Positions 1 to 64,000 of a stretch of DNA of 64,000 bases are shown one piece after another. The stretch lies in the NCBI GenBank assembly GCA_021292105.1, contig CM037861.1, positions 30,675,674 through 30,739,673 on the forward strand, in the 5' to 3' direction. The notes beneath the pieces were generated by a model. It made no database searches, had not been told where the DNA came from, and saw only the letters and a program-made list of their open reading frames with translations. The DNA is from Anadara kagoshimensis. Its lineage: Eukaryota > Mollusca > Bivalvia > Arcoida > Arcidae. The first letter of the stretch is position 1; each line of letters opens with the position of its first letter. Position numbers and translations under genes: made by a program.

Positions 1-565
1 TTTTCAGCTTTCATGTTTAGGAATCTTTTGATTCTTTTCCAGAAATGACTCCATCTTTCAGCTCTGATGATTGTCCGAGTTTAACATCTACATGTGGTGG
101 ACAGTTTTCAGCTTTCAAGCTTAGGAATCTTTTGATTCTTTTCCAGAAATGACTTTACTTTTCAGCTCTGATGATTGTCCAAGTTTAATGTCAACATGTG
201 TGGACCGTATTCAGCTTTCATGTATAGGAACATTTTTATTCTTTTCCAGAAATGACTCTTCTTACCAGCTTTGATGATTTCCAAGTTTAACGTCTTCATG
301 TGGCTGACACTGTTTTCAGCTTTCATGTTAAGGAATATTTTGATTCTTTTCCAGAAACTTTTCAGCTCTGATGATTGTCCGAGTTAAACTTTTGTATGTG
401 GTCCACACTGTTTTCAGCTTTCATGTTTAGAAATGTATTGATTGTTTTCCAGAAATGACTCTACTTTTCAGCTTTGATGATTGTCTGTGTTTAACATCTT
501 CATGTGGTTGACGCTGTTTTCAACTTTCAGATTTAGGAATATTTTGATTGTTTTTCAGTAATGAC
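1..565. repeat. Decayed tandem repeat, about 104-bp unit
   Basis: About five and a half copies of a unit running from TTTTCAGCTTTCATGTTTAG through CAGAAATGACT and GATGATTGTC to CATGTGGTGGACAG. Copies differ by substitutions and a deletion in the fourth. The array may extend left of the window. Confidence 0.85.
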
Positions 566-784
566 TATAGATGTTTTGAAGTGCACATGTACTAACATAC
601 ATATGGTGGGCTGAACTAATGTTGTAGATTTCATTTGATATAAACATCTCATATATAGTTTGCACAAATTTAAAGTGAATATGTATTTAGTGGATTCAGT
701 AAAAATTCATGCTTTAAAAAGTACTATCATATACTAATGCATAATGCCATGCTAGATTGCTGTTACTTCAGTCTTGTCAGTAGC

Positions 785-1335
785 TTATTTATAATAGCAG
801 GAAAGTAGCCTATATAGTACTAACAAATACTATTGTGAATATTTATGTACAGTACTTTGGTAAATAATTTCTGTGATAAAAAAGCCAATGTTCAATTCCC
901 AGTGATGTCAGCCTCATGCCATGGTTTAGCTAGTTAGACAGGAGGTGCTTACCATTCCAGAGCACCCAGTCTCACTTCCATGGTGGAAGTTTATGATTGT
1001 AGCTTGTTTATAAAAGGAAAAGTAGCCTATATCTTACTAACGAATACTTTTTTGGATAATCAGTCATATACAGTACAGTGCCAGATATCTTTTTGTTTGG
1101 GAATTTCCCAATTAATTTCTATGTTAATAAGTCAGTGTTCAATTCCTTGTGATGTCAGCCTCATGTCATGGTGTAGCTAGCTAGACAGGAGGTGCTTACT
1201 CTTCCAGCACACCCAGTCTCACTTCCATGAAGGAAGTTTATGATTACACGAAACTTCATTTGGCAGTTTCAAAGTTTTTACTTTGGTTTCAAGATTGTAA
1301 TTCAGAAATGGATCATAAATTCATGATACTGTTTA
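785..1335 (+). repeat. Two tandem copies of a block containing the RP retroposon end
   Basis: A block of about 230 bp (AAAGTAGCCTATAT ... GATGTCAGCCTCATG ... GACAGGAGGTGCTTAC) occurs at about 785-990 and again at 1010-1245. Each contains the RP core GGAGGTGCTTAC..TTCCAG; the second continues to the RP 3' part (CAGTTTCAAAGTTTTTACTT, up to about 1335). Confidence 0.65.
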
Positions 1336-1769
1336 AAATGATTCAACAATTGGAAAATTCTGTAACAAGAAATGTTTTTCGGATGGAACTGTATATTGCC
1401 TACAGTCTGTATACATGATGTGCTCTCTTTAGATATAGTTTTTAATACTTAAATTTTGTTCTGTCAAGAAAATGTGAATCTCTGAATCCATTTTCATTAC
1501 TTTTGGAAAACTTTATTTTAGAAATATGAAAAAGTCTAAAAGTGAGAATTAATTTTTTGTAACATTGCTTGGCAATATTGATTGGAATTGATTGGCATTT
1601 GTCATTTTTGGCATGTTTGGCATGCAGATGCAGTTGCACAGTTGATGGCATGCACACTTGGGTCAGGGTTTTTATTCCTTGTGGTATCAACTCCATGACT
1701 TGAAAATAAGTTGTGACTGGTCTTTTGGCACAACATTCAAGCAGTCACAAATTGAAGTCAGCACCAGTT

Positions 1770-2210
1770 TGTGTCATGATAGCCTTGACATGGAAAAAAA
1801 ACCCCAAAAAACCCCATAAATTCAATGAATCAGTACTTGGTGGTGCCATGATCAGCTTGGCATGGAAAAGGAACCACCAAGTCAGTACTGACTTCATGAT
1901 AGCAATGGCATGGAAAAAAAACACTGAGTTAGAGACTCGGTACTTATAGTGGTGCCATGATCAACTTGGCATGGAAAAAGGAACCCAAGAGTCAGTGAGT
2001 CAGTACTGGCTGACATCACGATAGGAGTGGCATAGAAAAAGAAACACCGAGTTGATGACTTAGTACTCTGCGGTATCATGATAGCTTTGGCATGAAAAAG
2101 AACCATCCAGTCAGAGAGGCAGTACTTATTATGATAGAATTGGTATAGAAAAGAAACCACCAAGTGATTGAGTCAGTACTCTGTGGTGTCATGGTAGGCT
2201 TGGCATTAAT
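1770..2210. repeat. Decayed tandem repeat, about 70-bp unit
   Basis: Six to seven imperfect units with the core TGCCATGATCAGCTTGGCAT, GGAAAAAGGAACCACCA and AGTCAGTACT. It ends about 190 bp before terminal exon 1. Short frames across it on both strands follow the repeat and do not look like genes. Confidence 0.75.
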
Positions 2211-2397
2211 CTTTGAATATGGTAAGCCATATGGTCCAAGGGCCTATTGTATTGCAAAAGGACCCAACACAGTCCAAAAAATAAAAGACTGTTAGTATAT
2301 ATAGCATTCAACAAGATGTGTTTGTTTTCGAATGTTACTTTGAATTTGGCACCTATCAAAATGAGATGTTTATAAAGTGATATGACTTTTATTTCAG

Positions 2398-2530
2398 ACT
2401 CCTGTCAGAGTTTGCATTCCACTTGTCACCTGATCGGGAGTTACCAACTAAGAAGAGCCCAAACAATGACATTATAGACTCTATACCAGATATACTGATT
2501 ACTTATCATCTTTTCAGCTGGGAATTATAA
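2398..2530 (+). CDS. Alternative 3'-terminal coding exon 1 of an unrecognised gene
   Basis: The exon follows a pyrimidine-rich tract ending TTTATTTCAG. It carries one base completing a split codon, then 43 codons and a TAA. The peptide starts LLSEFAFHLSPDREL and ends YHLFSWEL. It is homologous to the exons at 3386 and 6127: shared LL..F.F.LS..D near the start and HLFSW(D/E)L at the end, same splice phase, same position of the stop. The chance of an acceptor, a frame, a length and a C-terminus agreeing three times is small, so I read it as a real or recently real exon. It is the most diverged of the three and lacks the VKHH stretch, so it may be decaying or specialised. Upstream exons are outside the window or not recognisable. 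I do not recognise the protein family; no signal peptide, membrane segment or catalytic motif is visible. Confidence 0.6.
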
Positions 2531-2569
2531 ATCTATGTTATATTTCAGGGATTTTTCGTATTTATACCC

Positions 2570-2845
2570 CCACCCTGCAAACTAGTTTGAGGGGTGTATA
2601 TAGGGATCACCATGTCTGTCTGTTTGTCTGTCCGTCAGTCCTTCAGTGTAAAATTGTGTCTCAGTCATATCTCATAATGGCTTTGGATGACTGTAATTAA
2701 ACTTCACATGAATAATCTTCATGGTCCAAAGGTGTGTCATGACCTTGAACAAAGGTCATTTTGAAAAGGTCAAGGTGGCAGGAAAACATTTAATGTTGGG
2801 GCGGCTGGTATTTGGCTCTCAAGAGACAGTTCTAGTTTTGTTTAT
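2570..2845 (+). repeat. Dispersed GGGATCACCATGTCTGTCTG-type repeat
   Basis: The repeat opens near ACTAGTTTGAGGGGTGTATA, has a CTGTCTGT/CCGTCAGT run, TGTCATGACCTTGAAC and AAGGTCAAGG, and ends GGCTCTCAAGAGACAGTTCTAGTT. A second copy is at 21040-21275, and the array at 14105-15360 is a relative with the same type of ending. Confidence 0.75.
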
Positions 2846-3385
2846 TTCTTTTATTTTTTGTAATGTTTACATATGTTATTAAGAGTTTTTTATGCAATTG
2901 GGTTTAAAGTGCTGGCACTTTAACCAGTTTAAAATTGTTGTACTGTGATGGGTTTCATCGGTGTACCAAGTGATACCACATTGTTTTGACTTTCAGTGCT
3001 TTCCAAGTTCCAAAAGTACATATAACTTATCATGAAAATAAATAGAAATATTCACTTTTCTATAAAATTTTCGATTGCCTTCAACTTCAAAACATTAATA
3101 TATAGCAAGAAATTATTATACAAAATAAAACCTAATTTACTGAACTAAAGTGAATTTTGGAATTTACTACTGGCAAAATCTTTCCTGATCGAAACTTCAA
3201 AAAAGAAAAAGTTTCTTAAGGTGAAAAGGGTAATTTCTGATCAAAATATTTCTATATCATGTGTAAGTTACACACAATTAAATATGATATCACAGTGTAC
3301 TAAGATGAACCCTGCTCACACAAATAAAAGTAATGATTTTCACAATTTTTTACCCAAAACATTTTTCATCATTTTCATTCCACAG
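2846..3385 (+). other. AT-rich intron between terminal exons 1 and 2
   Basis: No gene or repeat family recognised. AATAAA-like hexamers near 3037 and 3123 could serve polyadenylation after exon 1, but nothing singles one out. Confidence 0.4.
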
Positions 3386-3521
3386 ATTATTGGCACAATT
3401 TGCTTTCAATCTATCAGTTGATTGGGAAATACCTAAAAGAAAGATTCCAAAGAAGGACAGTTTAAAGGAAAGTGTCAGAGACATGTTAGTCAAGCATCAT
3501 TTATTTAGCTGGGATCTTTAA
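3386..3521 (+). CDS. Alternative 3'-terminal coding exon 2 of the same gene
   Basis: The acceptor is TTTTCATTCCACAG. The exon opens with one base of a split codon (phase 2 intron), then has 44 codons and TAA. The peptide starts [17 protein letters not shown] and ends [13 protein letters not shown]; the middle is lysine-rich. It matches the exon at 6127 at about 31 of 44 positions, with the ends conserved and the lysine-rich middle variable. That pattern fits coding sequence under constraint rather than a non-coding repeat. It lies 855 bp after exon 1 with no other exon seen between them, so mutually exclusive last exons are likelier than separate tandem genes. An ATG-initiated frame runs through the acceptor from 3333, but the homology starts exactly at the splice site, so that ATG is probably not used. 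Family unknown. Confidence 0.72.
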
Positions 3522-4540
3522 TGGCTTAATACAGCAATAGTGCCTTCACAGAAAATTTGAAATTTATGAACCTCAGAAAATCCAATATTTATAAGAAATC
3601 CAATTATAATATATTGTGTTTTTTTTAATATATGTTTTTGATTAAGTGTTCATGAAAGGCTAGTAGATGTTGCAATTTATGTTTAATTTTGTTGCTTGGA
3701 GATTTGTAGCCTGGTTATTTTGTTACCCTATGCTTCCATTGTTGTATGAATGTGTGCATTTGATTGGATGTTATATTGTTTGTTATGATTGGCTGTATGT
3801 AATGTGTGATATGATTGGATACCAATATTGTAACCCCTGTACTGATTGGATATATATTGTCTACATTGTCCTATGTCCTGATTGGATGTACCCATGTGAA
3901 ATCCCTTATTTGTGAAATCCCTAATTTGAATGTGATAATCTCTTTTTATAGTGATTATTGTTACTTTATTTTGAGTGTTAGAAGTTATTTATTTGTTTAT
4001 TTTGAGTTTTTTGTTTGATAATTGTTTTATTTTAAATTTTTGTTACAAAATTGTGTTCTTTGTTACTTACATTTTTGTATGAAATAATTAAAATTGAATC
4101 CAAAACAGCATTGTTTTCCAAATGGTTTTAAAGTTTGGAAATATTTTAAAGTTGTGTCACTTATAATTTTCTACATAGCAATATGTAAATGCAATATATT
4201 TAGAAATATAGAATACACTTGCAATATCTAGGTTCATTATTGTAAATGTATTAATTTTAGCATGTACAAAATTTCATGTGTGCAAATTTTAGTGCATACA
4301 AATTTGTGTGCAAGTAATTATTTGGGTAAATTCAGATGGACTTGAATTAGCTTAAATTTCGTAGATCGCTTTTTGCTTTACAATCATATTTAATTTGACA
4401 GTGGATATAAATTAATGCCACTGGATCATCTTGAAAATGCCTAAAATTAATGAATGTGGTAAAGTAATAAGTTTACAGTATTTTCAGTCATTATTTACCG
4501 GTATCTTTGTTCCTAAAAAATTACAAATACAGCATAAAAC
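3522..4540 (+). other. AT-rich 3' UTR or intron after terminal exon 2
   Basis: Low-complexity AT-rich DNA. Between about 3750 and 3900 the words TGATTGGAT and TGATTGGCTG recur loosely. No second coding exon was found. Confidence 0.4.
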
Positions 4541-4544
4541 GGTT

Positions 4545-4800
4545 AAATTAAAACAATTAAGCTTCTTTTAACCTTTCTCATTGGTTGTGAGCTGAAATCT
4601 TTAAATTGCACCTGTAGTATTGAACCCATATAGCACCAGAATACCTGTCCGAAATACCAAAATTACTGATACAGGTAAAAAGGGTAAAAATTCAAAAATT
4701 AAGCTTCCTTTAACCTCCTTAATGGTTGTGAGCTCTCAGTTCTTTAATTGGCACCAGTAGTATTTGAACCTATAAAGCTCAGTAGTACCCCTGTCTGCTA
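4545..4800. repeat. Two-copy tandem duplication, about 130 bp
   Basis: AATTAAGCTTCTTTTAACCT ... GGTTGTGAGCT ... CACCTGTAGTATTGAACC occurs twice in a row with moderate divergence. It sits in the intron between terminal exons 2 and 3. Confidence 0.7.
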
Positions 4801-5223
4801 AACAACAAATTATGCAAAAATGGCTGTGTTTCTCTTCTTTACTATGTAGAATATATAATTAAATGTTTTCTAAAAAAGTTGTTAGTCATTAGATTGAAGT
4901 AGATTTTTTCATTGATTTTTTTCACTTTTTTAATATTTTTGTATTTTACATAAATTTTGTTTTAGATTTATATATATATTTGTTTTACATTTTTTCTATC
5001 ATATATATTATTATTATATACCATGTCATGTTGTACTGATGCAGTGCACTAGTAAAATTGCTTATGGTGCAATATATTAAATGATCTTGGTTGGTAAATT
5101 TTTGTTAATATATTTTCAAATTTGATTTATGAATAATTATTTACCTTTGAATGTCAGAATTGTAATTTATAAACTAGTCTGTGTAAATAAAATTATAGTG
5201 ATAATAACTTGTCCAATCAAGTG
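4801..5223. other. AT-rich intronic DNA, nothing recognised
   Basis: AT-rich with short TATATATA runs near 4970-5020. No coding, RNA or repeat signature seen. Confidence 0.4.
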
Positions 5224-5225
5224 TC

Positions 5226-5694
5226 TGGCCTCAGTTTCAAAATCATTCCTTAACTAAGATTTTCCTTAACTTAACCACTATAGTAACTCCGTTGGTGGAC
5301 TGTTTGCTCTGTATATGGAAGATTTGGGTTCCAACCCCATCCAGGTCTGAGCAAGACTTGAAAATAGGCAGTGACTTCTTTCTGTACCTATAGTTGGTGA
5401 TGTCTCGATAAACATAGATTATTTTTGATTGGGACATAAAACACTATTCAGTCAATCAATCTTTGCAAAATAGAAATGGTTAATAATTTTCTTATTTTTC
5501 AAGATATTCAGGAATTTAAGGTCATTGTGATGACGGCATCAAGCTTATAACATGTGTTTTCTAGTTCTGTTGAAAAAAAACGTATTTTGAGTTCCATTAA
5601 AGATAACCAAAATTATCATCAGGATTACCAAAATTAGCATCATTTAAGTTAGGAAAAGCCTTAGTTAAGAAATGATTGTGAAACGGAGACCTGT
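5226..5694. mobile_element. MITE F copy 1, interrupted by an S1 SINE
   Basis: Inverted ends: the left reads CAGTTTCAAAATCATTCCTT then AACTAAGATTTTCCTTAACT; the right is its complement (AGTTAGGAAAAGCC, AGAAATGATTGTGAAAC). The second copy at 36238-36503 has the same palindrome without the SINE. Superfamily not determined. Confidence 0.75.
5274..5462 (+). mobile_element. S1 SINE, internally deleted, inside MITE F
   Basis: A decayed tRNA-like head (TAGTAACTCCGTTGGTGG ... GGGTTCCAACCCC) joins directly to the S1 tail (TAGTTGGTGATGTCTCGATA ... GGGACATAAAACACTATT). The central S1 domain is missing. Confidence 0.7.
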
Positions 5695-5696
5695 TC

Positions 5697-6045
5697 ACTT
5701 TGGCTTCTTAGCTCATAGAACCTTGCTGCTGAAAAGGCATTGTGTCTATAATTGCATTTGCATCCCAAAAAAAACTTCCTGTATTTAGAATTTGGAATTG
5801 AAAGAAACAGCTTTTATTTTTACAAAACCTTGTTTCTGAAAAGATTTTGAGTCCAGAAATGCATTTACATCAAAGAAATCTTTGTTTGAAAATACCAGTA
5901 TTCGAGATTGGATGAATCAGCTTCTTAGCTCATAGAAACTTGCTGCTGAAAAGATTTCAAGTTTAGAATAACATTTGCATCCCTGATCATGAGATACATG
6001 TTAGAAAGTTTTGTTTATTTGGGATTGAAAGAAACAGCTTACAAT
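5697..6045. repeat. Decayed tandem repeat, about 125-bp unit, three copies
   Basis: Units share CTTCTTAGCTCATAGAA, CTTGCTGCTGAAAAG and GATTGAAAGAAACAGCTT. It ends about 80 bp before the acceptor of terminal exon 3. Confidence 0.65.
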
Positions 6046-6126
6046 ATTGCAAATATTCTGATAATTATACAAGCTTTTGTCTTTTAATATATTAATATTT
6101 GTATACTAATGACTTTATCTTTGTAG

Positions 6127-6262
6127 ACTTCTGGCTCAGTATTCTTTTAATCTAAGCAAAGACTGGGAGATCCCAAAACAAACAGTTACATCCTACAAGC
6201 CCCTAAAGGAAGGGGTTAAAGACATGCTGGTCAAACATCATCTCTTCAGCTGGGACTTATAA
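6127..6262 (+). CDS. Alternative 3'-terminal coding exon 3 of the same gene
   Basis: The exon follows a TACTAATGAC branch-point-like motif and the acceptor TTTATCTTTGTAG. It carries one base of a split codon, 44 codons and a TAA. The peptide starts [17 protein letters not shown] and ends [14 protein letters not shown]. The start and the last 13 residues are the same as in exon 2; the middle ([12 protein letters not shown]) differs. All three exons enter in the same phase, so any one could be spliced to the same upstream donor and give the same protein with an exchanged 44-residue C-terminus. Some 2.6 kb separate it from exon 2, including a MITE F copy. The gene continues to the left of the window. 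Function unknown; the strictly kept ending suggests a binding or localisation role, which is inference. Confidence 0.7.
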
Positions 6263-6269
6263 AATAATC

Positions 6270-6785
6270 CTGTGATTTTGGTTCCACCAAATAACTTCTG
6301 CAAAGAGCTGCAGCAATTACAAAATATCAGAATATTTTTTTTGGCTCTAATCCTGTGATTTCTTTATTTGTGATCTCCGCAAAGAGCAGCGACAATTTAC
6401 TAAAAATCAGACTATTTTTTTGCCTCAAACCCTGTGGTTTCTTTATTTGCGATCTTTCAAAGAGCCGGGACAATTACTTAAAATCTAGTTTGTGTATTGG
6501 CACCAAAACATTCCCACAGAGGCATGGCAATGACTAAAATCATAATTCAATGTACATTTGTTGTGAATCTAATCATGATCATGTTTCCACCAAATGATTT
6601 CTGTGTTTCATGTTTCCTTTAAAAAACTTCTGCAAAGAGCTACGACAATGACTAAAATTCTGACTATTTGTTGTGGCTCTAATACAGTAATACTGTTATG
6701 TGTCAATGTGTTTTCACCAAAAATTTCGGCAACAAACTTGGACAATGACTAAAGATTCTGAGTATTTGATGCTGCTCTGTTTTCG
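6270..6785. repeat. Decayed tandem repeat, about 90-bp unit, downstream of terminal exon 3
   Basis: About six units with CTTCTGCAAAGAGCTGCGACAA-like cores (shared words GCAAAGAGC, GACAATGACTAAAAT, GGCTCTAATCC). It starts a few bases after the stop of exon 3, so it probably lies in its 3' UTR. Confidence 0.65.
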
Positions 6786-7970
6786 CCCTCCCTCTATCTG
6801 TTATAATGGTGTGTTCTCATATATTGTTGATTTTTTGTTAAGTTTAAAATGATATAGTATACTATAATTAAACATGTCTTTCTAGAATTTTTGTGAAAAC
6901 TTACAGTTCTAACATCATTTTACTAGAAACAATGATCTTTTCAGCTTTGTAATTCAGTGTTCAGCTATAATTGAATTTCATCAGGTGGCAATATCGTGTT
7001 TAACCCCCCACCCAAACCCCACATCCATGCCAGAATGGACATCCCAAGTTTTTAACATACATACTTTTGTATTAATGCCGACTGTTTAGGAATCTATACT
7101 AAAATCGTACAAATTAGACAACTATAAACATTTTTAGGCAAACCATCATCTTCAGGTGATCTTTTTTTTGCGGCCATCTTGAAAAATGACCGCCATATTG
7201 GATTTTCAATTCGCCAATTCGGTAGATTGGATCAGTAGCCTTACAGATCAATTGTGCCAAATTTGATTCTTGTGTCATCATTTGCATGATTTTTCTGTTA
7301 TCTGCTCCACTACAGGTAATAGTCTGTGTAAATACAAGCAAATCATATTCAGAATTAAATATTCATGAAAATTAAACTTCTGTATCTTGTTACACTAAGA
7401 ATTAACACGAAAATAAATTGAATGCAAACACTTTGGAAAGAGTTCCATTTGTGCCCTCTACTAAAACTTTAATTTTGACTGAAAAAGCCTTAAAATGACA
7501 GAATCAAGCCATTTTGAACATTTCTGTGAAAAATAATTTTTCATATATTTTACATAGAATTAAATGGGTGGGGATGGGGGATACATAATGGAAGTCCCAC
7601 CAAAAATTACTGACTTACAGTGTTGACTTCAACATGGACCAGGGAAGCGGCCATGACAGGTAGGCAGTGACCGATAAAATAATGTTTATTATAGTGATAT
7701 GTATATATTATTTATTAATCCAAATATTTGTAAAAAAAAAATCCAGATGTAATGAAATCCATTATATATTTAATATGCATTATATATTTTTGTTTTGTGT
7801 AGAAATATACTGGCCGTTATCCACTATTAGGTGAAATCCGGTTTTCCCAAAGTACGATATTTTTAGATGTGAAAAGTTAATGTCAGTATTCCTTTAATTA
7901 TTTTTTTTTCTGACCCTATTTTGCCCTAGAAGTGTAATTAGAAGCCATTTCATAGTTGTTAGGTAGTGCC
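6786..7970. other. AT-rich stretch, nothing recognised
   Basis: Contains a GGCCATCTTGAAAAATGACC / GCCATATTGGATTTTC segment near 7160-7205 that resembles a motif scattered in invertebrate genomes. No coding region, RNA gene or clear element ends were found. Confidence 0.35.
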
Positions 7971-7974
7971 TATT

Positions 7975-8170
7975 TATTTATGGTCACCTGAGCTATAGGC
8001 TCATGGTGATCTATTGTGATCATTCTTTGTCTGTCATCATGCATCGTGCATCTAGCCAATAGCTGTCATGCATTATTAACTTTTACACATTTTCAAATTC
8101 TCTAAAACCAGTGAGCCAATTAAAACCAAACTTTACAGTTATATTCCTTGGCCATATAATCCTTTTCAAG
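7975..8170 (+). repeat. Dispersed TCACCTGAGC-type repeat, copy 1
   Basis: Opens GGTCACCTGAGCTATAGGCTC with a short hairpin, then GTGATCTATTGTGAT and CTGTCATCATGCATCG. A second copy is at 9535-9700. Confidence 0.6.
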
Positions 8171-8184
8171 TTTACAAAATGGGT

Positions 8185-8590
8185 TGACATTGATCTTTAT
8201 TCAAGGTCAATTCTGTATTAATGTCAAGGTGATGATCTTTATTCAAGGTCAATTCTATATTAATGTCAAGGTGACATTGATCTTTATTCAAGGTCAATTC
8301 CATATTAATGTCAAGGTAACATTGATCTTTATTCAAGGTCAATTCCATATTAATGTCAAGATGACATTGATCTTTATTCAAGGTCAATTATGTATTAATG
8401 TCAAGGTGATGATCTTCATTCAAGGTCAATTCTGTATTAATGTCAAGTTGACATTGATCTTTATTCAAGGTCAATTCCATATTAATGTCAAGGTGACATT
8501 GATCTTTATTCAAGGTCAATTCTGTATTAATGTCAAGGTGACATTGATCTTTATTCAAGGTCAATTCCATATTAATGTCAAGGTGACTTT
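8185..8590. repeat. 45-bp minisatellite, about nine units
   Basis: Unit: ATTGATCTTTATTCAAGGTC, AATTCTGTATTAATGTCAAG, GTGAC. Two units lack 3 bp. Because the period is a multiple of three, 15-residue repeat frames are open on both strands (FIQGQFHINVKV on + and ELTLNKDQCHLDIN on -). I treat these as by-products of the array. Confidence 0.92.
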
Positions 8591-8599
8591 CTATATTAA

Positions 8600-9534
8600 A
8601 CTGTTCAACATCTTTGGGGCATCAAGTAACAACATCTTATAACCCTCTTGTTAATTGCTTAAAAACAATACAATCAAGATAAGGTAAAAATAGTAAATGG
8701 ACAATCTTGTCAAACACTTTATAATTTGAGTGGGATTTCAGACGACATTTATCTGATGTGCCGTAAACCATCAGAATTATTGTGCTTATGTCATAAATGT
8801 CGCCCAAAAATACTTTTTAATAGATTGTACAAGCTGTAAATAAATTTTTGTCATGATTGTGACAAAAAAAAAGTCATAAAAATTGTTTGTATCAGGGTGT
8901 CAAATTAATGTTTTTTTCTGACCAAAACAAACCAGAGTTTAATGCGAAAATAAATGAACTACGCAGTTTTTTTTATCAAAAAATAAGTTGCTACAGCAAC
9001 CTTTGTCTTGTTTACATGTGGGTGGTTGTTGAGAAGGAAACAAAACATGTATTATTTTGTAAATTCACTTCCAACACATGTAGTAGTAGATTTATCGGTA
9101 ACAAGATATGATTTTTCTACACATGATTACTTCTTATGGGGGCGTTGATGATGGGTTGAAAAACTTGTGTTATGTTATTATGAACACAAAATTGTGATGA
9201 TGGGTTTAAAAACTCATGTTATGTTACAATGAACAGAAAATTGTTATTTATATTTTCTGCCTCATTTAAATGTTTGACTGTTAAGAGTAATTGTTAAACA
9301 CAGTAGGAAGGTGACTTGACATTATCATGGAGCACTTTGGTCGACTTTTTAACAGTGCTGCTCATCTCCATAATCTGTAATCTATTGTCCAATTTTAATT
9401 TTAACATTTTCTGCTATTTCTGAAACATTTAAGGCTATGCTTATGAACTATATTAGTTTATTGTCTGGTGATTTGGAATTTTTGTTATAAAAAGATGAGG
9501 CATATATATTACCTCTTGAAAAAAATTGTCTAAA
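8600..9534. other. AT-rich stretch with a small 50-bp duplication
   Basis: GATGATGGGTT ... TTATGTTA ... GAACA is repeated twice at about 9148-9242. Otherwise nothing recognised. Confidence 0.4.
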
Positions 9535-9700
9535 TTTCACCTGAGCATATAGTGCTCAAGTGAGCTATTGTGATGCATATGTTGTGTATCAACATTTGCT
9601 TGTTTACACCATAGTTCTGAATTTTGTCCTAAATTTAATCTTTTTACATTTTCAGAATAAATTCTTAACTTTCAGACAAAATTCAAAATACAGATTAATT
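9535..9700 (+). repeat. Dispersed TCACCTGAGC-type repeat, copy 2
   Basis: TCACCTGAGCATATAGTGCT then CAAGTGAGCTATTGTGATGC; the first 27 bases fold into a hairpin. Related to 7975-8170. Confidence 0.55.
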
Positions 9701-11579
9701 AATTTTTTTTGTGTACCAAAAATTAAGAATGAATTGGGATATTTTCCAAAATATTCAGACAAAATTTAGATTTTTTGTTTCATGAGGGTATTGATAAGGG
9801 GCCCTATTCAACCCCTAAAAATGAATGACATCAAACTTAAAATTTAAACATGTTTTAAAAGAAGTGTACATTATTATAAAAAAGATATAATATGTTTTTA
9901 AAATCGTTATTTTAAATACCGAATATTGCCAAAATTTACCAAATATAAAGTATAGGGTCTCTGTTCTTGTCAGTATTTAGTCCACCATTTTAACATTTTA
10001 AAACCACAGGAATTAGAAAATAAATTTTTAAAAGAGTTAAAGGTTAAATCATTAAAATTAAGAGAAAAATGTAGTTCAGTTATAAGAAAATGTTATCAAT
10101 TAATAAAAACAAAATCAATTGAAGGAAGATAACAACAACAAAAATTTTTATCAGAAATTTTTAGCAATAAATCATAGAATTAATAAAATTATTGAAATTC
10201 TGTGGAAAATGTAGTTCAATCCAAAAAAACAAAAAACAAAAACAAAAGAAAAAATGCAATTTAAGGAAGATAAAAAAAATTCAGAAAATTCTAACCATGA
10301 AACATAGAATTAATTTTGATCATATTTTTTTTCATTATTTGGACATCACACCATGACCAGGATGACACAGCAAATTTTTTGGTCTCCCTTTTTCAAAAAA
10401 AAAAAAAAATGAGACAAACAGTCCAAAAAACAAGGACATAAATTGTTCAGTACTTACTAATCACATAGTAATGTCATTATCTAACATTGACGGAATTAAC
10501 AACTAGTGTTAAACATGATTGAGAATCGTCCCTTTCTTAAAATTTGTCAACCACACCCCGTGAAATCCTATACAAGAGTTTAAAATTTATATTTATTTTC
10601 TCATATATTTTGTCCTTTATTTTTTGACAGTTTCATTTTTAGCCTAATTTTTTGTTGGTTACACCCTGTTTATATAATACATAATGTTTTTTTTTTTTTT
10701 TTTCTTTTGAAATGATGGGTATCGGATATCTTCCTTTTTAAGTGCAATAGTACGACTGTATTATACTAGAAATCCCAGAGTTTTTTTTTCTATTTCTATA
10801 GAAATACTTGGTTACCATAAATTGAATAATTTTTATTTTTTTGATTTTTTTTACTCAGTTTATTTTAAGTCAAATATTTGAAATAAGATCCGAATTAAAT
10901 GGGAAGAATTAATATTTTTGGATCGTGCATTAAAGTACAAAAAAACCCTGACAATTTCAATAAAATATTTTGAATCTCATATGACTAATAGATTTAGGTT
11001 TGATATTTTTTCAACCATTTTGACATTGGTAATTTGAAATGCTGTTAAACGCCTATTGCTTGAACTAAATTCTCTTACCAAATTTTGACAGCAATATCAG
11101 GGATATATGGTTACAGCCCATTGAAACAACTTTTTTCTGAAGTTAATGAAGTGGCATTGCTATTATAGAGACTTTTCATTAAAATTTGTAAAGCTTTTTT
11201 ACATTGGACTTGAGTACACATGTACTAAGGTATGAATAACACTGGTATGACAATGGTGCAATATTGAAATTTAGGTTTAATATTTTACAATCAGTTTTTA
11301 TGACGCCGCCCATTTTTCTTCTTTAGGACACAAACTTTTATTTTTGCATAAAAATAAGTGTATGGCAATAGTTCACTAATGGGCATCATGTATTTATTTG
11401 TGGCCATATTATTATGTTTAATCCAAATGAAAGAGAAAGAAAAGGTTCTTAAAAATGAGCTTAGAAGAAGACTGAAATTTAAACAAACATAATTAATTAT
11501 TCTGATGAAACATGTTTTATTGAGTAAATCATATGTGTCATTTTTGACACAAATTTCAACTTCAAATTGATACATATAA
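9701..11579. other. Very AT-rich spacer
   Basis: Long A and T runs (about 10394-10408, 10687-10704) and no recognisable gene, RNA or complete element. Short open frames look random. Confidence 0.45.
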
Positions 11580-11844
11580 TCACTGCGGTAGCTCATTTGG
11601 CAGAGTGCTGGCTCTGTAAATGGGAGATTGTGGGTTCAAACCCCGACCATGTCTTACCCAAGACCCATCAAGCATATTAAAATAAAGGAGGTCCTATGTC
11701 AAGGTAGGTGTTGCATGGTAAAAGAACCCTACTGTATAATGTCATCAGGCAAAATTTCTGCACCTTTGCCTATAGCTGGCAACATCTCAATATAAGTGAA
11801 ATATTCTTGACTGGGACATTAAACACCATTACCCAACCCAACTT
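11580..11844 (+). mobile_element. S1 SINE, nearly full ends, central deletion
   Basis: tRNA-derived head with A box (GGTAGCTCATTTGGCAGAG) and B box (GGGTTCAAACCCC), then the S1 tail (TATAGCTGGCAACATCTCAA ... TTGACTGGGACATTAAACAC). Part of the central domain is missing. The head is the promoter of the SINE, not a working tRNA. Confidence 0.85.
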
Positions 11845-12061
11845 AAATTGATACATGATTCAACTTTTTCATTTTGTTTGTATTTTGGGGACCAATCATG
11901 TAAACATTTTAGTCTTCTAAATGAGCTATATGTGACAATTAAGTAATACTATAATACCTCTTCAGCATTAAAAGCATTTGAACAAGTGCAATGTCCATAG
12001 TATGAAGGGAACAAGAACATATGTACTAATTTCTGAATTGATATTCTTTTTTTTTTGACAA

Positions 12062-12243
12062 TACAGTCAATCCTATCTATAAAGGCCTCCCAAGGGAGCC
12101 GGTTAAAGTGGCCTTTATGGGCAGGTGGTCCTTATATAGAGTTTCAAATAACATTAATAAAGAGCACTTGGATAAAATTTTACTAGCCGTTATAAGCAGA
12201 TGACCCTTTTATAGAGGTGGACATTAAGACAGGTTTGACTGTG
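12062..12243. mobile_element. MITE E copy 1 (Tc1/mariner- or pogo-like)
   Basis: Begins TA-CAGTCAATCCTATCTATAAA and ends with the complement (AAGACAGGTTTGACTG). GGCCTTTATGGGCAGG is internal. Same family as 27601-27785. Confidence 0.75.
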
Positions 12244-12757
12244 TTTTAAAAAAATGTCCTTTGGAAATGGGGTATGCCAGTGAATCACATGATGCCCTTT
12301 AATGTTTGTGTGGAGCTTTTATTTCCAATGGAATTGCATAAGTTGACCTTTCCTGTAAAAATAAAAGTTATTCTGTGAATTTGTGATGCAAACATTTTCC
12401 AAAACGTTCGGTCCACACATCTGTTCAGGTTTTTGATCACATGGTACTCTGGCGAACACTGTTTAAAAGGATAATTTGAAACAGCACCAAAAAAACAGAA
12501 ACAAGTCCTCACAATTAAAATACAATGTACAATGATTTTACGATAACTCTAATTATGGTATATAATAAGTAAGCAACATTCCAGTTATCTATATTAAAAC
12601 GGTTCTAATTAAATGCTTTATATTTTACAAATTGGTTTATTTTCGTTAATCTATTTTAAGATAATTTTTGGGCGTGTTTTCCTGTTTATTTTATTGTTAT
12701 TTTTTCCGTAATTGTTAAATCTATTTGCATTAATGAGAAATCCGAAACTTTTGTTTT
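12244..12757. other. Unassigned AT-rich stretch
   Basis: No element ends or coding signal seen. Confidence 0.35.
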
Positions 12758-12986
12758 TATAGGCAAACAACATTGACCTGTCTGCTTGACCTTTCATTAG
12801 GAATAGTCATATAGGAGAATCCATTTGATTTAGGGTAGGGTAAGGATTTAAGTTAATGAATAGACAGTGCACTGTTTACTCTATGAAATGAATATTTCTC
12901 ATTTCTTAACCTATACATTAATGTTTCAATCCATAATGAATATTTAAATAAAAGGTCAAGCGAACAGGTCAATATTGTTTGCCTAT
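12758..12986. mobile_element. MITE C copy 1
   Basis: Terminal inverted repeats of about 36 bp: left ATAGGCAAACAACATTGACC, TGTCTGCTTGACCTTT; right AAAGGTCAAGCGAACAGGTC ... GTTTGCCTAT. The second copy is at 20435-20659. Superfamily not assigned. Confidence 0.8.
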
Positions 12987-13110
12987 TCAAGTTTGCAATT
13001 ATTCCAAAGATACTTATTTACCTCCAATCTCCAGATTATTGACATGTTTATCTTGACATAAAAAGTTCATTTAGAAATATGATGATTATTATTTATGTAT
13101 TAGTAATGCA

Positions 13111-13329
13111 CAGTACAGGTCTGTCAAAAGTTTAACACTCAGCTAACGAGAAGGAGTCGAAACTTAGCTGTCGAGTGAACTAGATTATGATAGCTAGAGA
13201 CTGAAAAACTGCCACGAGACAGATGTAGCAGCTGTAGAGATATACGGTAGCTAACAAGGAACTAAGATTAGCTGCCGATTTGACACTGACTCGTTAAAGT
13301 AAGTGTTAAACTTTCAACAGGCCCATACC
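13111..13329. mobile_element. MITE A copy
   Basis: Left end CAGTACAGGTCTGTCAAAAG-TTTAACACT; right end GTTAAACTTTCAACAGGCCC. MITE A consensus ends are TA-CAGTACAGACCTGTCGAAAG and its complement; the start CAGT flanked by TA suggests the Tc1/mariner superfamily. Confidence 0.8.
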
Positions 13330-13727
13330 TTAATTGAGTAGGAGGGGTAATTTGATGTATAAAGACTTTATAGTATCACATGGTGTAATATAGTTCATCG
13401 AAAACATTGTTGTTATAAATATATATAATATGTTAATATGTGCATGCATATTTTCAATTTGTTGTGCAATAAAAATTCATGTAAACAGGTAAAATATCTG
13501 AAAATAAATCTAAATATGCATTTAAATCTTTGTTTTTCATGTTTTTATGATCAGAGAAGTATTGGCCAAGGTCTTGAAAAATCGGACAAGTGTTTCACAG
13601 AGAACTCCTTTTGTATACTTTTATCTGTTTCACAAATAAATACTAGTACATGTTGTAGCTAGTTAACTGTTTTATTATCTATTGTAATGGTTTACTATCG
13701 GTTATAATACACCCCCCAAAACAAATT
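13330..13727. other. Unassigned AT-rich stretch
   Basis: An open frame at 13438-13662 shows no recognisable protein feature and has AT-driven composition. Confidence 0.35.
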
Positions 13728-14102
13728 GGTTGGTTGAATGTTGCTTAACGTCGCATCAGCAATTTTTCAGCTATTCGCGACGAGAACTATTTAATTAATC
13801 TCTATATATGGATTAATCTATGAACAATTTTGTGGATGCATGTGAAGTGCGAGTGTGTTGTATGGTCTGCCTTGTACTAGCGCGCACTCAGGGCGACTTT
13901 ACCGTGCTAGCTCACAGAGTCAGTAGCTTGCAGACGAGCGTACCTCTCCCCCAGTCCATTATACTGATACCAGGTGAATCAGTAAAGGCTAACGGCAAGG
14001 AAAATTCGCTTTCCCACATGTGGTCCGAGCGGGACTCGAACTCACAGCGGTGAGAGACCCTGGATTTGAAGACTAACGTCTTATCCATTAGGCCACCGCG
14101 CT
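13728..14102 (-). mobile_element. S2 SINE (tRNA-Arg-like head)
   Basis: Read on the minus strand: head GCGGTGGCCTAATGGATAAG with a GAGTTCGAGTCCCGCTC B box, central GTGGGAAAGCGAATTTTCCT and CTGACTCTGTGAGCTAGCAC, tail GCTGAAAAATTGCTGATGCG then TTGAATGTTGC-type end with CAACCAAC repeats. Other copies: 50265-50620 (+) and 60891-61272 (-). Confidence 0.88.
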
Positions 14103-14104
14103 AA

Positions 14105-15360
14105 ACAAAGTTTAGGTGGCTATATGGAATCAATATGTCCATCTGACCAATTGCCAATTCACCCCAATATCATGTATGTTCCATATATTGCATATCTATA
14201 TATTAATTTCGATCAAACTTGGCACAAATGTTAACCAACATGAGATGATGTGTTGATTACCAAATTTAGGTGCAAAGGTTAATGGCACAAGGTCAAACCT
14301 TAAAAATAACAACTTGACAATGTTGGGGAAGGTGGTTATTTCTTACAAGAGACTGCTCTAGTTTAGGGGGCTATCTGGGGATCACCATGTCCATTTGACT
14401 ATCTGCCAATTCACCCCAATATTGTGTATGTTCCGTATATTCCATATCTATAGATTGATTTCGATCCAACTTTGCACAAATGTTAACCAACATGAGATGA
14501 TGTGTCGTTTGCCAAAATTAGGTGCAAAGGTCAAGGTTTAAGGTCAATCCTTAGAAATAACATCTTGACAATGTTGGGGAAGGTGGTTTTTTTTCTTACA
14601 AGAGACTGCTCTAGTTCAGGGGGCTATCTGGGGATCACCATGTCCATTTGACTATCTGCCAATTCACCCCAATATTGCGTATGTTCCGTATATTCCATAT
14701 CTATAGATTGATTTCGATCCAACTTTGCACAAATGTTAACCAACATGAAATGATGTGTCGTTTGCCAAAATTAGGTGCAAAGGTCGAGGTTTAAGGTCAA
14801 TCCTTAGAAATAACAACTTGACAATGTTGGGGAAGGTGGTTATTTCTTACAAGAGGCTGCTCTGGTTTAAATGGGCTATCTGCCAATTCACCCCAATATT
14901 GTGTATGTTCCATATATTCCATACCTATAGATTGATTTTGATCAAACATTGCACAAATGTTAACCAATATGGGATGATGTGTCAATTACCAAATTTAGGT
15001 GCATATGTCAAAGGTCAAGGTCACAAGGACAAACCTTAGAAATAACAACTTGCCAATGTTGGGGAAGCCGTTTATTTCTTACAAGAGGCTGCTCTAGTTC
15101 AGGGGGCTATCTGGGAATCACCATGTCCATTTGACTATCTGCCAATTCACCCCAATATTGTGTATGTTCCGTATATTGCATATTTATCGATTGCTTTTGA
15201 TCAAACTTGGCACAAATGTTAACCAACATGAGATAATGTGTCAATTACCAAATTTAGGTGCAAAGGTCAAGGGTCAAGGTCACAAGGTCAAACCTTAGAA
15301 ATAACAACTTGACCTAGTTGGGGAAGGTGGTTATTTCTTACAGGAGACTGCTCTGGTTTG
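14105..15360 (+). repeat. Head-to-tail array of about 250-bp dispersed-repeat units
   Basis: Five units starting near 14105, 14361, 14613, 14865 and 15097. Each has GGGGGCTATCTGGGGATCAC, CAATTCACCCCAATATTG, TGTTAACCAACATGAGATGA and ends TTACAAGAGACTGCTCTAGT. The fourth is shortened at its start. The ending matches that of the repeats at 2570 and 21040. Head-to-tail chaining and a CTAG(T) end are compatible with a Helitron-like element, but I could not verify the 5' TC end. Confidence 0.8.
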
Positions 15361-15659
15361 TTGTTATCATGTATAAACCATGTACATGTATTTTAAGTTT
15401 ATGCTCTAAAACTAGAATTTTATGCTCTTAAGCTAGTACTTGGCCAAATTGATGACATTTAATTAGTAATTATCATGCCAATGCAGGGACTTTTAGATTT
15501 TCACACTTAAGGGGCTATGTCTCCTTAGCCCTTTTTCTCCTCCGTTATTGGTAAAAAACTGAGAATCCTAAAAATCTTCTTGTACCAAAGTGCTAGATCT
15601 TGGATATTTCATATTGACAATACATGTAGTTTCTACCTTTTACAAATGTTGAGTAAAAT
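15361..15659. other. Unassigned spacer
   Basis: Nothing recognised. Confidence 0.35.
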
Positions 15660-15932
15660 TGTATTGGCACCTTTGTGAACTATCCCAAAACAAACGTCAA
15701 GGAAAAGGTAAAATGTGTGGTGTGATGGAGACGAGTAGAGAAAATGGTGGCTTATAACACAGTCAAGATTACTTGTAGTACTTGGATAGTTGAGGAAACT
15801 GGAGAAAACCAACGTCTTTTTAATTGAACTGGCAATCTTTCTCACATGGGGTCGCCAGAGTGGTATTGGAACCAAGGTGGTGAGAGGCTATGTGAGTCGT
15901 AAGCATACGCTTCAGACCGCTTGGCAATAGAA
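15660..15932 (-). mobile_element. S3 SINE (tRNA-Ser/Leu-like head)
   Basis: On the minus strand the head reads TTGCCAAGCGGTCTGAAGCG ... CTTGGTTCCAATACCACT, followed by CCCCATGTGAGAAAGATTGC and a TTTTCTCCAGTTTCCTCAAC domain. The B box has drifted from GGTTCGAATCC. The long minus frame across it is not a gene. Confidence 0.75.
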
Positions 15933-16282
15933 GTCCTGTGTGACGTAATGATTGGGGAGAATACAAAACAGATTATAGCTTAAAGACAAGTGACTAGAAT
16001 TATTGCGATTTTTTCAGATTTTATCGTAGCGGAAGCGAATGGTAAAATGAAATATTTTAAGTTCCGTCTGATTGATAGAAAAAGTCAAAGCAAACTTTAC
16101 AACATGTCATGGATATAAAACATACTTATCCATCTTCAAACCACAATACAAAAAAGTAGAAAAATTGGAAACTGGCAAATCTAGCCAAACCACCACGCGT
16201 GTAATCAAAATTAAGAATGAATAGAACTATGGGAGGTCAAATATATCTGTAAGATAATTTGAGATACAGAGCACAGACACTT

Positions 16283-16417
16283 GTTTCTGATATTAAAAAA
16301 TAACACTCTATACTTAAAAAACAAAGAAAAACCAAGGGGGCCAACGTTTTGGATAGCGTGAAGATGGATACCTTGTGTTATGTTTAAGTATAGTGTTATT
16401 TTTTAATATCAGAAACA
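16283..16417. repeat. Long inverted repeat (arms about 34 bp)
   Basis: GTTTCTGATATTAAAAAATA then ACACTCTATACTTAAA at 16283-16318 is matched by its near-exact complement at 16384-16417. The sequence GCACAGACACTTGTTTC beside the left arm is also seen at 36645, another short inverted repeat. Probably a small MITE; ends not fixed. Confidence 0.65.
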
Positions 16418-16442
16418 TTCAGTAACGATATCGTGATGATGA

Positions 16443-16650
16443 CCAGAAAATTTGCCTGTGCGTTGTGCTGATGACAATATCAACAGAATTCATTATCGTG
16501 CCAAGCCTACCGGGACACGAGACTTCATTTATTTTAAGTTCCCATCCGAAAGAACTGTGACTTTCATTTCGTAATGCCGAGTGCTTGGCGAAAGAACAGT
16601 CACTGCCCACTTTCAAGTCTTGCGTCAGACCCGGCTTGGTCTCCAATTTA
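16443..16650 (-). mobile_element. S1 SINE fragment, minus strand
   Basis: Covers the central domain (CATTACGAAATGAAAGTCAC, GGATGGGAACTTAAAATAAA) and part of the head-proximal region (GTCTGACGCAAGACTTGAAA). Both outer ends are missing. Confidence 0.8.
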
Positions 16651-16713
16651 CATAGCAAACACTTTCCCAACTGATCTAAATATAGAAGACTACTGCTAAC
16701 AAATTTACTGACG

Positions 16714-16894
16714 TACAGTACAGACCTGTCAAAAGTTTAACACAGTAGTTAACGCTCAGCTGCCATGTGGCAGAATAATGGATAGTTAGTGGTCGAACAG
16801 TTTCCTAGTTTGATAGTAGCTGCCGAAATGAAAATGTCGATTGGGCACTAATTCGTTAGCCTAGTGTTAAACTTTTGACAGGCCTGTACTGTAG
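16714..16894. mobile_element. MITE A copy
   Basis: Left TACAGTACAGACCTGTCAAA, right TTTTGACAGGCCTGTACTGT followed by A. About 180 bp, flanked by TA. Confidence 0.85.
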
Positions 16895-17071
16895 GACATT
16901 GACTCTTTGGGTTAAAAAAATAGGTCGTATATTTTTTATCATTTTTAATCAAAGAGTTACAAGCTCCTATGTTCTGACTAATGTTTGTTGAAAACAATTT
17001 ATTCGTATGTAATGAAACGTAAATTATGCAATAAAAGTCATTTTAATTTCATGTAAACGTTCACATAGTTT

Positions 17072-19079
17072 TACAGACCCTGTCGAAAGTTTAACAGTAA
17101 CTTGAGAATTAGTGCCGAATTGGCAGTTCATTTTGGCTCGTTAGTACAGCTCTATATTCCGACAGGCAGATTTTCAGTACAGTACAGACCTGTTGAAAGT
17201 TTAACAATAACTTGACGAATTGGCAGCTCATTTTGGCTCGTTAGTACAGCTCTATATTCCGACAGGCAGATTTTCAGTACAGTACAGACCTGTCGAAAGT
17301 TTAACAATAACTTGACGAATTGGCAGCTCATTTTGGCTCGTTAGTACAGCTCTATATTCCGACAGGCAGATTTTCAGTACAGTACAGACCTGTGGAAAGT
17401 TTAACAATAACTTGACGAATTGGCAGCTCATTTTGGCTCGTTAGTACAGCTCTATATTCCGACAGGCAGATTTTCAGTACAGTACAGACCTGTGGAAAGT
17501 TTAACAATAACTTGACAAATTGGCAGTTCATTTTGGCTCGTTAGTACAGCTCTATATTCCGACAGGCAGATTTTCAGTACAGTACAGACCTGTGGAAAGT
17601 TTAACAATAACTTGACGAATTGGCAGCTCATTTTGGCTCGTCGTTACAGCTCTATATTCCGACAGGCAGATTTTCAGTACAGTACAGACCTGTCGAAAGT
17701 TTAACAATAACTTGACGAATTGGCAGCTCATTTTGGCTCGTTAGTACAGCTCTATATTCCGACAGGCAGATTTTCAGTACAGTACAGACCTGTGGAAAGT
17801 TTAACAATAACTTGACAAATTGGCAGTTCATTTTGGCTTGTTAGTACAGCTCTATATTTCAACAGGCAGATTTTCCGTACAGTACAGATCTGTCGAAAGT
17901 TTAACAATAACTTGACGAATTGGCAGCTCATTTTGGCTCGTCGCTAGTACAGCTCTATATTCCGACAGGCAGATTTTCCGTACAGTACAGACCTGTCGAA
18001 AGTTTAACAATAACTTGACGAATTGGCAGCTCATTTTGGCTCGTCATTAGTACAGCTCTATATTCCAACAGGCAGATTTTCCGTACAGTACAGATCTGTC
18101 GAAAGTTTAACAATAACTTGACGAATTGGCAGCTCATTTTGGCTCGTCATTAGTACAGCTCTATATTCCAACAGGCAGATTTTCCGTACAGTACAGATCT
18201 GTCGAAAGTTTAACAATAACTTGACGAATTGGCAGCTCATTTTGGCTCGTTAGTACAGCTCTATATTCAGACAGGCAGATTTTCAGTACAGTACAGACCT
18301 GTCGAAAGTTTAACAATAACTTGACGAATTGGCAGCTCATTTTGGCTCGTCATTAGTTCAGCTCTATATTCCGACAGGCAGATTTTCAGTATAGTACAGA
18401 CCTGTGGAAAGTTTAACAATAACTTGACGAATTGGCAGCTCATTTTGGCTCGTCATTAGTTCAGCTCTATATTCCGACAGGCAGATTTTCAGTACAGTAC
18501 AGACCTGTCGAAAATTTAACAATAACTTGACGAATTGGCAGCTCATTTTGGCTCGTCGTTACAACTCTATATTCCGACAGGCAGATTTTCAGTACAGTAC
18601 AGACCTGTGGAAAGTTTAACAATAACTTGACGAATTAGTGCCGAATTGACAGCTCATTTTGGCTCGTCGTTACAGCTCTATATTCCGACAGGCAGATTTT
18701 CAGTACAGTACAGACCTGTGGAAAGTTTAACAATAACTTGACGAATTGGCAGCTCATTTTGGCTCGTCGTTACAGCTCTATATTCCGACAGGCAGATTTT
18801 CAGTACAGTACAGACCTGTGGAAAGTTTAACAATAACTTGACGAATTGACAGCTCATTTTGGCTCGTCGTTACAGCTCTATATTCCGACAGGCAAATTTT
18901 CAGTACAGTACAGACCTGTCGAAAGTTTAACAATAACTTGACGAATTGGCAGCTCATTTTGGCTTGTCGTTACAGCTCTATATTCCGACAGGCAAATTTT
19001 CAGTACAGTACAGACCTGTCGAAAGTTTAACAATGTGTACCAGTAAGTTAACGAATAAGTGCCGAATTACCAGCTCATC
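17072..19079. repeat. Satellite of 100-103-bp units derived from MITE A ends
   Basis: About 19-20 head-to-tail units. Each holds CAGTACAGTACAGACCTGTC, GAAAGTTTAACAATAACTTG, ACGAATTGGCAGCTCATTTT, GGCTCGT and CTCTATATTCCGACAGGCAG. The junction CGACAGG...CCTGTCG is a right MITE A end followed by a left one, so a unit is a shortened MITE A in tandem. Period is 100 in the first half and 102-103 in units with TCGTCATTAGT. Minus-strand 60-codon frames across it are artefacts. The last unit is cut by a MITE B insertion at 19080. Confidence 0.9.
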
Positions 19080-19650
19080 TACTGTATTTCCATAAATTGA
19101 GTGCACATGGTTTTTATTATTTATTTCTTTTAATTGAAAATGTTTCCATTAAACTATCAATAAAATGCATTTAAAATGCACTGACCTAACCAAATTATAT
19201 TTTTAATTAAAAACATTATCGTTCAGTTCTCCTGTACATAAAGAAATTTTGCGAAAATTTTCGAAATTTGATCAAGTTTATACTCCAATTGGGCCTCATT
19301 CAAATTTACATCAGGACATTTAGGGTCAGGTAGGTCATTATCGCTCGGGGTTTTTTCCAGGTGTGATCATCATGAATATTCCAATTATGACATAATGTTT
19401 ATAGTTGTTCCTAGTAAAAAAGCACAGAAGGGATAATTTTGACATAGTCATATTTGTTGTTTTGTTTAAAAAAGTTTAAAAATTGCTCTATGTACAGAAT
19501 TAAGTTCACTTTTTCATTAATGAAAAATATTTTTTCCTATTAGGTCAGTGTATTTTGTATTAAGTTTCTACAATTTTTGTGAGTTTGTTGGAAAATATAC
19601 TACTTTATTCTTGCATTTTTCATGTGTACCGAATTTGTGGAAATACAGTA
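19080..19650. mobile_element. MITE B copy 1 (Tc1/mariner-like, about 570 bp)
   Basis: Flanked by TA; left end CTGTATTTCCATAAATTGAG-TGCACATGG, right end complement of CTGTATTTCCACAAATTCGG. It is inserted in the last unit of the 100-bp satellite. The second copy at 37408-37954 is in the opposite orientation. No transposase frame remains. Confidence 0.85.
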
Positions 19651-19899
19651 GGTCTCTCTTTAGCTAAATCTTCCAGTACAATGTAGTTTTCGATCTTTTC
19701 CAACGTTATTCTCTCAATTTTAATACGCTGACAACATAAGTCACCTTTCTGATTGCGCTCTTTTATAAAACTCAATAAAATTAATTTTTAAAATATATGG
19801 TGCATGATCGTGTCAAAATCTCCACAAAGAAATGTGACAATGACGAAAGGAACTTTATGCTGTCAACTTTCAAAAATGGTAAGAACAGCATAGGAGTGA

Positions 19900-20142
19900 G
19901 AGTGAGTAATGGTGTTTAACGTCCCAGTCAAGAATATTTCACTTATATTGAGACGTCGCCAGCTATAGGCGAAACTGTAGAAATTTTGCCTGTGCGTTGC
20001 GCTGGTGGCATTATACAGCAGGGTTCTTTAGCGTGCAAAGCCCACCGTGACACGGGACCTCGTTTATTTTAAGTTCCCATCCGAATTCCGAAAGAACTGT
20101 GACTTTCATTTCATAAAGCCGAGTGCTTGACGAAAGAACACG
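19900..20142 (-). mobile_element. S1 SINE lacking its tRNA head
   Basis: Starts on the plus strand with the complement of the S1 tail (GTTTAACGTCCCAGTCAAGA) and ends in the central domain near GCTTGACGAAAGAACACG. The head is absent, as in a 5'-truncated retroposed copy. Confidence 0.85.
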
Positions 20143-20169
20143 AAGGATAGAAAACTGGCAATTGCAAAA

Positions 20170-20381
20170 TACAGTACAGACCTGTCAAACATGTTTTTAC
20201 TAAGCTAACGCATTAGTGCCGAATCGAAAGCCCATCTCTGCCCGTGTTTACCTCGGCAACTGTTATCTTCATCTCTGCAACTTTTGGTCACTGGCTGCCT
20301 ACCATATATAATCCACTCGGTAGCAGTGCTTTGACTTTTTTCGTTAGCTTGGTGTTAAACTTTCGACAGGTCTGTAGTGTA
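20170..20381. mobile_element. MITE A copy
   Basis: TACAGTACAGACCTGTCAAA at the left and GTTAAACTTTCGACAGGTCT-GTAGTGTA at the right, about 212 bp. Confidence 0.82.
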
Positions 20382-20434
20382 CACTTCCACAAGAAATGTA
20401 TTTTGGCGGCTGATATCGACCATCGTATTTATAT

Positions 20435-20659
20435 GTAAACAACATTGACCTGTCCGCTTGACCTTTGATTTAAATATTCATTATGGACAGGTAAATTTAA
20501 CTAATAGAGATAACCATTTATATTGCGTCTTCATGATGTGAACACTAATCATGGGCAACGTGTATATGTATAAACTGTGGATTGTTTTGATCATGAGTGG
20601 ACCCTTCTATATGAATATTCCTAATTAAAGGTCAAGCGGACAGGTCAATGTTGTTTACT
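20435..20659. mobile_element. MITE C copy 2
   Basis: GTAAACAACATTGACCTGTC, CGCTTGACCTTT at the left; the complement AAAGGTCAAGCGGACAGGTC, AATGTTGTTTAC at the right. Confidence 0.82.
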
Positions 20660-21039
20660 TACTCGTGATATTTGCATGCTTATCCCGATGATGTTATTCG
20701 ACAAGGTGCAAAACAATAAAATGCCAAAATCACATAATGATAACGAACTGATTAGGATTTTTACTACAGATGTAATTTGCATTTATAACAATGATTTAGT
20801 GCAAAATTTCATTTTTACGAAAATTTGAATTTTTCATATTAAATACACCGATCGTGCCAAAATTATAATAGCTTTATTTAACATGCGCTTATTGCATTCT
20901 TATCGTGTATTTAGTGCAAATTTTGATTTAGCAGAAAATTATGTTTTTTTTTTAAATATTTGTTATTTCAAACAGATGTAACGCACAACAAACTTAGTTA
21001 AGCTGCCATTGATATTTCAATTAAACTTACAATTAATAT

Positions 21040-21275
21040 TTTAGTATATAGGGATCATCATGTCTGTATGTACACCCGCCCGTCCGTCCGTCCGTGTAAA
21101 ATCGTGTCGGGACCTTATATTATAATTGCTTTAGACGATTGTCACAAAACTTCACAGGTCCAAAGATGTGTCATGACCTTGAACCAAGGTCATATCGGAA
21201 AGGTCAAGGGAAAACATTAAATGTTGGGCGCGGGGGGGGGGTGGTATTTGGCTCTCAAAAGACAGTTCTAGTTAT
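21040..21275 (+). repeat. Dispersed GGGATCATCATGTCTGT-type repeat
   Basis: CCGTCCGTCCGTCCGTGTAA run, GTGTCATGACCTTGAACC, AAAGGTCAAGG and the ending GGCTCTCAAAAGACAGTTCT-AGTT. Homologous to 2570-2845. Confidence 0.75.
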
Positions 21276-21373
21276 CGATTGTTTCAATGGTGGTTTACGT
21301 CCCAGTCAAGAATATTTCACTTATATCGAGACGTCGCCAGCTATAGGCGAAGGTACAGAAATTTTGCCTGTGC

Positions 21374-22261
21374 CAGGGGCGTATGTTTGTACGGAAAAAC
21401 GTCCACATCGTTTTCGCAAAAAAAAAAAAAAAAAAAAAAAAAAAGAAAGAGAGAGAATATAAATATTTCTTATACCAAACCGTTGGTCTTCACCGGAAAT
21501 GTTATATACGAATTCGGTTTATACCTGACTTCGATAGCCTCTGAGGTGCGGTTCCGGTGTTGTCTTGACAAACCAATTGAAACTATCTGATTTGATAACA
21601 TTAAAGAACTTTTACTTGTCATTCGTCACGTTTCATTATGTATTAACGCAATATCTTTACAAATATATTCCCACCCTCCGTTTAACCCAGTGGCGGATTT
21701 AGGGGTGGGTGGGTTGCAACCCCCCCCCCCTTTGAAAAATTTAAAGAGAGAGAGAGTGAGATATTGACTGATTAAAATTATTTTCTTGGCCCCCATCGGG
21801 GCTCTGCCCTAGACCCATCGTCTCTGGAAGCTCGCGCCTTCGGCGCTCGCATCTAGCATTGATATAATTCTCGCCCCTCCCTTTAAAAAATCCTGTATAG
21901 ATCTCAACCCCCCCTTTAAAAAAATCCTGGATAGTTCTCAACCCCCCCTTTCAAAAAATCCTGTAACCTCACCACTATATTAATTGAACTCCCATTTTAA
22001 CTTGACTTTCTCAATTATTGAGTGTGTTGTTTTCGTAGTGCTTGTGCCATACAACATCAGACCCCCTTGTACCTCGTCTTCAAGTTTAAGAATGAACCAG
22101 TCCTCAAAAAAACGACAAAAACTACCACAGCATAGCATAAAATTATAAGAAAAATTCTGATAAATTGCGCCCTGAAGGGCCGAAAATTCGCATCAGGGCG
22201 GCCCCCAAACCCCCTGCCCTCTTTAGGCGTCCACATCATAAACACCCCAGCTACGCCCCTG
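21374..22261. mobile_element. DNA element with CAGGGGCGTA inverted ends, inside the SINE
   Basis: Begins CAGGGGCGTATG and ends CTACGCCCCTG. TGTGC flanks both sides and occurs once in intact S1 copies, so it is probably a 5-bp target duplication. The ends resemble hAT elements, but 5 bp is short for hAT (8 bp). An A-rich/GAGA tract lies near 21418-21455. A second element (21688-21967) is nested in it. No transposase seen. Confidence 0.65.
21688..21967. mobile_element. hAT-like MITE (CAGTGGCGGATTTAGGGG), copy 1
   Basis: Left CAGTGGCGGATTTAGGGGTG with a C-run and TTTGAAAAATTTAAAGAGAG; right CCCCCCTTTCAAAAAATCCT. The middle has GCCTTCGGCGCTCGCATCTA. The second copy at 56973-57245 ends CCTGGATCCGCCCCT, giving the expected inverted ends. 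Confidence 0.7.
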
Positions 22262-22508
22262 TGTGCGTTGCGCTGATGGCATTATACAGCAGGGTTCTTT
22301 AGCGTGCCAAGCCCATCGTGACACGGGACCTCGTTTATTTTAAGTTCCCATCCGAAAGAACCGTGACTTTCATTTCGTAATGCCGAGTGCTTGGCGAAAG
22401 AACAGTCACTACCCACTTTCAAGTCTGGGGTCAGACCCGGTCGGGGATCGAACCCCACGACCTCCCACTTACGGAGCGAGCACTCTACCAACTGAGCTAC
22501 CGCAGTGG

Positions 22509-22605
22509 TCTCAGGGCAATGTGCAGAGCTACATATTTTCAAGTTTTGGTTAGACACCGGCCGAGGTTAGAACCCACGACCTTCCACATACGTAGGTCCC
22601 AACTA
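22509..22605 (-). mobile_element. SINE head remnant next to S1
   Basis: Plus strand AGTTTTGGTTAGACACCGGC ... AACCCACGACCTTCCACATA is the complement of an S1-type head with a decayed B box. Confidence 0.5.
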
Positions 22606-23225
22606 TCACATTTATTTTAGAACCAGTGATCCAAAGATACATAAATGCATGTGTTGTTGAAAAGCAACAGATATCGTTGTGGACCACAAGATATAGGACT
22701 TAGTGCATTGAGTCACTGTTGGAGATGTACTTTTTTAAAAATAATTTTTAAACCAACAATTACAGGTATCTATGTTTTGACTAATGCTTGTTGAAAACAA
22801 TTTACCTATCTGTAATAACACTAAATTACTGAGCATTGACTACAAGTATATTATGTAATTAAAGTCATCATGGTTACCTTTAGATGTTCATATAATGTAT
22901 CTTGTCGATGTTGAATCTGAAACGTATGAGTAGAGAGGGTCACCAACACTTTGTTTTATTTTTTATGTCCGTAATTAATTTTGGCGTATATAATTCAAAC
23001 GTGTCTCTTCCTGGACTAGACTGCAATTTTCGGCAACACATTCTATTTGTCTAAATCTTTAAAACATTGGCATCAGGCTGAAGGTAAAAATGTATGCCAA
23101 AATGTATGTTGGGTGCATCTGAAATGTGCTACCATGCAGTTATACCTTAAACATGCCTGAATCCCGGCTTTGACGATATTCATGAAGACTAAAGTAAAAA
23201 AAAACCGTTTTAATTCGCATGTAAA
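22606..23225. other. Unassigned spacer
   Basis: No coding signal or element ends seen. GTTTTGACTAATGCTTGTTG (22777) also occurs in similar form near 16975, so part is an old dispersed repeat. Confidence 0.35.
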
Positions 23226-23380
23226 GGCCCAGTCACACAGCCGATCATGCATAAATCACGTATAAAGTTGGCTTGTGCGTGATTGTCAGTGGAGAAATTG
23301 ACCGTTTTGGGTGGGGGGTGGGGTGCGTGGTCGAAAATCACCGATTAATTGCGCATGAACTACGTACAAATCACTTACAA
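23226..23380. repeat. Fragment of a GGCCCAGTCACACAGCC element
   Basis: GGCCCAGTCACACAGCCGAT and CATGCATAAATCACGTATAA resemble a DNA-transposon end; the other end was not found and the S1 SINE at 23381 starts where it stops. Confidence 0.35.
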
Positions 23381-23721
23381 CCACTGCGGTAGCTCAGTTG
23401 GTAGAGTGCTCGCTCCGTAAGTGGGAGGTCGTGGGTTCGATCCCAGGCCGGGTCTGACCCAAGACTTGAAAGTGGGTAGTGATTGTTCTTTCGCCAAGCA
23501 CTCGGCATTACGAAATGAAAGCCACTGTTCTTTCGGATGAGAACTTAAATAAACGAGGTCCAGTTTCACGCTAGGCTTGGACCGTTAAGAACCCCACTGT
23601 ATAATGCTATCAGCGCAGGCAAAATGTCTGCACTTTAGCTTATAACTGGGGACATCTCGATGTTAGTAAAATATCCCTTACTTCTTGACTGGGACGTTAA
23701 ACACAATTACTCAACTCAACT
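23381..23721 (+). mobile_element. S1 SINE, complete reference copy
   Basis: Head CCACTGCGGTAGCTCAGTTG, GTAGAGTGCTCGCTCCGTAA and B box GGGTTCGATCCC; central CATTACGAAATGAAAGCCAC and GATGAGAACTTAAATAAACG; tail GACATCTCGAT ... TTGACTGGGACGTTAAACAC and ACTCAACTCAACT. About 340 bp. The tRNA of origin is uncertain. Confidence 0.92.
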
Positions 23722-23847
23722 TGCATCTATACAGGCAAGCTATCTGAATGCATTTGTTATCCTCTGGTTATTCTTGACCACTTTCTCTTCGTATTTCGGA
23801 CATTCAGAAGCCTTATCTAAGTGTCCAACTTTTGAGGGGCTGTATTG

Positions 23848-24012
23848 TACAGTACAGTCATGTCGGAAGTTTAACAATGAGTTAACGAAAAGATGTCAAA
23901 GGTCGGCTGTCGAGATATGGATAAAAAGTAGCCAAAAAGCCTCCACAAAAACTGTCGAGAGATGAGGGGCTGATATGAGCTGTGAGTTAAATTTTTGACA
24001 GGCCTGTATTGC
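23848..24012. mobile_element. MITE A copy, short
   Basis: TACAGTACAGTCATGTCGGA at the left, GTTAAATTTTTGACAGGCCT-GTATTGC at the right. Confidence 0.75.
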
Positions 24013-24353
24013 ACATGTTTGAGGTAAAACAAAAGCACATTGAATACGTTTTAAAAAGGGTTTATGAAATCAAATGTTATCTTCAACGAAAGGATATGTA
24101 GGCAATACTCTTATATTTAAGATATAAAGGTTTAATTGTTGATAAATTTTAAAGTTTTCACACTAAATGAATCCTATTTACACAGGTGTTGAATTGTGTA
24201 TTATCTTTGGACGTGATGGATGTAATGTGTATTGCAACTTTCAGGTAAGAATTGTTAATCATTATTAAACATGTATGACACGTGTATCATCAATTTTCCC
24301 CAATGATGCAAAACATCGGTTATTACGTTCATATTTAAGTATTTTTTCTGCAA
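24013..24353. other. Unassigned spacer
   Basis: AT-rich, nothing recognised. Confidence 0.35.
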
Positions 24354-24453
24354 TACAGGCCTGTCGAAAGTTTAACACTTAGCGAACGAATTAGTACCAA
24401 ATCGGCAACTCATCTCGATCCCTAGTTAGCTATGTCTCGACAGAAATTACCTA

Positions 24454-24659
24454 CTGTAAACGTATTTTTTTCGCGGTGTACAAATTTTCATTTATTTCGC
24501 GAATGATTGCGCGAAAAAAATTAATACCGAGCGAAAATTATATTATACGTAATGTGTGTTATATAGTGCGTGTTTAAAAACGCGAAAATTTAACTACGTG
24601 GATATGTCTAAATTTCCTATACCTCGAAAATAAAAACACGCGAAAAAATACGATTACAG
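24454..24659. mobile_element. MITE D (Tc1/mariner-like, CTGTAAACGTATTTTTT ends)
   Basis: TA on both sides (24452, 24660). Left CTGTAAACGTATTTTTTTCG, right CGCGAAAAAATACGATTACAG. About 206 bp, AT-rich with CGCGAAAA words. Single copy in this window. Confidence 0.8.
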
Positions 24660-24709
24660 TATCTCTCGGTAGCTTTACGGCCATCGGCTTTCCGTATCTC
24701 GACCACTCG

Positions 24710-25024
24710 CTTCGTAAGTGGGAGGTCGTTGGTTTGATTCCCGGCCGGGTGGTCTTACCTAAGACTTGAAAGTGGGTAGTGGTTGTTCTTTTGCCAAGCA
24801 CTCGGCATTACGAAATGATAGTCACGTTTCTTTCGGATGGGAACTTAAAATAAACGAGGTCACGTTTCACGGTGGGATCGATTGGCATGCTAAAGAACCT
24901 TGCTGTATAATGCCATCAGTTCAACCCACAGGCAAAGTTTCTGCACATTCGCCTACAGCTAACGACGTTTCGATATAAGAGAAATATTCTTGACTGGGAT
25001 GTTAAACATCATTACTCAACTAAA
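24710..25024 (+). mobile_element. 5'-truncated S1 SINE with exact 12-bp target duplication
   Basis: Starts inside the head (CTTCGTAAGTGGGAGGTCG) and runs to the S1 tail end (CATTACTCAACTAAA). CTCGACCACTCG stands at 24698-24709 and again at 25025-25036, an exact target-site duplication as made by LINE-driven retroposition. Confidence 0.9.
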
Positions 25025-25279
25025 CTCGACCACTCGACAATCGAGCTTCGATCTCTTTTTTTTTTTTAGCTCGATGATAACTTTAGACAGGCCTGTACTT
25101 GTATACATTATTTTTTTTCATTTATTGATATGTATCAATGACATGGTGTTTATGATTCACCACTTTTATGTGTTGTAGATAAACTGATTGGACTGATTTT
25201 TGTTAGATAATCTGTTTCCTTTTTACATAATTTGAGAGACATGATTCATTAAACGGTACAATCTTGTCTAATATACAAC

Positions 25280-25498
25280 ACATACCTGTCAAAAGTTTAA
25301 CACCAAGCTGACAAAAAAGTACCAATTCGGCAGCTCAAATTGGCCCCTAGTTCCCCATATCTCGACAGCTGTTACGTATCTCTTTCGACAGCTTTTCTTT
25401 CACTTGTCCATACCTTGGCCACTTTGTAGCCGAGTTGCGACTCCTTTTCTTTAGCTCAGTGTTAAACTTTCGATTGGTCTGTACTGTACCTGATAGCG
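25280..25498. mobile_element. MITE A copy
   Basis: Left CATACCTGTCAAAAGTTTAA, right GTTAAACTTTCGATTGGTCT-GTACTGTA; internal TATCTCGACAGCTGTTACG and GCCGAGTTGCGACTCC. Confidence 0.8.
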
Positions 25499-25554
25499 TA
25501 CATAGGTACACATGATCTTTCTCTTTACAAACAGTATGTACATTTGAGTCATAC

Positions 25555-26440
25555 CTTTTCCGGTTGCCTCCCACAAGTTTCGAAAATCTTCTTCCAACAA
25601 CAATCCTTTGTTTGTAACGGACTTGCCAATGTGTCACGTCGATAGCCTATTATTTTGTAGTTTGATTTGGGTCTTACCTCCAACAAATTTTGAAGAACTT
25701 TTTCCTTCGAGGCTTTGCTTTTTGATATGAACTTTCCGATTCCCATCATGTCGTGGTGCGTGTTTTGAAAACCCGTTTTTTCGGTTGCCTCCCGCAAGTT
25801 GCGAAGAACTTGTTTTACACTTTCCTCATTTATCATTTAGAGTCACCCATCATATCGTAGCGCATGTTTTGGTGACACATTTTTCTGGTTACATCCCGCA
25901 TATTGCGAAGAACATGTTTATTATCATCTGATGTAATCATTTGTTATGTCGAGTCACCCATTTATTTCGTAGCGTGTGTTTTGAGTCGCACGTTTTCGGT
26001 TGCCTAACAAAAATTTCGGGAAAACCTCTTCCATCGAGTCGAGGCTTTGTATTTTGTTATGGAACTTCTCAGGTCGCATCGATTCATCCAATAATTCATA
26101 GTGTATATAATTGGTTACTCTTTTTTCGGTTGCCTCCCGTTAGTTTCGATGGACTTCTTCTTTGAGGCTTGGCTTTTTGTTAGGACTTGATTTCACGTCG
26201 AAATATCCATTATTTTGTAGTGTCTGTGACCCTTTTTCCAGTTGCCTCCCGCAAGTTGCGAAGAACTTCTTCAATCGCGAGTTTGTGTTTTTGTCAATGA
26301 CTTTACGATGTCATGTCGAGCCACACATTACTTCGTAGTGTGTGTTTTAGGTCGCCCTTTTCCCGACTGCCTCCCGCATTTTCGAAGTGCTTGTTCCATT
26401 AAGAATTTGCTTTTTGTTATGGACTTTCTGATTTTACGTT
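25555..26440. repeat. Degenerate array of 110-130-bp units, coding-like on the minus strand
   Basis: Seven to eight units with TTTTCGGTTGCCTCCCGCAA, GTTGCGAAGAACTTCTTC, GAGGCTTTGCTTTTTGTTA and TCGAGTCACCCATTATTTCG. On the minus strand most units read as (E/Q)VLRNLREATEK-like peptides: VLRNLREAT (units near 25790 and 26250), HVLRNMRDVT, KVLQNLLEV, EDFRNLWEAT. Frames do not connect between units because of stops and changes of phase. Either a minisatellite or decayed copies of a repeated protein segment. Confidence 0.6.
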
Positions 26441-27165
26441 GAACCAGCCATGCCGACCTCCGGCGAGCGAACCGACGTTCTTAAACTATGATCTGCTTGA
26501 ACAGGATTCGGACATGGGAGCTTAGATGCTCAATGACCCACAAGCCGGTTCTTTAAACCACTTTTCCATCGAATCCCCGAGTGTGGTCTTTCAAATCCTC
26601 GGACCTCTACATGCCATTCATGCTCAAGTGATTTTTGGGATGGTGGGAAGGGAACATCTATCATTGTACTTGTCAAAATTATAGTTTATAGTTAATTGTT
26701 TAAAGATAATTAAGTTGACATTGTCATATACCACTTTTTAAATTTAATCATAAAATGCGCTCAAAAAGTGATATATATTTTGTGATTAAATTCAAAACGT
26801 TGTATACAACAAAATTCATAATTTTCGATAAATACATATTATATACACACTGTATATATAATATTTTTATCTAACATTTCCAATTAGGTTATTTAAAATA
26901 ATAAAAAAAAACAATACTTAATGTGAAAAAATTACATTTTACCACAGAAAACCACTAAACTGTGTGGTGATACAAGATTCTGTATCATGCGTGTTTGATA
27001 AAACTTGTATTTCGTAGAAAAACTAGTCTAATGTTAGATAAAGTAAACTACATACGCTTTGAACAGCGAGTTTTACGGACACTTTAAATGTATCTTAATT
27101 TTTATTTCCGTAATTGTACCAATGTCAGCTTAGTTTTGTTATACGTTACTGTGATATCATTTAAT
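26441..27165. other. Unassigned spacer
   Basis: An AT-rich local inverted repeat (CACTTTTTAAATTTAATCA / TGATTAAATTC) lies near 26728-26800. No gene found. Confidence 0.35.
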
Positions 27166-27169
27166 TTAC

Positions 27170-28095
27170 AACAGTTTGGTACATGACAAAAATTAAAAAA
27201 AAAACGTAATTTTTCTGTTAAATCAAAATATGCACTAAATTCATGATATGAATGCAATAAACGCATGTTAAATGAAGGTAAAACCATTTTTGGCACGATC
27301 GGTATATTTAAATGTAAAATTCATATTATTTTTATAAAAATAAAATTATGCACTAAAGTATTGTTATAAATATAATTTACACCTGTGGTAAAATATAATC
27401 AGTTCGTTATTATTATGTGATTTTTGGCATTTTATTGTTTTGTACCATGCTGAATAACATCATCGGGATACGAGTAAACATGCTTCTCAGGATTTCAGTC
27501 GTGAAAATACATTTCTTGTGGAAAAAAGAGTATTTGGCATTATCAGTTTTCATATTTCTCCGCTATTTTAAAAAAGTGACAACATGTGATAATGTCATAT
27601 TACAATCAAACCTGTCTATAAAGGCCTCAGAAGAGAACCGGTAAAAGTGGCCTTTATGGACTTTTTGTTTTTATATATACATGTTCAGATAGTTTGAATA
27701 AAGAACAATTGGGATACAATTTCACTGGCCTTTATAAGCAGGTGACCCTTATATAGAGAGGGCCTTTAAGGCAGGTTGGACTGTAGTCACTTTTCTTAAT
27801 GTTACATTCCTTTGTGGGGATTGAATTTTCTCTTTGTCAGTTTTCATATTTCTTCAACGTTATTCTTACCATTTTAGAAAGCTAACAACATGCGATAATA
27901 GTCACTTTTCTCATTGTCACATTTCTTTCTGAAAGGATATACCCCGGCATTAATCACAAGAGTTTTAGATGTGAGTGTGACCGACGATAAGTATTGTGAT
28001 AATTGGCTTCAGCATTGTCAACTTTCTAAAATGGTAGGAATAATGTTGGAGAAATTTGAAAACTGACAATTGAAACTTGACAATAACGAAATACA
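27170..28095 (+). repeat. Dispersed block, copy 2, with an internal duplication
   Basis: Inverted copy of 19690-20985 (shared AAAATCAAAATATGCACTAAA-type, GGCATTTTATTGTTTTG, AAAATACATTTCTTGTGG words). A subunit CAGTTTTCATATTTC ... GATAATAGTCACTTTTC ... ACATTTCTTTCTG occurs twice, at about 27545 and 27835; the first is split by MITE E at 27601. Confidence 0.7.
27601..27785. mobile_element. MITE E copy 2
   Basis: TA-CAATCAAACCTGTCTATAAA at the left, complement AGGCAGGTTGGACTG-TA at the right. The unsplit sister sequence (GATAATAGTCACTTTTC near 27895) is the empty site and confirms TA as the target. Confidence 0.85.
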
Positions 28096-28098
28096 ATC

Positions 28099-28418
28099 TC
28101 CAGCTGATAGAGTGTTTGCTCCGTAAGTGGGAGGTCGTGGGTTGGATAGAACCTCGACTGGGTCTGGCCCCAGGACTTGAAAGTGGGAAGTGACGGTTCT
28201 TTCGCCAATCACTCGGCATCACAAAATGAAAGTCAGGGTTCTTTCAGATGGGACATTTAAATAAAATTCCGTGTCAAGGTACGCGTGGTGTGATAAAGAA
28301 CACTGCTCTATAATGCTATCAGCGCAAAATTGTGCACCTTCGCCTATAGCTGGCGATGTCTAGATATAAATGAAATATTCTTGACTGGGACGTTAAACAC
28401 AATTGCTCAACTTAACTC
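28099..28418 (+). mobile_element. S1 SINE
   Basis: Head from CAGCTGATAGAGTGTTTGCT, degraded B box, central GGATGGGACATTTAAATAAA, tail TATAGCTGGCGATGTCTAGA ... GACTGGGACGTTAAACACAA. Confidence 0.87.
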
Positions 28419-29259
28419 ATGTTCTTGATTGCGTTGGCTGTTGCACTTTTTGTTGCTGTTTTTTTAAGAGAATGATTATGTTAAACTTGAGTAAAATAGG
28501 CATGTAACTGTTTGGGGACTTACGACCTTCCCTACGTTTTATTTCAATTGTCCACTTAGCCACTAAATCCAACAAAAGGTTATCGAGAATAAATGTTGAT
28601 TCAGTCTTTAACCCCCACCAGACATTTCACTTCTTAAAAACTAGAAGTACAGCATTCCTTGTGCATTATGTTCGCCATTTTCGTGGCAGCTGATCAACCT
28701 CGAAAATATTATCTATAATTAAGTACTGTTGTGTAACAGTTTATATCTTCCAAAATCGGAAAAGTTTATATCAACTGAATGAATTCATATTTAGAAATTA
28801 TGAATTACCTAAAAGAAAATGTGTTCTTAAAATGATTAAAATTTGGGATTTTTTAAAGAAGGTAATAAAAGATAATCAACTTGTGTTGAAAAAGAGTTAA
28901 ATAAATAAATAAGAAATCTTGCAATAATTTTATGCAACTTAATTGAAAATTACATTATAGTTGCATCAAAATTATAACAAGTTTTTTTTACATATGATTC
29001 ACCAATTCGAAAGTAAAATTTTTGAAAATGACATTACTTTCGGATAGGTGAATCATATTTAATTGTTTAATGTATTTTAGATGTTTTTATCATTTATAGA
29101 GGAAATGACTCAAAGGCAACACATTGATAAACAAGTCAAAATGTTCTACAATTAATCCATGATGCATCATGCATTTCCTGATATTTGTTCTGATGACTGT
29201 GCATTTATTGTTTATGCACTTGTATTCTGTCTCCCCCCTCTGGATTACGTAACAGCTAC
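28419..29259. other. Unassigned AT-rich stretch
   Basis: ATGATTCACCAATTCGAAAG / CTTTCGGATAGGTGAATCAT at about 28994 and 29037 form an inverted repeat. Otherwise nothing recognised. Confidence 0.35.
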
Positions 29260-29486
29260 ATACAGACCAGTCCAAAGTTTAAAGAGTACCTGTAACGATT
29301 TTTTAAATTTCATATTTGTGTTAAATACCATTTTAATATCACAATATTGAAAACCGCATCAAAATGTATGACCAAATAAGAATGTTATAGCGGTTTGAAG
29401 ACATCGAATTTAGCCTTCGGTGAAACGACCCATATCGAGGCTGATCCGTGAGTGACGTCACTTAAGTAACCGTTGTAATAACTATC

Positions 29487-29563
29487 ATGGCGGACAGTAC
29501 TAATAATGCTGATGTTTTGCCAGATTTATGTTCAAGATATAATGGACTGGGTACTCCGGAAAG
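29487..29563 (+). CDS. Candidate orphan first coding exon (ATG to splice donor)
   Basis: ATG in a good context (ATCATGGCG) opens a frame reading MADSTNNADVLPDLCSRYNG then LGTPE, followed by a consensus donor AAG|GTAAGC at 29563. If not spliced the frame stops two codons later. TGACGTCACTT, a CRE-like palindrome, lies about 35 bp upstream. The donor sits exactly where an RP retroposon copy (minus strand) begins, and other RP copies share GCTCCGGAAGGGTAAGCACC, so the donor may be RP sequence. No downstream exon could be tied to it. It could be a real first exon, a captured gene fragment, or the start of a transposon-borne gene. Confidence 0.3.
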
Positions 29564-29705
29564 GTAAGCACCTCCTGTTTAGTTAGCTACACTTGCCACT
29601 TGCCAAAATTTAGAATGCTATGGGACTTCAAATATGGCCAGGATAATTGTGGATATAGAGACATCATACTTATCAGCGATATTGTAATGATGACGTCCAT
29701 AAAAC
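29548..29705 (-). mobile_element. RP retroposon fragment
   Basis: GGTACTCCGGAAAGGTAAGC, ACCTCCTGTTTAGTTAGCTA and AGAGACATCATACTTATCAG match the RP copies at 37985 (minus) and, complemented, 39124. Confidence 0.65.
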
Positions 29706-30324
29706 TTTTTGATGGCATTGATTAGCATAGAGTAACAATTTTGTGAACTCTCATGTATAAAAAATGCATGTACAAATTGTCATATTCAAAGAATCACATG
29801 TATGCGATATGTTTGCCCAATTGCAGTATAAAAGTCGATATCGATTGGACAAACTGTATAAACTGATGAATTGCAATTTAAAAATCGACATCCCAGGTAT
29901 ACAATGCACGTGCATAGTTGTAGTTGTAACTGTCACAATCACATGGCGATATTTTTGCCAAGTTGCAGTTTAAATGCCGATAACATTTGTATCAAGAAAT
30001 GCTTGAATTGAAACTTTTATCTTTACAATTCTGGAACATTTTGTAACAATTTTCCTTCTTTATCGTTTTTTTAACCGTATACATGTTTGAACGTATTTGT
30101 GCCAAAGAGATAAAATAACTACTTATCCGGATGATACAATAACTTCTGCCAATGCATGGAGAACCGTTACTTGATAATTATGTAATTTTAATGTGAATTT
30201 TATGTAAATTAAAACGGTTTGATATAGAATATGCATTGAAACATAAAAGTGTTTATTCAGCATTTATTTAAATCGTTTGTGTCCGATTTTACAGCCTTGG
30301 ATATATTTTACGTTCCATATACTC
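29706..30324. other. Unassigned stretch
   Basis: Two overlapping frames on opposite strands near 29751-29973 have no recognisable feature. TTGCAGTATAAAAGTCGATA and TTGCAGTTTAAATGCCGATA suggest an old short duplication. Confidence 0.35.
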
Positions 30325-30505
30325 AATTTTGATTACGCACGTGGCATGTGTAGTTAGCTAAACAGGAGGTGCTTACCCTTCCGGAGCACCCGGCCTCACT
30401 TCCTTGGTGGAAGTTCACGCGTTTAACCTAACTTGTCAGTTTCAAAGTTTTTACTTTGCTTCTGGATTGTGTTTCGGACGGACATGGATTAGTATGTTTG
30501 TTTTT
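30325..30505 (+). mobile_element. RP retroposon, 3' part
   Basis: GCTAAACAGGAGGTGCTTAC, CCTTCCGGAGCACCCGGCCT, CACTTCCTTGGTGGAAGTTC, then CAAAGTTTTTACTTTGCTTC and the constant end GGATTAGTATGTTTGTTTTT. Confidence 0.75.
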
Positions 30506-30662
30506 TATTAAATGGGCATTTTTCATAAATGTTTTGATTTGGTTCTGGACTGTAGTAGCCATTTCGGGAATTTGAGAATGAACATTGTACAAAAAATGTA
30601 ATATTATGTTTTGAACATTATAATAAAACTAAAAAATACTGCACATTTCTAAATTATAACAC

Positions 30663-30790
30663 CTAGGAAGTGTAGTCGGGTGCTCCAGAAGAGTAAACAT
30701 ATCCCGCTTAGCTATAGTCACACCCGCCATGTGTGCAAAAATTGAGAATGAAAGTTAAAGTAACTTTGGGACGTTAAATATACCCAAGAT
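30663..30790 (-). mobile_element. RP retroposon fragment
   Basis: GAAGTGTAGTCGGGTGCTCC and GTAAACATATCCCGCTTAGC are the complement of the RP core with more divergence. Confidence 0.6.
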
Positions 30791-30859
30791 AAATTTTTAA
30801 TTTGTTGCTAGATAAAATCTAAAATTTCTCAAAAACTAAGATATACTCCCTCGTGCAAA

Positions 30860-31000
30860 GTATTTCCTTCGCTAAATTTGGTAAAATATATTTTGGTCCT
30901 TTGGGTATCTTTTCAACATTGTGAAATAAATTTTGGTTTCACAATTTTTGTCCAACCACTGCTGATGAGGAATTGTATTTCGAAACTGCCATCTAGTGCT
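30860..31000 (+). repeat. Dispersed repeat, inverted partner at 35975-36110
   Basis: AAATATATTTTGGTCCTTTG, GGTATCTTTTCAACAT and GATGAGGAATTGTATTTCGA recur in complement at 35975-36110. Element ends not identified. Confidence 0.6.
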
Positions 31001-31150
31001 GTAATAATATGTGATCAAGAGACGTCAGACTTATTTAATAAATGAACTTCTGACGTCACTAGCTTAAATGTTTGTCTGTAGCCGATCGGTATAAAACTGT
31101 ACAGCGATTCCTGGTGTAATTCATCAAAACAGGAATCATTTGCCAAAACA

Positions 31151-31578
31151 ATAATTGATTGATTGATTGAATGGGGTTTTATGTCCCAGTCAAGAATGTT
31201 TCACTTTTATGGAGACGTCCCCAATACCGCGCGGTATTATGTTATACCGTGTTACTGTTGCAACAACAAACATGCAGTAACATAAGCCCTGTTGAAGAGG
31301 CTAACTTCATTTGTATTGGGTGACAGGCGAAAGTGGCAGGAATTTTTACCTTTGCAGTGCGATCAGGGAAATGTGCAGAGGTAGTTCTTTCACGTGCTGT
31401 GCCTGCCGTGACACGAGAACTCGGTTTTTAAGGTCCCTTTCGAAGGACCCAACAACTTTTATTTCTAAAGCCAAGTGCTTGGCGAAAGAACAGTCACTAC
31501 CTATTTTCAAGTCTTGGTCAGACCACACCGGGTTTCGAACCCACGACCTCCCACATGTGGAGCGAGCACTCTATCAAT
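31151..31578 (-). mobile_element. S1-related SINE with a 110-bp insertion
   Basis: Minus strand: head with GGGTTCGAAACCCGGTGTGG, centre, and tail GGGACATAAAACCCCATTCA followed by an ATCAATCAATCAAT end, different from the usual S1 end. A stretch at about 31213-31320 (GCGCGGTATTATGTTATACC) interrupts the tail. Confidence 0.75.
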
Positions 31579-32799
31579 GCAAATACCGTAATGGTTTTTG
31601 CCAAAAAGAAGATTGCAAGATTGACTGGAATATTCAAAAAAGCGAAAAAAAAAAATAAATAAATAAATGAAGCCAATGTACAGCGTGTCTTATATAAGAC
31701 GCTCTTCGCTAGGCAAACTGACAGCTTTGACAAAACATTTTACGAGCTTGAAGTATTAAAGTGTTTCAAAGGACGTCAAAGACGCCAATGACGTCCTTTG
31801 ACAAAAATATTAAAAATAAGAATTTATTTGCCAAAAGTCAAATAATTTTAAAATTATAAAATGCAGAAGAATGTCAAAAAGAAGGGAATTAAAAAAATAA
31901 AAAATAATGACTAACTGGGTGCACAACAATTTTAAAAGACATTTATTTCCTATATAATGCACAGTTATGACAAACTCACAATTCCGATTTTAAGTATAAA
32001 CGTGTTCTTAAAGATGCAAAGACGCTTTATGACAAAATTGTACATCTCAAAGATGCAAAAGTCTGATTAAGAGAATCCATGACTTGTAAAATCTTCAAGG
32101 TTATTTAATCTCATGAGCCTGCTTAAATTTTCCTACATTTTCGAATTAGAAATATTAAAAAGCCAGATAAGGAGTGGATATTATTTATATTCATTTTGTT
32201 GCTTTTTACACGACATAAAAATCAGATCTAATTTGTATTGACATTTTCAGATTTTAATCCAGACAAAAAATACCAGATTCATTTATTAACGATGATACAG
32301 AAAAAAACATTTTCTCAAGAGAATTGTAGGCGCTTTTGTATACCAAAATAATAAATATACCGATCCATACTTCATTGCTTAATTCTAAAATAAAACACAG
32401 TTCACTTCACATAAAACATATTTTATTGCGAACATTATGACTACATGTAAAGTTCATGTTGCTTGATATACAGTTATACTCCCCAAGGCAAAATAAAATC
32501 ATTTTTGACATGAGCCATGTTAGAAATTAATGTAATTATGTTGCGGGGGTGTGTTTATAAACTAGCGGGGGATGTCGTTGTTTGTTTCACAACACCAGTA
32601 CCTAACATGATTTGTTTCGTATAAAATGTGACCCTGAGCTTTGCTGTCCTTTACATATTACAAATGTAATTGGCATGGGAGAATAAATTTAACTCACAAA
32701 TACGCAATAAGTATCTATACAATATGTAGTGACATTTAACCATAGAAAACTTCAAAGATGGATGGTATTCATGTGATTGAATAAAATATATAGCGAACG
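31579..32799. other. Unassigned AT-rich stretch
   Basis: Words such as AAAGACGTCAAAGACGCC and AAAGATGCAAAGACGC recur loosely at 31770-32060. No gene found. Confidence 0.35.
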
Positions 32800-33400
32800 A
32801 ACAGCACCAAAGAAAAACAAAAATACTTTTTTTTGACAAACAATCCAATATGAAGGCATTTTTATATCTGAAATGCCACTTCGGGAAGGATGGTATCAAT
32901 TTTGATTTTAATAAACAACACACGAATAATACCAAAGAGAAACAAAAATGCTTTTTGTACAAACAATTCAATATGAAGGCGTTTTTATTTTTCAAATGTT
33001 ACTTATTCTTCGGGAAGGGTGGTATCCGTTTGATATAATTCAATTTCATTTTAATATACAGCACAAAGAGTCCCAAAAGAGAAACTTAATTCACTTGTTG
33101 CGTAAAAAAATCCATATTAAAGTCATTTTTATTTCTTAAATGTTACTTCGGGATAGAGGGTATCCGTTTGATATAATTAGATTTGATTTTAATAAGCCCC
33201 AAAGAGAGACAAAACACTTGTTGCACAAATCATTTCATATTAAGGCATTTTTATTTCTCAAATGTTACTTGTTCCTCGGGAAAGATGGTATCCGTTTGAT
33301 AGAATTCGATTTCATTTTAATATACACATACGAAAAGCACCAAAGGAAGACAAAAACACTTGTTGCACAGTGAAATAATTCCAAACTGAGACATTTTTTT
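32800..33400. repeat. Decayed tandem repeat, about 115-bp unit, five copies
   Basis: Units share CCAAAGAGAAACAAAAA, CTTGTTGCACAAA, ATATTAAGGCATTTTTATTT, CAAATGTTACTT, CGGGAAGGATGGTATCCGTT and TGATTTTAATA. Short frames on both strands follow the repeat. Confidence 0.8.
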
Positions 33401-33419
33401 CAACTCGATGTTACTTTAA

Positions 33420-33648
33420 CCACTGCGGCAGTTTAGTTGGTAGAATGTTCGCTTTGTAAGTGGGAGGTCGTGGGTTCGAACCTCCACCGGGTCTGACAAA
33501 AGACTTGAAAGCGGATAGTGACTGTTATTTTGCAAAACACTCGGCATTGTCAAATTAAAAATCAGAATTCCTTTGGATGGGAACTTAAAATAAACGAGGT
33601 CCCGTGTCATAGTAGGGTTCGCATAAAGAACCCTGTTGTATACAATGA
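33420..33648 (+). mobile_element. S1 SINE, 3'-truncated
   Basis: Head CACTGCGGCAGTTTAGTTGG with B box GGGTTCGAACCTCC, centre to AAAGAACCCTGTTGTATA; the tail is missing. Confidence 0.85.
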
Positions 33649-33945
33649 ACTAATTTAAATTCAAATGTTACTTGTACTTCGAGGTTAAAACAGCACCATT
33701 TCTCCACCCACTGCACTCTCAATTTAAGAATGCTGATTTGATTAAAATCGTTGCTGACATTATTATAAACAATGTTCCAACAATGCGCAATTTCATACAC
33801 GGGACATAATGAGTGGACCGAAGTGACCATCGCATGCTAGAAATCAACCTTTTTACAAATGTCATAAAAATGTTCACATTTTCTTGATTTCCTAGGATTT
33901 TCATTAAAAAACTTCATCAGAGTATCAATATTAACTGGTTTTTGG
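33649..33945. other. Unassigned stretch
   Basis: Nothing recognised. Confidence 0.3.
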
Positions 33946-34118
33946 AGTTGAGTTGAGCAATGTTGTTTAACATCCCAGGCAAGAATATTTAACTTATATC
34001 GAGATGTCGCCAGCTATAGGCAAAGGTACAGGAATTTTGCCTGTGCGTTGCGCTGATGGCAGTATACAGCAGGTCTCTTTATTGTGCCATGCCTACCGTG
34101 ACACAGGACCTCGTGTAT
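33946..34118 (-). mobile_element. S1 SINE 3' part
   Basis: Complement of the S1 tail (GTTGAGTTGAGCAATGTTGT, TATCGAGATGTCGCCAGCTA) up to the central GACACAGGACCTCGTGTAT. Confidence 0.83.
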
Positions 34119-34311
34119 ATTGTTCCACGAGTTTCCTATGTTGTAGACAGTGTATTATTCGTAAAAAATGCTAAATCAAAATTCCCCCAAAGACCAGACT
34201 GCAAAAAGCAGATTATCAGACTTGCTAATCTGCATTGTCATTTTGCCGGATAATACATGTGTAATATGTTTAACATCTCTGTAATACAGGCAGTAAAGGC
34301 CTGCTGTTTTA

Positions 34312-35018
34312 AGCCTGTCTCACACAGAACACGGTTGGGCACACGGTTCCAATACGGTACACTCGGTTATACACGGGTTGACTGGTACGAGTATTGAGCT
34401 CCAACCGTGCCTGGGGATGAGTTGGTACGATTTAGACTCGAATGTAGCACGAGTATGTACGAACAAAGCACGGATATACTCGGTCAAGCAAGGTTTGTCA
34501 CGGTTTGAACACGTTTTGCAAACGATTTTCATACGATTGTTGTACGGTTCCAAGTACGGTCTAGTACGGTCTGTTACGGCCTAGTACGATTAAACACGAC
34601 TTTTACTCGATTAACTGGACATTTACATGGTTTACATACGGTACCACCGACTTTTGTTCGAGTTATGCTCGAATTATCACACATTCGTGTATGTTTTAAT
34701 ATAAATTGACGTCCTACATCCAATACCTGGATTAACACTCGAATGTCACACGATCACCGTACGATTCACACGAGTGTACACACGGTTTTATACAACCAAT
34801 ACGGTCTCACACGGTCTTGTACGATCGCTAATACGATCATACACGGACATGGCACCCGTGCCAGTTTTTTTAAAAGTTTTAAAAATCATACACGGCTTTC
34901 ACGGATACACTCGAATGGCCCGAGTGTAAGTCGGATAAGGCCACGGTTGGTTCGGTTGTATGTACGGTTTACACGGGTGGCCAACTGTATAAGCCGTGTG
35001 TTCTGTGTGAGACAGGCT
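34312..35018. mobile_element. 707-bp inverted-repeat element rich in ACGG/ACGA
   Basis: Left AGCCTGTCTCACACAGAACA-CGG, right its complement CCGTGTGTTCTGTGTGAGAC-AGGCT. TTA flanks both sides (34309-34311, 35019-35021), a target type used by PIF/Harbinger. The inside is dominated by ACGGTT, TACGATT, CACGGT and CGAGT words at short irregular spacing on both strands. No transposase frame. Probably a non-autonomous element whose interior grew by local duplication. Confidence 0.75.
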
Positions 35019-35032
35019 TTAGTTTGCTAAAA

Positions 35033-35239
35033 GTACTGACCTGTCGAAAGTTTAACGAATTGGAGTCAAAGGTCGACTGTCCAGTGGCTGAGATGTGGAT
35101 AGTTAGTGATCGAAATGCTATTGAGGGATAGATGACAACTATGTATCTAAAAGTTAACGAGATGTAGCTAACGGGTTGGGCTGCGATTCGGCACTAATTC
35201 GCGACTTTAGTCTTAAACTTTGGATTGGTCTGTACCGTA
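35033..35239. mobile_element. MITE A copy
   Basis: Left GTACTGACCTGTCGAAAGTT, right CTTAAACTTTGGATTGGTCT-GTACCGTA. Confidence 0.78.
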
Positions 35240-35250
35240 TATATCATTTT

Positions 35251-35661
35251 GCAGCTTTACGGTCACTTGCTATCAAGTGGGAGGTCGTGGTTTCGATCCC
35301 CGGCCGGGTCTGACCCAAGACTTAAAAGTGGGTAGTGACTGTTCTTTCGCCAAGCACTCGGCGTCATGGTTCTTTCGGATGGGAACTTAAAATAAACGAG
35401 TTCCCGTGTCACGGTGGGCTTGGCACGCTAAAGAACTCTGCTGTATAATGTCATCAGCGCAACGCACAGGCAAAATTTCTTCACCTTCGCCTATAGCTGG
35501 CGACGTCTCGATATAAGTGAAAAATTCATGACTGGGACGTTAAACATCATTACTCAACAACTCTCAACTGAACTAACTATTCATTTCTTAGCCACTCGGC
35601 AGCCGAACTTAGATTTCTTTTCGTTAGCGAAGTGTTAAACTTTCTACAGCTCCGTACAGTA
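35251..35661. mobile_element. MITE A, left-truncated, split by an S1 SINE
   Basis: GCAGCTTTACGGTCACTTGC (MITE A middle) precedes the SINE and GCCACTCGGCAGCCGAAC ... GTTAAACTTTCTACAG follows it, ending at TCCGTACAGTA. Confidence 0.7.
35275..35573 (+). mobile_element. S1 SINE, 5'-truncated
   Basis: Begins AAGTGGGAGGTCGTGG with B box GGTTTCGATCCCCGGCC; centre and tail are nearly consensus (GGCGACGTCTCGATATAAGT, GACTGGGACGTTAAACATCA). Confidence 0.88.
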
Positions 35662-35974
35662 ATCGTCTTATGCCCATTCTTCAACATTTCAACCTTTCTT
35701 TTTTAATCAAATCATTTAAGTTTTTCGACGCCAAAACATTTGTATTTATCACAAATAGGTTTTCTTAACCAAATTATTTCAGATACAGATGTGTTTCGAC
35801 GGTTAGAGAGGTTAAGGTCCCGGTTTTAAAAATCATTTCTCAACTTTACAGTGATATAGCTGGTTTTTATCAGTTTAGCAATAGTGTTATTAAAATTTAT
35901 GTATTGTTATTTTTAGTTTAACTTTTTTACAGGTTGTTTTATGGATACTATTGTATTACACAATATACCAGTTT
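35662..35974. other. Unassigned stretch
   Basis: Nothing recognised. Confidence 0.3.
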
Positions 35975-36110
35975 TAATTTTACAGCACTAGACGGCCGTT
36001 TCGGAATACAATTCCTCATCAGTAGTACTTGGAACAAAGTTATAAAACCATAATTATTTTTAAGATGTTGAAAAGCTACCCAAAGGACCAAAATATATTT
36101 TACCAAATTA
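35975..36110 (-). repeat. Dispersed repeat, inverted partner of 30860-31000
   Basis: TTCGGAATACAATTCCTCAT and CAAAGGACCAAAATATATTT are complements of the copy at 30860. Confidence 0.6.
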
Positions 36111-36237
36111 ATGTATCTTCTGTATTTTCTAGACGCGAATTCCTGCAATAATGCTGATGCGGCTTTAACCAATAAATCACTAACTCGATCACTCTTAACT
36201 GAGATTACCTTGATTTAAATCTTGCAAAATTAAAACT

Positions 36238-36503
36238 GGCCCCGGTTTCACAATCATTCCTTACCTAAGATTTTCCTTAACTTAAATTTAGCAAATTTTT
36301 GTAATCTGTTTTTGGTACTATTGGTGAATATTTTTGTCTGAACTAAATGCAAATGTTTTAATCTAGAAATTATCTTAAAATTGACACATTAAATTCCTGA
36401 ATATCTTGAAAATTAACAAAATTATAAAGACTTGAAATTTTGCAAGATTTAAGTTAAGGAAAATCTTAGCTAATTATAAGGAATGATTGTGAAACCGGGG
36501 CCT
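36238..36503. mobile_element. MITE F copy 2
   Basis: Left GGCCCCGGTTTCACAATCAT, TCCTTACCTAAGATTTTCCT; right is the complement ending GAATGATTGTGAAACCGGGG-CC. 266 bp, no insertion. Confidence 0.85.
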
Positions 36504-36644
36504 GTAATAATTTTGTTAATTTTTATGATATTCAGGTGTTTAAGGTGTCATTTTTAAGATCAAAGTTTATCACAACTATATGTTAATTTTGTCAAAACCT
36601 TTGCTTTGGAGTTCCATGAAATGTTACCAAAGTTTTCCAGCTTC

Positions 36645-36735
36645 AAGCACAGACACTTGTTGAGATCGATATATTAATACGTATATCGATCTTCCATTAT
36701 TAATAGAAACAAGTGCCTGTGGTTTTAAGTCAAGA
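36645..36735. repeat. Short inverted repeat (CACAGACACTTGTT arms)
   Basis: AAGCACAGACACTTGTT at the left pairs with AACAAGTGCCTGTGGTTT at the right; a second small palindrome (ATCGATATATTAATACG) is in the loop. Shares its arm with 16270-16285. Confidence 0.55.
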
Positions 36736-37034
36736 AATACATGAATATGTTACAGTAAAAACTGGAATTCGGTAAAATCCAGGATTTTACTAGTAAAAAG
36801 CAGAATTCTGGATTTTACTGGATTTATTTCAGTAAAAACTAGAATTCTGCTTTTTTCTGGTAAGAACTAGAATTCTGAAACCATCGAGTTTGGTAAAACT
36901 AGGTCTTGTTTTGCATCTAGGTTATCAGATGATTTAGTTTTAAAAAAAACCTTTTAAAAGGTACAATGTATATTTACTGCAGTTATTATCCATTCTGAGA
37001 TAAAGATTGTGTGTTAATTACTTTTTCTTTAAGG
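36736..37034. repeat. AGAATTCTGGATTTTACT-type short repeats
   Basis: The words AAAACTAGAATTCTG and CAGAATTCTGGATTTTACTG recur four to five times between 36755 and 36890, giving local palindromes around GAATTC. Confidence 0.5.
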
Positions 37035-37045
37035 TACAGACCTGT

Positions 37046-37324
37046 GGAAGCTCGTGGCCTAGTGGTTAAGGCTTTTGGACTCATGATTCGAAGGTCGTGG
37101 GCTCGATCCCTGGACCGGGCGATGTGTTGTGTACTTGAGCAAGACACTTAATTTCACGTTGTTCCAGTTCACTCAGCTGAAAAATAAATGCTGGGGGTTA
37201 ACCCTGCGATGGACCGGCGTCCCATTCAGGGGAGAGTCTTGTACTCTCAGTCGCTTAACGCCACCGAAACCGGGTTAAGCTCCGGCCTGATGGGCCTAAT
37301 GGCTCGGGACAGACTTTAACTTTA
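37046..37324 (+). mobile_element. S5 SINE (tRNA-like head, conserved central domain)
   Basis: Head GAAGCTCGTGGCCTAGTGGT-TAAGGC with GGGCTCGATCCC B box, then TTGAGCAAGACACTTAATTT, GATGGACCGGCGTCCCATTC and CGGGTTAAGCTCCGGCCTGA. The ACAGACC words at both ends may be the target duplication. Single copy here. Confidence 0.8.
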
Positions 37325-37407
37325 ACAGACCACCTGTTGAAAGTTTAACTCTGAGGTAATGAAAAGAAGTCGAAGCACAACTGTCGAATGGCCGAGAAAT
37401 GGATAGC

Positions 37408-37954
37408 TACTGTATTTCCAAAAATTCAGTGCACATGGAAAATGCAATAATAAAGCATTATTTTCCAACAAACTCACAAAAAAATTGTCAAAACTGAATA
37501 CAAAATATACTGACCTAATAGGAAAAAATATTTTTCATTCATTTAAAAGTGAACTTAATTCTGTACATAGAGCAATTTTTTAACTTTTTAACACAAACAA
37601 CAAATATGACTATGTCAAAATAATCCCTTCTTTACCTTCTTACTTGGAACAACTACTATAATTGGAATATTCATGATGATCACACCTGGAAAATACCCGA
37701 ACAACAATGACCTACCTGACCCTAAATGCCCTGATGTAAATTTGAATGAGGCCCAATTGGAGTATAAACTTGATCAAATTTCATAATCTTCGCAAAATTT
37801 CTCTATGTACAGGAGAACTTAACAATAATGTTTTTAATAAAAAATATAATTTGGTTAGGTCAGTGCATTTAAAATGCATTTTATTGAGAATTTAATGGAA
37901 ACATTTTCAAATAAAAGAAGTAACCATGTGCACTCAATTTATGAAAATACAGTA
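37408..37954. mobile_element. MITE B copy 2
   Basis: TA at both sides; CTGTATTTCCAAAAATTCAG at the left, complement of CTGTATTTTCATAAATTGAG at the right. Internal TCAGTGCATTTAAAATGCAT and CAGGTAGGTCATT (complemented) match copy 1 at 19080 in reverse orientation. Confidence 0.85.
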
Positions 37955-37984
37955 GCTATCAAGAGATATATAGCAACCAACGAA

Positions 37985-38392
37985 AAACATACTAATCCAT
38001 GTCCGAATCACAACCCTGAAGCAAAGCAAAAACTGACAAGTTGGGTTAGACACGTGAACTTTTACCAGACCAGGGAAGTGAGGCCGCGTGCTCCGGAGGG
38101 GTAAGCACCTCCTGTTTAGCTAGCTACACTCGTCACGTCATCAAAATTGTGTGAAAGGAACATGGAACTATTTATTCAGGGCAATCCTGGACACAGAGAC
38201 ATCAAACTTATCTACATACTGTGATGACGGCCTTAATTTTTTTGAGGGCCTTGATAAGCATAGGCTTGCAATATCCCTGGGTCAACAATTTATTTTCAAG
38301 CAGCCTGCTTCGTTGAACAAAGTCCTCGTAGTGGGAACAAACTCTACCATGGCATATTAATTGGGAAACAAACACACCATAAGCAGGAGAAG
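37985..38392 (-). mobile_element. RP retroposon, longest minus-strand copy
   Basis: Plus strand starts at the complement of the RP 3' end (CATACTAATCCATGTCCGAA), passes GAAGTGAGGCCGCGTGCTCC and GGTAAGCACCTCCTGTTTAG, and reaches AGCATAGGCTTGCAATATCC and beyond to about 38392. The same outer part occurs at 56340-56470. Confidence 0.72.
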
Positions 38393-38494
38393 CAGGTAAA
38401 TTGCTAACTGTTATTTAACTAGCTAGGAACCGCGATGAGCTACCGATTAGCACTAATTCGTAAGCCCCGTATTAATCTTTCGACAGATCTATAC

Positions 38495-38940
38495 CATCTC
38501 AAATAGCATGTTCTAATTCTAGACAGGAACGACGATCTCGTCATGTCTTAAACATGTGTAGGAAGAACATAGTGCTTACATCTTTGATAAGAATCATTAC
38601 AGAATTTGAATAAGACATCTAAATATGAATACATCTTTTGAGATAGTTGCTCTTTATTCCAAAATTAACCATGATTTTTCATCCAAAGTATCAATTACTT
38701 GGTACCACGCATGTTTGAAATTTTAACATTTCTAACAATAAGTCTGAAGTTTCATAATGGCATTTTAACATCCCTTAAGCAAATGTTGGATAGCTTTATC
38801 TGAATTCTTTTTGTTCAAAAACGTTGGAAAAAATATATATAATCATACGAAAGAGACCATCCCTGTGGCATTTAACCGTTGGGTCTCTGAAAATTGAATG
38901 ACTAAGGATAGAAATTAATTAACTATCTTAATAAGGCGGT
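38495..38940. other. Unassigned stretch
   Basis: AT-rich; nothing recognised. Confidence 0.3.
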
Positions 38941-39497
38941 TCAGTACATTACAGACCTGTCGAAAAGTGTAACACTAGACTCGGGTAATTGGTGCCGAAT
39001 CGACAGTTCATCTATATCCCTCGTTAACTATATCTCGCCAGCTTACTGGAACCTGTTATCTGTCTCTGCCAGGTTACTAGCTCGGACACTCAAAAGCCGA
39101 GCTTTGACCGGTTTTCGTTAGCCATTTTTCGTAAGGATATTGCAAGCCTAGGCTTATCAGGACCCAAAAAAGTTTCATGTCTGTCATCACAGTATTGTTG
39201 AAAGGTTTAATGTCTCTGTGTCCAGAATTGCCTTGAATATGTTTGACGTCCCATTGTTCCATATTCCTTTCTCTCAATTTTGATTACACACGTGACGGGC
39301 GTAGCAAGCTAAAATGGAGGTGTTTTATCCTTCCGGAACACCCGGTCTCACTTCCTTGGTGGAAGTTCACGTGATTAACCTAACTTGTCAGTTCCAAAAT
39401 TTTACTTTGCTTTTGGATTGTGATTTGGACATGGATTAGTATGTTTGTTTTTGATTTCTTAAGCTCAGTGTTAAATTTTTGACGGGTCTGTTCTATA
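38941..39497. mobile_element. MITE A copy split by an RP retroposon
   Basis: Left CAGACCTGTCGAAAAGTGTA, body to TTTTCGTTAGC at 39123; resumes CTTAAGCTCAGTGTTAAATT and ends GACGGGTCTGTTCTATA. Confidence 0.8.
39124..39463 (+). mobile_element. RP retroposon, bounded copy
   Basis: Its edges are set by the surrounding MITE A. It starts near ATTTTTCGTAAGGATATTGC, contains AGGTGTTTTATCCTTCCGGA and CACTTCCTTGGTGGAAGTTC and ends at TTAGTATGTTTGTTTTTGAT. TTTCGTTAGC before and TTTCTTAAGC after are probably a degraded 10-bp target duplication. About 340 bp. No tRNA-like head or poly(A) tail was found, so its class (SINE or truncated LINE) is open. Confidence 0.72.
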
Positions 39498-39674
39498 GTT
39501 GACGAACGAAAAAGGAAAAAATGCAAAAAATCTCAAAAAATCCAATATACGAGGAATATCTATGGATGAAAAGGGTTTTGTAAAAACAAGGATTGGTGGC
39601 AATAATATACATGTTTCTTCATTGATATTTTTTACAGCAATCACAAATCCATTTATAAGTTCAGATACATGCTC

Positions 39675-39880
39675 TACAGGTCTGTCAAAAGTTTAACACT
39701 TAGCTAGCACCTTAGTACCGAATGGGCGACTAATTTCGGCCCGTCGTTAGCTATTTCGCGAATTGCTATCTGTCTTCCGGAATGTTTTCGGACAACAACT
39801 AGATCTAACTATCAAAAGCAGCCGACGTTCAACTCCTTTCCGTTAACTCGGTGTAAAACTTTTGACAAGTCTGCACTGTA
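39675..39880. mobile_element. MITE A copy
   Basis: Left TACAGGTCTGTCAAAAGTTT, right GTAAAACTTTTGACAAGTCT-GCACTGTA. Confidence 0.8.
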
Positions 39881-40549
39881 CAAGTTATTGAAACGTGACA
39901 GTTAGGAATATTTCTTCAAATGTTTTGCAATAAAATTAAAAGCCAATGGCAAAACCATTCATAAGTTCAGAAACATACAAGTTTGGAATAATCCTCCAAA
40001 TGTTTTGATAGAACCGAAAGTCGTGTGTTACCACAGATTTATGCCATGAAGTATAATGCGTCACGTTTGCCATGGTCATTGAACCTTTAATTTTAATATT
40101 AGAGTGAGCTAATAGACTATGTGATTTAGATAAGACAGCTATTACTATCATCTATTCTCATATATCAATTTTATATAGCCCTATAGGTCTGTTGGGGTCT
40201 AACCCTCAATAGTATTTATTACCACTGGGTATTTATTTCCAGTGTCCGTCCGAAGTCAGGGATTAAATATAAATAAATAGATAATAGTCCCGATATATGA
40301 TGGTATGTTTTTTAATTTGCTGCACTTCGTGTTTTTCGTTGTGTTGGTTGTTGCCAAGTTACATGTTTTAGCTGCAAAATCTTACTTCTGTTTCAGAAAT
40401 ACCCACCCCGAGGTTGTGCTATAAACACACTTTGTTTGCCTGCTGTTTTAGCATTACTTGTATTGTGCCATGTTCTTGATTGCGTTGGGTGATAAATGCT
40501 TATGTTTTATTTTTCAATTTTTAAACACTACAACACCACTACTAGCTCG
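39881..40549. other. Unassigned stretch
   Basis: CATTCATAAGTTCAGAAACA (39956) resembles CATTTATAAGTTCAGATACA (39650), a short old duplication. CATGTTCTTGATTGCGTTGG (40469) also occurs at 28418. No gene. Confidence 0.35.
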
Positions 40550-41290
40550 GTCCTGTTACACCATTACACTACACCACTTGACAGTTGCACCACACCACAG
40601 ATTCACTACTAGGTCGACCCTGTTATCTTGAGATTTTTCACTTTGGGACGTAAAGCACCATTACATGTGCACAACTCAACTCCACTGTTGCACCACACCA
40701 CAGATTCACTACTAGGTCGACCTTGTTATCTTGAGATTTTCCACCCTGGGGCGTAAAACACCATTACACAACTCAACTGCACTATCGCCACATCTCAGAT
40801 CCACTACTGGCTCGGTCCTGTTATCTTGAGAATTTCCACCTTGGGGCGTAAAACACCATTACACAACTTAACTCCACCATTGCAACACTCCTCAGATCCA
40901 CTACTGGCTCGGTCCTGGTATCTTGAGATTTTCCACCCTGGGGCGTTAAACACCATCACACAACTCAACTCCAACTGTTGCACCACACCACAAATTCACC
41001 ACTAGGTCGACTCTGTTATCTGGAGATTTTTCACCCTGGGGCGTAAAACACCATCACACAACTCAACTCCAACTGTTGCACCACTCCTCAAAATCACTGC
41101 TAGGGCGGTCCTGTATCTTGAGATTTTTCACCCGGGACGTAAAACACCATTACACAACTCAACTCCACCATTGCCACACCTCAGATCCACTACTAGCTCG
41201 GTCCTGTCATCTCGAGAACTTCCACCTTGGGACGTAAAACACCATTACAACCACACAGCCCAACTATTGCACCACTCCCCAGACAACAAT
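40550..41290. repeat. Tandem repeat, about 100-120-bp unit, carrying a SINE-tail-like motif
   Basis: About seven units: CCACTACTAGCTCGGTCCTG, TTATCTTGAGATTTTTCAC, CCTGGGGCGTAAAACACCAT, TACACAACTCAACTCCAC. The second half (GGGACGTAAAACACCATTAC, ACAACTCAACT) matches the 3' end shared by the S1 and S4 SINEs, so the unit probably arose from SINE tails. Confidence 0.85.
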
Positions 41291-41369
41291 GATTGATAAC
41301 ACCATAAATTATTTTTCTTTGCTATAACATGGAGTTTGAACTTTTTGATAAACAAACACATAAAGCAAG

Positions 41370-43632
41370 GATCGGCAAGAGCTGAAATTATTCTTCATGA
41401 CAAAATGGTTTCAAAATGAATTTTCTGATTAAGAAACGCACAATGGAAGGATGGACAACAAATTGAAATTATTCTTCATGACAAAATGGATCCCATTTGA
41501 ATTTTTTGATTAAGAAACGCACAATGCAAGGATGGGCAACAAATTGAAATTATTCTTCATGACAAAATGGGTTGGTTCAAAATGAATTTTCTGATTAAGA
41601 AACGCACAATGCAAGGATGGGCAACAAATTGAAATTATTCTTCATGACAAAATGGATTCCAGTTGAATTTTCTGATTAAGAAACTCACAATGCAAGGATG
41701 GGCAACAAATTGAAATTATTCTTCATGACAAAATGGATTCCAGTTGAATTTTCTGATTAAGAAACTCACAATGCAAGGATGGGCAACAAATTGAAATTAT
41801 TCTTCATGACAAAATGGATTCCAGTTGAATTTTCTGATTAAGAAACTCACAATGCAAGGATGGGCAACAAATTGAAATTATTCTTCATGACAAAATGGGT
41901 TGGTTCAAAATGAATTTTCTGATTAAGAAACGCACAATGCAAGGATGGGCAACAAATTGAAATTATTCTTCATGACAAAATGGATTCCAGTTGAATTTTC
42001 TGATTAAGAAACTCACAATGCAAGGATGGGCAACAAATTGAAATTATTCTTCATGACAAAATGGATTCCAGTTGAATTTTCTGATTAAGAAACTCACAAT
42101 GCAAGGATGGGCAACAAATTGAAATTATTCTTCATGACAAAATGGGTTCAAAATGAATTTTCTGATTAAGAAACGCACAATGCAAGGATGGGCAACAAAT
42201 TAAAATTATTCTTCATGACAAAATGGATTCCAGTTGAATTTTCTGATTAAGAAACTCACAATGCAAGGATGGGCAACAAATTGAAATTATTCTTCATGAC
42301 AAAAAGGATTCCAGTTGAATTTTCTGATTAAGAAACTCACAATGCAAGGATGGGCAACAAATTGAAATTATTCTTCATGACAAAATGGGTTGGTTCAAAA
42401 TGAATTTTCTGATTAAGAAACGCAAAATGCAAGGATGGGCAACAAATTGAAATTATTCTTCATGACAAAATGGATTCCAGTTGAATTTTCTGATTAAGAA
42501 ACTCACAATGCAAGGATGGGCAACAAATTGAAATTATTCTTCATGACAAAATGGATTCCAGTTGAATTTTCTGATTAAGAAACTTACAATGCAAGGATGG
42601 GCAACAAATTGAAATTATTCTTCATGACAAAATGGATTCCAGTTGAATTTTCTGATTAAGAAACTCACAATGCAAGGATGGGCAACAAATTGAAATTATT
42701 CTTCATGACAAAATGGGTTCAAAATGAATTTTCTGATTAAGAAACGCACAATGCAAGGATGGGCAACAAATTAAAATTATTCTTCATGACAAAATGGATT
42801 CCAGTTGAATTTTCTGATTAAGAAACTCACAATGCAAGGATGGGCAACACATTGAAATTATTCTTCATGACAAAATGGATTCCAGTTGAATTTTCTGATT
42901 AAGAAACTCACAATGCAAGGATGGGCAACAAATTGAAATTATTCTTCATGACAAAATGGATTCCAGTTGAATTTTCTGATTAAGAAACGCACAATGCAAG
43001 GATGGGCAACAAATTGAAATTATTCTTCATGACAAAATGGGTTCAAAATGAATTTTCTGATTAAGAAACGCACAATGCAAGGATGGGCAACAAATTGAAA
43101 TTATTCTTCATGTCAAAATGGATTCCAGTTGAATTTTCTGATTAAGAAACTCACAATGCAAGGATGGGCAACAAATTGAAATTATTCTTCATGACAAAAT
43201 GGGTTGGTTCAAAATGAATTTTCTGATTAAGAAACGCACAATGCAAGGATGGGCAACAAATTGAAATTATTCTTCATGACAAAATGGATTCCAGTTGAAT
43301 TTTCTGATTAAGAAACTCACAATGCAAGGATGGGCAACAAATTGAAATTATTCTTCATGACAAAATGGATTCCAGTTGAATTTTCTGATTAAGAAACGCA
43401 CAATGCAAGGATGGGCAACAAATTGAAATTATTCTTCATGACAAAATGGGTTCAAAATGAATTTTCTGATTAAGAAACGCACAATGCAAGGATGGGCAAC
43501 AAATTGAAATTATTCTTCATGACAAAATGGGTTCAAAATGAATTTTCTGATTAAGAAACGCACAATGCAAGGATGGGCAACAAATTAAAATTATTCTTCA
43601 TGACAAAATGGATTCCAGTTGAATTTTCTGAA
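41370..43632. repeat. 81-bp satellite with higher-order variants, about 28 units
   Basis: Unit: GAAATTATTCTTCATGACAA, AATGGATTCCAGTTGAATTT, TCTGATTAAGAAACTCACAA, TGCAAGGATGGGCAACAAAT. Three variants alternate: GGATTCCAGTTGAA, GGGTTGGTTCAAAATGAA (84 bp) and GGGTTCAAAATGAA. The variants recur in partly regular order and the word AACAAATTAAAATT follows the third type more than once, so blocks of several units were copied together. Confidence 0.95.
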
Positions 43633-44465
43633 ACGCAGTTATTCAGTTTGAAACTTACTGATAAACAATCATAATACGCAAGGAGGGACAGCAGATTATT
43701 CTTCATCAGTGGTAAACAAACATACTAAGCAAGGAGGGGCAATAAAATTATACAATTCAAGGTCATAATTCATAGATAATCCCATGTTTACAATTCCCTT
43801 TATATTTGATTATTTCTGCAAAACAACTTTTTTTCACGAAAATCGGTCATCTTCATATCTGATAGAACTAATACCGTTTATATTAGTCCCGGCTAATTAA
43901 ATAACATAGTACAATATGTTGTAAGATCTTTTATGCGTAAGTTATTGCTTCCTGTTACAGAAACCAGTCATTTATGAAATAATTCTATTTTATTTGTTTT
44001 TTAGAAGATAGTGTTTCAATAATACTAGTATGTTCTAATAGATTGAATTGATCTAAAAGTTCAACCACCGATATGGTTTTTGCTTGCTTATTCTGTTTAA
44101 GGTTGACTCCCGGGCGCCTCAAATGTTATTTATTTATTTATTTATTTATTTATATTATTTATTTATATTTAAAGTTAAGCAATCCTTTTTGAAGCTTAGA
44201 ATATATATTTTTAACAAAAGTTTATACAGATGTGATAAACTAGAAGTCATCTTCAAAGTACATAAGTACATTGGATTCATAAAATTAATTTTATTTGTTC
44301 AAAGCCAAATGGGTAGATGTGTAGTGAATTTAGAAAATGTCATTAAAATTGAATATAATTGTTATAGGCATAAAGGATTGCCTTAATTAAATCGCGTCTT
44401 TTGTCTTTAGCAAATTGCATGAATTGACTTTTGAATAGAATTCTTTTACACGAACTTGAGGCTTT
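43633..44465. other. AT-rich spacer with a (TTTA)n tract
   Basis: A TTTATTTATT microsatellite lies at 44125-44152. The 100-codon open frame over it is AT-driven. Nothing else recognised. Confidence 0.4.
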
Positions 44466-45182
44466 TTTCTGAAGAATGTGACTTCGTATATAAAGGGTTT
44501 AAGGCTTTTCTTAAGAATGTGACTTCGTATATAAAGGGTTTAAGGCTTTTCTTAAGAATGTGACTTCGTATATAAAGGGTTTAAGGCTTTTCTTAAGAAA
44601 TGACTTCGTATATAAAGGGTTTAAGGCTTTTCTTAAGAATGTGACTTCGTATATAAAGGGTTTAAGGCTTTTCTGAAGAATGTGACTTCGTATATAAAGG
44701 GCTGAAGACTTTTCTTAAGAATGTGACTTCGTATATAAAGGGTTTAAGGCTTTTCTGAAGAATGTGACTTCGTATATAAAGAGTTTAAGGCTTTTCTTAA
44801 GAATGTGACTTCGTATATAAAGGGTTTAAGGCTTTTCTTAAGAATGTCACTTCGTATATAAAGGGTTTAAGGCTTTTCTGAAGACTGTGCCTTCGTATAT
44901 AAAGGGCTTAAGGCTTTTCTGAAGACTGTGCCTTCGTATATAAAGGGCTGAAGACTTTTCTTAAGAATGTGACTTCGTATATAAAGGGTTTAAGGCTTTT
45001 CTGAAGAATGTGACTTCGTATATAAAGAGTTTAAGGCTTTTCTTAAGAATGTGACTTCGTATAAAGGGTTTAAGGCTTTTCTTAAGAATGTCACTTCGTA
45101 TATAAAGGGTTTAAGGCTTTTCTGAAGACTGTGCCTTCGTATATAAAGGGCTTAAGGCTTTTCTGAAGACTGTGCCTTCGTT
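44466..45182. repeat. 41-bp minisatellite, left part
   Basis: About 17 units of GACTTCGTATATAAAGGGTT, TAAGGCTTTTCTTAAGAATG, T. A block of several units (with CTGAAGACTTTTC and GAAGACTGTGCC) is repeated, so higher-order duplication has occurred. Each unit holds TATATAAA. A LINE interrupts the array at 45183. Confidence 0.93.
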
Positions 45183-47491
45183 ACCTTAACCTTAATTCTC
45201 TCCGTGCCAGGAGGCACATAAGGCCTGAACATTCGCTCTCCACTTGTTGCGGTCTGCAGCTTCTCGACGCACTAGGCTCCAAGATTTCCATCCCGCCTCA
45301 TTTCTCTCAACTTCCACCATCCTTCGCCACGTTGTCTTTGGCCGTCCCCGCTTTCTTCTTCCTTCTGGCGTCCACCCTAGTGCCACAGCACAGTCATTTG
45401 ATATATCTTTTCTTAGGATATGGCCTATCCAGTTCCATCTCCTTCTTCTTATCTCTTTGCTGATGTTACACGTCTCTGCCATCTCCAATACAGTCTGGTT
45501 TGTTGTTCTTTGCTGCCAACTGATCTTAAGGATCCTCCTTAGGCATTTTGTTTGGAAGGAGTCGATCTTCTTTTCCTCTGTCTTGGTAAGCTTCCATGTC
45601 TCGCATCCATATAGTAATACGGAGAGAACAAGGCTTTTGAAAAGAGAGACTTTTACTTTTCTGCTAATGTTTGTAGCCTTCCAAATACTGTCTAGCCTTC
45701 GAAAGGATGTACCAGCCATCGCTATCCTCTTCTTGATGTCGGCTGTGCCTCCGCCATCCTTGGTGACATTGGCTCCCAAATAGGTGAAGTTATCAACTTC
45801 TTCTACTTCACTATTTCCAACATGCAGGCTGGTGTCACTCTTGCTGTTAACCTTCAACACTTTACATTTCTTGGCATTCAGCTTCAGACCAACTTTAGCT
45901 GAGTTATCTTCAAGCTTTGTTGTTTTGCACTGTAGATGGCACATTGTGGATGAGAGCAGAGCAATGTCGTCCGCAAAGTCGAGGTCTTCTAGTATGGTGC
46001 TGAAGTGCCATCGAATTCCGGTGCGTTCTTCCTTTGTTGTCTGCTGCATCACCCAGTCTATAACTAGAAGGAATAGGAATCCTGACATGCAGCAGCCTTG
46101 TTTAACGCCAGTAAGAACGGGAAAAGGGGCTGTTGTGTCGTTTTCTTCTATTACTGAACACTGAAAGTCTTCGTAAAGTGCTTTTACCATTTGGATCAAT
46201 TTCTCTGGTATGCCGTATTTTTTCATAATGATCCAAAGACTGTCTCTGTGCACTGAGTCGAATGCCTTCTCGAAATCGACGAAATGGATATACATAGTAG
46301 CATTCCATTCGTTGGCTTGCTCCAAGATGTTCCTAAGAATGAATATTTGGTCAACAGTCCCTCTGCCTCTTCGGAAGCCTGCCTGTTCTTTCCTTAATAT
46401 GCAGTCCACGCCCGTTTGTATTCGGTTTATGATGATGCGGCTGAGGACTTTACTGGCTAAAGGTAACAGTGTAACTCCTCTCCAATTGTTGCACTCTTGT
46501 AGGTTGCCTTTTTTGGGAATTTTACAGATCAGTCCCTTGGTCCACTCCTTTGGTACTTTCTCCTCTCTCCATATTTGATCGAAGATAAGTTTGAGTTCTT
46601 GGCTGGACTGGACTATGTCAGATTTCAACATTTCGGCAGTGATCTGATCTGCTCCAGGGGCTTTTCCATTCTTGAGTGTCTTCAATGCATTTCTTACTTC
46701 TTGTAAGGAGGGTGTATCAACTGAGATATTTAGTTCAACTCTCTTCCTGCTCATCTTGTGGTGTTGATTCCGGAGTCTCCCTGTTTAGGACCTCTTCAAA
46801 GTGTTCCTTCCACCTGGCAAGTCTTCCTTCTTTGCTTTTTAACAGTTCTCCGTCTTTACTTTTTACTGCTGCTGTTTGTTTGCTTCCTTTTCCTGTTAGC
46901 TGCTTTACTATGTTATATAGTTCCTTTTGTCTCCCATTTTCAGCTGCTTTCTGTGCTATTTCAGCTTTCTCCGCCACCCATCTTCTCCTATCCTCCCTCA
47001 CATTCTTCTTGACTTCTTTATCTTTCTCTCTATAAGCCTCCTTTAGTCTCGTCTTTAGCCTTTCAGATCTTGCGCCCTCCATCTTTGTTTTAATTTCCTT
47101 TCTTCCATCTATAAGTCTCCATGTGTCTTCACTGATCCAGGGTTTGCTCTTTCCCTTCCTGTAGCCTATGATTTCCTCTGCGGAGTTTACATATGCCATC
47201 TTTTGCTGTTCCCAGGTGTTTTCAATATCCTCATACTCTTTTCTTTGGATTTCTCTCAGCTTCTTTCTGACACAGTCATTAAACTTTGTTCTTATTTCTG
47301 TATTTTGGAGGCGGTCGGTGTCCAATCTTGGTCTTATCTTGCTGCTGTTCTTGTATGTGCTAAGATGTAGACGGATCTTAGTCTTCACCAAGTAGTGGTC
47401 GCTGTTGGCATCTGCTCCCCTCATTGATCTGGTGTCTAAGACGGAGGATCTCCATTGTCCATTAATAAGGAGATGGTCAATCTGGTTTTTA
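45183..47491 (-). mobile_element. 5'-truncated non-LTR retrotransposon (LINE)
   Basis: Minus strand, from the end of the endonuclease domain through the reverse transcriptase to a very short 3' end (TTAAGGTTAAGGTAA right after the stop). It is inserted in the 41-bp minisatellite, which resumes at 47492. Truncation at the 5' end is typical of target-primed reverse transcription. Clade not settled: the C-terminal GRRKRGRPKTTWRR and the FADD box occur in several APE-type clades. Confidence 0.9.
45192..47491 (-). pseudogene. LINE endonuclease/reverse transcriptase ORF, one frameshift
   Basis: The N-terminal part starts in the endonuclease (IDHLLINGQWRSSVLD, then GADANSDHYLV with the SDH motif of APE nucleases) and a lysine/arginine-rich linker. 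The second frame (46754-45192, 520 codons) has the RT domain: FRRGRGTVDQIF, VDFEKAFDSVHRDSLW (motif A), GVKQGCCMSGFLFLLVIDW (motif B), LDFADDIALLSS (motif C, FADD), then YLGANVTKDGG, ILRKD and RKRGRPKTTWRRMVE near the C-terminus. The frames overlap at 46735-46754 and are offset by one base; the ATG at 46754 is inside the original frame, not a start. Apart from truncation and this shift the reading frame is intact, so the insertion is fairly young. Confidence 0.88.
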
Positions 47492-49170
47492 ACGGCTTAA
47501 AGGCTTTTCTGAAGACTGTGACTTCGTATATAAAGGGTTTAAGGCTTTTCTGAAGACTGTGCCTTCGTATATTACGAACTTCAGGGTTTTCTGATGACTG
47601 ATATATATAACGAACTAGTTTTTCGTATAATTGTTAATTCATAAAAAAAACTTACTTCAGGCTTTTTTTGAAGACTGTGACTTCGTATATAAACGGGTTT
47701 GGGCTTTTCTGAAGACTGTGACTTCGTATATAAACGGGTTTGGGGTTTTCTGAAGACTGTGACTTCGTATATAAACGGGTTTGGGCTTTTCTGAAGATTG
47801 TGACTTCGTATATAAACGGGTTTGAACTTTTCTGAAGACTGTGACTTCGTATATAAAGGGCTTAAGACTTTTCTGAAGAATGTGACTTCGTATATAAACG
47901 GCTTTAGACTTTTCTAAAGACTGTGCCTTCGTATATTACGAACTTTGGTTTTTCAGTAGACTGCGAATTCGTATATAACAAACTTTAGGGTTTTCTGATG
48001 ACTGATATATATAACGAACTAGCTTTTCGTATAATTGTCAATTCATAAAAACTTACTTCAGGCTTTTTTTGAAGACTGTGACTTCGCATATAAAGGGCTT
48101 AAGACTTTTAAGACTTTTCTAAAGACTGTGATTTCGTATATAAAGGGCTTAAGACTTTTAAGACTTTTCTAAAGACTGTGACTTCGTATATAAAGGGCTT
48201 TAGGCTTTTCTAAAGACTGATATATATAACGAACTAGCTTTTCGTATAATTGTTAATTCATAAAACTTACTTGAGGCTTTTTTTTGAAGACTGTGACTTC
48301 GTATATAAACGGGTTTGGGCTTTTCTGAAGACTGTGACTTCGTATATAAACGGGTTTGGGCTTTTCTGAAGACTGTGACTTCGTATATAAACGGGTTTGG
48401 GCTTTTCTGAAGACTGTGACTTCGTATATAAACGGGTTTGGGCTTTTCTGAAGACTGTGACTTCGTATATAAACGGGTTTGGGCTTTTCTGAAGATTGTG
48501 ACTTCGTATATAAACGGGTTTGGGCTTTTCTGAAGACTGTGACTTCGTATATAAACGGGTTTGGGCTTTTCTGAAGACTGTGACTTCGTATATAAACGGG
48601 TTTGGGCTTTTCTAAAGACTGTGACTTTGTATATAAAGGGCTTAAGACTTTTCTAAAGACCGTGACTTCGTATATAAAGTGCTTAAGACTTTTCTAAAGA
48701 CTGTGACTTCGTATATAAAGGGCTGAGGACTTTTCTAAAGACTGTGACTTCGTATATAAAGGGATTAAGACTTTTCTAAAGACCGTGACTTCGTATATAA
48801 AGGGCTTAAGACTTTTCTAAAGACCGTGACTTCGTATATAAAGGGCTTAAGACTTTTCTAAAGACTGTGACTTCGTATATAAAGGGCTTAAGACTTTTCC
48901 AAAGACCGTGACTTCGTATATAAAGGACTTTAGGCTTTTCTGAGGACTGTGCCTTCGTGTATTACGAACTTGTTTTTTTTTCTGTAGACTGTGAATTCGT
49001 ATATAACAAACTTTAGGGATTTCTGATAACCGATTACGTATATAACGAACATGCTTTTCTGATAGTTGTTAAATCATGAAAAAACTAACTTGAGGCTTTT
49101 CTGAAGAATGTGACTTCGTATAAAACGAACTTTATATTTTTTTAAGACCGTGAGTTCGTATATAACGAAT
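47492..49170. repeat. 41-bp minisatellite, right part
   Basis: About 40 units in homogenised subfamilies: ATAAACGGGTTTGGGCTTTT (48300-48600), ATAAAGGGCTTAAGACTTTT (48610-48930), and a larger module with TTACGAACTT, ACTGATATATATAACGAACT and TTCGTATAATTGTTAATTC seen near 47570, 47990, 48210 and 49030. Continuous with 44466-45182 before the LINE insertion. Confidence 0.93.
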
Positions 49171-49289
49171 TTACACAGCATTAGCCTACATGAGGCCATG
49201 TCCTTGCGTATTATTGATTTGGAATCCTCGTGTTCAATGACGATTTAGGTAATATAACCAAGATGAAATAATGCCACGGACATTTTGTA

Positions 49290-49515
49290 GGGGCCTTGAT
49301 GGCCGAATAGTCCAATACGCGCTTGCGGAATAAAGTTCTCCTAACCGATTGGGTTCGAATCCCACTCAGACAGATCCTAGTGACACAAAGTTTGTCAGTT
49401 TGCTTGTCGAAGGTCGGTAGCTTTCTCCAGGCACTCTGGTTTCCTCCATCATCCCAGAACTGATCGCCTCGAAATAGGTAAAACATTCTTGAGTGGGACG
49501 TAAAAACACTTCTCC
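49290..49515 (+). mobile_element. S4 SINE (tRNA-like head)
   Basis: Head GGGCCTTGATGGCCGAATAG ... GGGTTCGAATCCCACTC, centre TAGCTTTCTCCAGGCACTCT, GGTTTCCTCCATCATCC, tail ACTGATCGCCTCGAAATAGG and GAGTGGGACGTAAAAACAC. The centre resembles S3 and the tail resembles S1. Confidence 0.75.
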
Positions 49516-49603
49516 CTTTTATTACTTTAAGTGCATTTGCAATGATAAATGAGTAATTTATTGCAATGCTACATGTTAAGAAACATTGCTAACGACTTTC
49601 CAC

Positions 49604-49818
49604 TACAGGCCTGTCGATAGTTTAATACAAGGCTAACAAATGAGTACCGAATCGAAGGTTCATCTCTGACCCTTATGACCAATATCTGAGCAGCTGTTAT
49701 CTATCTTTCAACAGCTTAATGGTCATTAGTTATCAATACGTTTTAGCCACTAGGGAGCCGGGTTTTGAATCCTTTTAACCTGCAAGTTCAGTGTTAAACT
49801 TTCGACAGGCCTGTACTT
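49604..49818. mobile_element. MITE A copy
   Basis: Left TACAGGCCTGTCGATAGTTT, right GTTAAACTTTCGACAGGCCT-GTACTTA. Confidence 0.82.
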
Positions 49819-50156
49819 AATACATTGCGCAGATTGTACACCTATTACATAATACTGAAGCCAAATAGGTAATTGTGTCAAAGTCTAGAACGGGTAATTA
49901 TCCTAATTATTTCTATGTTATTAAACTGATAATGAGCACTACGAAAGTCGGTTAGCACCAACTTAAAAAATAGGAATTAGAAAATTGTAGGTGACACTAA
50001 CCGGCTTCTGTATCTCTATCTATGGAGAGACTCCTTGAACCGAGAGGAGGGGAGTAAAATTGCGAAATTGTGCGTTCTTCTTTTTTTTATATAGAAACTG
50101 GTTTTAAATTACGTGTGCCATTAAATCCGGGTCTTGACCATATTCAAGAGCAAAGG

Positions 50157-50157
<1 letters not shown>
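49819..50157. other. Unassigned spacer
   Basis: GTCGGTTAGCACCAACTTAA and AGGTGACACTAACCGGCTTC form a short inverted repeat near 49947-50008. Nothing else. Confidence 0.35.
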
Positions 50158-50194
<37 letters not shown>

Positions 50195-50195
50195 A
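50158..50195. repeat. (ATC)n microsatellite
   Basis: About 12 uninterrupted ATC triplets. Confidence 0.97.
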
Positions 50196-50264
50196 TAACA
50201 GTTTAGCAAATACGACGACCACAAATACAAAATGAGTAACTTGTAACACTCGACAAGTTCGGGT

Positions 50265-50620
50265 GGAGGCCGCGGTGGCCTAATGGATAAGACGTCAGTT
50301 TTCAATTCCAGGGTCTCTCACCGCTGTGAGTTCGAGTCCCGCTCACACCACATGTGGGAAAGTGAATTTTCCTTGCCGTTGGCCTTTACTGGTTCACCTG
50401 GTATCAACATAATGGACTGGGGGAGTGCTACGTTTGTCTGCGGCGTACTGACTCTGTGAGCTAGCACGTTAAAGTCGCCCCGAGTGCGCGCTAGTACAAA
50501 GCCGACCATACAACACACTCGCAATTCACATGCATGGAGATTAATTAAATAGTTCTCGTCGCGAATAGCTGAAAAATTGCTGATGCGACGTTAAGCAACA
50601 TTCAACCAACCAACCAACCA
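50265..50620 (+). mobile_element. S2 SINE, complete
   Basis: GGCCGCGGTGGCCTAATGGA, TAAGACGTC and GAGTTCGAGTCCCGCTC give the tRNA-Arg-like head. The body matches 13728-14102 throughout and ends ATTCAACCAACCAACCAACC. Confidence 0.9.
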
Positions 50621-50631
50621 ATCTTCATGAT

Positions 50632-50918
50632 GGTGGGATCTCGGTAACCGATTGGTTTTAAGCGATCGTTGCTTTTCAACGCCAAAGTTTCAAACACTAC
50701 ATTCTAGTGCGAGATTTTCATTTGCTTGTCGATGGTTGTTTAGTTTCTCTTGGTACTCCAGTTTCCTCCACAATCACAGAACTAACCGTCTCAATGTAAG
50801 TGAAAAACTATGATTGGCTGGGGATAAAAACGCCGTTACTACACCCCACCACCCTAAAACTGACCGCCTCGATATAAGTGAAAAATTCTTAACTGGGGCG
50901 TAATATGCCGTCACTCAT
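50632..50918 (+). mobile_element. S4 SINE, decayed, with duplicated tail
   Basis: TAACCGATTGGTTTTAAGCG resembles the S4 head; ACTCCAGTTTCCTCCACAAT is the centre. The tail occurs twice: CCGTCTCAATGTAAGTGAAA ... GATAAAAACGCC and CCGCCTCGATATAAGTGAAA ... GGGGCGTAATATGCC. Confidence 0.6.
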
Positions 50919-51207
50919 GTTTGTGTCCTTGAAAATATTAATAACTTGCATTTCTTCACACCTGTACAAAAACTTATTAAAATTAATAATTTTTCACCTT
51001 TTAAGGCTATTTATCAATTTTAAACTCACCATTTATCATCACGAAATTTACTACAATGCATAACAATATCGCTTTATGTAAATGAGTTTTTATAGTACAT
51101 GTATATTTATCATCAGAAAAGAGTAAATGATATTTTAAGCTATTGTCTCTAAAAATAGTGACAAGGTAAGTATAAATAAATATGACACATTTAACTACTG
51201 TGTACAT
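50919..51207. other. Unassigned AT-rich stretch
   Basis: Nothing recognised. Confidence 0.3.
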
Positions 51208-51445
51208 TACAAACCTGTCGAAAGTTTTAAAACTAAGCTAAAGAATTTGTGCCGGATCGACAGCCCATTTCGACCCTTCACTACCTAATTCTCGACAGAT
51301 ATTTTCAGCCACTAGCTATCCATATTTCGACCCTTCGCTACCTAAATCTCGACAGATGCTATCCATATTTCGGACGCTCGCCAACAGAGCTTCGACTCTT
51401 TTTCGTTCGCTTCATAGTATTAAACTTTCAACAGTTCTCTATTGT
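51208..51445. mobile_element. MITE A copy with an internal duplication
   Basis: Left TACAAACCTGTCGAAAGTTT, right ATTAAACTTTCAACAGTTCT. TTTCGACCCTTC(A/G)CTACCTAA occurs twice inside. Confidence 0.8.
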
Positions 51446-51452
51446 GTCTTGA

Positions 51453-51800
51453 ACCACTGCGGTAACTCAGTTAGCAGAGTGCTCGCTCCGTAAGTAGGAG
51501 GTCGTGGGTTCGAACCCCGGCCGGGTCTGACCCAAGACTTAAAAGTGGGTAGTGACTGTTTCTTCGCCAAGCACTCGGAATTACGAAATGAAAGTCACGG
51601 TTCTTTCGGATGGGAACTTAAAATAAACAAGGGCATGTGTCTCGGTAGGCTTAGCACGATAAAGAACCCTGCTGTATAATGCCATCAGCGCAACGTACAG
51701 GCAAAATTTCTGCACCTTCGTCTATAGCTGGTAACGTCTCGATATAAGTGAAATATTCTTGACTGGGACGTTAAACACCATAACTCAACTCAACTCAACT
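51453..51800 (+). mobile_element. S1 SINE, complete
   Basis: ACCACTGCGGTAACTCAGTT, B box GGGTTCGAACCCC, centre GGATGGGAACTTAAAATAAA, tail ACGTCTCGATATAAGTGAAA, GACTGGGACGTTAAACACCA and ACTCAACTCAACTCAACT. It starts a few bases after a MITE A copy. Confidence 0.92.
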
Positions 51801-51892
51801 CCATTGTATCTGGTAGTTGCTTTAGTATTAATACTGTGTTTGATGCATTATAGGACGTTACTCCCTTTTGATGAAACATCCTAATTTCAATG

Positions 51893-52012
51893 TAAAAGTT
51901 CCTCACTTCCCTGGTGGAAGTTCACGTGTCTAACCTAACTTGTCAGTTCCAAAGTTTTTACTTTGCTTCTGGATTGTGATTCGGAAATCGATTAGTATGT
52001 TTGTTTTTGATT
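51893..52012 (+). mobile_element. RP retroposon, 3' end only
   Basis: TCACTTCCCTGGTGGAAGTT to GATTAGTATGTTTGTTTTTG: the same 3' end as other RP copies with a much later 5' break. Confidence 0.75.
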
Positions 52013-52134
52013 TTGAAGAAATCTTCAAAATGTCTGTATTACGTCATTTTAGGCTTTTAAAGTCAAAATTAAAATTTTAGTGGAGGATCCAAATGGAAAT
52101 TTCTCACATTGAAGTTTCGGTTAGTTGTACGTCT

Positions 52135-52225
52135 TGTTGGACGAATACTGTTTTTAGTAGCATCAGCAATTTTGTAGCTATTCTCGACGAGACCATGTAT
52201 GCTGATTAATTTAAATGTTTATTTA
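52135..52225 (-). mobile_element. S2 SINE tail fragment
   Basis: AGCATCAGCAATTTTGTAGC and TATTCTCGACGAGACCATGT match the S2 tail complement with drift. Confidence 0.5.
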
Positions 52226-52296
52226 TCTAATGTATGTACACTTAAGTTGACCTTTGATTGGTAGTTCACTCGTCCACAAAGTCGCCTAGTCGAACG

Positions 52297-52531
52297 CTGT
52301 GCTAGCTCAGGCGGAAAAGTGCTCGCTCCTTAAGTGAGAGGTCGTGGGTTTGAATCCCGACCTCTTCTGACCGAAGTCTTAAAAAAGGGTAATGACTGTT
52401 CTTTCGCCAAGCATTCGGCGTAACGGTTCCTTCGGATGGGAACTTAAAATAATCGAGGTCCCGTGTCACGGAAGACGCGGCACGATAAAGAACCATGTTG
52501 TATAATGCAATCACTGCAACGCAGAGGCAAA
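52297..52531 (+). mobile_element. S1 SINE, 3'-truncated
   Basis: Head TGTGCTAGCTCAGGCGGAAA with GGGTTTGAATCCC B box, centre to ATAAAGAACCATGTTGTATA and GCAACGCAGAGGCAAATA. Confidence 0.83.
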
Positions 52532-53061
52532 TATGTCAAAAGTAAGAAGCGCCAACCGGTGGCTATTTTATGGTATGACTGGTCAAACTATACAAATCGG
52601 AACCAAACAAATTAATTTTGATACATGTATTTCAAGAAACTGAAACGGTTTAACAATTAATTTAATTTGGACATGGACATTAAATTTGAGAAAAGAAATT
52701 TTACTTCCGGTCATGACGTGGTAATTTTCTGCAGGTTGGCAAAACCAAACCGAACTCGTGTAGGCATAACAGCCACAAAAGAATTGTAAAAATATCTCTT
52801 AAGTACCGTTACTGTAAGGTTCATTGAAACTGGGTTACAACAAAATAATAAAAATGACCTTCACTTTATGAACTTTAAGCTTCCAGCTAATATACACGGT
52901 TTATATATACATTTCCAGTTTAACGTTGATCTTAATGGGTAATTTTCATCATATTAGATGTACACGCCCCTGGAAGTAAGAACATTAAAGATAATTTTTG
53001 AAAACGAAAACAGCTACTTTATCCTATGATCCGATAAAGACATCTGCAGTTGAGAATTTTT
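52532..53061. other. Unassigned stretch
   Basis: No coding signal or repeat family recognised. Confidence 0.3.
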
Positions 53062-53277
53062 TACAGTACAGACCTGTCGAAAAATTAACACTGAGTTAAC
53101 GAATTAGTAGTTCATCTATGCCACTTATGCGCTACATCTTGTCAGCTTTTCGGCAGCTGCTTTTCATCTTTGTGAAGCTTTTCGGCAAATAACTGTCCAT
53201 ATCTCGATCACTCGGCAATCAGAGTTAGACTCTTTTTCGGAAACTTCGTGTTAAACTTTGGACAGGTCTGTGCTGTA
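53062..53277. mobile_element. MITE A copy
   Basis: TACAGTACAGACCTGTCGAA at the left, TTAAACTTTGGACAGGTCTG-TGCTGTA at the right; internal AGCTTTTCGGCAGCTGC and ATCTCGATCACTCGGC. Confidence 0.87.
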
Positions 53278-53539
53278 GTTTTATCCCCATTAAATGCTAG
53301 TTTAGTGGCAGATAATATGTTTTCGACTGAGAATAATCATTACAGTTGGCTACCGAATACCAACATGAATTTAGAAATAATTTTAAATGTTTTATAACAA
53401 AATAAAAAGATAAATACATAAAAATTAGATATAAACTAGAAATAATTTTATATTGTTTTAGTTGTTTGTGGTGAAGATAAGATCTATGCAGTACAGGCCT
53501 GTCAAAAGTTTAACACCAAGTTAATGAATAAGTGACTAA

Positions 53540-54580
53540 AGTATAATCAGAAATGGATTACACTCAGTTTTATGGATTTTTCTCAAAAAACCGGTTGAAG
53601 ATGAGAAACAGAAATTTGGCCACGTATATAACAAGACTCGGCCTAATTTAACATAATAGTTTGATTTTTTCATCGCTTGAGACTTTGCCTCTGTATAGTG
53701 TAAATTTTTGTCAAAAATGTTCAAGCTGAAAAAATCTAAGTTTTTGACTCCACCTCTTATGACAAACCCAACCTTTTTTACTATCAGTTTCATTCAAAGT
53801 TTAAAAGGTGTCACAGGTGATTGACTAATAGACTGGACAACAGTTTGACGACACTAAAATGAGGCCAAAGGAAAATAAACACCTGTGTATAAGGTTATGG
53901 AGACAGTAACATAGATCCTAAAATTGTCAAGTAAATTGCAAAATGACTTGCATTTGAAGTGAATGCAATTTATACATGTTTATTTCTGTTTACAAGAGCA
54001 TTTAAGGGTTTCACTTATTGTTTTAATCCATTGCTCAATTAAGCTACGGGTAAAAAAGGTAGTACCAATGTTAGGTTTGAGATGTACATATATAATGCAT
54101 CTCTGTATATTTCTGAAAATTAAAGAAAATGAATTCCAAATACATACCTAACTTCCCTCACCCATATAAGCATTTTCCCATCTGAATCATAGCGAAAATT
54201 CCTCTCGAATGTATTATGGTAAAATAACATTAAACAGAACTTGATTTGGTTTGGCCTTAATACAGGACAGAGCACATGGTTGATTAGTCTTCCTTGCATA
54301 ATAAACTGGTTTTATGATGAAAAAAGGTCATGAACTATCATTATGCCTTACATGGGGAAAAAGGCGGAGTAATTAGACTCTGTTAATTTTCCATCATTGC
54401 AGAAATTGTGAATTTTTTCTCAGTAAAGCTGGATTATAGCAAACTATACATTATGGAAACCTAAAGTGCATATTAGGTCGGCTGATAATAAATATATTTT
54501 ATTAAGAAAAAATAAAATATTTTCAGTGATAAATGTTTTAGAGACAAATAACTGAGTGTAATCCATTTCTGTTTATACTT
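53540..54580. mobile_element. 1.04-kb PIF/Harbinger-like non-autonomous element
   Basis: About 30-bp inverted ends: left AGTATAATCAGAAATGGATT-ACACTCAG, right the complement of AAGTATAAACAGAAATGGAT-TACACTCAG. TAA flanks both sides (53537-53539, 54581-54583), as expected for this superfamily. The interior has only short frames with no recognisable transposase. Confidence 0.7.
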
Positions 54581-54657
54581 TAATTGACATCTCATTAAGG
54601 TCCCTCGTTAGCTATATCTCAAAGCTGCTATCTATCTCTCGAAAGTTCTTTGCAATG

Positions 54658-54946
54658 GAGTTGAGTTGAGTAATGGTGTTTAACGTCCCAGTCAAGAATA
54701 TTTCACTTATATCGAGACGTCGCCAGCTATAGGCAAAGGTGCAGAAATTTTGCCTGTGCGTTGCGCTGATGGCATTATACAGCAGGGTTCTTTATCGTGC
54801 CAAGCCTACCAAGACACGGGACCTCGTTTATTTTAAGTTCTTATCCGAAAGAACCGTGACTTTCATTTCGTAATGCCGAGTGCTTGGCGAAAGAACAGTC
54901 ACTACCTACTTTTAAGTCTTGGGTCAGACCCGGCCGGGGTTCGAAT
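54658..54946 (-). mobile_element. S1 SINE, head-truncated, with target duplication
   Basis: Plus strand opens GAGTTGAGTTGAGTAATGGT-GTTTAACGTCCC (complement of the tail) and stops inside the B box (GGCCGGGGTTCGAAT). CTTTGCAATG at 54648 and CTTTACAATG at 54947 are the target duplication with one mismatch. Confidence 0.88.
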
Positions 54947-54961
54947 CTTTACAATGTAGCC

Positions 54962-55103
54962 CGCCAGTGTACTACATGACACCCATAACGTTTCTGTGGT
55001 GTAAGTATTTCCATTGGCGATTTAATCGCTTCAGTTCATGTTATCCCGTACAAATGGCGTTCCACACAAACGTTTAGGGTATTTATTACGTGGTAAGCTG
55101 GCG
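54962..55103. mobile_element. Small MITE with CGCCAG ends
   Basis: CGCCAGTGTACTACATGACA-CCC at the left and GGGTATTTATTACGTGGTAA-GCTGGCG at the right are imperfect complements. It separates the SINE from the next MITE A piece. Confidence 0.5.
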
Positions 55104-55180
55104 AACTTTATTGGTCATTAGTTATCCACACCTCGACCACTTGGTATATGACCTTTGACTACTTTTCGTTAGCTAAGTGT

Positions 55181-55602
55181 AGTAAATTGCTTGCTCCGTA
55201 TGTGGGAGGTCGTGGGTTCGACCCAAGACTTAACAGTGGGTAGGGACTGTTCTTTCACTAAGCACTCGGCATTACAAGATGACACGGTTCTTTCGGATGG
55301 GAACGAGGTCCCGTGTCTCTGTAGGCATGGGGCAATAAGCGCAACGCACAAACAAAATTTCTACACCTTCGCCTTTAGATAGCGACGTCTAAATGTAAAT
55401 GAAATGTTCTTGACTTGGACATTAAACGCCATTACTCGACTCCAATGTCACAGTAGGTGTGGCACAATAAAGAACCTTGCTGTATAATGTCATCAGAGCA
55501 ACGCGCAAACAGAATTTCCACACCTTCGCCTATAGCTGACGACGTTTCGATATAAGTGAAATATTCTTGATTTGGACGGTAAACACCACTCAACTCGACT
55601 CG
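55181..55602 (+). mobile_element. S1 SINE with doubled 3' half
   Basis: Truncated head (AGTAAATTGCTTGCTCCGTA), centre, tail (TTGACTTGGACATTAAACGC), then a second central-to-tail copy (TGTCACAGTAGGTGTGGCAC ... GATTTGGACGGTAAACACC). TTTTCGTTAGCTAAGTGT before and TTTTCGTTATGTAGTGTT after appear to be one target duplication, so the doubled SINE inserted as a unit or was rearranged after insertion. Confidence 0.78.
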
Positions 55603-55644
55603 TTTTCGTTATGTAGTGTTAAACTTTCGACTTGTCTGTACTGT

Positions 55645-55944
55645 ACTAATCTGGTCTTGTGCTTCTAAATATAGCATAGCTAAACAGATATAATTAAAGA
55701 CAAAATCCAAAAATAGGATAAACCAACTGTTTCTAATCTTAATCAGGCGAGGATAATCGTGTATATGTGTTTTATTTAAATCCCTAATCTTGCATAATGT
55801 AGGCGTTGTCTTGGGAGAATTTATAGAGACGGTGATAAACTTAGTATCAAAATACAAACTTATTGGTTTGTGAAAAATTATGTATTTTTAAATTGCATCA
55901 GTAATACAACTAAATTTTTTCCAAACCTTGATATTTGAGTTGTT
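55645..55944. other. Unassigned stretch
   Basis: Nothing recognised. Confidence 0.3.
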
Positions 55945-56115
55945 GCAGGCGTGGCACGTTTAAGAGCCCTCGGCCTCGCTGTATCCTTGCTCTGATAACA
56001 CTGCAAAGGCCAATACTTCACCTAAAGAGGTCAACATTTAAAGCTGGTGACGTATCGATGTAAGTAAAATATTCTTGACGGGGACACCAAACTCCATTGA
56101 ATCAATCAATCAGTA
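55945..56115 (+). mobile_element. S1-related SINE 3' part
   Basis: GTGGCACGTTTAAGAGCCCT and AGCTGGTGACGTATCGATGT, ending GGACACCAAACTCCATTGAA-TCAATCAATC. The ending is that of the subfamily at 31151. Confidence 0.65.
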
Positions 56116-56167
56116 TTTTAAATCAGTCATGTTAATAAAGGAATGACGATAGCAAAAACACACTCTA

Positions 56168-56326
56168 CCACTGCCATTACAATAGCTCAGTTTCTACAGT
56201 GCTCGCTCCTTATGTGGAAGATCCATGTTCGAACCCCGACCGGGTCTGACCAAGATTTGACAATAAGTAGTGGTTGTTCTTATGCCAAAAACTCGGCATT
56301 TGGAAATGAAATTTACTTGGTCCTCC
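56168..56326 (+). mobile_element. S1 SINE head and part of centre
   Basis: AATAGCTCAGTTTCTACAGT, GCTCGCTCCTTATGTGG, GTTCGAACCCCGACCGGGTC, then CGGCATTTGGAAATGAAATT. Stops where RP-type sequence begins. Confidence 0.75.
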
Positions 56327-56339
56327 CAAGTCATGAAAA

Positions 56340-56745
56340 AATAATACGCTATGGTAGAGCTTGTTCCCACTACGGGAACTCTATACAACGAAGCAAGCTG
56401 CTTACAAATAAATTGTTGACCCAGAGATATTGCAAGCCTATGCTTATCAGGGCCATCAACCTCAAAAAGTTTTATGACAGTATTGTTGATAAGTTTGATG
56501 TCTCTGTATTCAGAATTGCCCTGGATATATATGACGTACCATAATTGCATGTTCATTTCACTCAATTTTTATAACAGACATGGCGGGTGCAGCTAGCTAA
56601 ACAGGAAATGTTTACCCTTCTGGAGCACCCGGCCTCACTTTCCTGGTGGAAGTTCCCGTGTTTAACCTTATTTGTCGGTTTCAACGGTTTTACTTTGCTT
56701 CTGGATTATTATTCGGACATTGATTAATATGCTTGTTTTTGATTG
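56340..56745 (+). mobile_element. RP retroposon, longest plus-strand copy
   Basis: ACGCTATGGTAGAGCTTGTT, AAATTGTTGACCCAGAGATA, TTGCAAGCCTATGCTTATCA, then the core AAACAGGAAATGTTTACCCT and the 3' end TTAATATGCTTGTTTTTGAT. Matches 37985-38392 in reverse. Confidence 0.7.
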
Positions 56746-56972
56746 CCACTATATATATGTGGATTTTACATGTCGAAAATGGTATTGCTTGTGAGTTTCA
56801 CATGTCCAAAATGGCAATGTTTACGAGCGTTGTCATTAGTGATGTCAATACGTCGGATCAGCCATGTGCCTATAAAATCCCCATATCGGCAACATTATAT
56901 TATGTGTAAATATATTACATAGCATTTTCTATTTAAATCAAGCCTATTTTAAATAATGTTACAAACACCGAC

Positions 56973-57245
56973 AGTGGCAAATTTAAGGGGGGGGGTTGCA
57001 ACCACCCCCCCCCTTTGAAAAATTTGAGAGAGAGAAAGAGAGAGTGAGAGAGAGAAAGCTATTGACTGATGTGACCCCCATATGTTAATGTAACAACTCA
57101 TTTCTGTATATGTGTTGTTCCGGATCGCGTTTACTAGACCCCACGTCTCTGGAAGCTCGCGCCTTCGGCGCCCGCACCTAGCATTGATATACTAGTAATT
57201 CTCAAACCCCCCCCCCCCTTTCAAAAAATCCTGGATCCGCCCCTA
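56973..57245. mobile_element. hAT-like MITE, copy 2
   Basis: CAGTGGCAAATTTAAGGGGG, CCCCCCCCCTTTGAAAAATT, GAGAGAGA tract, GCCTTCGGCGCCCGCACCTA, and the right end CAAAAAATCCTGGATCCGCC-CCT. Homologous to 21688-21967. Confidence 0.75.
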
Positions 57246-57249
57246 ACCG

Positions 57250-57335
57250 TGATTCTGGTCCCAGAACAGACTTAATATAAGTAAAAGAATCTTGACTGGG
57301 GCGTAAAACACAACTGCTGCACACTCCCCAACTCT
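57250..57335 (+). mobile_element. S4-type SINE tail fragment
   Basis: CAGAACAGACTTAATATAAG, TCTTGACTGGGGCGTAAAAC. Confidence 0.5.
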
Positions 57336-57377
57336 ATGTAATTAATCTTTTAACAAGTAACAATGAGACTGCTATGT

Positions 57378-57688
57378 AGCAACTCCTACTGTCGCCTAAT
57401 GCCTAATGAGGTCTGGTGTCGAAACTGCAACACCTGATGAAGGTCGGGCTCCATTAAGCCTTATTTTGACGCCAAATGAATTCAAAAGATTGGGGTTACA
57501 GGCGAGAAGTCAAATACAGTCGTTAAATTTTGAAAATAGTTTCATTTGTAATACCAAAAAATTTCCTTGTCTTGAGCCTCAATTTTAGGACGTCATTAGA
57601 CGGTAAAATTGTCAACGCCTAATAAAGTCCGGATTTCATTATGCGTCGTACTTCATCAGGTATTGGACTTCGTTAGGAGTTGTTGCAC
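57378..57688. mobile_element. Possible MITE with GCAACTCCTA ends
   Basis: GCAACTCCTACTGTCGCCTA at the left, CTTCGTTAGGAGTTGTTGC at the right; CCTAATGAGG / CCTAATAAAG words recur inside. Terminal pairing covers only about 12 bp. Confidence 0.4.
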
Positions 57689-57837
57689 TGCTTCTACACA
57701 AATATTGTTTAAAGTTCCTATCTAACGTCCACTCATTATTAAATAGAAATGCTCAAAGTCGTTTAATTTAATAGTTTTATGCTTATTTCTGACAAAATTA
57801 AAATTTCAGTAGAGGTTGAATACTGAAACCCACAAGG

Positions 57838-58003
57838 GGAGAGGAAGAGGGGCCAGCCAAAACCGACTTGGCACAGAAGAACCGACACAGAGGCACGAAC
57901 AGCTGGAAAGACCTGAAGTTATCTAAAAACCGTGTCAGATGGAGAGGATGTTGTTGCGGCCCTTAGTCCACAGGATATCAAGAGGCATAAGTCAAGAGGA
58001 TGA
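57838..58003 (+). pseudogene. 3'-terminal fragment of a second LINE reverse-transcriptase ORF
   Basis: About 55 codons. The upstream frame gives PAKTDLAQKNRHRGTNSWKD and LKLSKNRVRWR; after one extra base the next frame gives DVVAALSPQDIKRHKSRG and a TGA at 58001-58003. The order GR-rich, trypsin-like basic stretch, KDL..LSKNRVRWRDVVAALSP is the usual C-terminus of APE-type LINE proteins (compare RGRPKTTWRR ... RNKWRANVQALC in the LINE at 45192). It is a different family, strongly 5'-truncated. The 3' UTR probably extends to near 58130. Confidence 0.7.
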
Positions 58004-58385
58004 GAACTGGAAATTTTTCCCCTTATGCGCAAACACATCCAAAGCAGAATATATATATACATACACATTGCCGTATGTACTTTTATTTAAATGGCTTCTG
58101 TCAAAACCGTTTGGCCATCTGTTATGTTTCTAAGTCTCCGTTAAACTGATAAAATAAATAATTTTTTTGGTAATTAATAAAAGAAAATCAAGATAATACA
58201 GAATGATACTTAATAAATATAAACGGAATTCCTTGAGCTTGTTTGTGTATAATTAAGATTAATATAATTAGCCGTATTAAATGAAAAAAAAAATGTTCTG
58301 AAACCAGAATCGTATGCGTAAAATAGGTTTTTAATAGATCTCAGCGTGAACTAGGTTCAAATAGGCATATTAAGTGATCTGAAGC
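58004..58385. other. Probable LINE 3' UTR, then unassigned AT-rich DNA
   Basis: A TATATATATACATACACATT run at about 58050; nothing else recognised. Confidence 0.35.
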
Positions 58386-59040
58386 TACAGTACAGACCTG
58401 TCGAAAGTTTAACACTAAGTTAGCGAGTTAGTGCCAAATCGACAGCTAATCTCGGTTACTCCTTAGCTATTTTTAGACAGCTGCCACATCTATCTCTCGA
58501 CAGCTGCCATATCTATCTCTCGACAGCTGCCATATCTATCTCTCGACAGCTGCCATATCTATCTCTCGACAGCTGCCATATATATATCTCGACAGATGCC
58601 ATATCTATATCTCGACATCTGCCATATCTATATCTCGACAACTGTCATATCTATAGCTCGACAGATGCCATATCTATCTCTCGACATCTGCCATATCTAT
58701 ATCTCGACAACTGTCATATCTATAGCTCGACAGATGCCATATCTATCTCTCGACATCTGCCATATCTATATCTCGACAACTGCCATATCTATATCTCGAC
58801 AGATGCCATATTTATCTCTCGACAGCTTTCATATCTATATCTCGACAGCTGCCATATCTATATCTCGACAACTGTCATATCTATATCTCGACAGCTGCCA
58901 TATCTATATCTCGACAGCTGCCATATCTATATCTTGACAGCTTTTTGGCCACTAGCTGTCCATTTCTCGACACCTCGGCAGCCGGACTTCGAATTTTTCT
59001 CGTCAGTTCAGTGTTAAACTTTCGACAGGTCTGTACTGTA
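58386..59040. mobile_element. MITE A copy enlarged by an internal minisatellite
   Basis: Left TACAGTACAGACCTGTCGAA, right ACTTTCGACAGGTCTGTACT-GTA. Its middle TATCTCGACAGCTGCCATAT is repeated about 18 times (58480-58935), taking the element from about 210 to 655 bp. Confidence 0.88.
58480..58935. repeat. 25-bp minisatellite inside MITE A
   Basis: Unit CTCGACAGCTGCCATATCTA-TAT, with variants CATCTG, AACTGT and AGATGC that recur in order (two or three unit types copied together). The plus-strand frame of ICHIYIST-type repeats is an artefact. Confidence 0.92.
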
Positions 59041-59262
59041 TTTATTTTTCATTCCAAAACAAAGTACCGGAACTATGTTTGGAATCTGTAACACTATTTC
59101 CGGAATTCGTTTTCCCCCGTGACCTTGACCTCATAAACATAAATATCTTATTGATCACAATTTGAGGAGCGTGCTTAGATAATTGTTTTGATGACATGCC
59201 AATATATAAATGCTATAACTAAGAGATTTCACCTCCTTTCAAGCACTTTCAAGTACGTGCAA

Positions 59263-59476
59263 TACAGACCTGTCGAAAGTTTACCACTAAGCTAACGATC
59301 AGTACCGAATCGGCTGCCCATCACGGCCCCTCGATAGCTATATCTCGACAACTTTTCGGCAGAAGCTATCTATCTCTAAGCATGTCTCGTTGGCCAAATC
59401 TGGGACAATCGTTGGTTGAGGTTCGTCTCCTTTTTCTTTAGCTCAGTATTAAACTTTCGACAGATCTGGACTGTAC
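59263..59476. mobile_element. MITE A copy
   Basis: TACAGACCTGTCGAAAGTTT at the left, TTAAACTTTCGACAGATCTG-GACTGTA at the right. Confidence 0.85.
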
Positions 59477-59529
59477 TTGGGTGTTACTCCGTGATAACAA
59501 GTTGAAGATAGATTTTCTTTACTAAGTTC

Positions 59530-60660
59530 TTTATGATCGCCGACCAACTCTTGCCAGAACACGAGTCTGATATCAAACGGAACTCAAACTTTCATTACCA
59601 TGTTAATTGCTTTTTGTAATAAACAATCCTTTTCATGAATGGTCAGACAAAGGTTTTAGAATGTCTCAAAAACAGAATTGTAAATAGTTTAAATAAGCAG
59701 TCCGTATAAAACATTTCTTTTGCAAATTTTTAAAAAATCCCAAAAGCATTCACGAGCTTTATTTAGAACATATTAAAGATGATATCAATGAGATCTGGTC
59801 TTTTTAAGATAATATAAAAAGGGTAAAAAACTCAACATTTCAACTATTTTATTTAAGATCACCAAGGGATTTTGAAAAAAAAAATCGAATACTGAATGGC
59901 CAATTGGTTTGGTCATTCGTTTTTGGCTTGACATCAGTGTAATGTCACTGCGTGTTTTGTAATTTTGCGACCCGTTGTTCGAGCAATCTGAAAGCCTCCA
60001 CCATCGAAAAGCAGAAAGCAGTCCATAAACATTTGTACCAACTAGATTGACGGTCAACTCCTGTCAGATCACAAGCCTTTTATATATAAAACGGTACTTA
60101 AACTCTCATTACCCAGTTAATTGCTTTTTGTAATAAAGAATCCTTTTCATGAATGGTCAGACAAATGTTTTAGAATGTCCCAAAAACAGAATTGTAAATA
60201 ATTTTAAGAAGCGGTTCGTATAAAACGTTTCTGTGCAATTTTTTTTTAAAAATCCCGAAAGGATTTAGCAGTATTATTTAGAACTTATTATTTATGATAG
60301 CAAAAAATCCTAATGCAGACTTTTTTGTGATTATCAAGCGATAGAGAAAAAGAAGACCACGGTGACCAAATGGTTTGGACATTGCGGTTGGTATGAGTGT
60401 AGTATAACTAAGTGTTTTGTAATCTTGGTAGTCGTTGTTCGAGCAATCTGAAAGCCTCTACCATTGAGTTCTAGTACACACAAGATCATAACCACTTGCA
60501 CCAACTGGCTTAACACAATTCCTTGTGATTATCAAGCAATTGAGAAAAAGATGACCACGGTATATTGCGGTTGTGTTTCAATCATGGTATAGCCGTTGTT
60601 TCGAGCAATCTGAAAACCTCCACCATCGAGTTTTAGGACACACAAAATCAAAACCACTTG
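59530..60660. repeat. Tandem duplication, about 530-bp unit, two and a partial third copy
   Basis: Shared: TGCTTTTTGTAATAAACAAT, CCTTTTCATGAATGGTCAGA, CAAAAACAGAATTGTAAATA, GTTGTTCGAGCAATCTGAAA, GCCTCCACCATCGA. Units start near 59530 and 60060; the third (60520-60660) holds only the last part. ACCACGGTGACCAAATGGTT ... GTTGTTCGAGCAATC may be a decayed tRNA-like head, but this is weak. No coding region. Confidence 0.8.
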
Positions 60661-60890
60661 CACCTACTCGCTTAACTCATGTGCATATACGCAATCAAAA
60701 CTTCCCAGACGATATCTGTTGTTGCTAATGGTTCATTTGATTTTATGACTCAAAATGAGTATAGATGTTTTTATCCAGAGAATATTTTCCATTTCGCTTC
60801 TCATAAACCTTGTCGTTTAGTTTTATACGTTTTTTTTTCTCTAGAAATGGGCCGTATTATAGTAAGGCGTCGTCCCGTCCGCAACATCTA
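60661..60890. other. Unassigned spacer
   Basis: Nothing recognised; the overlapping open frame runs into the SINE that follows. Confidence 0.3.
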
Positions 60891-61272
60891 TGGTTCGTTG
60901 GTTAAATGTTGCTTAACGTCGCATCAGCAATTTTTCAGCTATTCGCGACGGGAAATATTTTTTTATTTATCTCTATGAATTAATCTATGAACAAGTTAAT
61001 TCGTGTATGCCTTTGTAGTGCGAGTGTGTTTAATGGTCTGCCTTGTACTAGTCCGCACTCAGGGCGACGTTATTGTGCTAGCTCACAGAGTCAGTACGCC
61101 GCAGGCAAGCAAACCACTCCTCCAGTCACATTATACTGATACCAGGTAAACAAGTAAAGACAAACGGTAAGGAAAATTCACTTCACCACATGTGGGATGA
61201 GCGGGGTGGAATTCACAACGTTAAAAGACACTGGATTTGTAGACTGACGTCTTATCCATTAGGCCACCGCAG
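60891..61272 (-). mobile_element. S2 SINE
   Basis: Complement of the S2 tail (GTTAAATGTTGCTTAACGTC, GCATCAGCAATTTTTCAGCT) to the head (ACGTCTTATCCATTAGGCCA-CCGC). The B box is more decayed (GTTGTGAATTCCACCCC) than at 50265. Confidence 0.88.
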
Positions 61273-61396
61273 CTATGAACTTGAACCTTAGTTTTTGTTC
61301 CCTTTATTACAACTTAAATATTTTATGTCCCTTTGTACCTTGCCGTTATAGCGATATATATGTATATATTGCCGCAACAAACCATACATTTTATGA

Positions 61397-62563
61397 TTAT
61401 TTTTCAATATACCGGTCCCCATTTACCCCAATGCACTTAGCCCAATTTTCTTTCAGACTATCTATACCTTTGAAATATAAGTCTTCGGTTTGGTCCTAAA
61501 ACCATGCCTCTGTGGCAGCCTTAAGTCCATCGTCATCAGGAAATCTGATTCCCCGTAATGGGATTTCAAATTTCTAAATAGGAAATAATCACTGGTGCCA
61601 AATCGGGAATGTAGGGTGGGTGGTTAAGTTGTTCGAACTTGCATTCACGAATCGCTGATTGTGCAATCCTTGACTTGTACACAGGATTATTGTCGTGAAG
61701 AAGCAATACCCCTCGGTTCAACTTTCCCCTCCTTTTTAATTTAATAGTAACTTTTAGCTGCTTCATTAGATCAGCATAGTAAGCCCCAGTGATAGCAGGT
61801 TTATAATTGATTAACAGAACACCCTTAGAATCCCAAAACACAGTGGCCATGACTTTGCCAGCTGATGGTTGAGTTTTGAATTTCTTTGGTTGGGGTAAGC
61901 CAGGGTGCTTCCATTGCATGGACTCTTTTTTTGGTTTCTGGGTCCCAATGATGAATCCATGTTTCATCACCAGTTACTAAACGTAAATGGAAGCTCTCCG
62001 GGTTATCATTATAAATGCCAAGAAGCTCCCGACTTGACTGGAGTCTTTGGAAGCGATCCTGCACATTAAGGTTTCTGGGGACCCATTTTGTGGATACTTT
62101 TGACATTCCAAGATGCTCGTGGATAACCGTGTATACACTTCCATGTGAAATGTCACACTCCCTAGCTATGTCATCAATCCTAATTCGACGATCATTCATG
62201 ATGAGGGTCTTCACAGACGTGACAATTTCCTTTGTGATGGCATCAGCTGGCCGACCTGACCATGGGTCACACTCCCTAGATATGTCATCAATCCTAATTC
62301 GACGATCATTCATGATGAGGGTCTTCACAGACGTGACAATTTCCTTTGTGATGGCATCAGCTGGCAGACCTGACCATGGGTCATCCTTCAGTGAGGTGCG
62401 CCCACTTTTAAATTCAGCTGACCATTTTGCCACTGTGGAATAAGCAGGATCACTGTCACCGTACACCTCGGCCATTAGCCGGTGAATTTCTTTTTGCATT
62501 TGACCCCTCTACTTTGAGGAACTTTATTACTGCCCTAAACTCAACATTTTGATTTTCTATCAT
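61397..62563 (-). pseudogene. mariner (DD34D) transposase, inactive
   Basis: A cut-and-paste transposase of the Tc1/mariner superfamily, minus strand. Start ATG at 62563 (MIENQNVEFRAVIKFLK); helix-turn-helix region with YSTVAKWSAEFKSGR and DISHGSVYTVI; linker WVPRNLN; catalytic motifs GDETWIHHW, LLLHDNN and PYIPDLAP; C-terminus YFKGIDSLKENWAKC and NGDRYIEK before TAA at 61397-61399. Frame is lost in an A run after SNAK (near 62493), in a T run near 61930, at LAP (near 61580) and near 61540; a TAG lies before DQTEDLYFK. A 114-bp in-frame tandem duplication repeats 38 residues (PADAITKEIVTSVKTLIMND). Length apart from the duplication matches the family (about 345 residues). Terminal inverted repeats were not found. 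Confidence 0.92.
62161..62388 (-). repeat. 114-bp in-frame tandem duplication within the mariner gene
   Basis: CCTAGCTATGTCATCAATCC at 62161 and CCTAGATATGTCATCAATCC at 62275 begin two nearly identical units with only a few differences, so the duplication is recent compared with the age of the element. Confidence 0.9.
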
Positions 62564-63170
62564 TGCTTGATGGTCACCAACTTTGAATGCTTTTGAGAAT
62601 TACACAAATATGTTGTGACAAATAAACTTGATATGTTTAAAATGGCGAAATGCTGTGTTGTCTAAATAATTAAAGAAAATGTGTGTTACGCTTGGCTGAA
62701 TACGCTGTTCTATGAACTTTCTGACTTCCCCATGTATATACCGCAATAGTTTTATTGGACGTATCATGCTCCGGCAACCGACACTCTTGTTGTTTACGAA
62801 AACTTCTTCTTAATTCGATCAAGGTCTTTGAATCATTAATTGACATATATGCACTAATTTAAGTGTTCCAACTATTTAAGAGGCACATAAAAAACATACA
62901 AGACTTAAAAATACTGTTACAAAAATAAAGAAATACCGATTAAACTTACTGGTGTGAAGCTAGCCCGCAATTTTAGCCCGCAATTTTTTTAAATATCATC
63001 AAGCGGGCAATTCGATTTTATTTAAATACGGTTAATCCTAATATCATTACATTTATAAATATTTGATATTTAGGGCGACCTGCTATTGCACACAACTTTT
63101 TATAAAGACCACCTGTATATTAAGACCACAGGAACCGTGATTCTAAGTGTGATTACTAAATTACGCATAG
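62564..63170. other. Unassigned stretch upstream of the mariner
   Basis: TTTTTATAAAGACCACCTGT / TATTAAGACCACAGG near 63096 resembles MITE E-type ends. No gene found. Confidence 0.35.
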
Positions 63171-63171
63171 G

Positions 63172-64000
63172 GCGTAAAATGAGTTTCCCCATCTAGGGCT
63201 TTTAACCACGGGTAGATCTATTCAATTGCAACATTTGGTGAAAATTTCAAGAACCCTAGAGGGTAGAACGGGTCTTACGAGAGCTCAGAAGGACCATACC
63301 CCCCTTTTGATATGTGATTTCGTAAGGACCTGCTACGTTTGAAGTAGCGTACACAAAGAAAATGCGTTTCCCCATCTAGGCCTTTTAACCACGGGTAGAT
63401 CTATCCAATTGCAACATTTGGTGAAAATTTCAAGAACCCTAGAGGGGTAGAACGGGTCTTACGAGAGCTCAGAAGGACCATACCCCCCTTTTGATATGTG
63501 ATTTCGTAAGGACCTGCTACGTTTGAAGTAGCGTACACAAAGAAAATGCGTTTCCCCATCTAGGCCTTTTAACCACGGGTAGATCTATCCAATTGCAACA
63601 TTTGGTGAAAATTTCAAGAACCCTAGAGGGGTAGAACGGGTCTTACGAGAGCTCAGAAGGACCATACTCCCCTTTTGATATGTGATTTCGTAAGGACCTG
63701 CTACGTTTGAAGTAGCGTACACAAAGAAAATGCGTTTCCCCATCTAGGCCTTTTAACCACGGGTAGATCTATCCAATTGCAACATTTGGTGAAAATTTCA
63801 AGAACCCTAGAGGGGTAGAACGGGTCTTACGAGAGCTCAGAAGGACCATACCCCCCTTTTGATATGTGATTTCGTAAGGACCTGCTACGTTTGAAGTAGC
63901 GTACACAAAGAAAATGCGTTTCCCCATCTAGGCCTTTTAACCACGGGTAGATCTATCCAATTGCAACATTTGGTGAAAATTTCAAGAACCCTAGAGGGGT
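63172..64000. repeat. 184-bp satellite, at least 4.5 units, open at the window end
   Basis: Unit: AATGCGTTTCCCCATCTAGG, CCTTTTAACCACGGGTAGAT, CTATCCAATTGCAACATTTG, GTGAAAATTTCAAGAACCCT, AGAGGGGTAGAACGGGTCTT, ACGAGAGCTCAGAAGGACCA, TACCCCCCTTTTGATATGTG. Units from 63361 on are almost identical; the first (63178) is more diverged (ATGAGTTTCCCC), as at an array edge. Confidence 0.96.

Follow-up and report, generated by a model that had tools for sequence, protein, structure and literature searches.

A window of Anadara kagoshimensis DNA, that is, the whole stretch of 64 kb that was analysed, contains near its start three short homologous segments with the anatomy of last exons, denoted e1, e2, and e3. 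They follow one another on the forward strand and are separated by two intervals. The features are listed below in their order along the window, and the coordinates of the three exons include the stop codon.

2398–2530, forward strand: candidate terminal exon e1; 133 nt, consisting of 1 nt, 43 codons, and TAA
2531–3385, forward strand: interval between e1 and e2; 855 nt; 3' UTR of e1 and/or intron, with a dispersed repeat at 2596–2837
3386–3521, forward strand: candidate terminal exon e2; 136 nt, consisting of 1 nt, 44 codons, and TAA
3522–6126, forward strand: interval between e2 and e3; 2605 nt; 3' UTR of e2 and/or intron, with repeats at 5225–5695
6127–6262, forward strand: candidate terminal exon e3; 136 nt, consisting of 1 nt, 44 codons, and TAA

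An AG directly precedes each exon (2396–2397 for e1, 3384–3385 for e2, and 6125–6126 for e3). The leftover base at the start is A in all three exons and completes a codon, the intron phase being 2. The stops align with each other and are TAA each time, and the encoded peptides are 43, 44, and 44 residues long. An earlier note on this DNA had placed the exons at these coordinates, had described their homology, the phase that they share, and the acceptor and stop of each, and had given their C-termini as 43–44 residues; all of this was recovered on recheck. It had also called the exons interchangeable, which follows from the common phase and the acceptor position. In the reading frame of each exon, a stop lies upstream of the first full codon at a distance of 6 codons for e1, 26 codons for e2, and 5 codons for e3. 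Between this stop and the exon there is no ATG for e1 and e3, and there is a single one for e2, which falls within the presumed intron. Because the upstream stops are close and an ATG is found for e2 only, it is likely that none of the three is a free-standing open reading frame.

The three acceptors are of different quality, as judged by the pyrimidine count and the distance to the previous AG, with C or T at −3. There are 444 AG sites in 1–9000, and the quality of the e1 acceptor (TTTATTTCAG) is reached by 35 of them, that of e3 by 9, and that of e2 by 2, the site itself being counted in each case. Hence, the e1 acceptor is unremarkable, the e3 acceptor (CTTTGTAG, where a branch-point-like CTAAT starts at −21) is good, and the e2 acceptor is strong and the best of the three. 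No upstream exon was recognised within the window. Three of the four donor patterns searched on 1–9000 gave no match, and the loosest matched once, at 2729, within the repeat that follows the e1 stop. The partner exon would therefore lie outside the window or carry a weaker donor.

The homology of the three exons is clear at the protein level. Residue identity is 70% between e2 and e3, 50% between e1 and e2, and 36% between e1 and e3, and 16 of the 44 alignment columns are invariant. In the same order of pairs, BLASTP gives E values of 5e-23, 7e-15, and 9e-11 (in a database of 3 sequences), and tblastn against the 64-kb window gives 3e-19, about 5e-12, and about 6e-8. The peptides share the frame LL....F.LS.D.E.P ... 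D.L...HLFSW[DE]L, and their middle is variable. Peptide e1 differs from the other two by having one codon fewer and R at a position where e2 and e3 have W. The final 13 residues are identical in e2 and e3, despite different codons at 6 of these positions. At the nucleotide level, the similarity is restricted to the exons and is absent from the 120-nt flanks: global alignments, compared with 200 shuffles, give z-scores of 8.2, 10.0, and 12.6 within the exons and of −0.8 to 1.5 in the flanks on either side.

It is conceivable that e1–e3 are fragments of a dispersed repeat or of a mobile element, an alternative that the earlier note had named as one that would refute its reading. The window is indeed rich in repeats, and those at 2596–2837 and 5225–5695 fall between the exons. 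However, the repeats lie between the exons and not over them, and tblastn and profile searches of the 64-kb window found no convincing fourth copy. The best other place by tblastn is a match of 12 residues on the minus strand at 1090–1125, with an E of 0.008 for e2 and 0.074 for e3 (0.082 with the profile). With the similarity confined to the exons as well, the repeat origin is not favoured within the window, and we consider it very improbable.

The repeats themselves are of several kinds. The one at 2596–2837 is 74% identical to 21044–21273. The region 5225–5695 has matches within 36234–36637, and parts of 5273–5460 occur in many more places; it is an element whose inverted ends measure 48 nt and are 83% complementary, and the commoner repeat 5273–5460 seems to have been inserted into it. 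Tandem repeats occur before e1 at 1–570 and 1758–2209, the former being an array, upstream of the exons, of units of ~103 bp, most of which have an acceptor-like TTTTCCAG. A minisatellite of 45 nt occupies 8185–8583, where the frame 8160–8639, open for 160 codons, is repeat-derived, and a satellite-like array with units of ~100 bp occupies 17100–19030. On the minus strand, 45195–47496 encodes a reverse transcriptase (RVT_1, E 9.5e-36, in the frame 45195–46784) that probably belongs to a LINE-like element; a second long frame, at 46738–47496, also minus, matches no family above its cut-off. Also on the minus strand, a broken mariner-like transposase is found at 61569–62508 in two overlapping frames with an internal repeated stretch (Transposase_1, E 5.7e-19; HTH_48, E 0.00018, which is below its curated cut-off). 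Rfam gave no match in the window at gathering thresholds.

Between the exons, differing sites at codon positions 1, 2, and 3 number 18, 8, and 23 for e1/e2; 22, 11, and 26 for e1/e3; and 17, 8, and 23 for e2/e3. By NG86, dN is 0.34 for e1/e2, 0.53 for e1/e3, and 0.29 for e2/e3, and dS is 4.6 for e1/e3 and not computable for the other two pairs. Thus, synonymous divergence is near saturation and amino-acid change is held back. Exons e2 and e3 differ at 48 of 132 nt and keep 31 of 44 residues. When the same number of changes is placed at random, in tests where one copy stands in for the ancestor and which comprise only 43–44 codons, the observed residue identity is reached in 0 of 20000 placements for e2/e3, in 14 of 20000 for e1/e2, and in 317 of 20000 for e1/e3. 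When only the changes private to a single copy are considered, the joint probability that they alter so few residues and create no stop, subject to the same stand-in and the same few codons, is 0.0034 for e1, <0.0001 for e2, and 0.0003 for e3. A plain count of the private changes that are synonymous is significant for e2 only (10 of 13, P 6e-6; e1, 9 of 24, P 0.054; e3, 7 of 23, P 0.18), and the enrichment of private changes at third positions is not significant in any copy (P 0.25, 0.10, and 0.21). We take all three exons to be under coding selection, either now or for a long time in the past, e2 most surely. As far as sequence can tell, the homology, the exon-limited similarity, and the near-saturated synonymous change together identify e1–e3 as old tandem duplicates that were kept as coding exons.

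These counts bear on whether all three copies work. The gene could have a single working last exon, most likely e2 or e3, the remaining copies being old and either in decay or little used. The clear constraint that the plain synonymous count shows for e2 alone fits this possibility, as do the ordinary acceptor of e1, its missing codon, and its R for W. On the other hand, all three exons are open in frame and have kept an intact acceptor and stop despite synonymous change that is near saturating, and the joint random-placement probabilities are low for e1 and e3 too. A single working exon is, on this evidence, unlikely.

A further possibility is that each of e1–e3 closes its own copy of a gene repeated in tandem, or that they are remnants of such gene copies; a tandem array of duplicated genes can look like an exon cluster of this kind (PMC3228551). 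Nevertheless, the exons are spaced by 855 and 2605 nt only, part of which is repeats, and no convincing coding-like segment is shared before the three of them (pieces of at least 12 residues, E up to 0.05). Among the three intervals that precede the exons, the best protein-level match of stop-free pieces has an E of 0.012 over 9 residues; whole-gene duplication was rejected, as only short matches were seen among these intervals. Comparison of the same intervals with 6263–16000 gave two matches near 6e-5, which are apparently repeat-derived or low-complexity. We regard separate gene copies as improbable to a considerable degree.

The reading that we consider probable is that a single gene has e1–e3 as its alternative 3'-terminal coding exons, and that its remaining exons lie upstream of window position 1. 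It is proposed that one last exon was duplicated in tandem to give three copies, and that this took place long enough ago for introns and synonymous sites to have lost most of their resemblance. A common upstream phase-2 donor would be joined to one of the three acceptors, and the stop in the chosen exon would terminate the protein. The result would be three C-termini with a shared frame and a variable middle. Because each exon ends in a stop, mutually exclusive use is expected. The reading of the earlier note, namely homologous, in-phase, and stop-bearing alternative C-terminal exons, is supported, while its term "mutually exclusive" describes what the stops lead one to expect, the use of each exon being presumed.

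As e1–e3 are terminal, 3'-end processing would probably decide which of them is chosen: cleavage and polyadenylation behind e1 or behind e2 would most likely compete with splicing to the acceptor that follows. Counts of the poly(A)-signal hexamers AATAAA and ATTAAA are compatible with either the presence or the absence of separate poly(A) sites. The 855 nt after e1 contain 5 hexamers versus 2.1 expected, which is weakly above chance (P 0.06), and the numbers are at chance level in the 2605 nt after e2 (6 versus 6.5 expected) and in the 2700 nt after e3 (9 versus 6.7 expected). RNA structure is another conceivable factor. Eight inverted pairs of at least 30 nt are present in 1–12000. One of them, 3318–3359 with 4037–4078, is 42 nt long and 71% complementary; its arms enclose e2, which might in principle be looped out by their pairing. 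Another, 174–203 with 6717–6746 (77%), spans the whole exon cluster. Since two more 42-nt pairs with 71–74% complementarity are found elsewhere in 1–12000, the pair flanking e2 is indistinguishable from background, and pairs of this sort would seem to be background in A+T-rich sequence such as this.

The arrangement is not a new type and, by the sequence criteria tested, belongs to a known class. In a survey of tandem homologous exons (WebScipio), 3'-terminal clusters form a separate class (class B) with multiple poly(A) sites, of which human capping protein beta is an example; of the 101 alternative terminal exons that are annotated on the fly X chromosome, counting 5' and 3' ones, 14 have features of this kind (PMC3228551). 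These clusters are kept apart from true mutually exclusive splicing since the choice often occurs by alternative 3'-end processing (PMC3228551, PMC3923563). For the 3'-terminal kind, the Kassiopeia paper counts 34 predictions in C. elegans and 41 in A. thaliana (PMC3923563). Like the class of human capping protein beta (PMC3228551), e1–e3 are neighbouring exons of similar length in a common reading frame, are homologous, and have an acceptor and their own stop in each; unlike it, they comprise three copies, are known from DNA sequence alone, and belong to an unnamed family. Strict internal mutually exclusive exons form a cluster that is bounded by further exons. Each of e1–e3 ends in a stop, and the only donor-pattern match on 1–9000 is the one at 2729; an untranslated exon may be located downstream of the cluster.

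Three Drosophila systems offer further comparison. The pip gene likewise has tandem homologous terminal exons, which are called mutually exclusive there; it differs in having eight such clusters, which are listed among duplications in UTRs (PMC9013439), and the family searches found no link between pip and the present gene. In PGRP-LC, as proposed here, the choice is made among 3' regions of one pre-mRNA, but it is directed by competing RNA structures (PMC9013439), of which the background-like pair around e2 gives no comparable indication. Variable single terminal exons are also known in lola and mod(mdg4), where they are trans-spliced (PMC3228551). By analogy, separate upstream transcripts could be trans-spliced to e1–e3. 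However, the three exons are successive on one strand, and nothing in their arrangement calls for trans-splicing or gives a sign of it; the likelihood of this is slight.

The protein family is unnamed after scans of Pfam, NCBIfam, PDB, prokaryote genomes, and viral sequences, which says little about its novelty, no eukaryote protein collection being among them. Neither the three peptides nor the open reading frames that enclose e2 and e3 match Pfam, the peptides do not match NCBIfam, and e2 alone has no match in PDB. The three-row profile gave a PDB match to the 30S ribosomal protein S4e that was rejected as chance level (E 0.26). Pattern matches, 61 viral and 29 prokaryotic, include no confirmed relative, and five C-terminal strings were found in no paper. 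Titles and abstract beginnings of the literature on bivalve and mollusc genes with such exons contain nothing on this gene. An AlphaFold2 model of 44 residues, made from the three sequences of the window, predicts two helices, its confidence being low (mean pLDDT 61.5, pTM 0.24). The S-W-[DE]-L end presumably resembles a class II PDZ ligand. It is a speculative and rather doubtful extension that e1–e3 represent an undescribed protein family with a conserved cap at the C-terminus, possibly a pair of helices with S-W-[DE]-L as a PDZ-ligand-like tail. This cap would be switched by use of one or another of the three ancient exon duplicates, and the switch would be conserved across a clade and depend on tissue or stimulus.

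Provided that e1, e2, and e3 are all used, the locus would be a compact case in which tandem duplication of a last exon leads to alternative C-termini, and the age of the duplicates would allow residues that have to be retained to be told from those free to vary.
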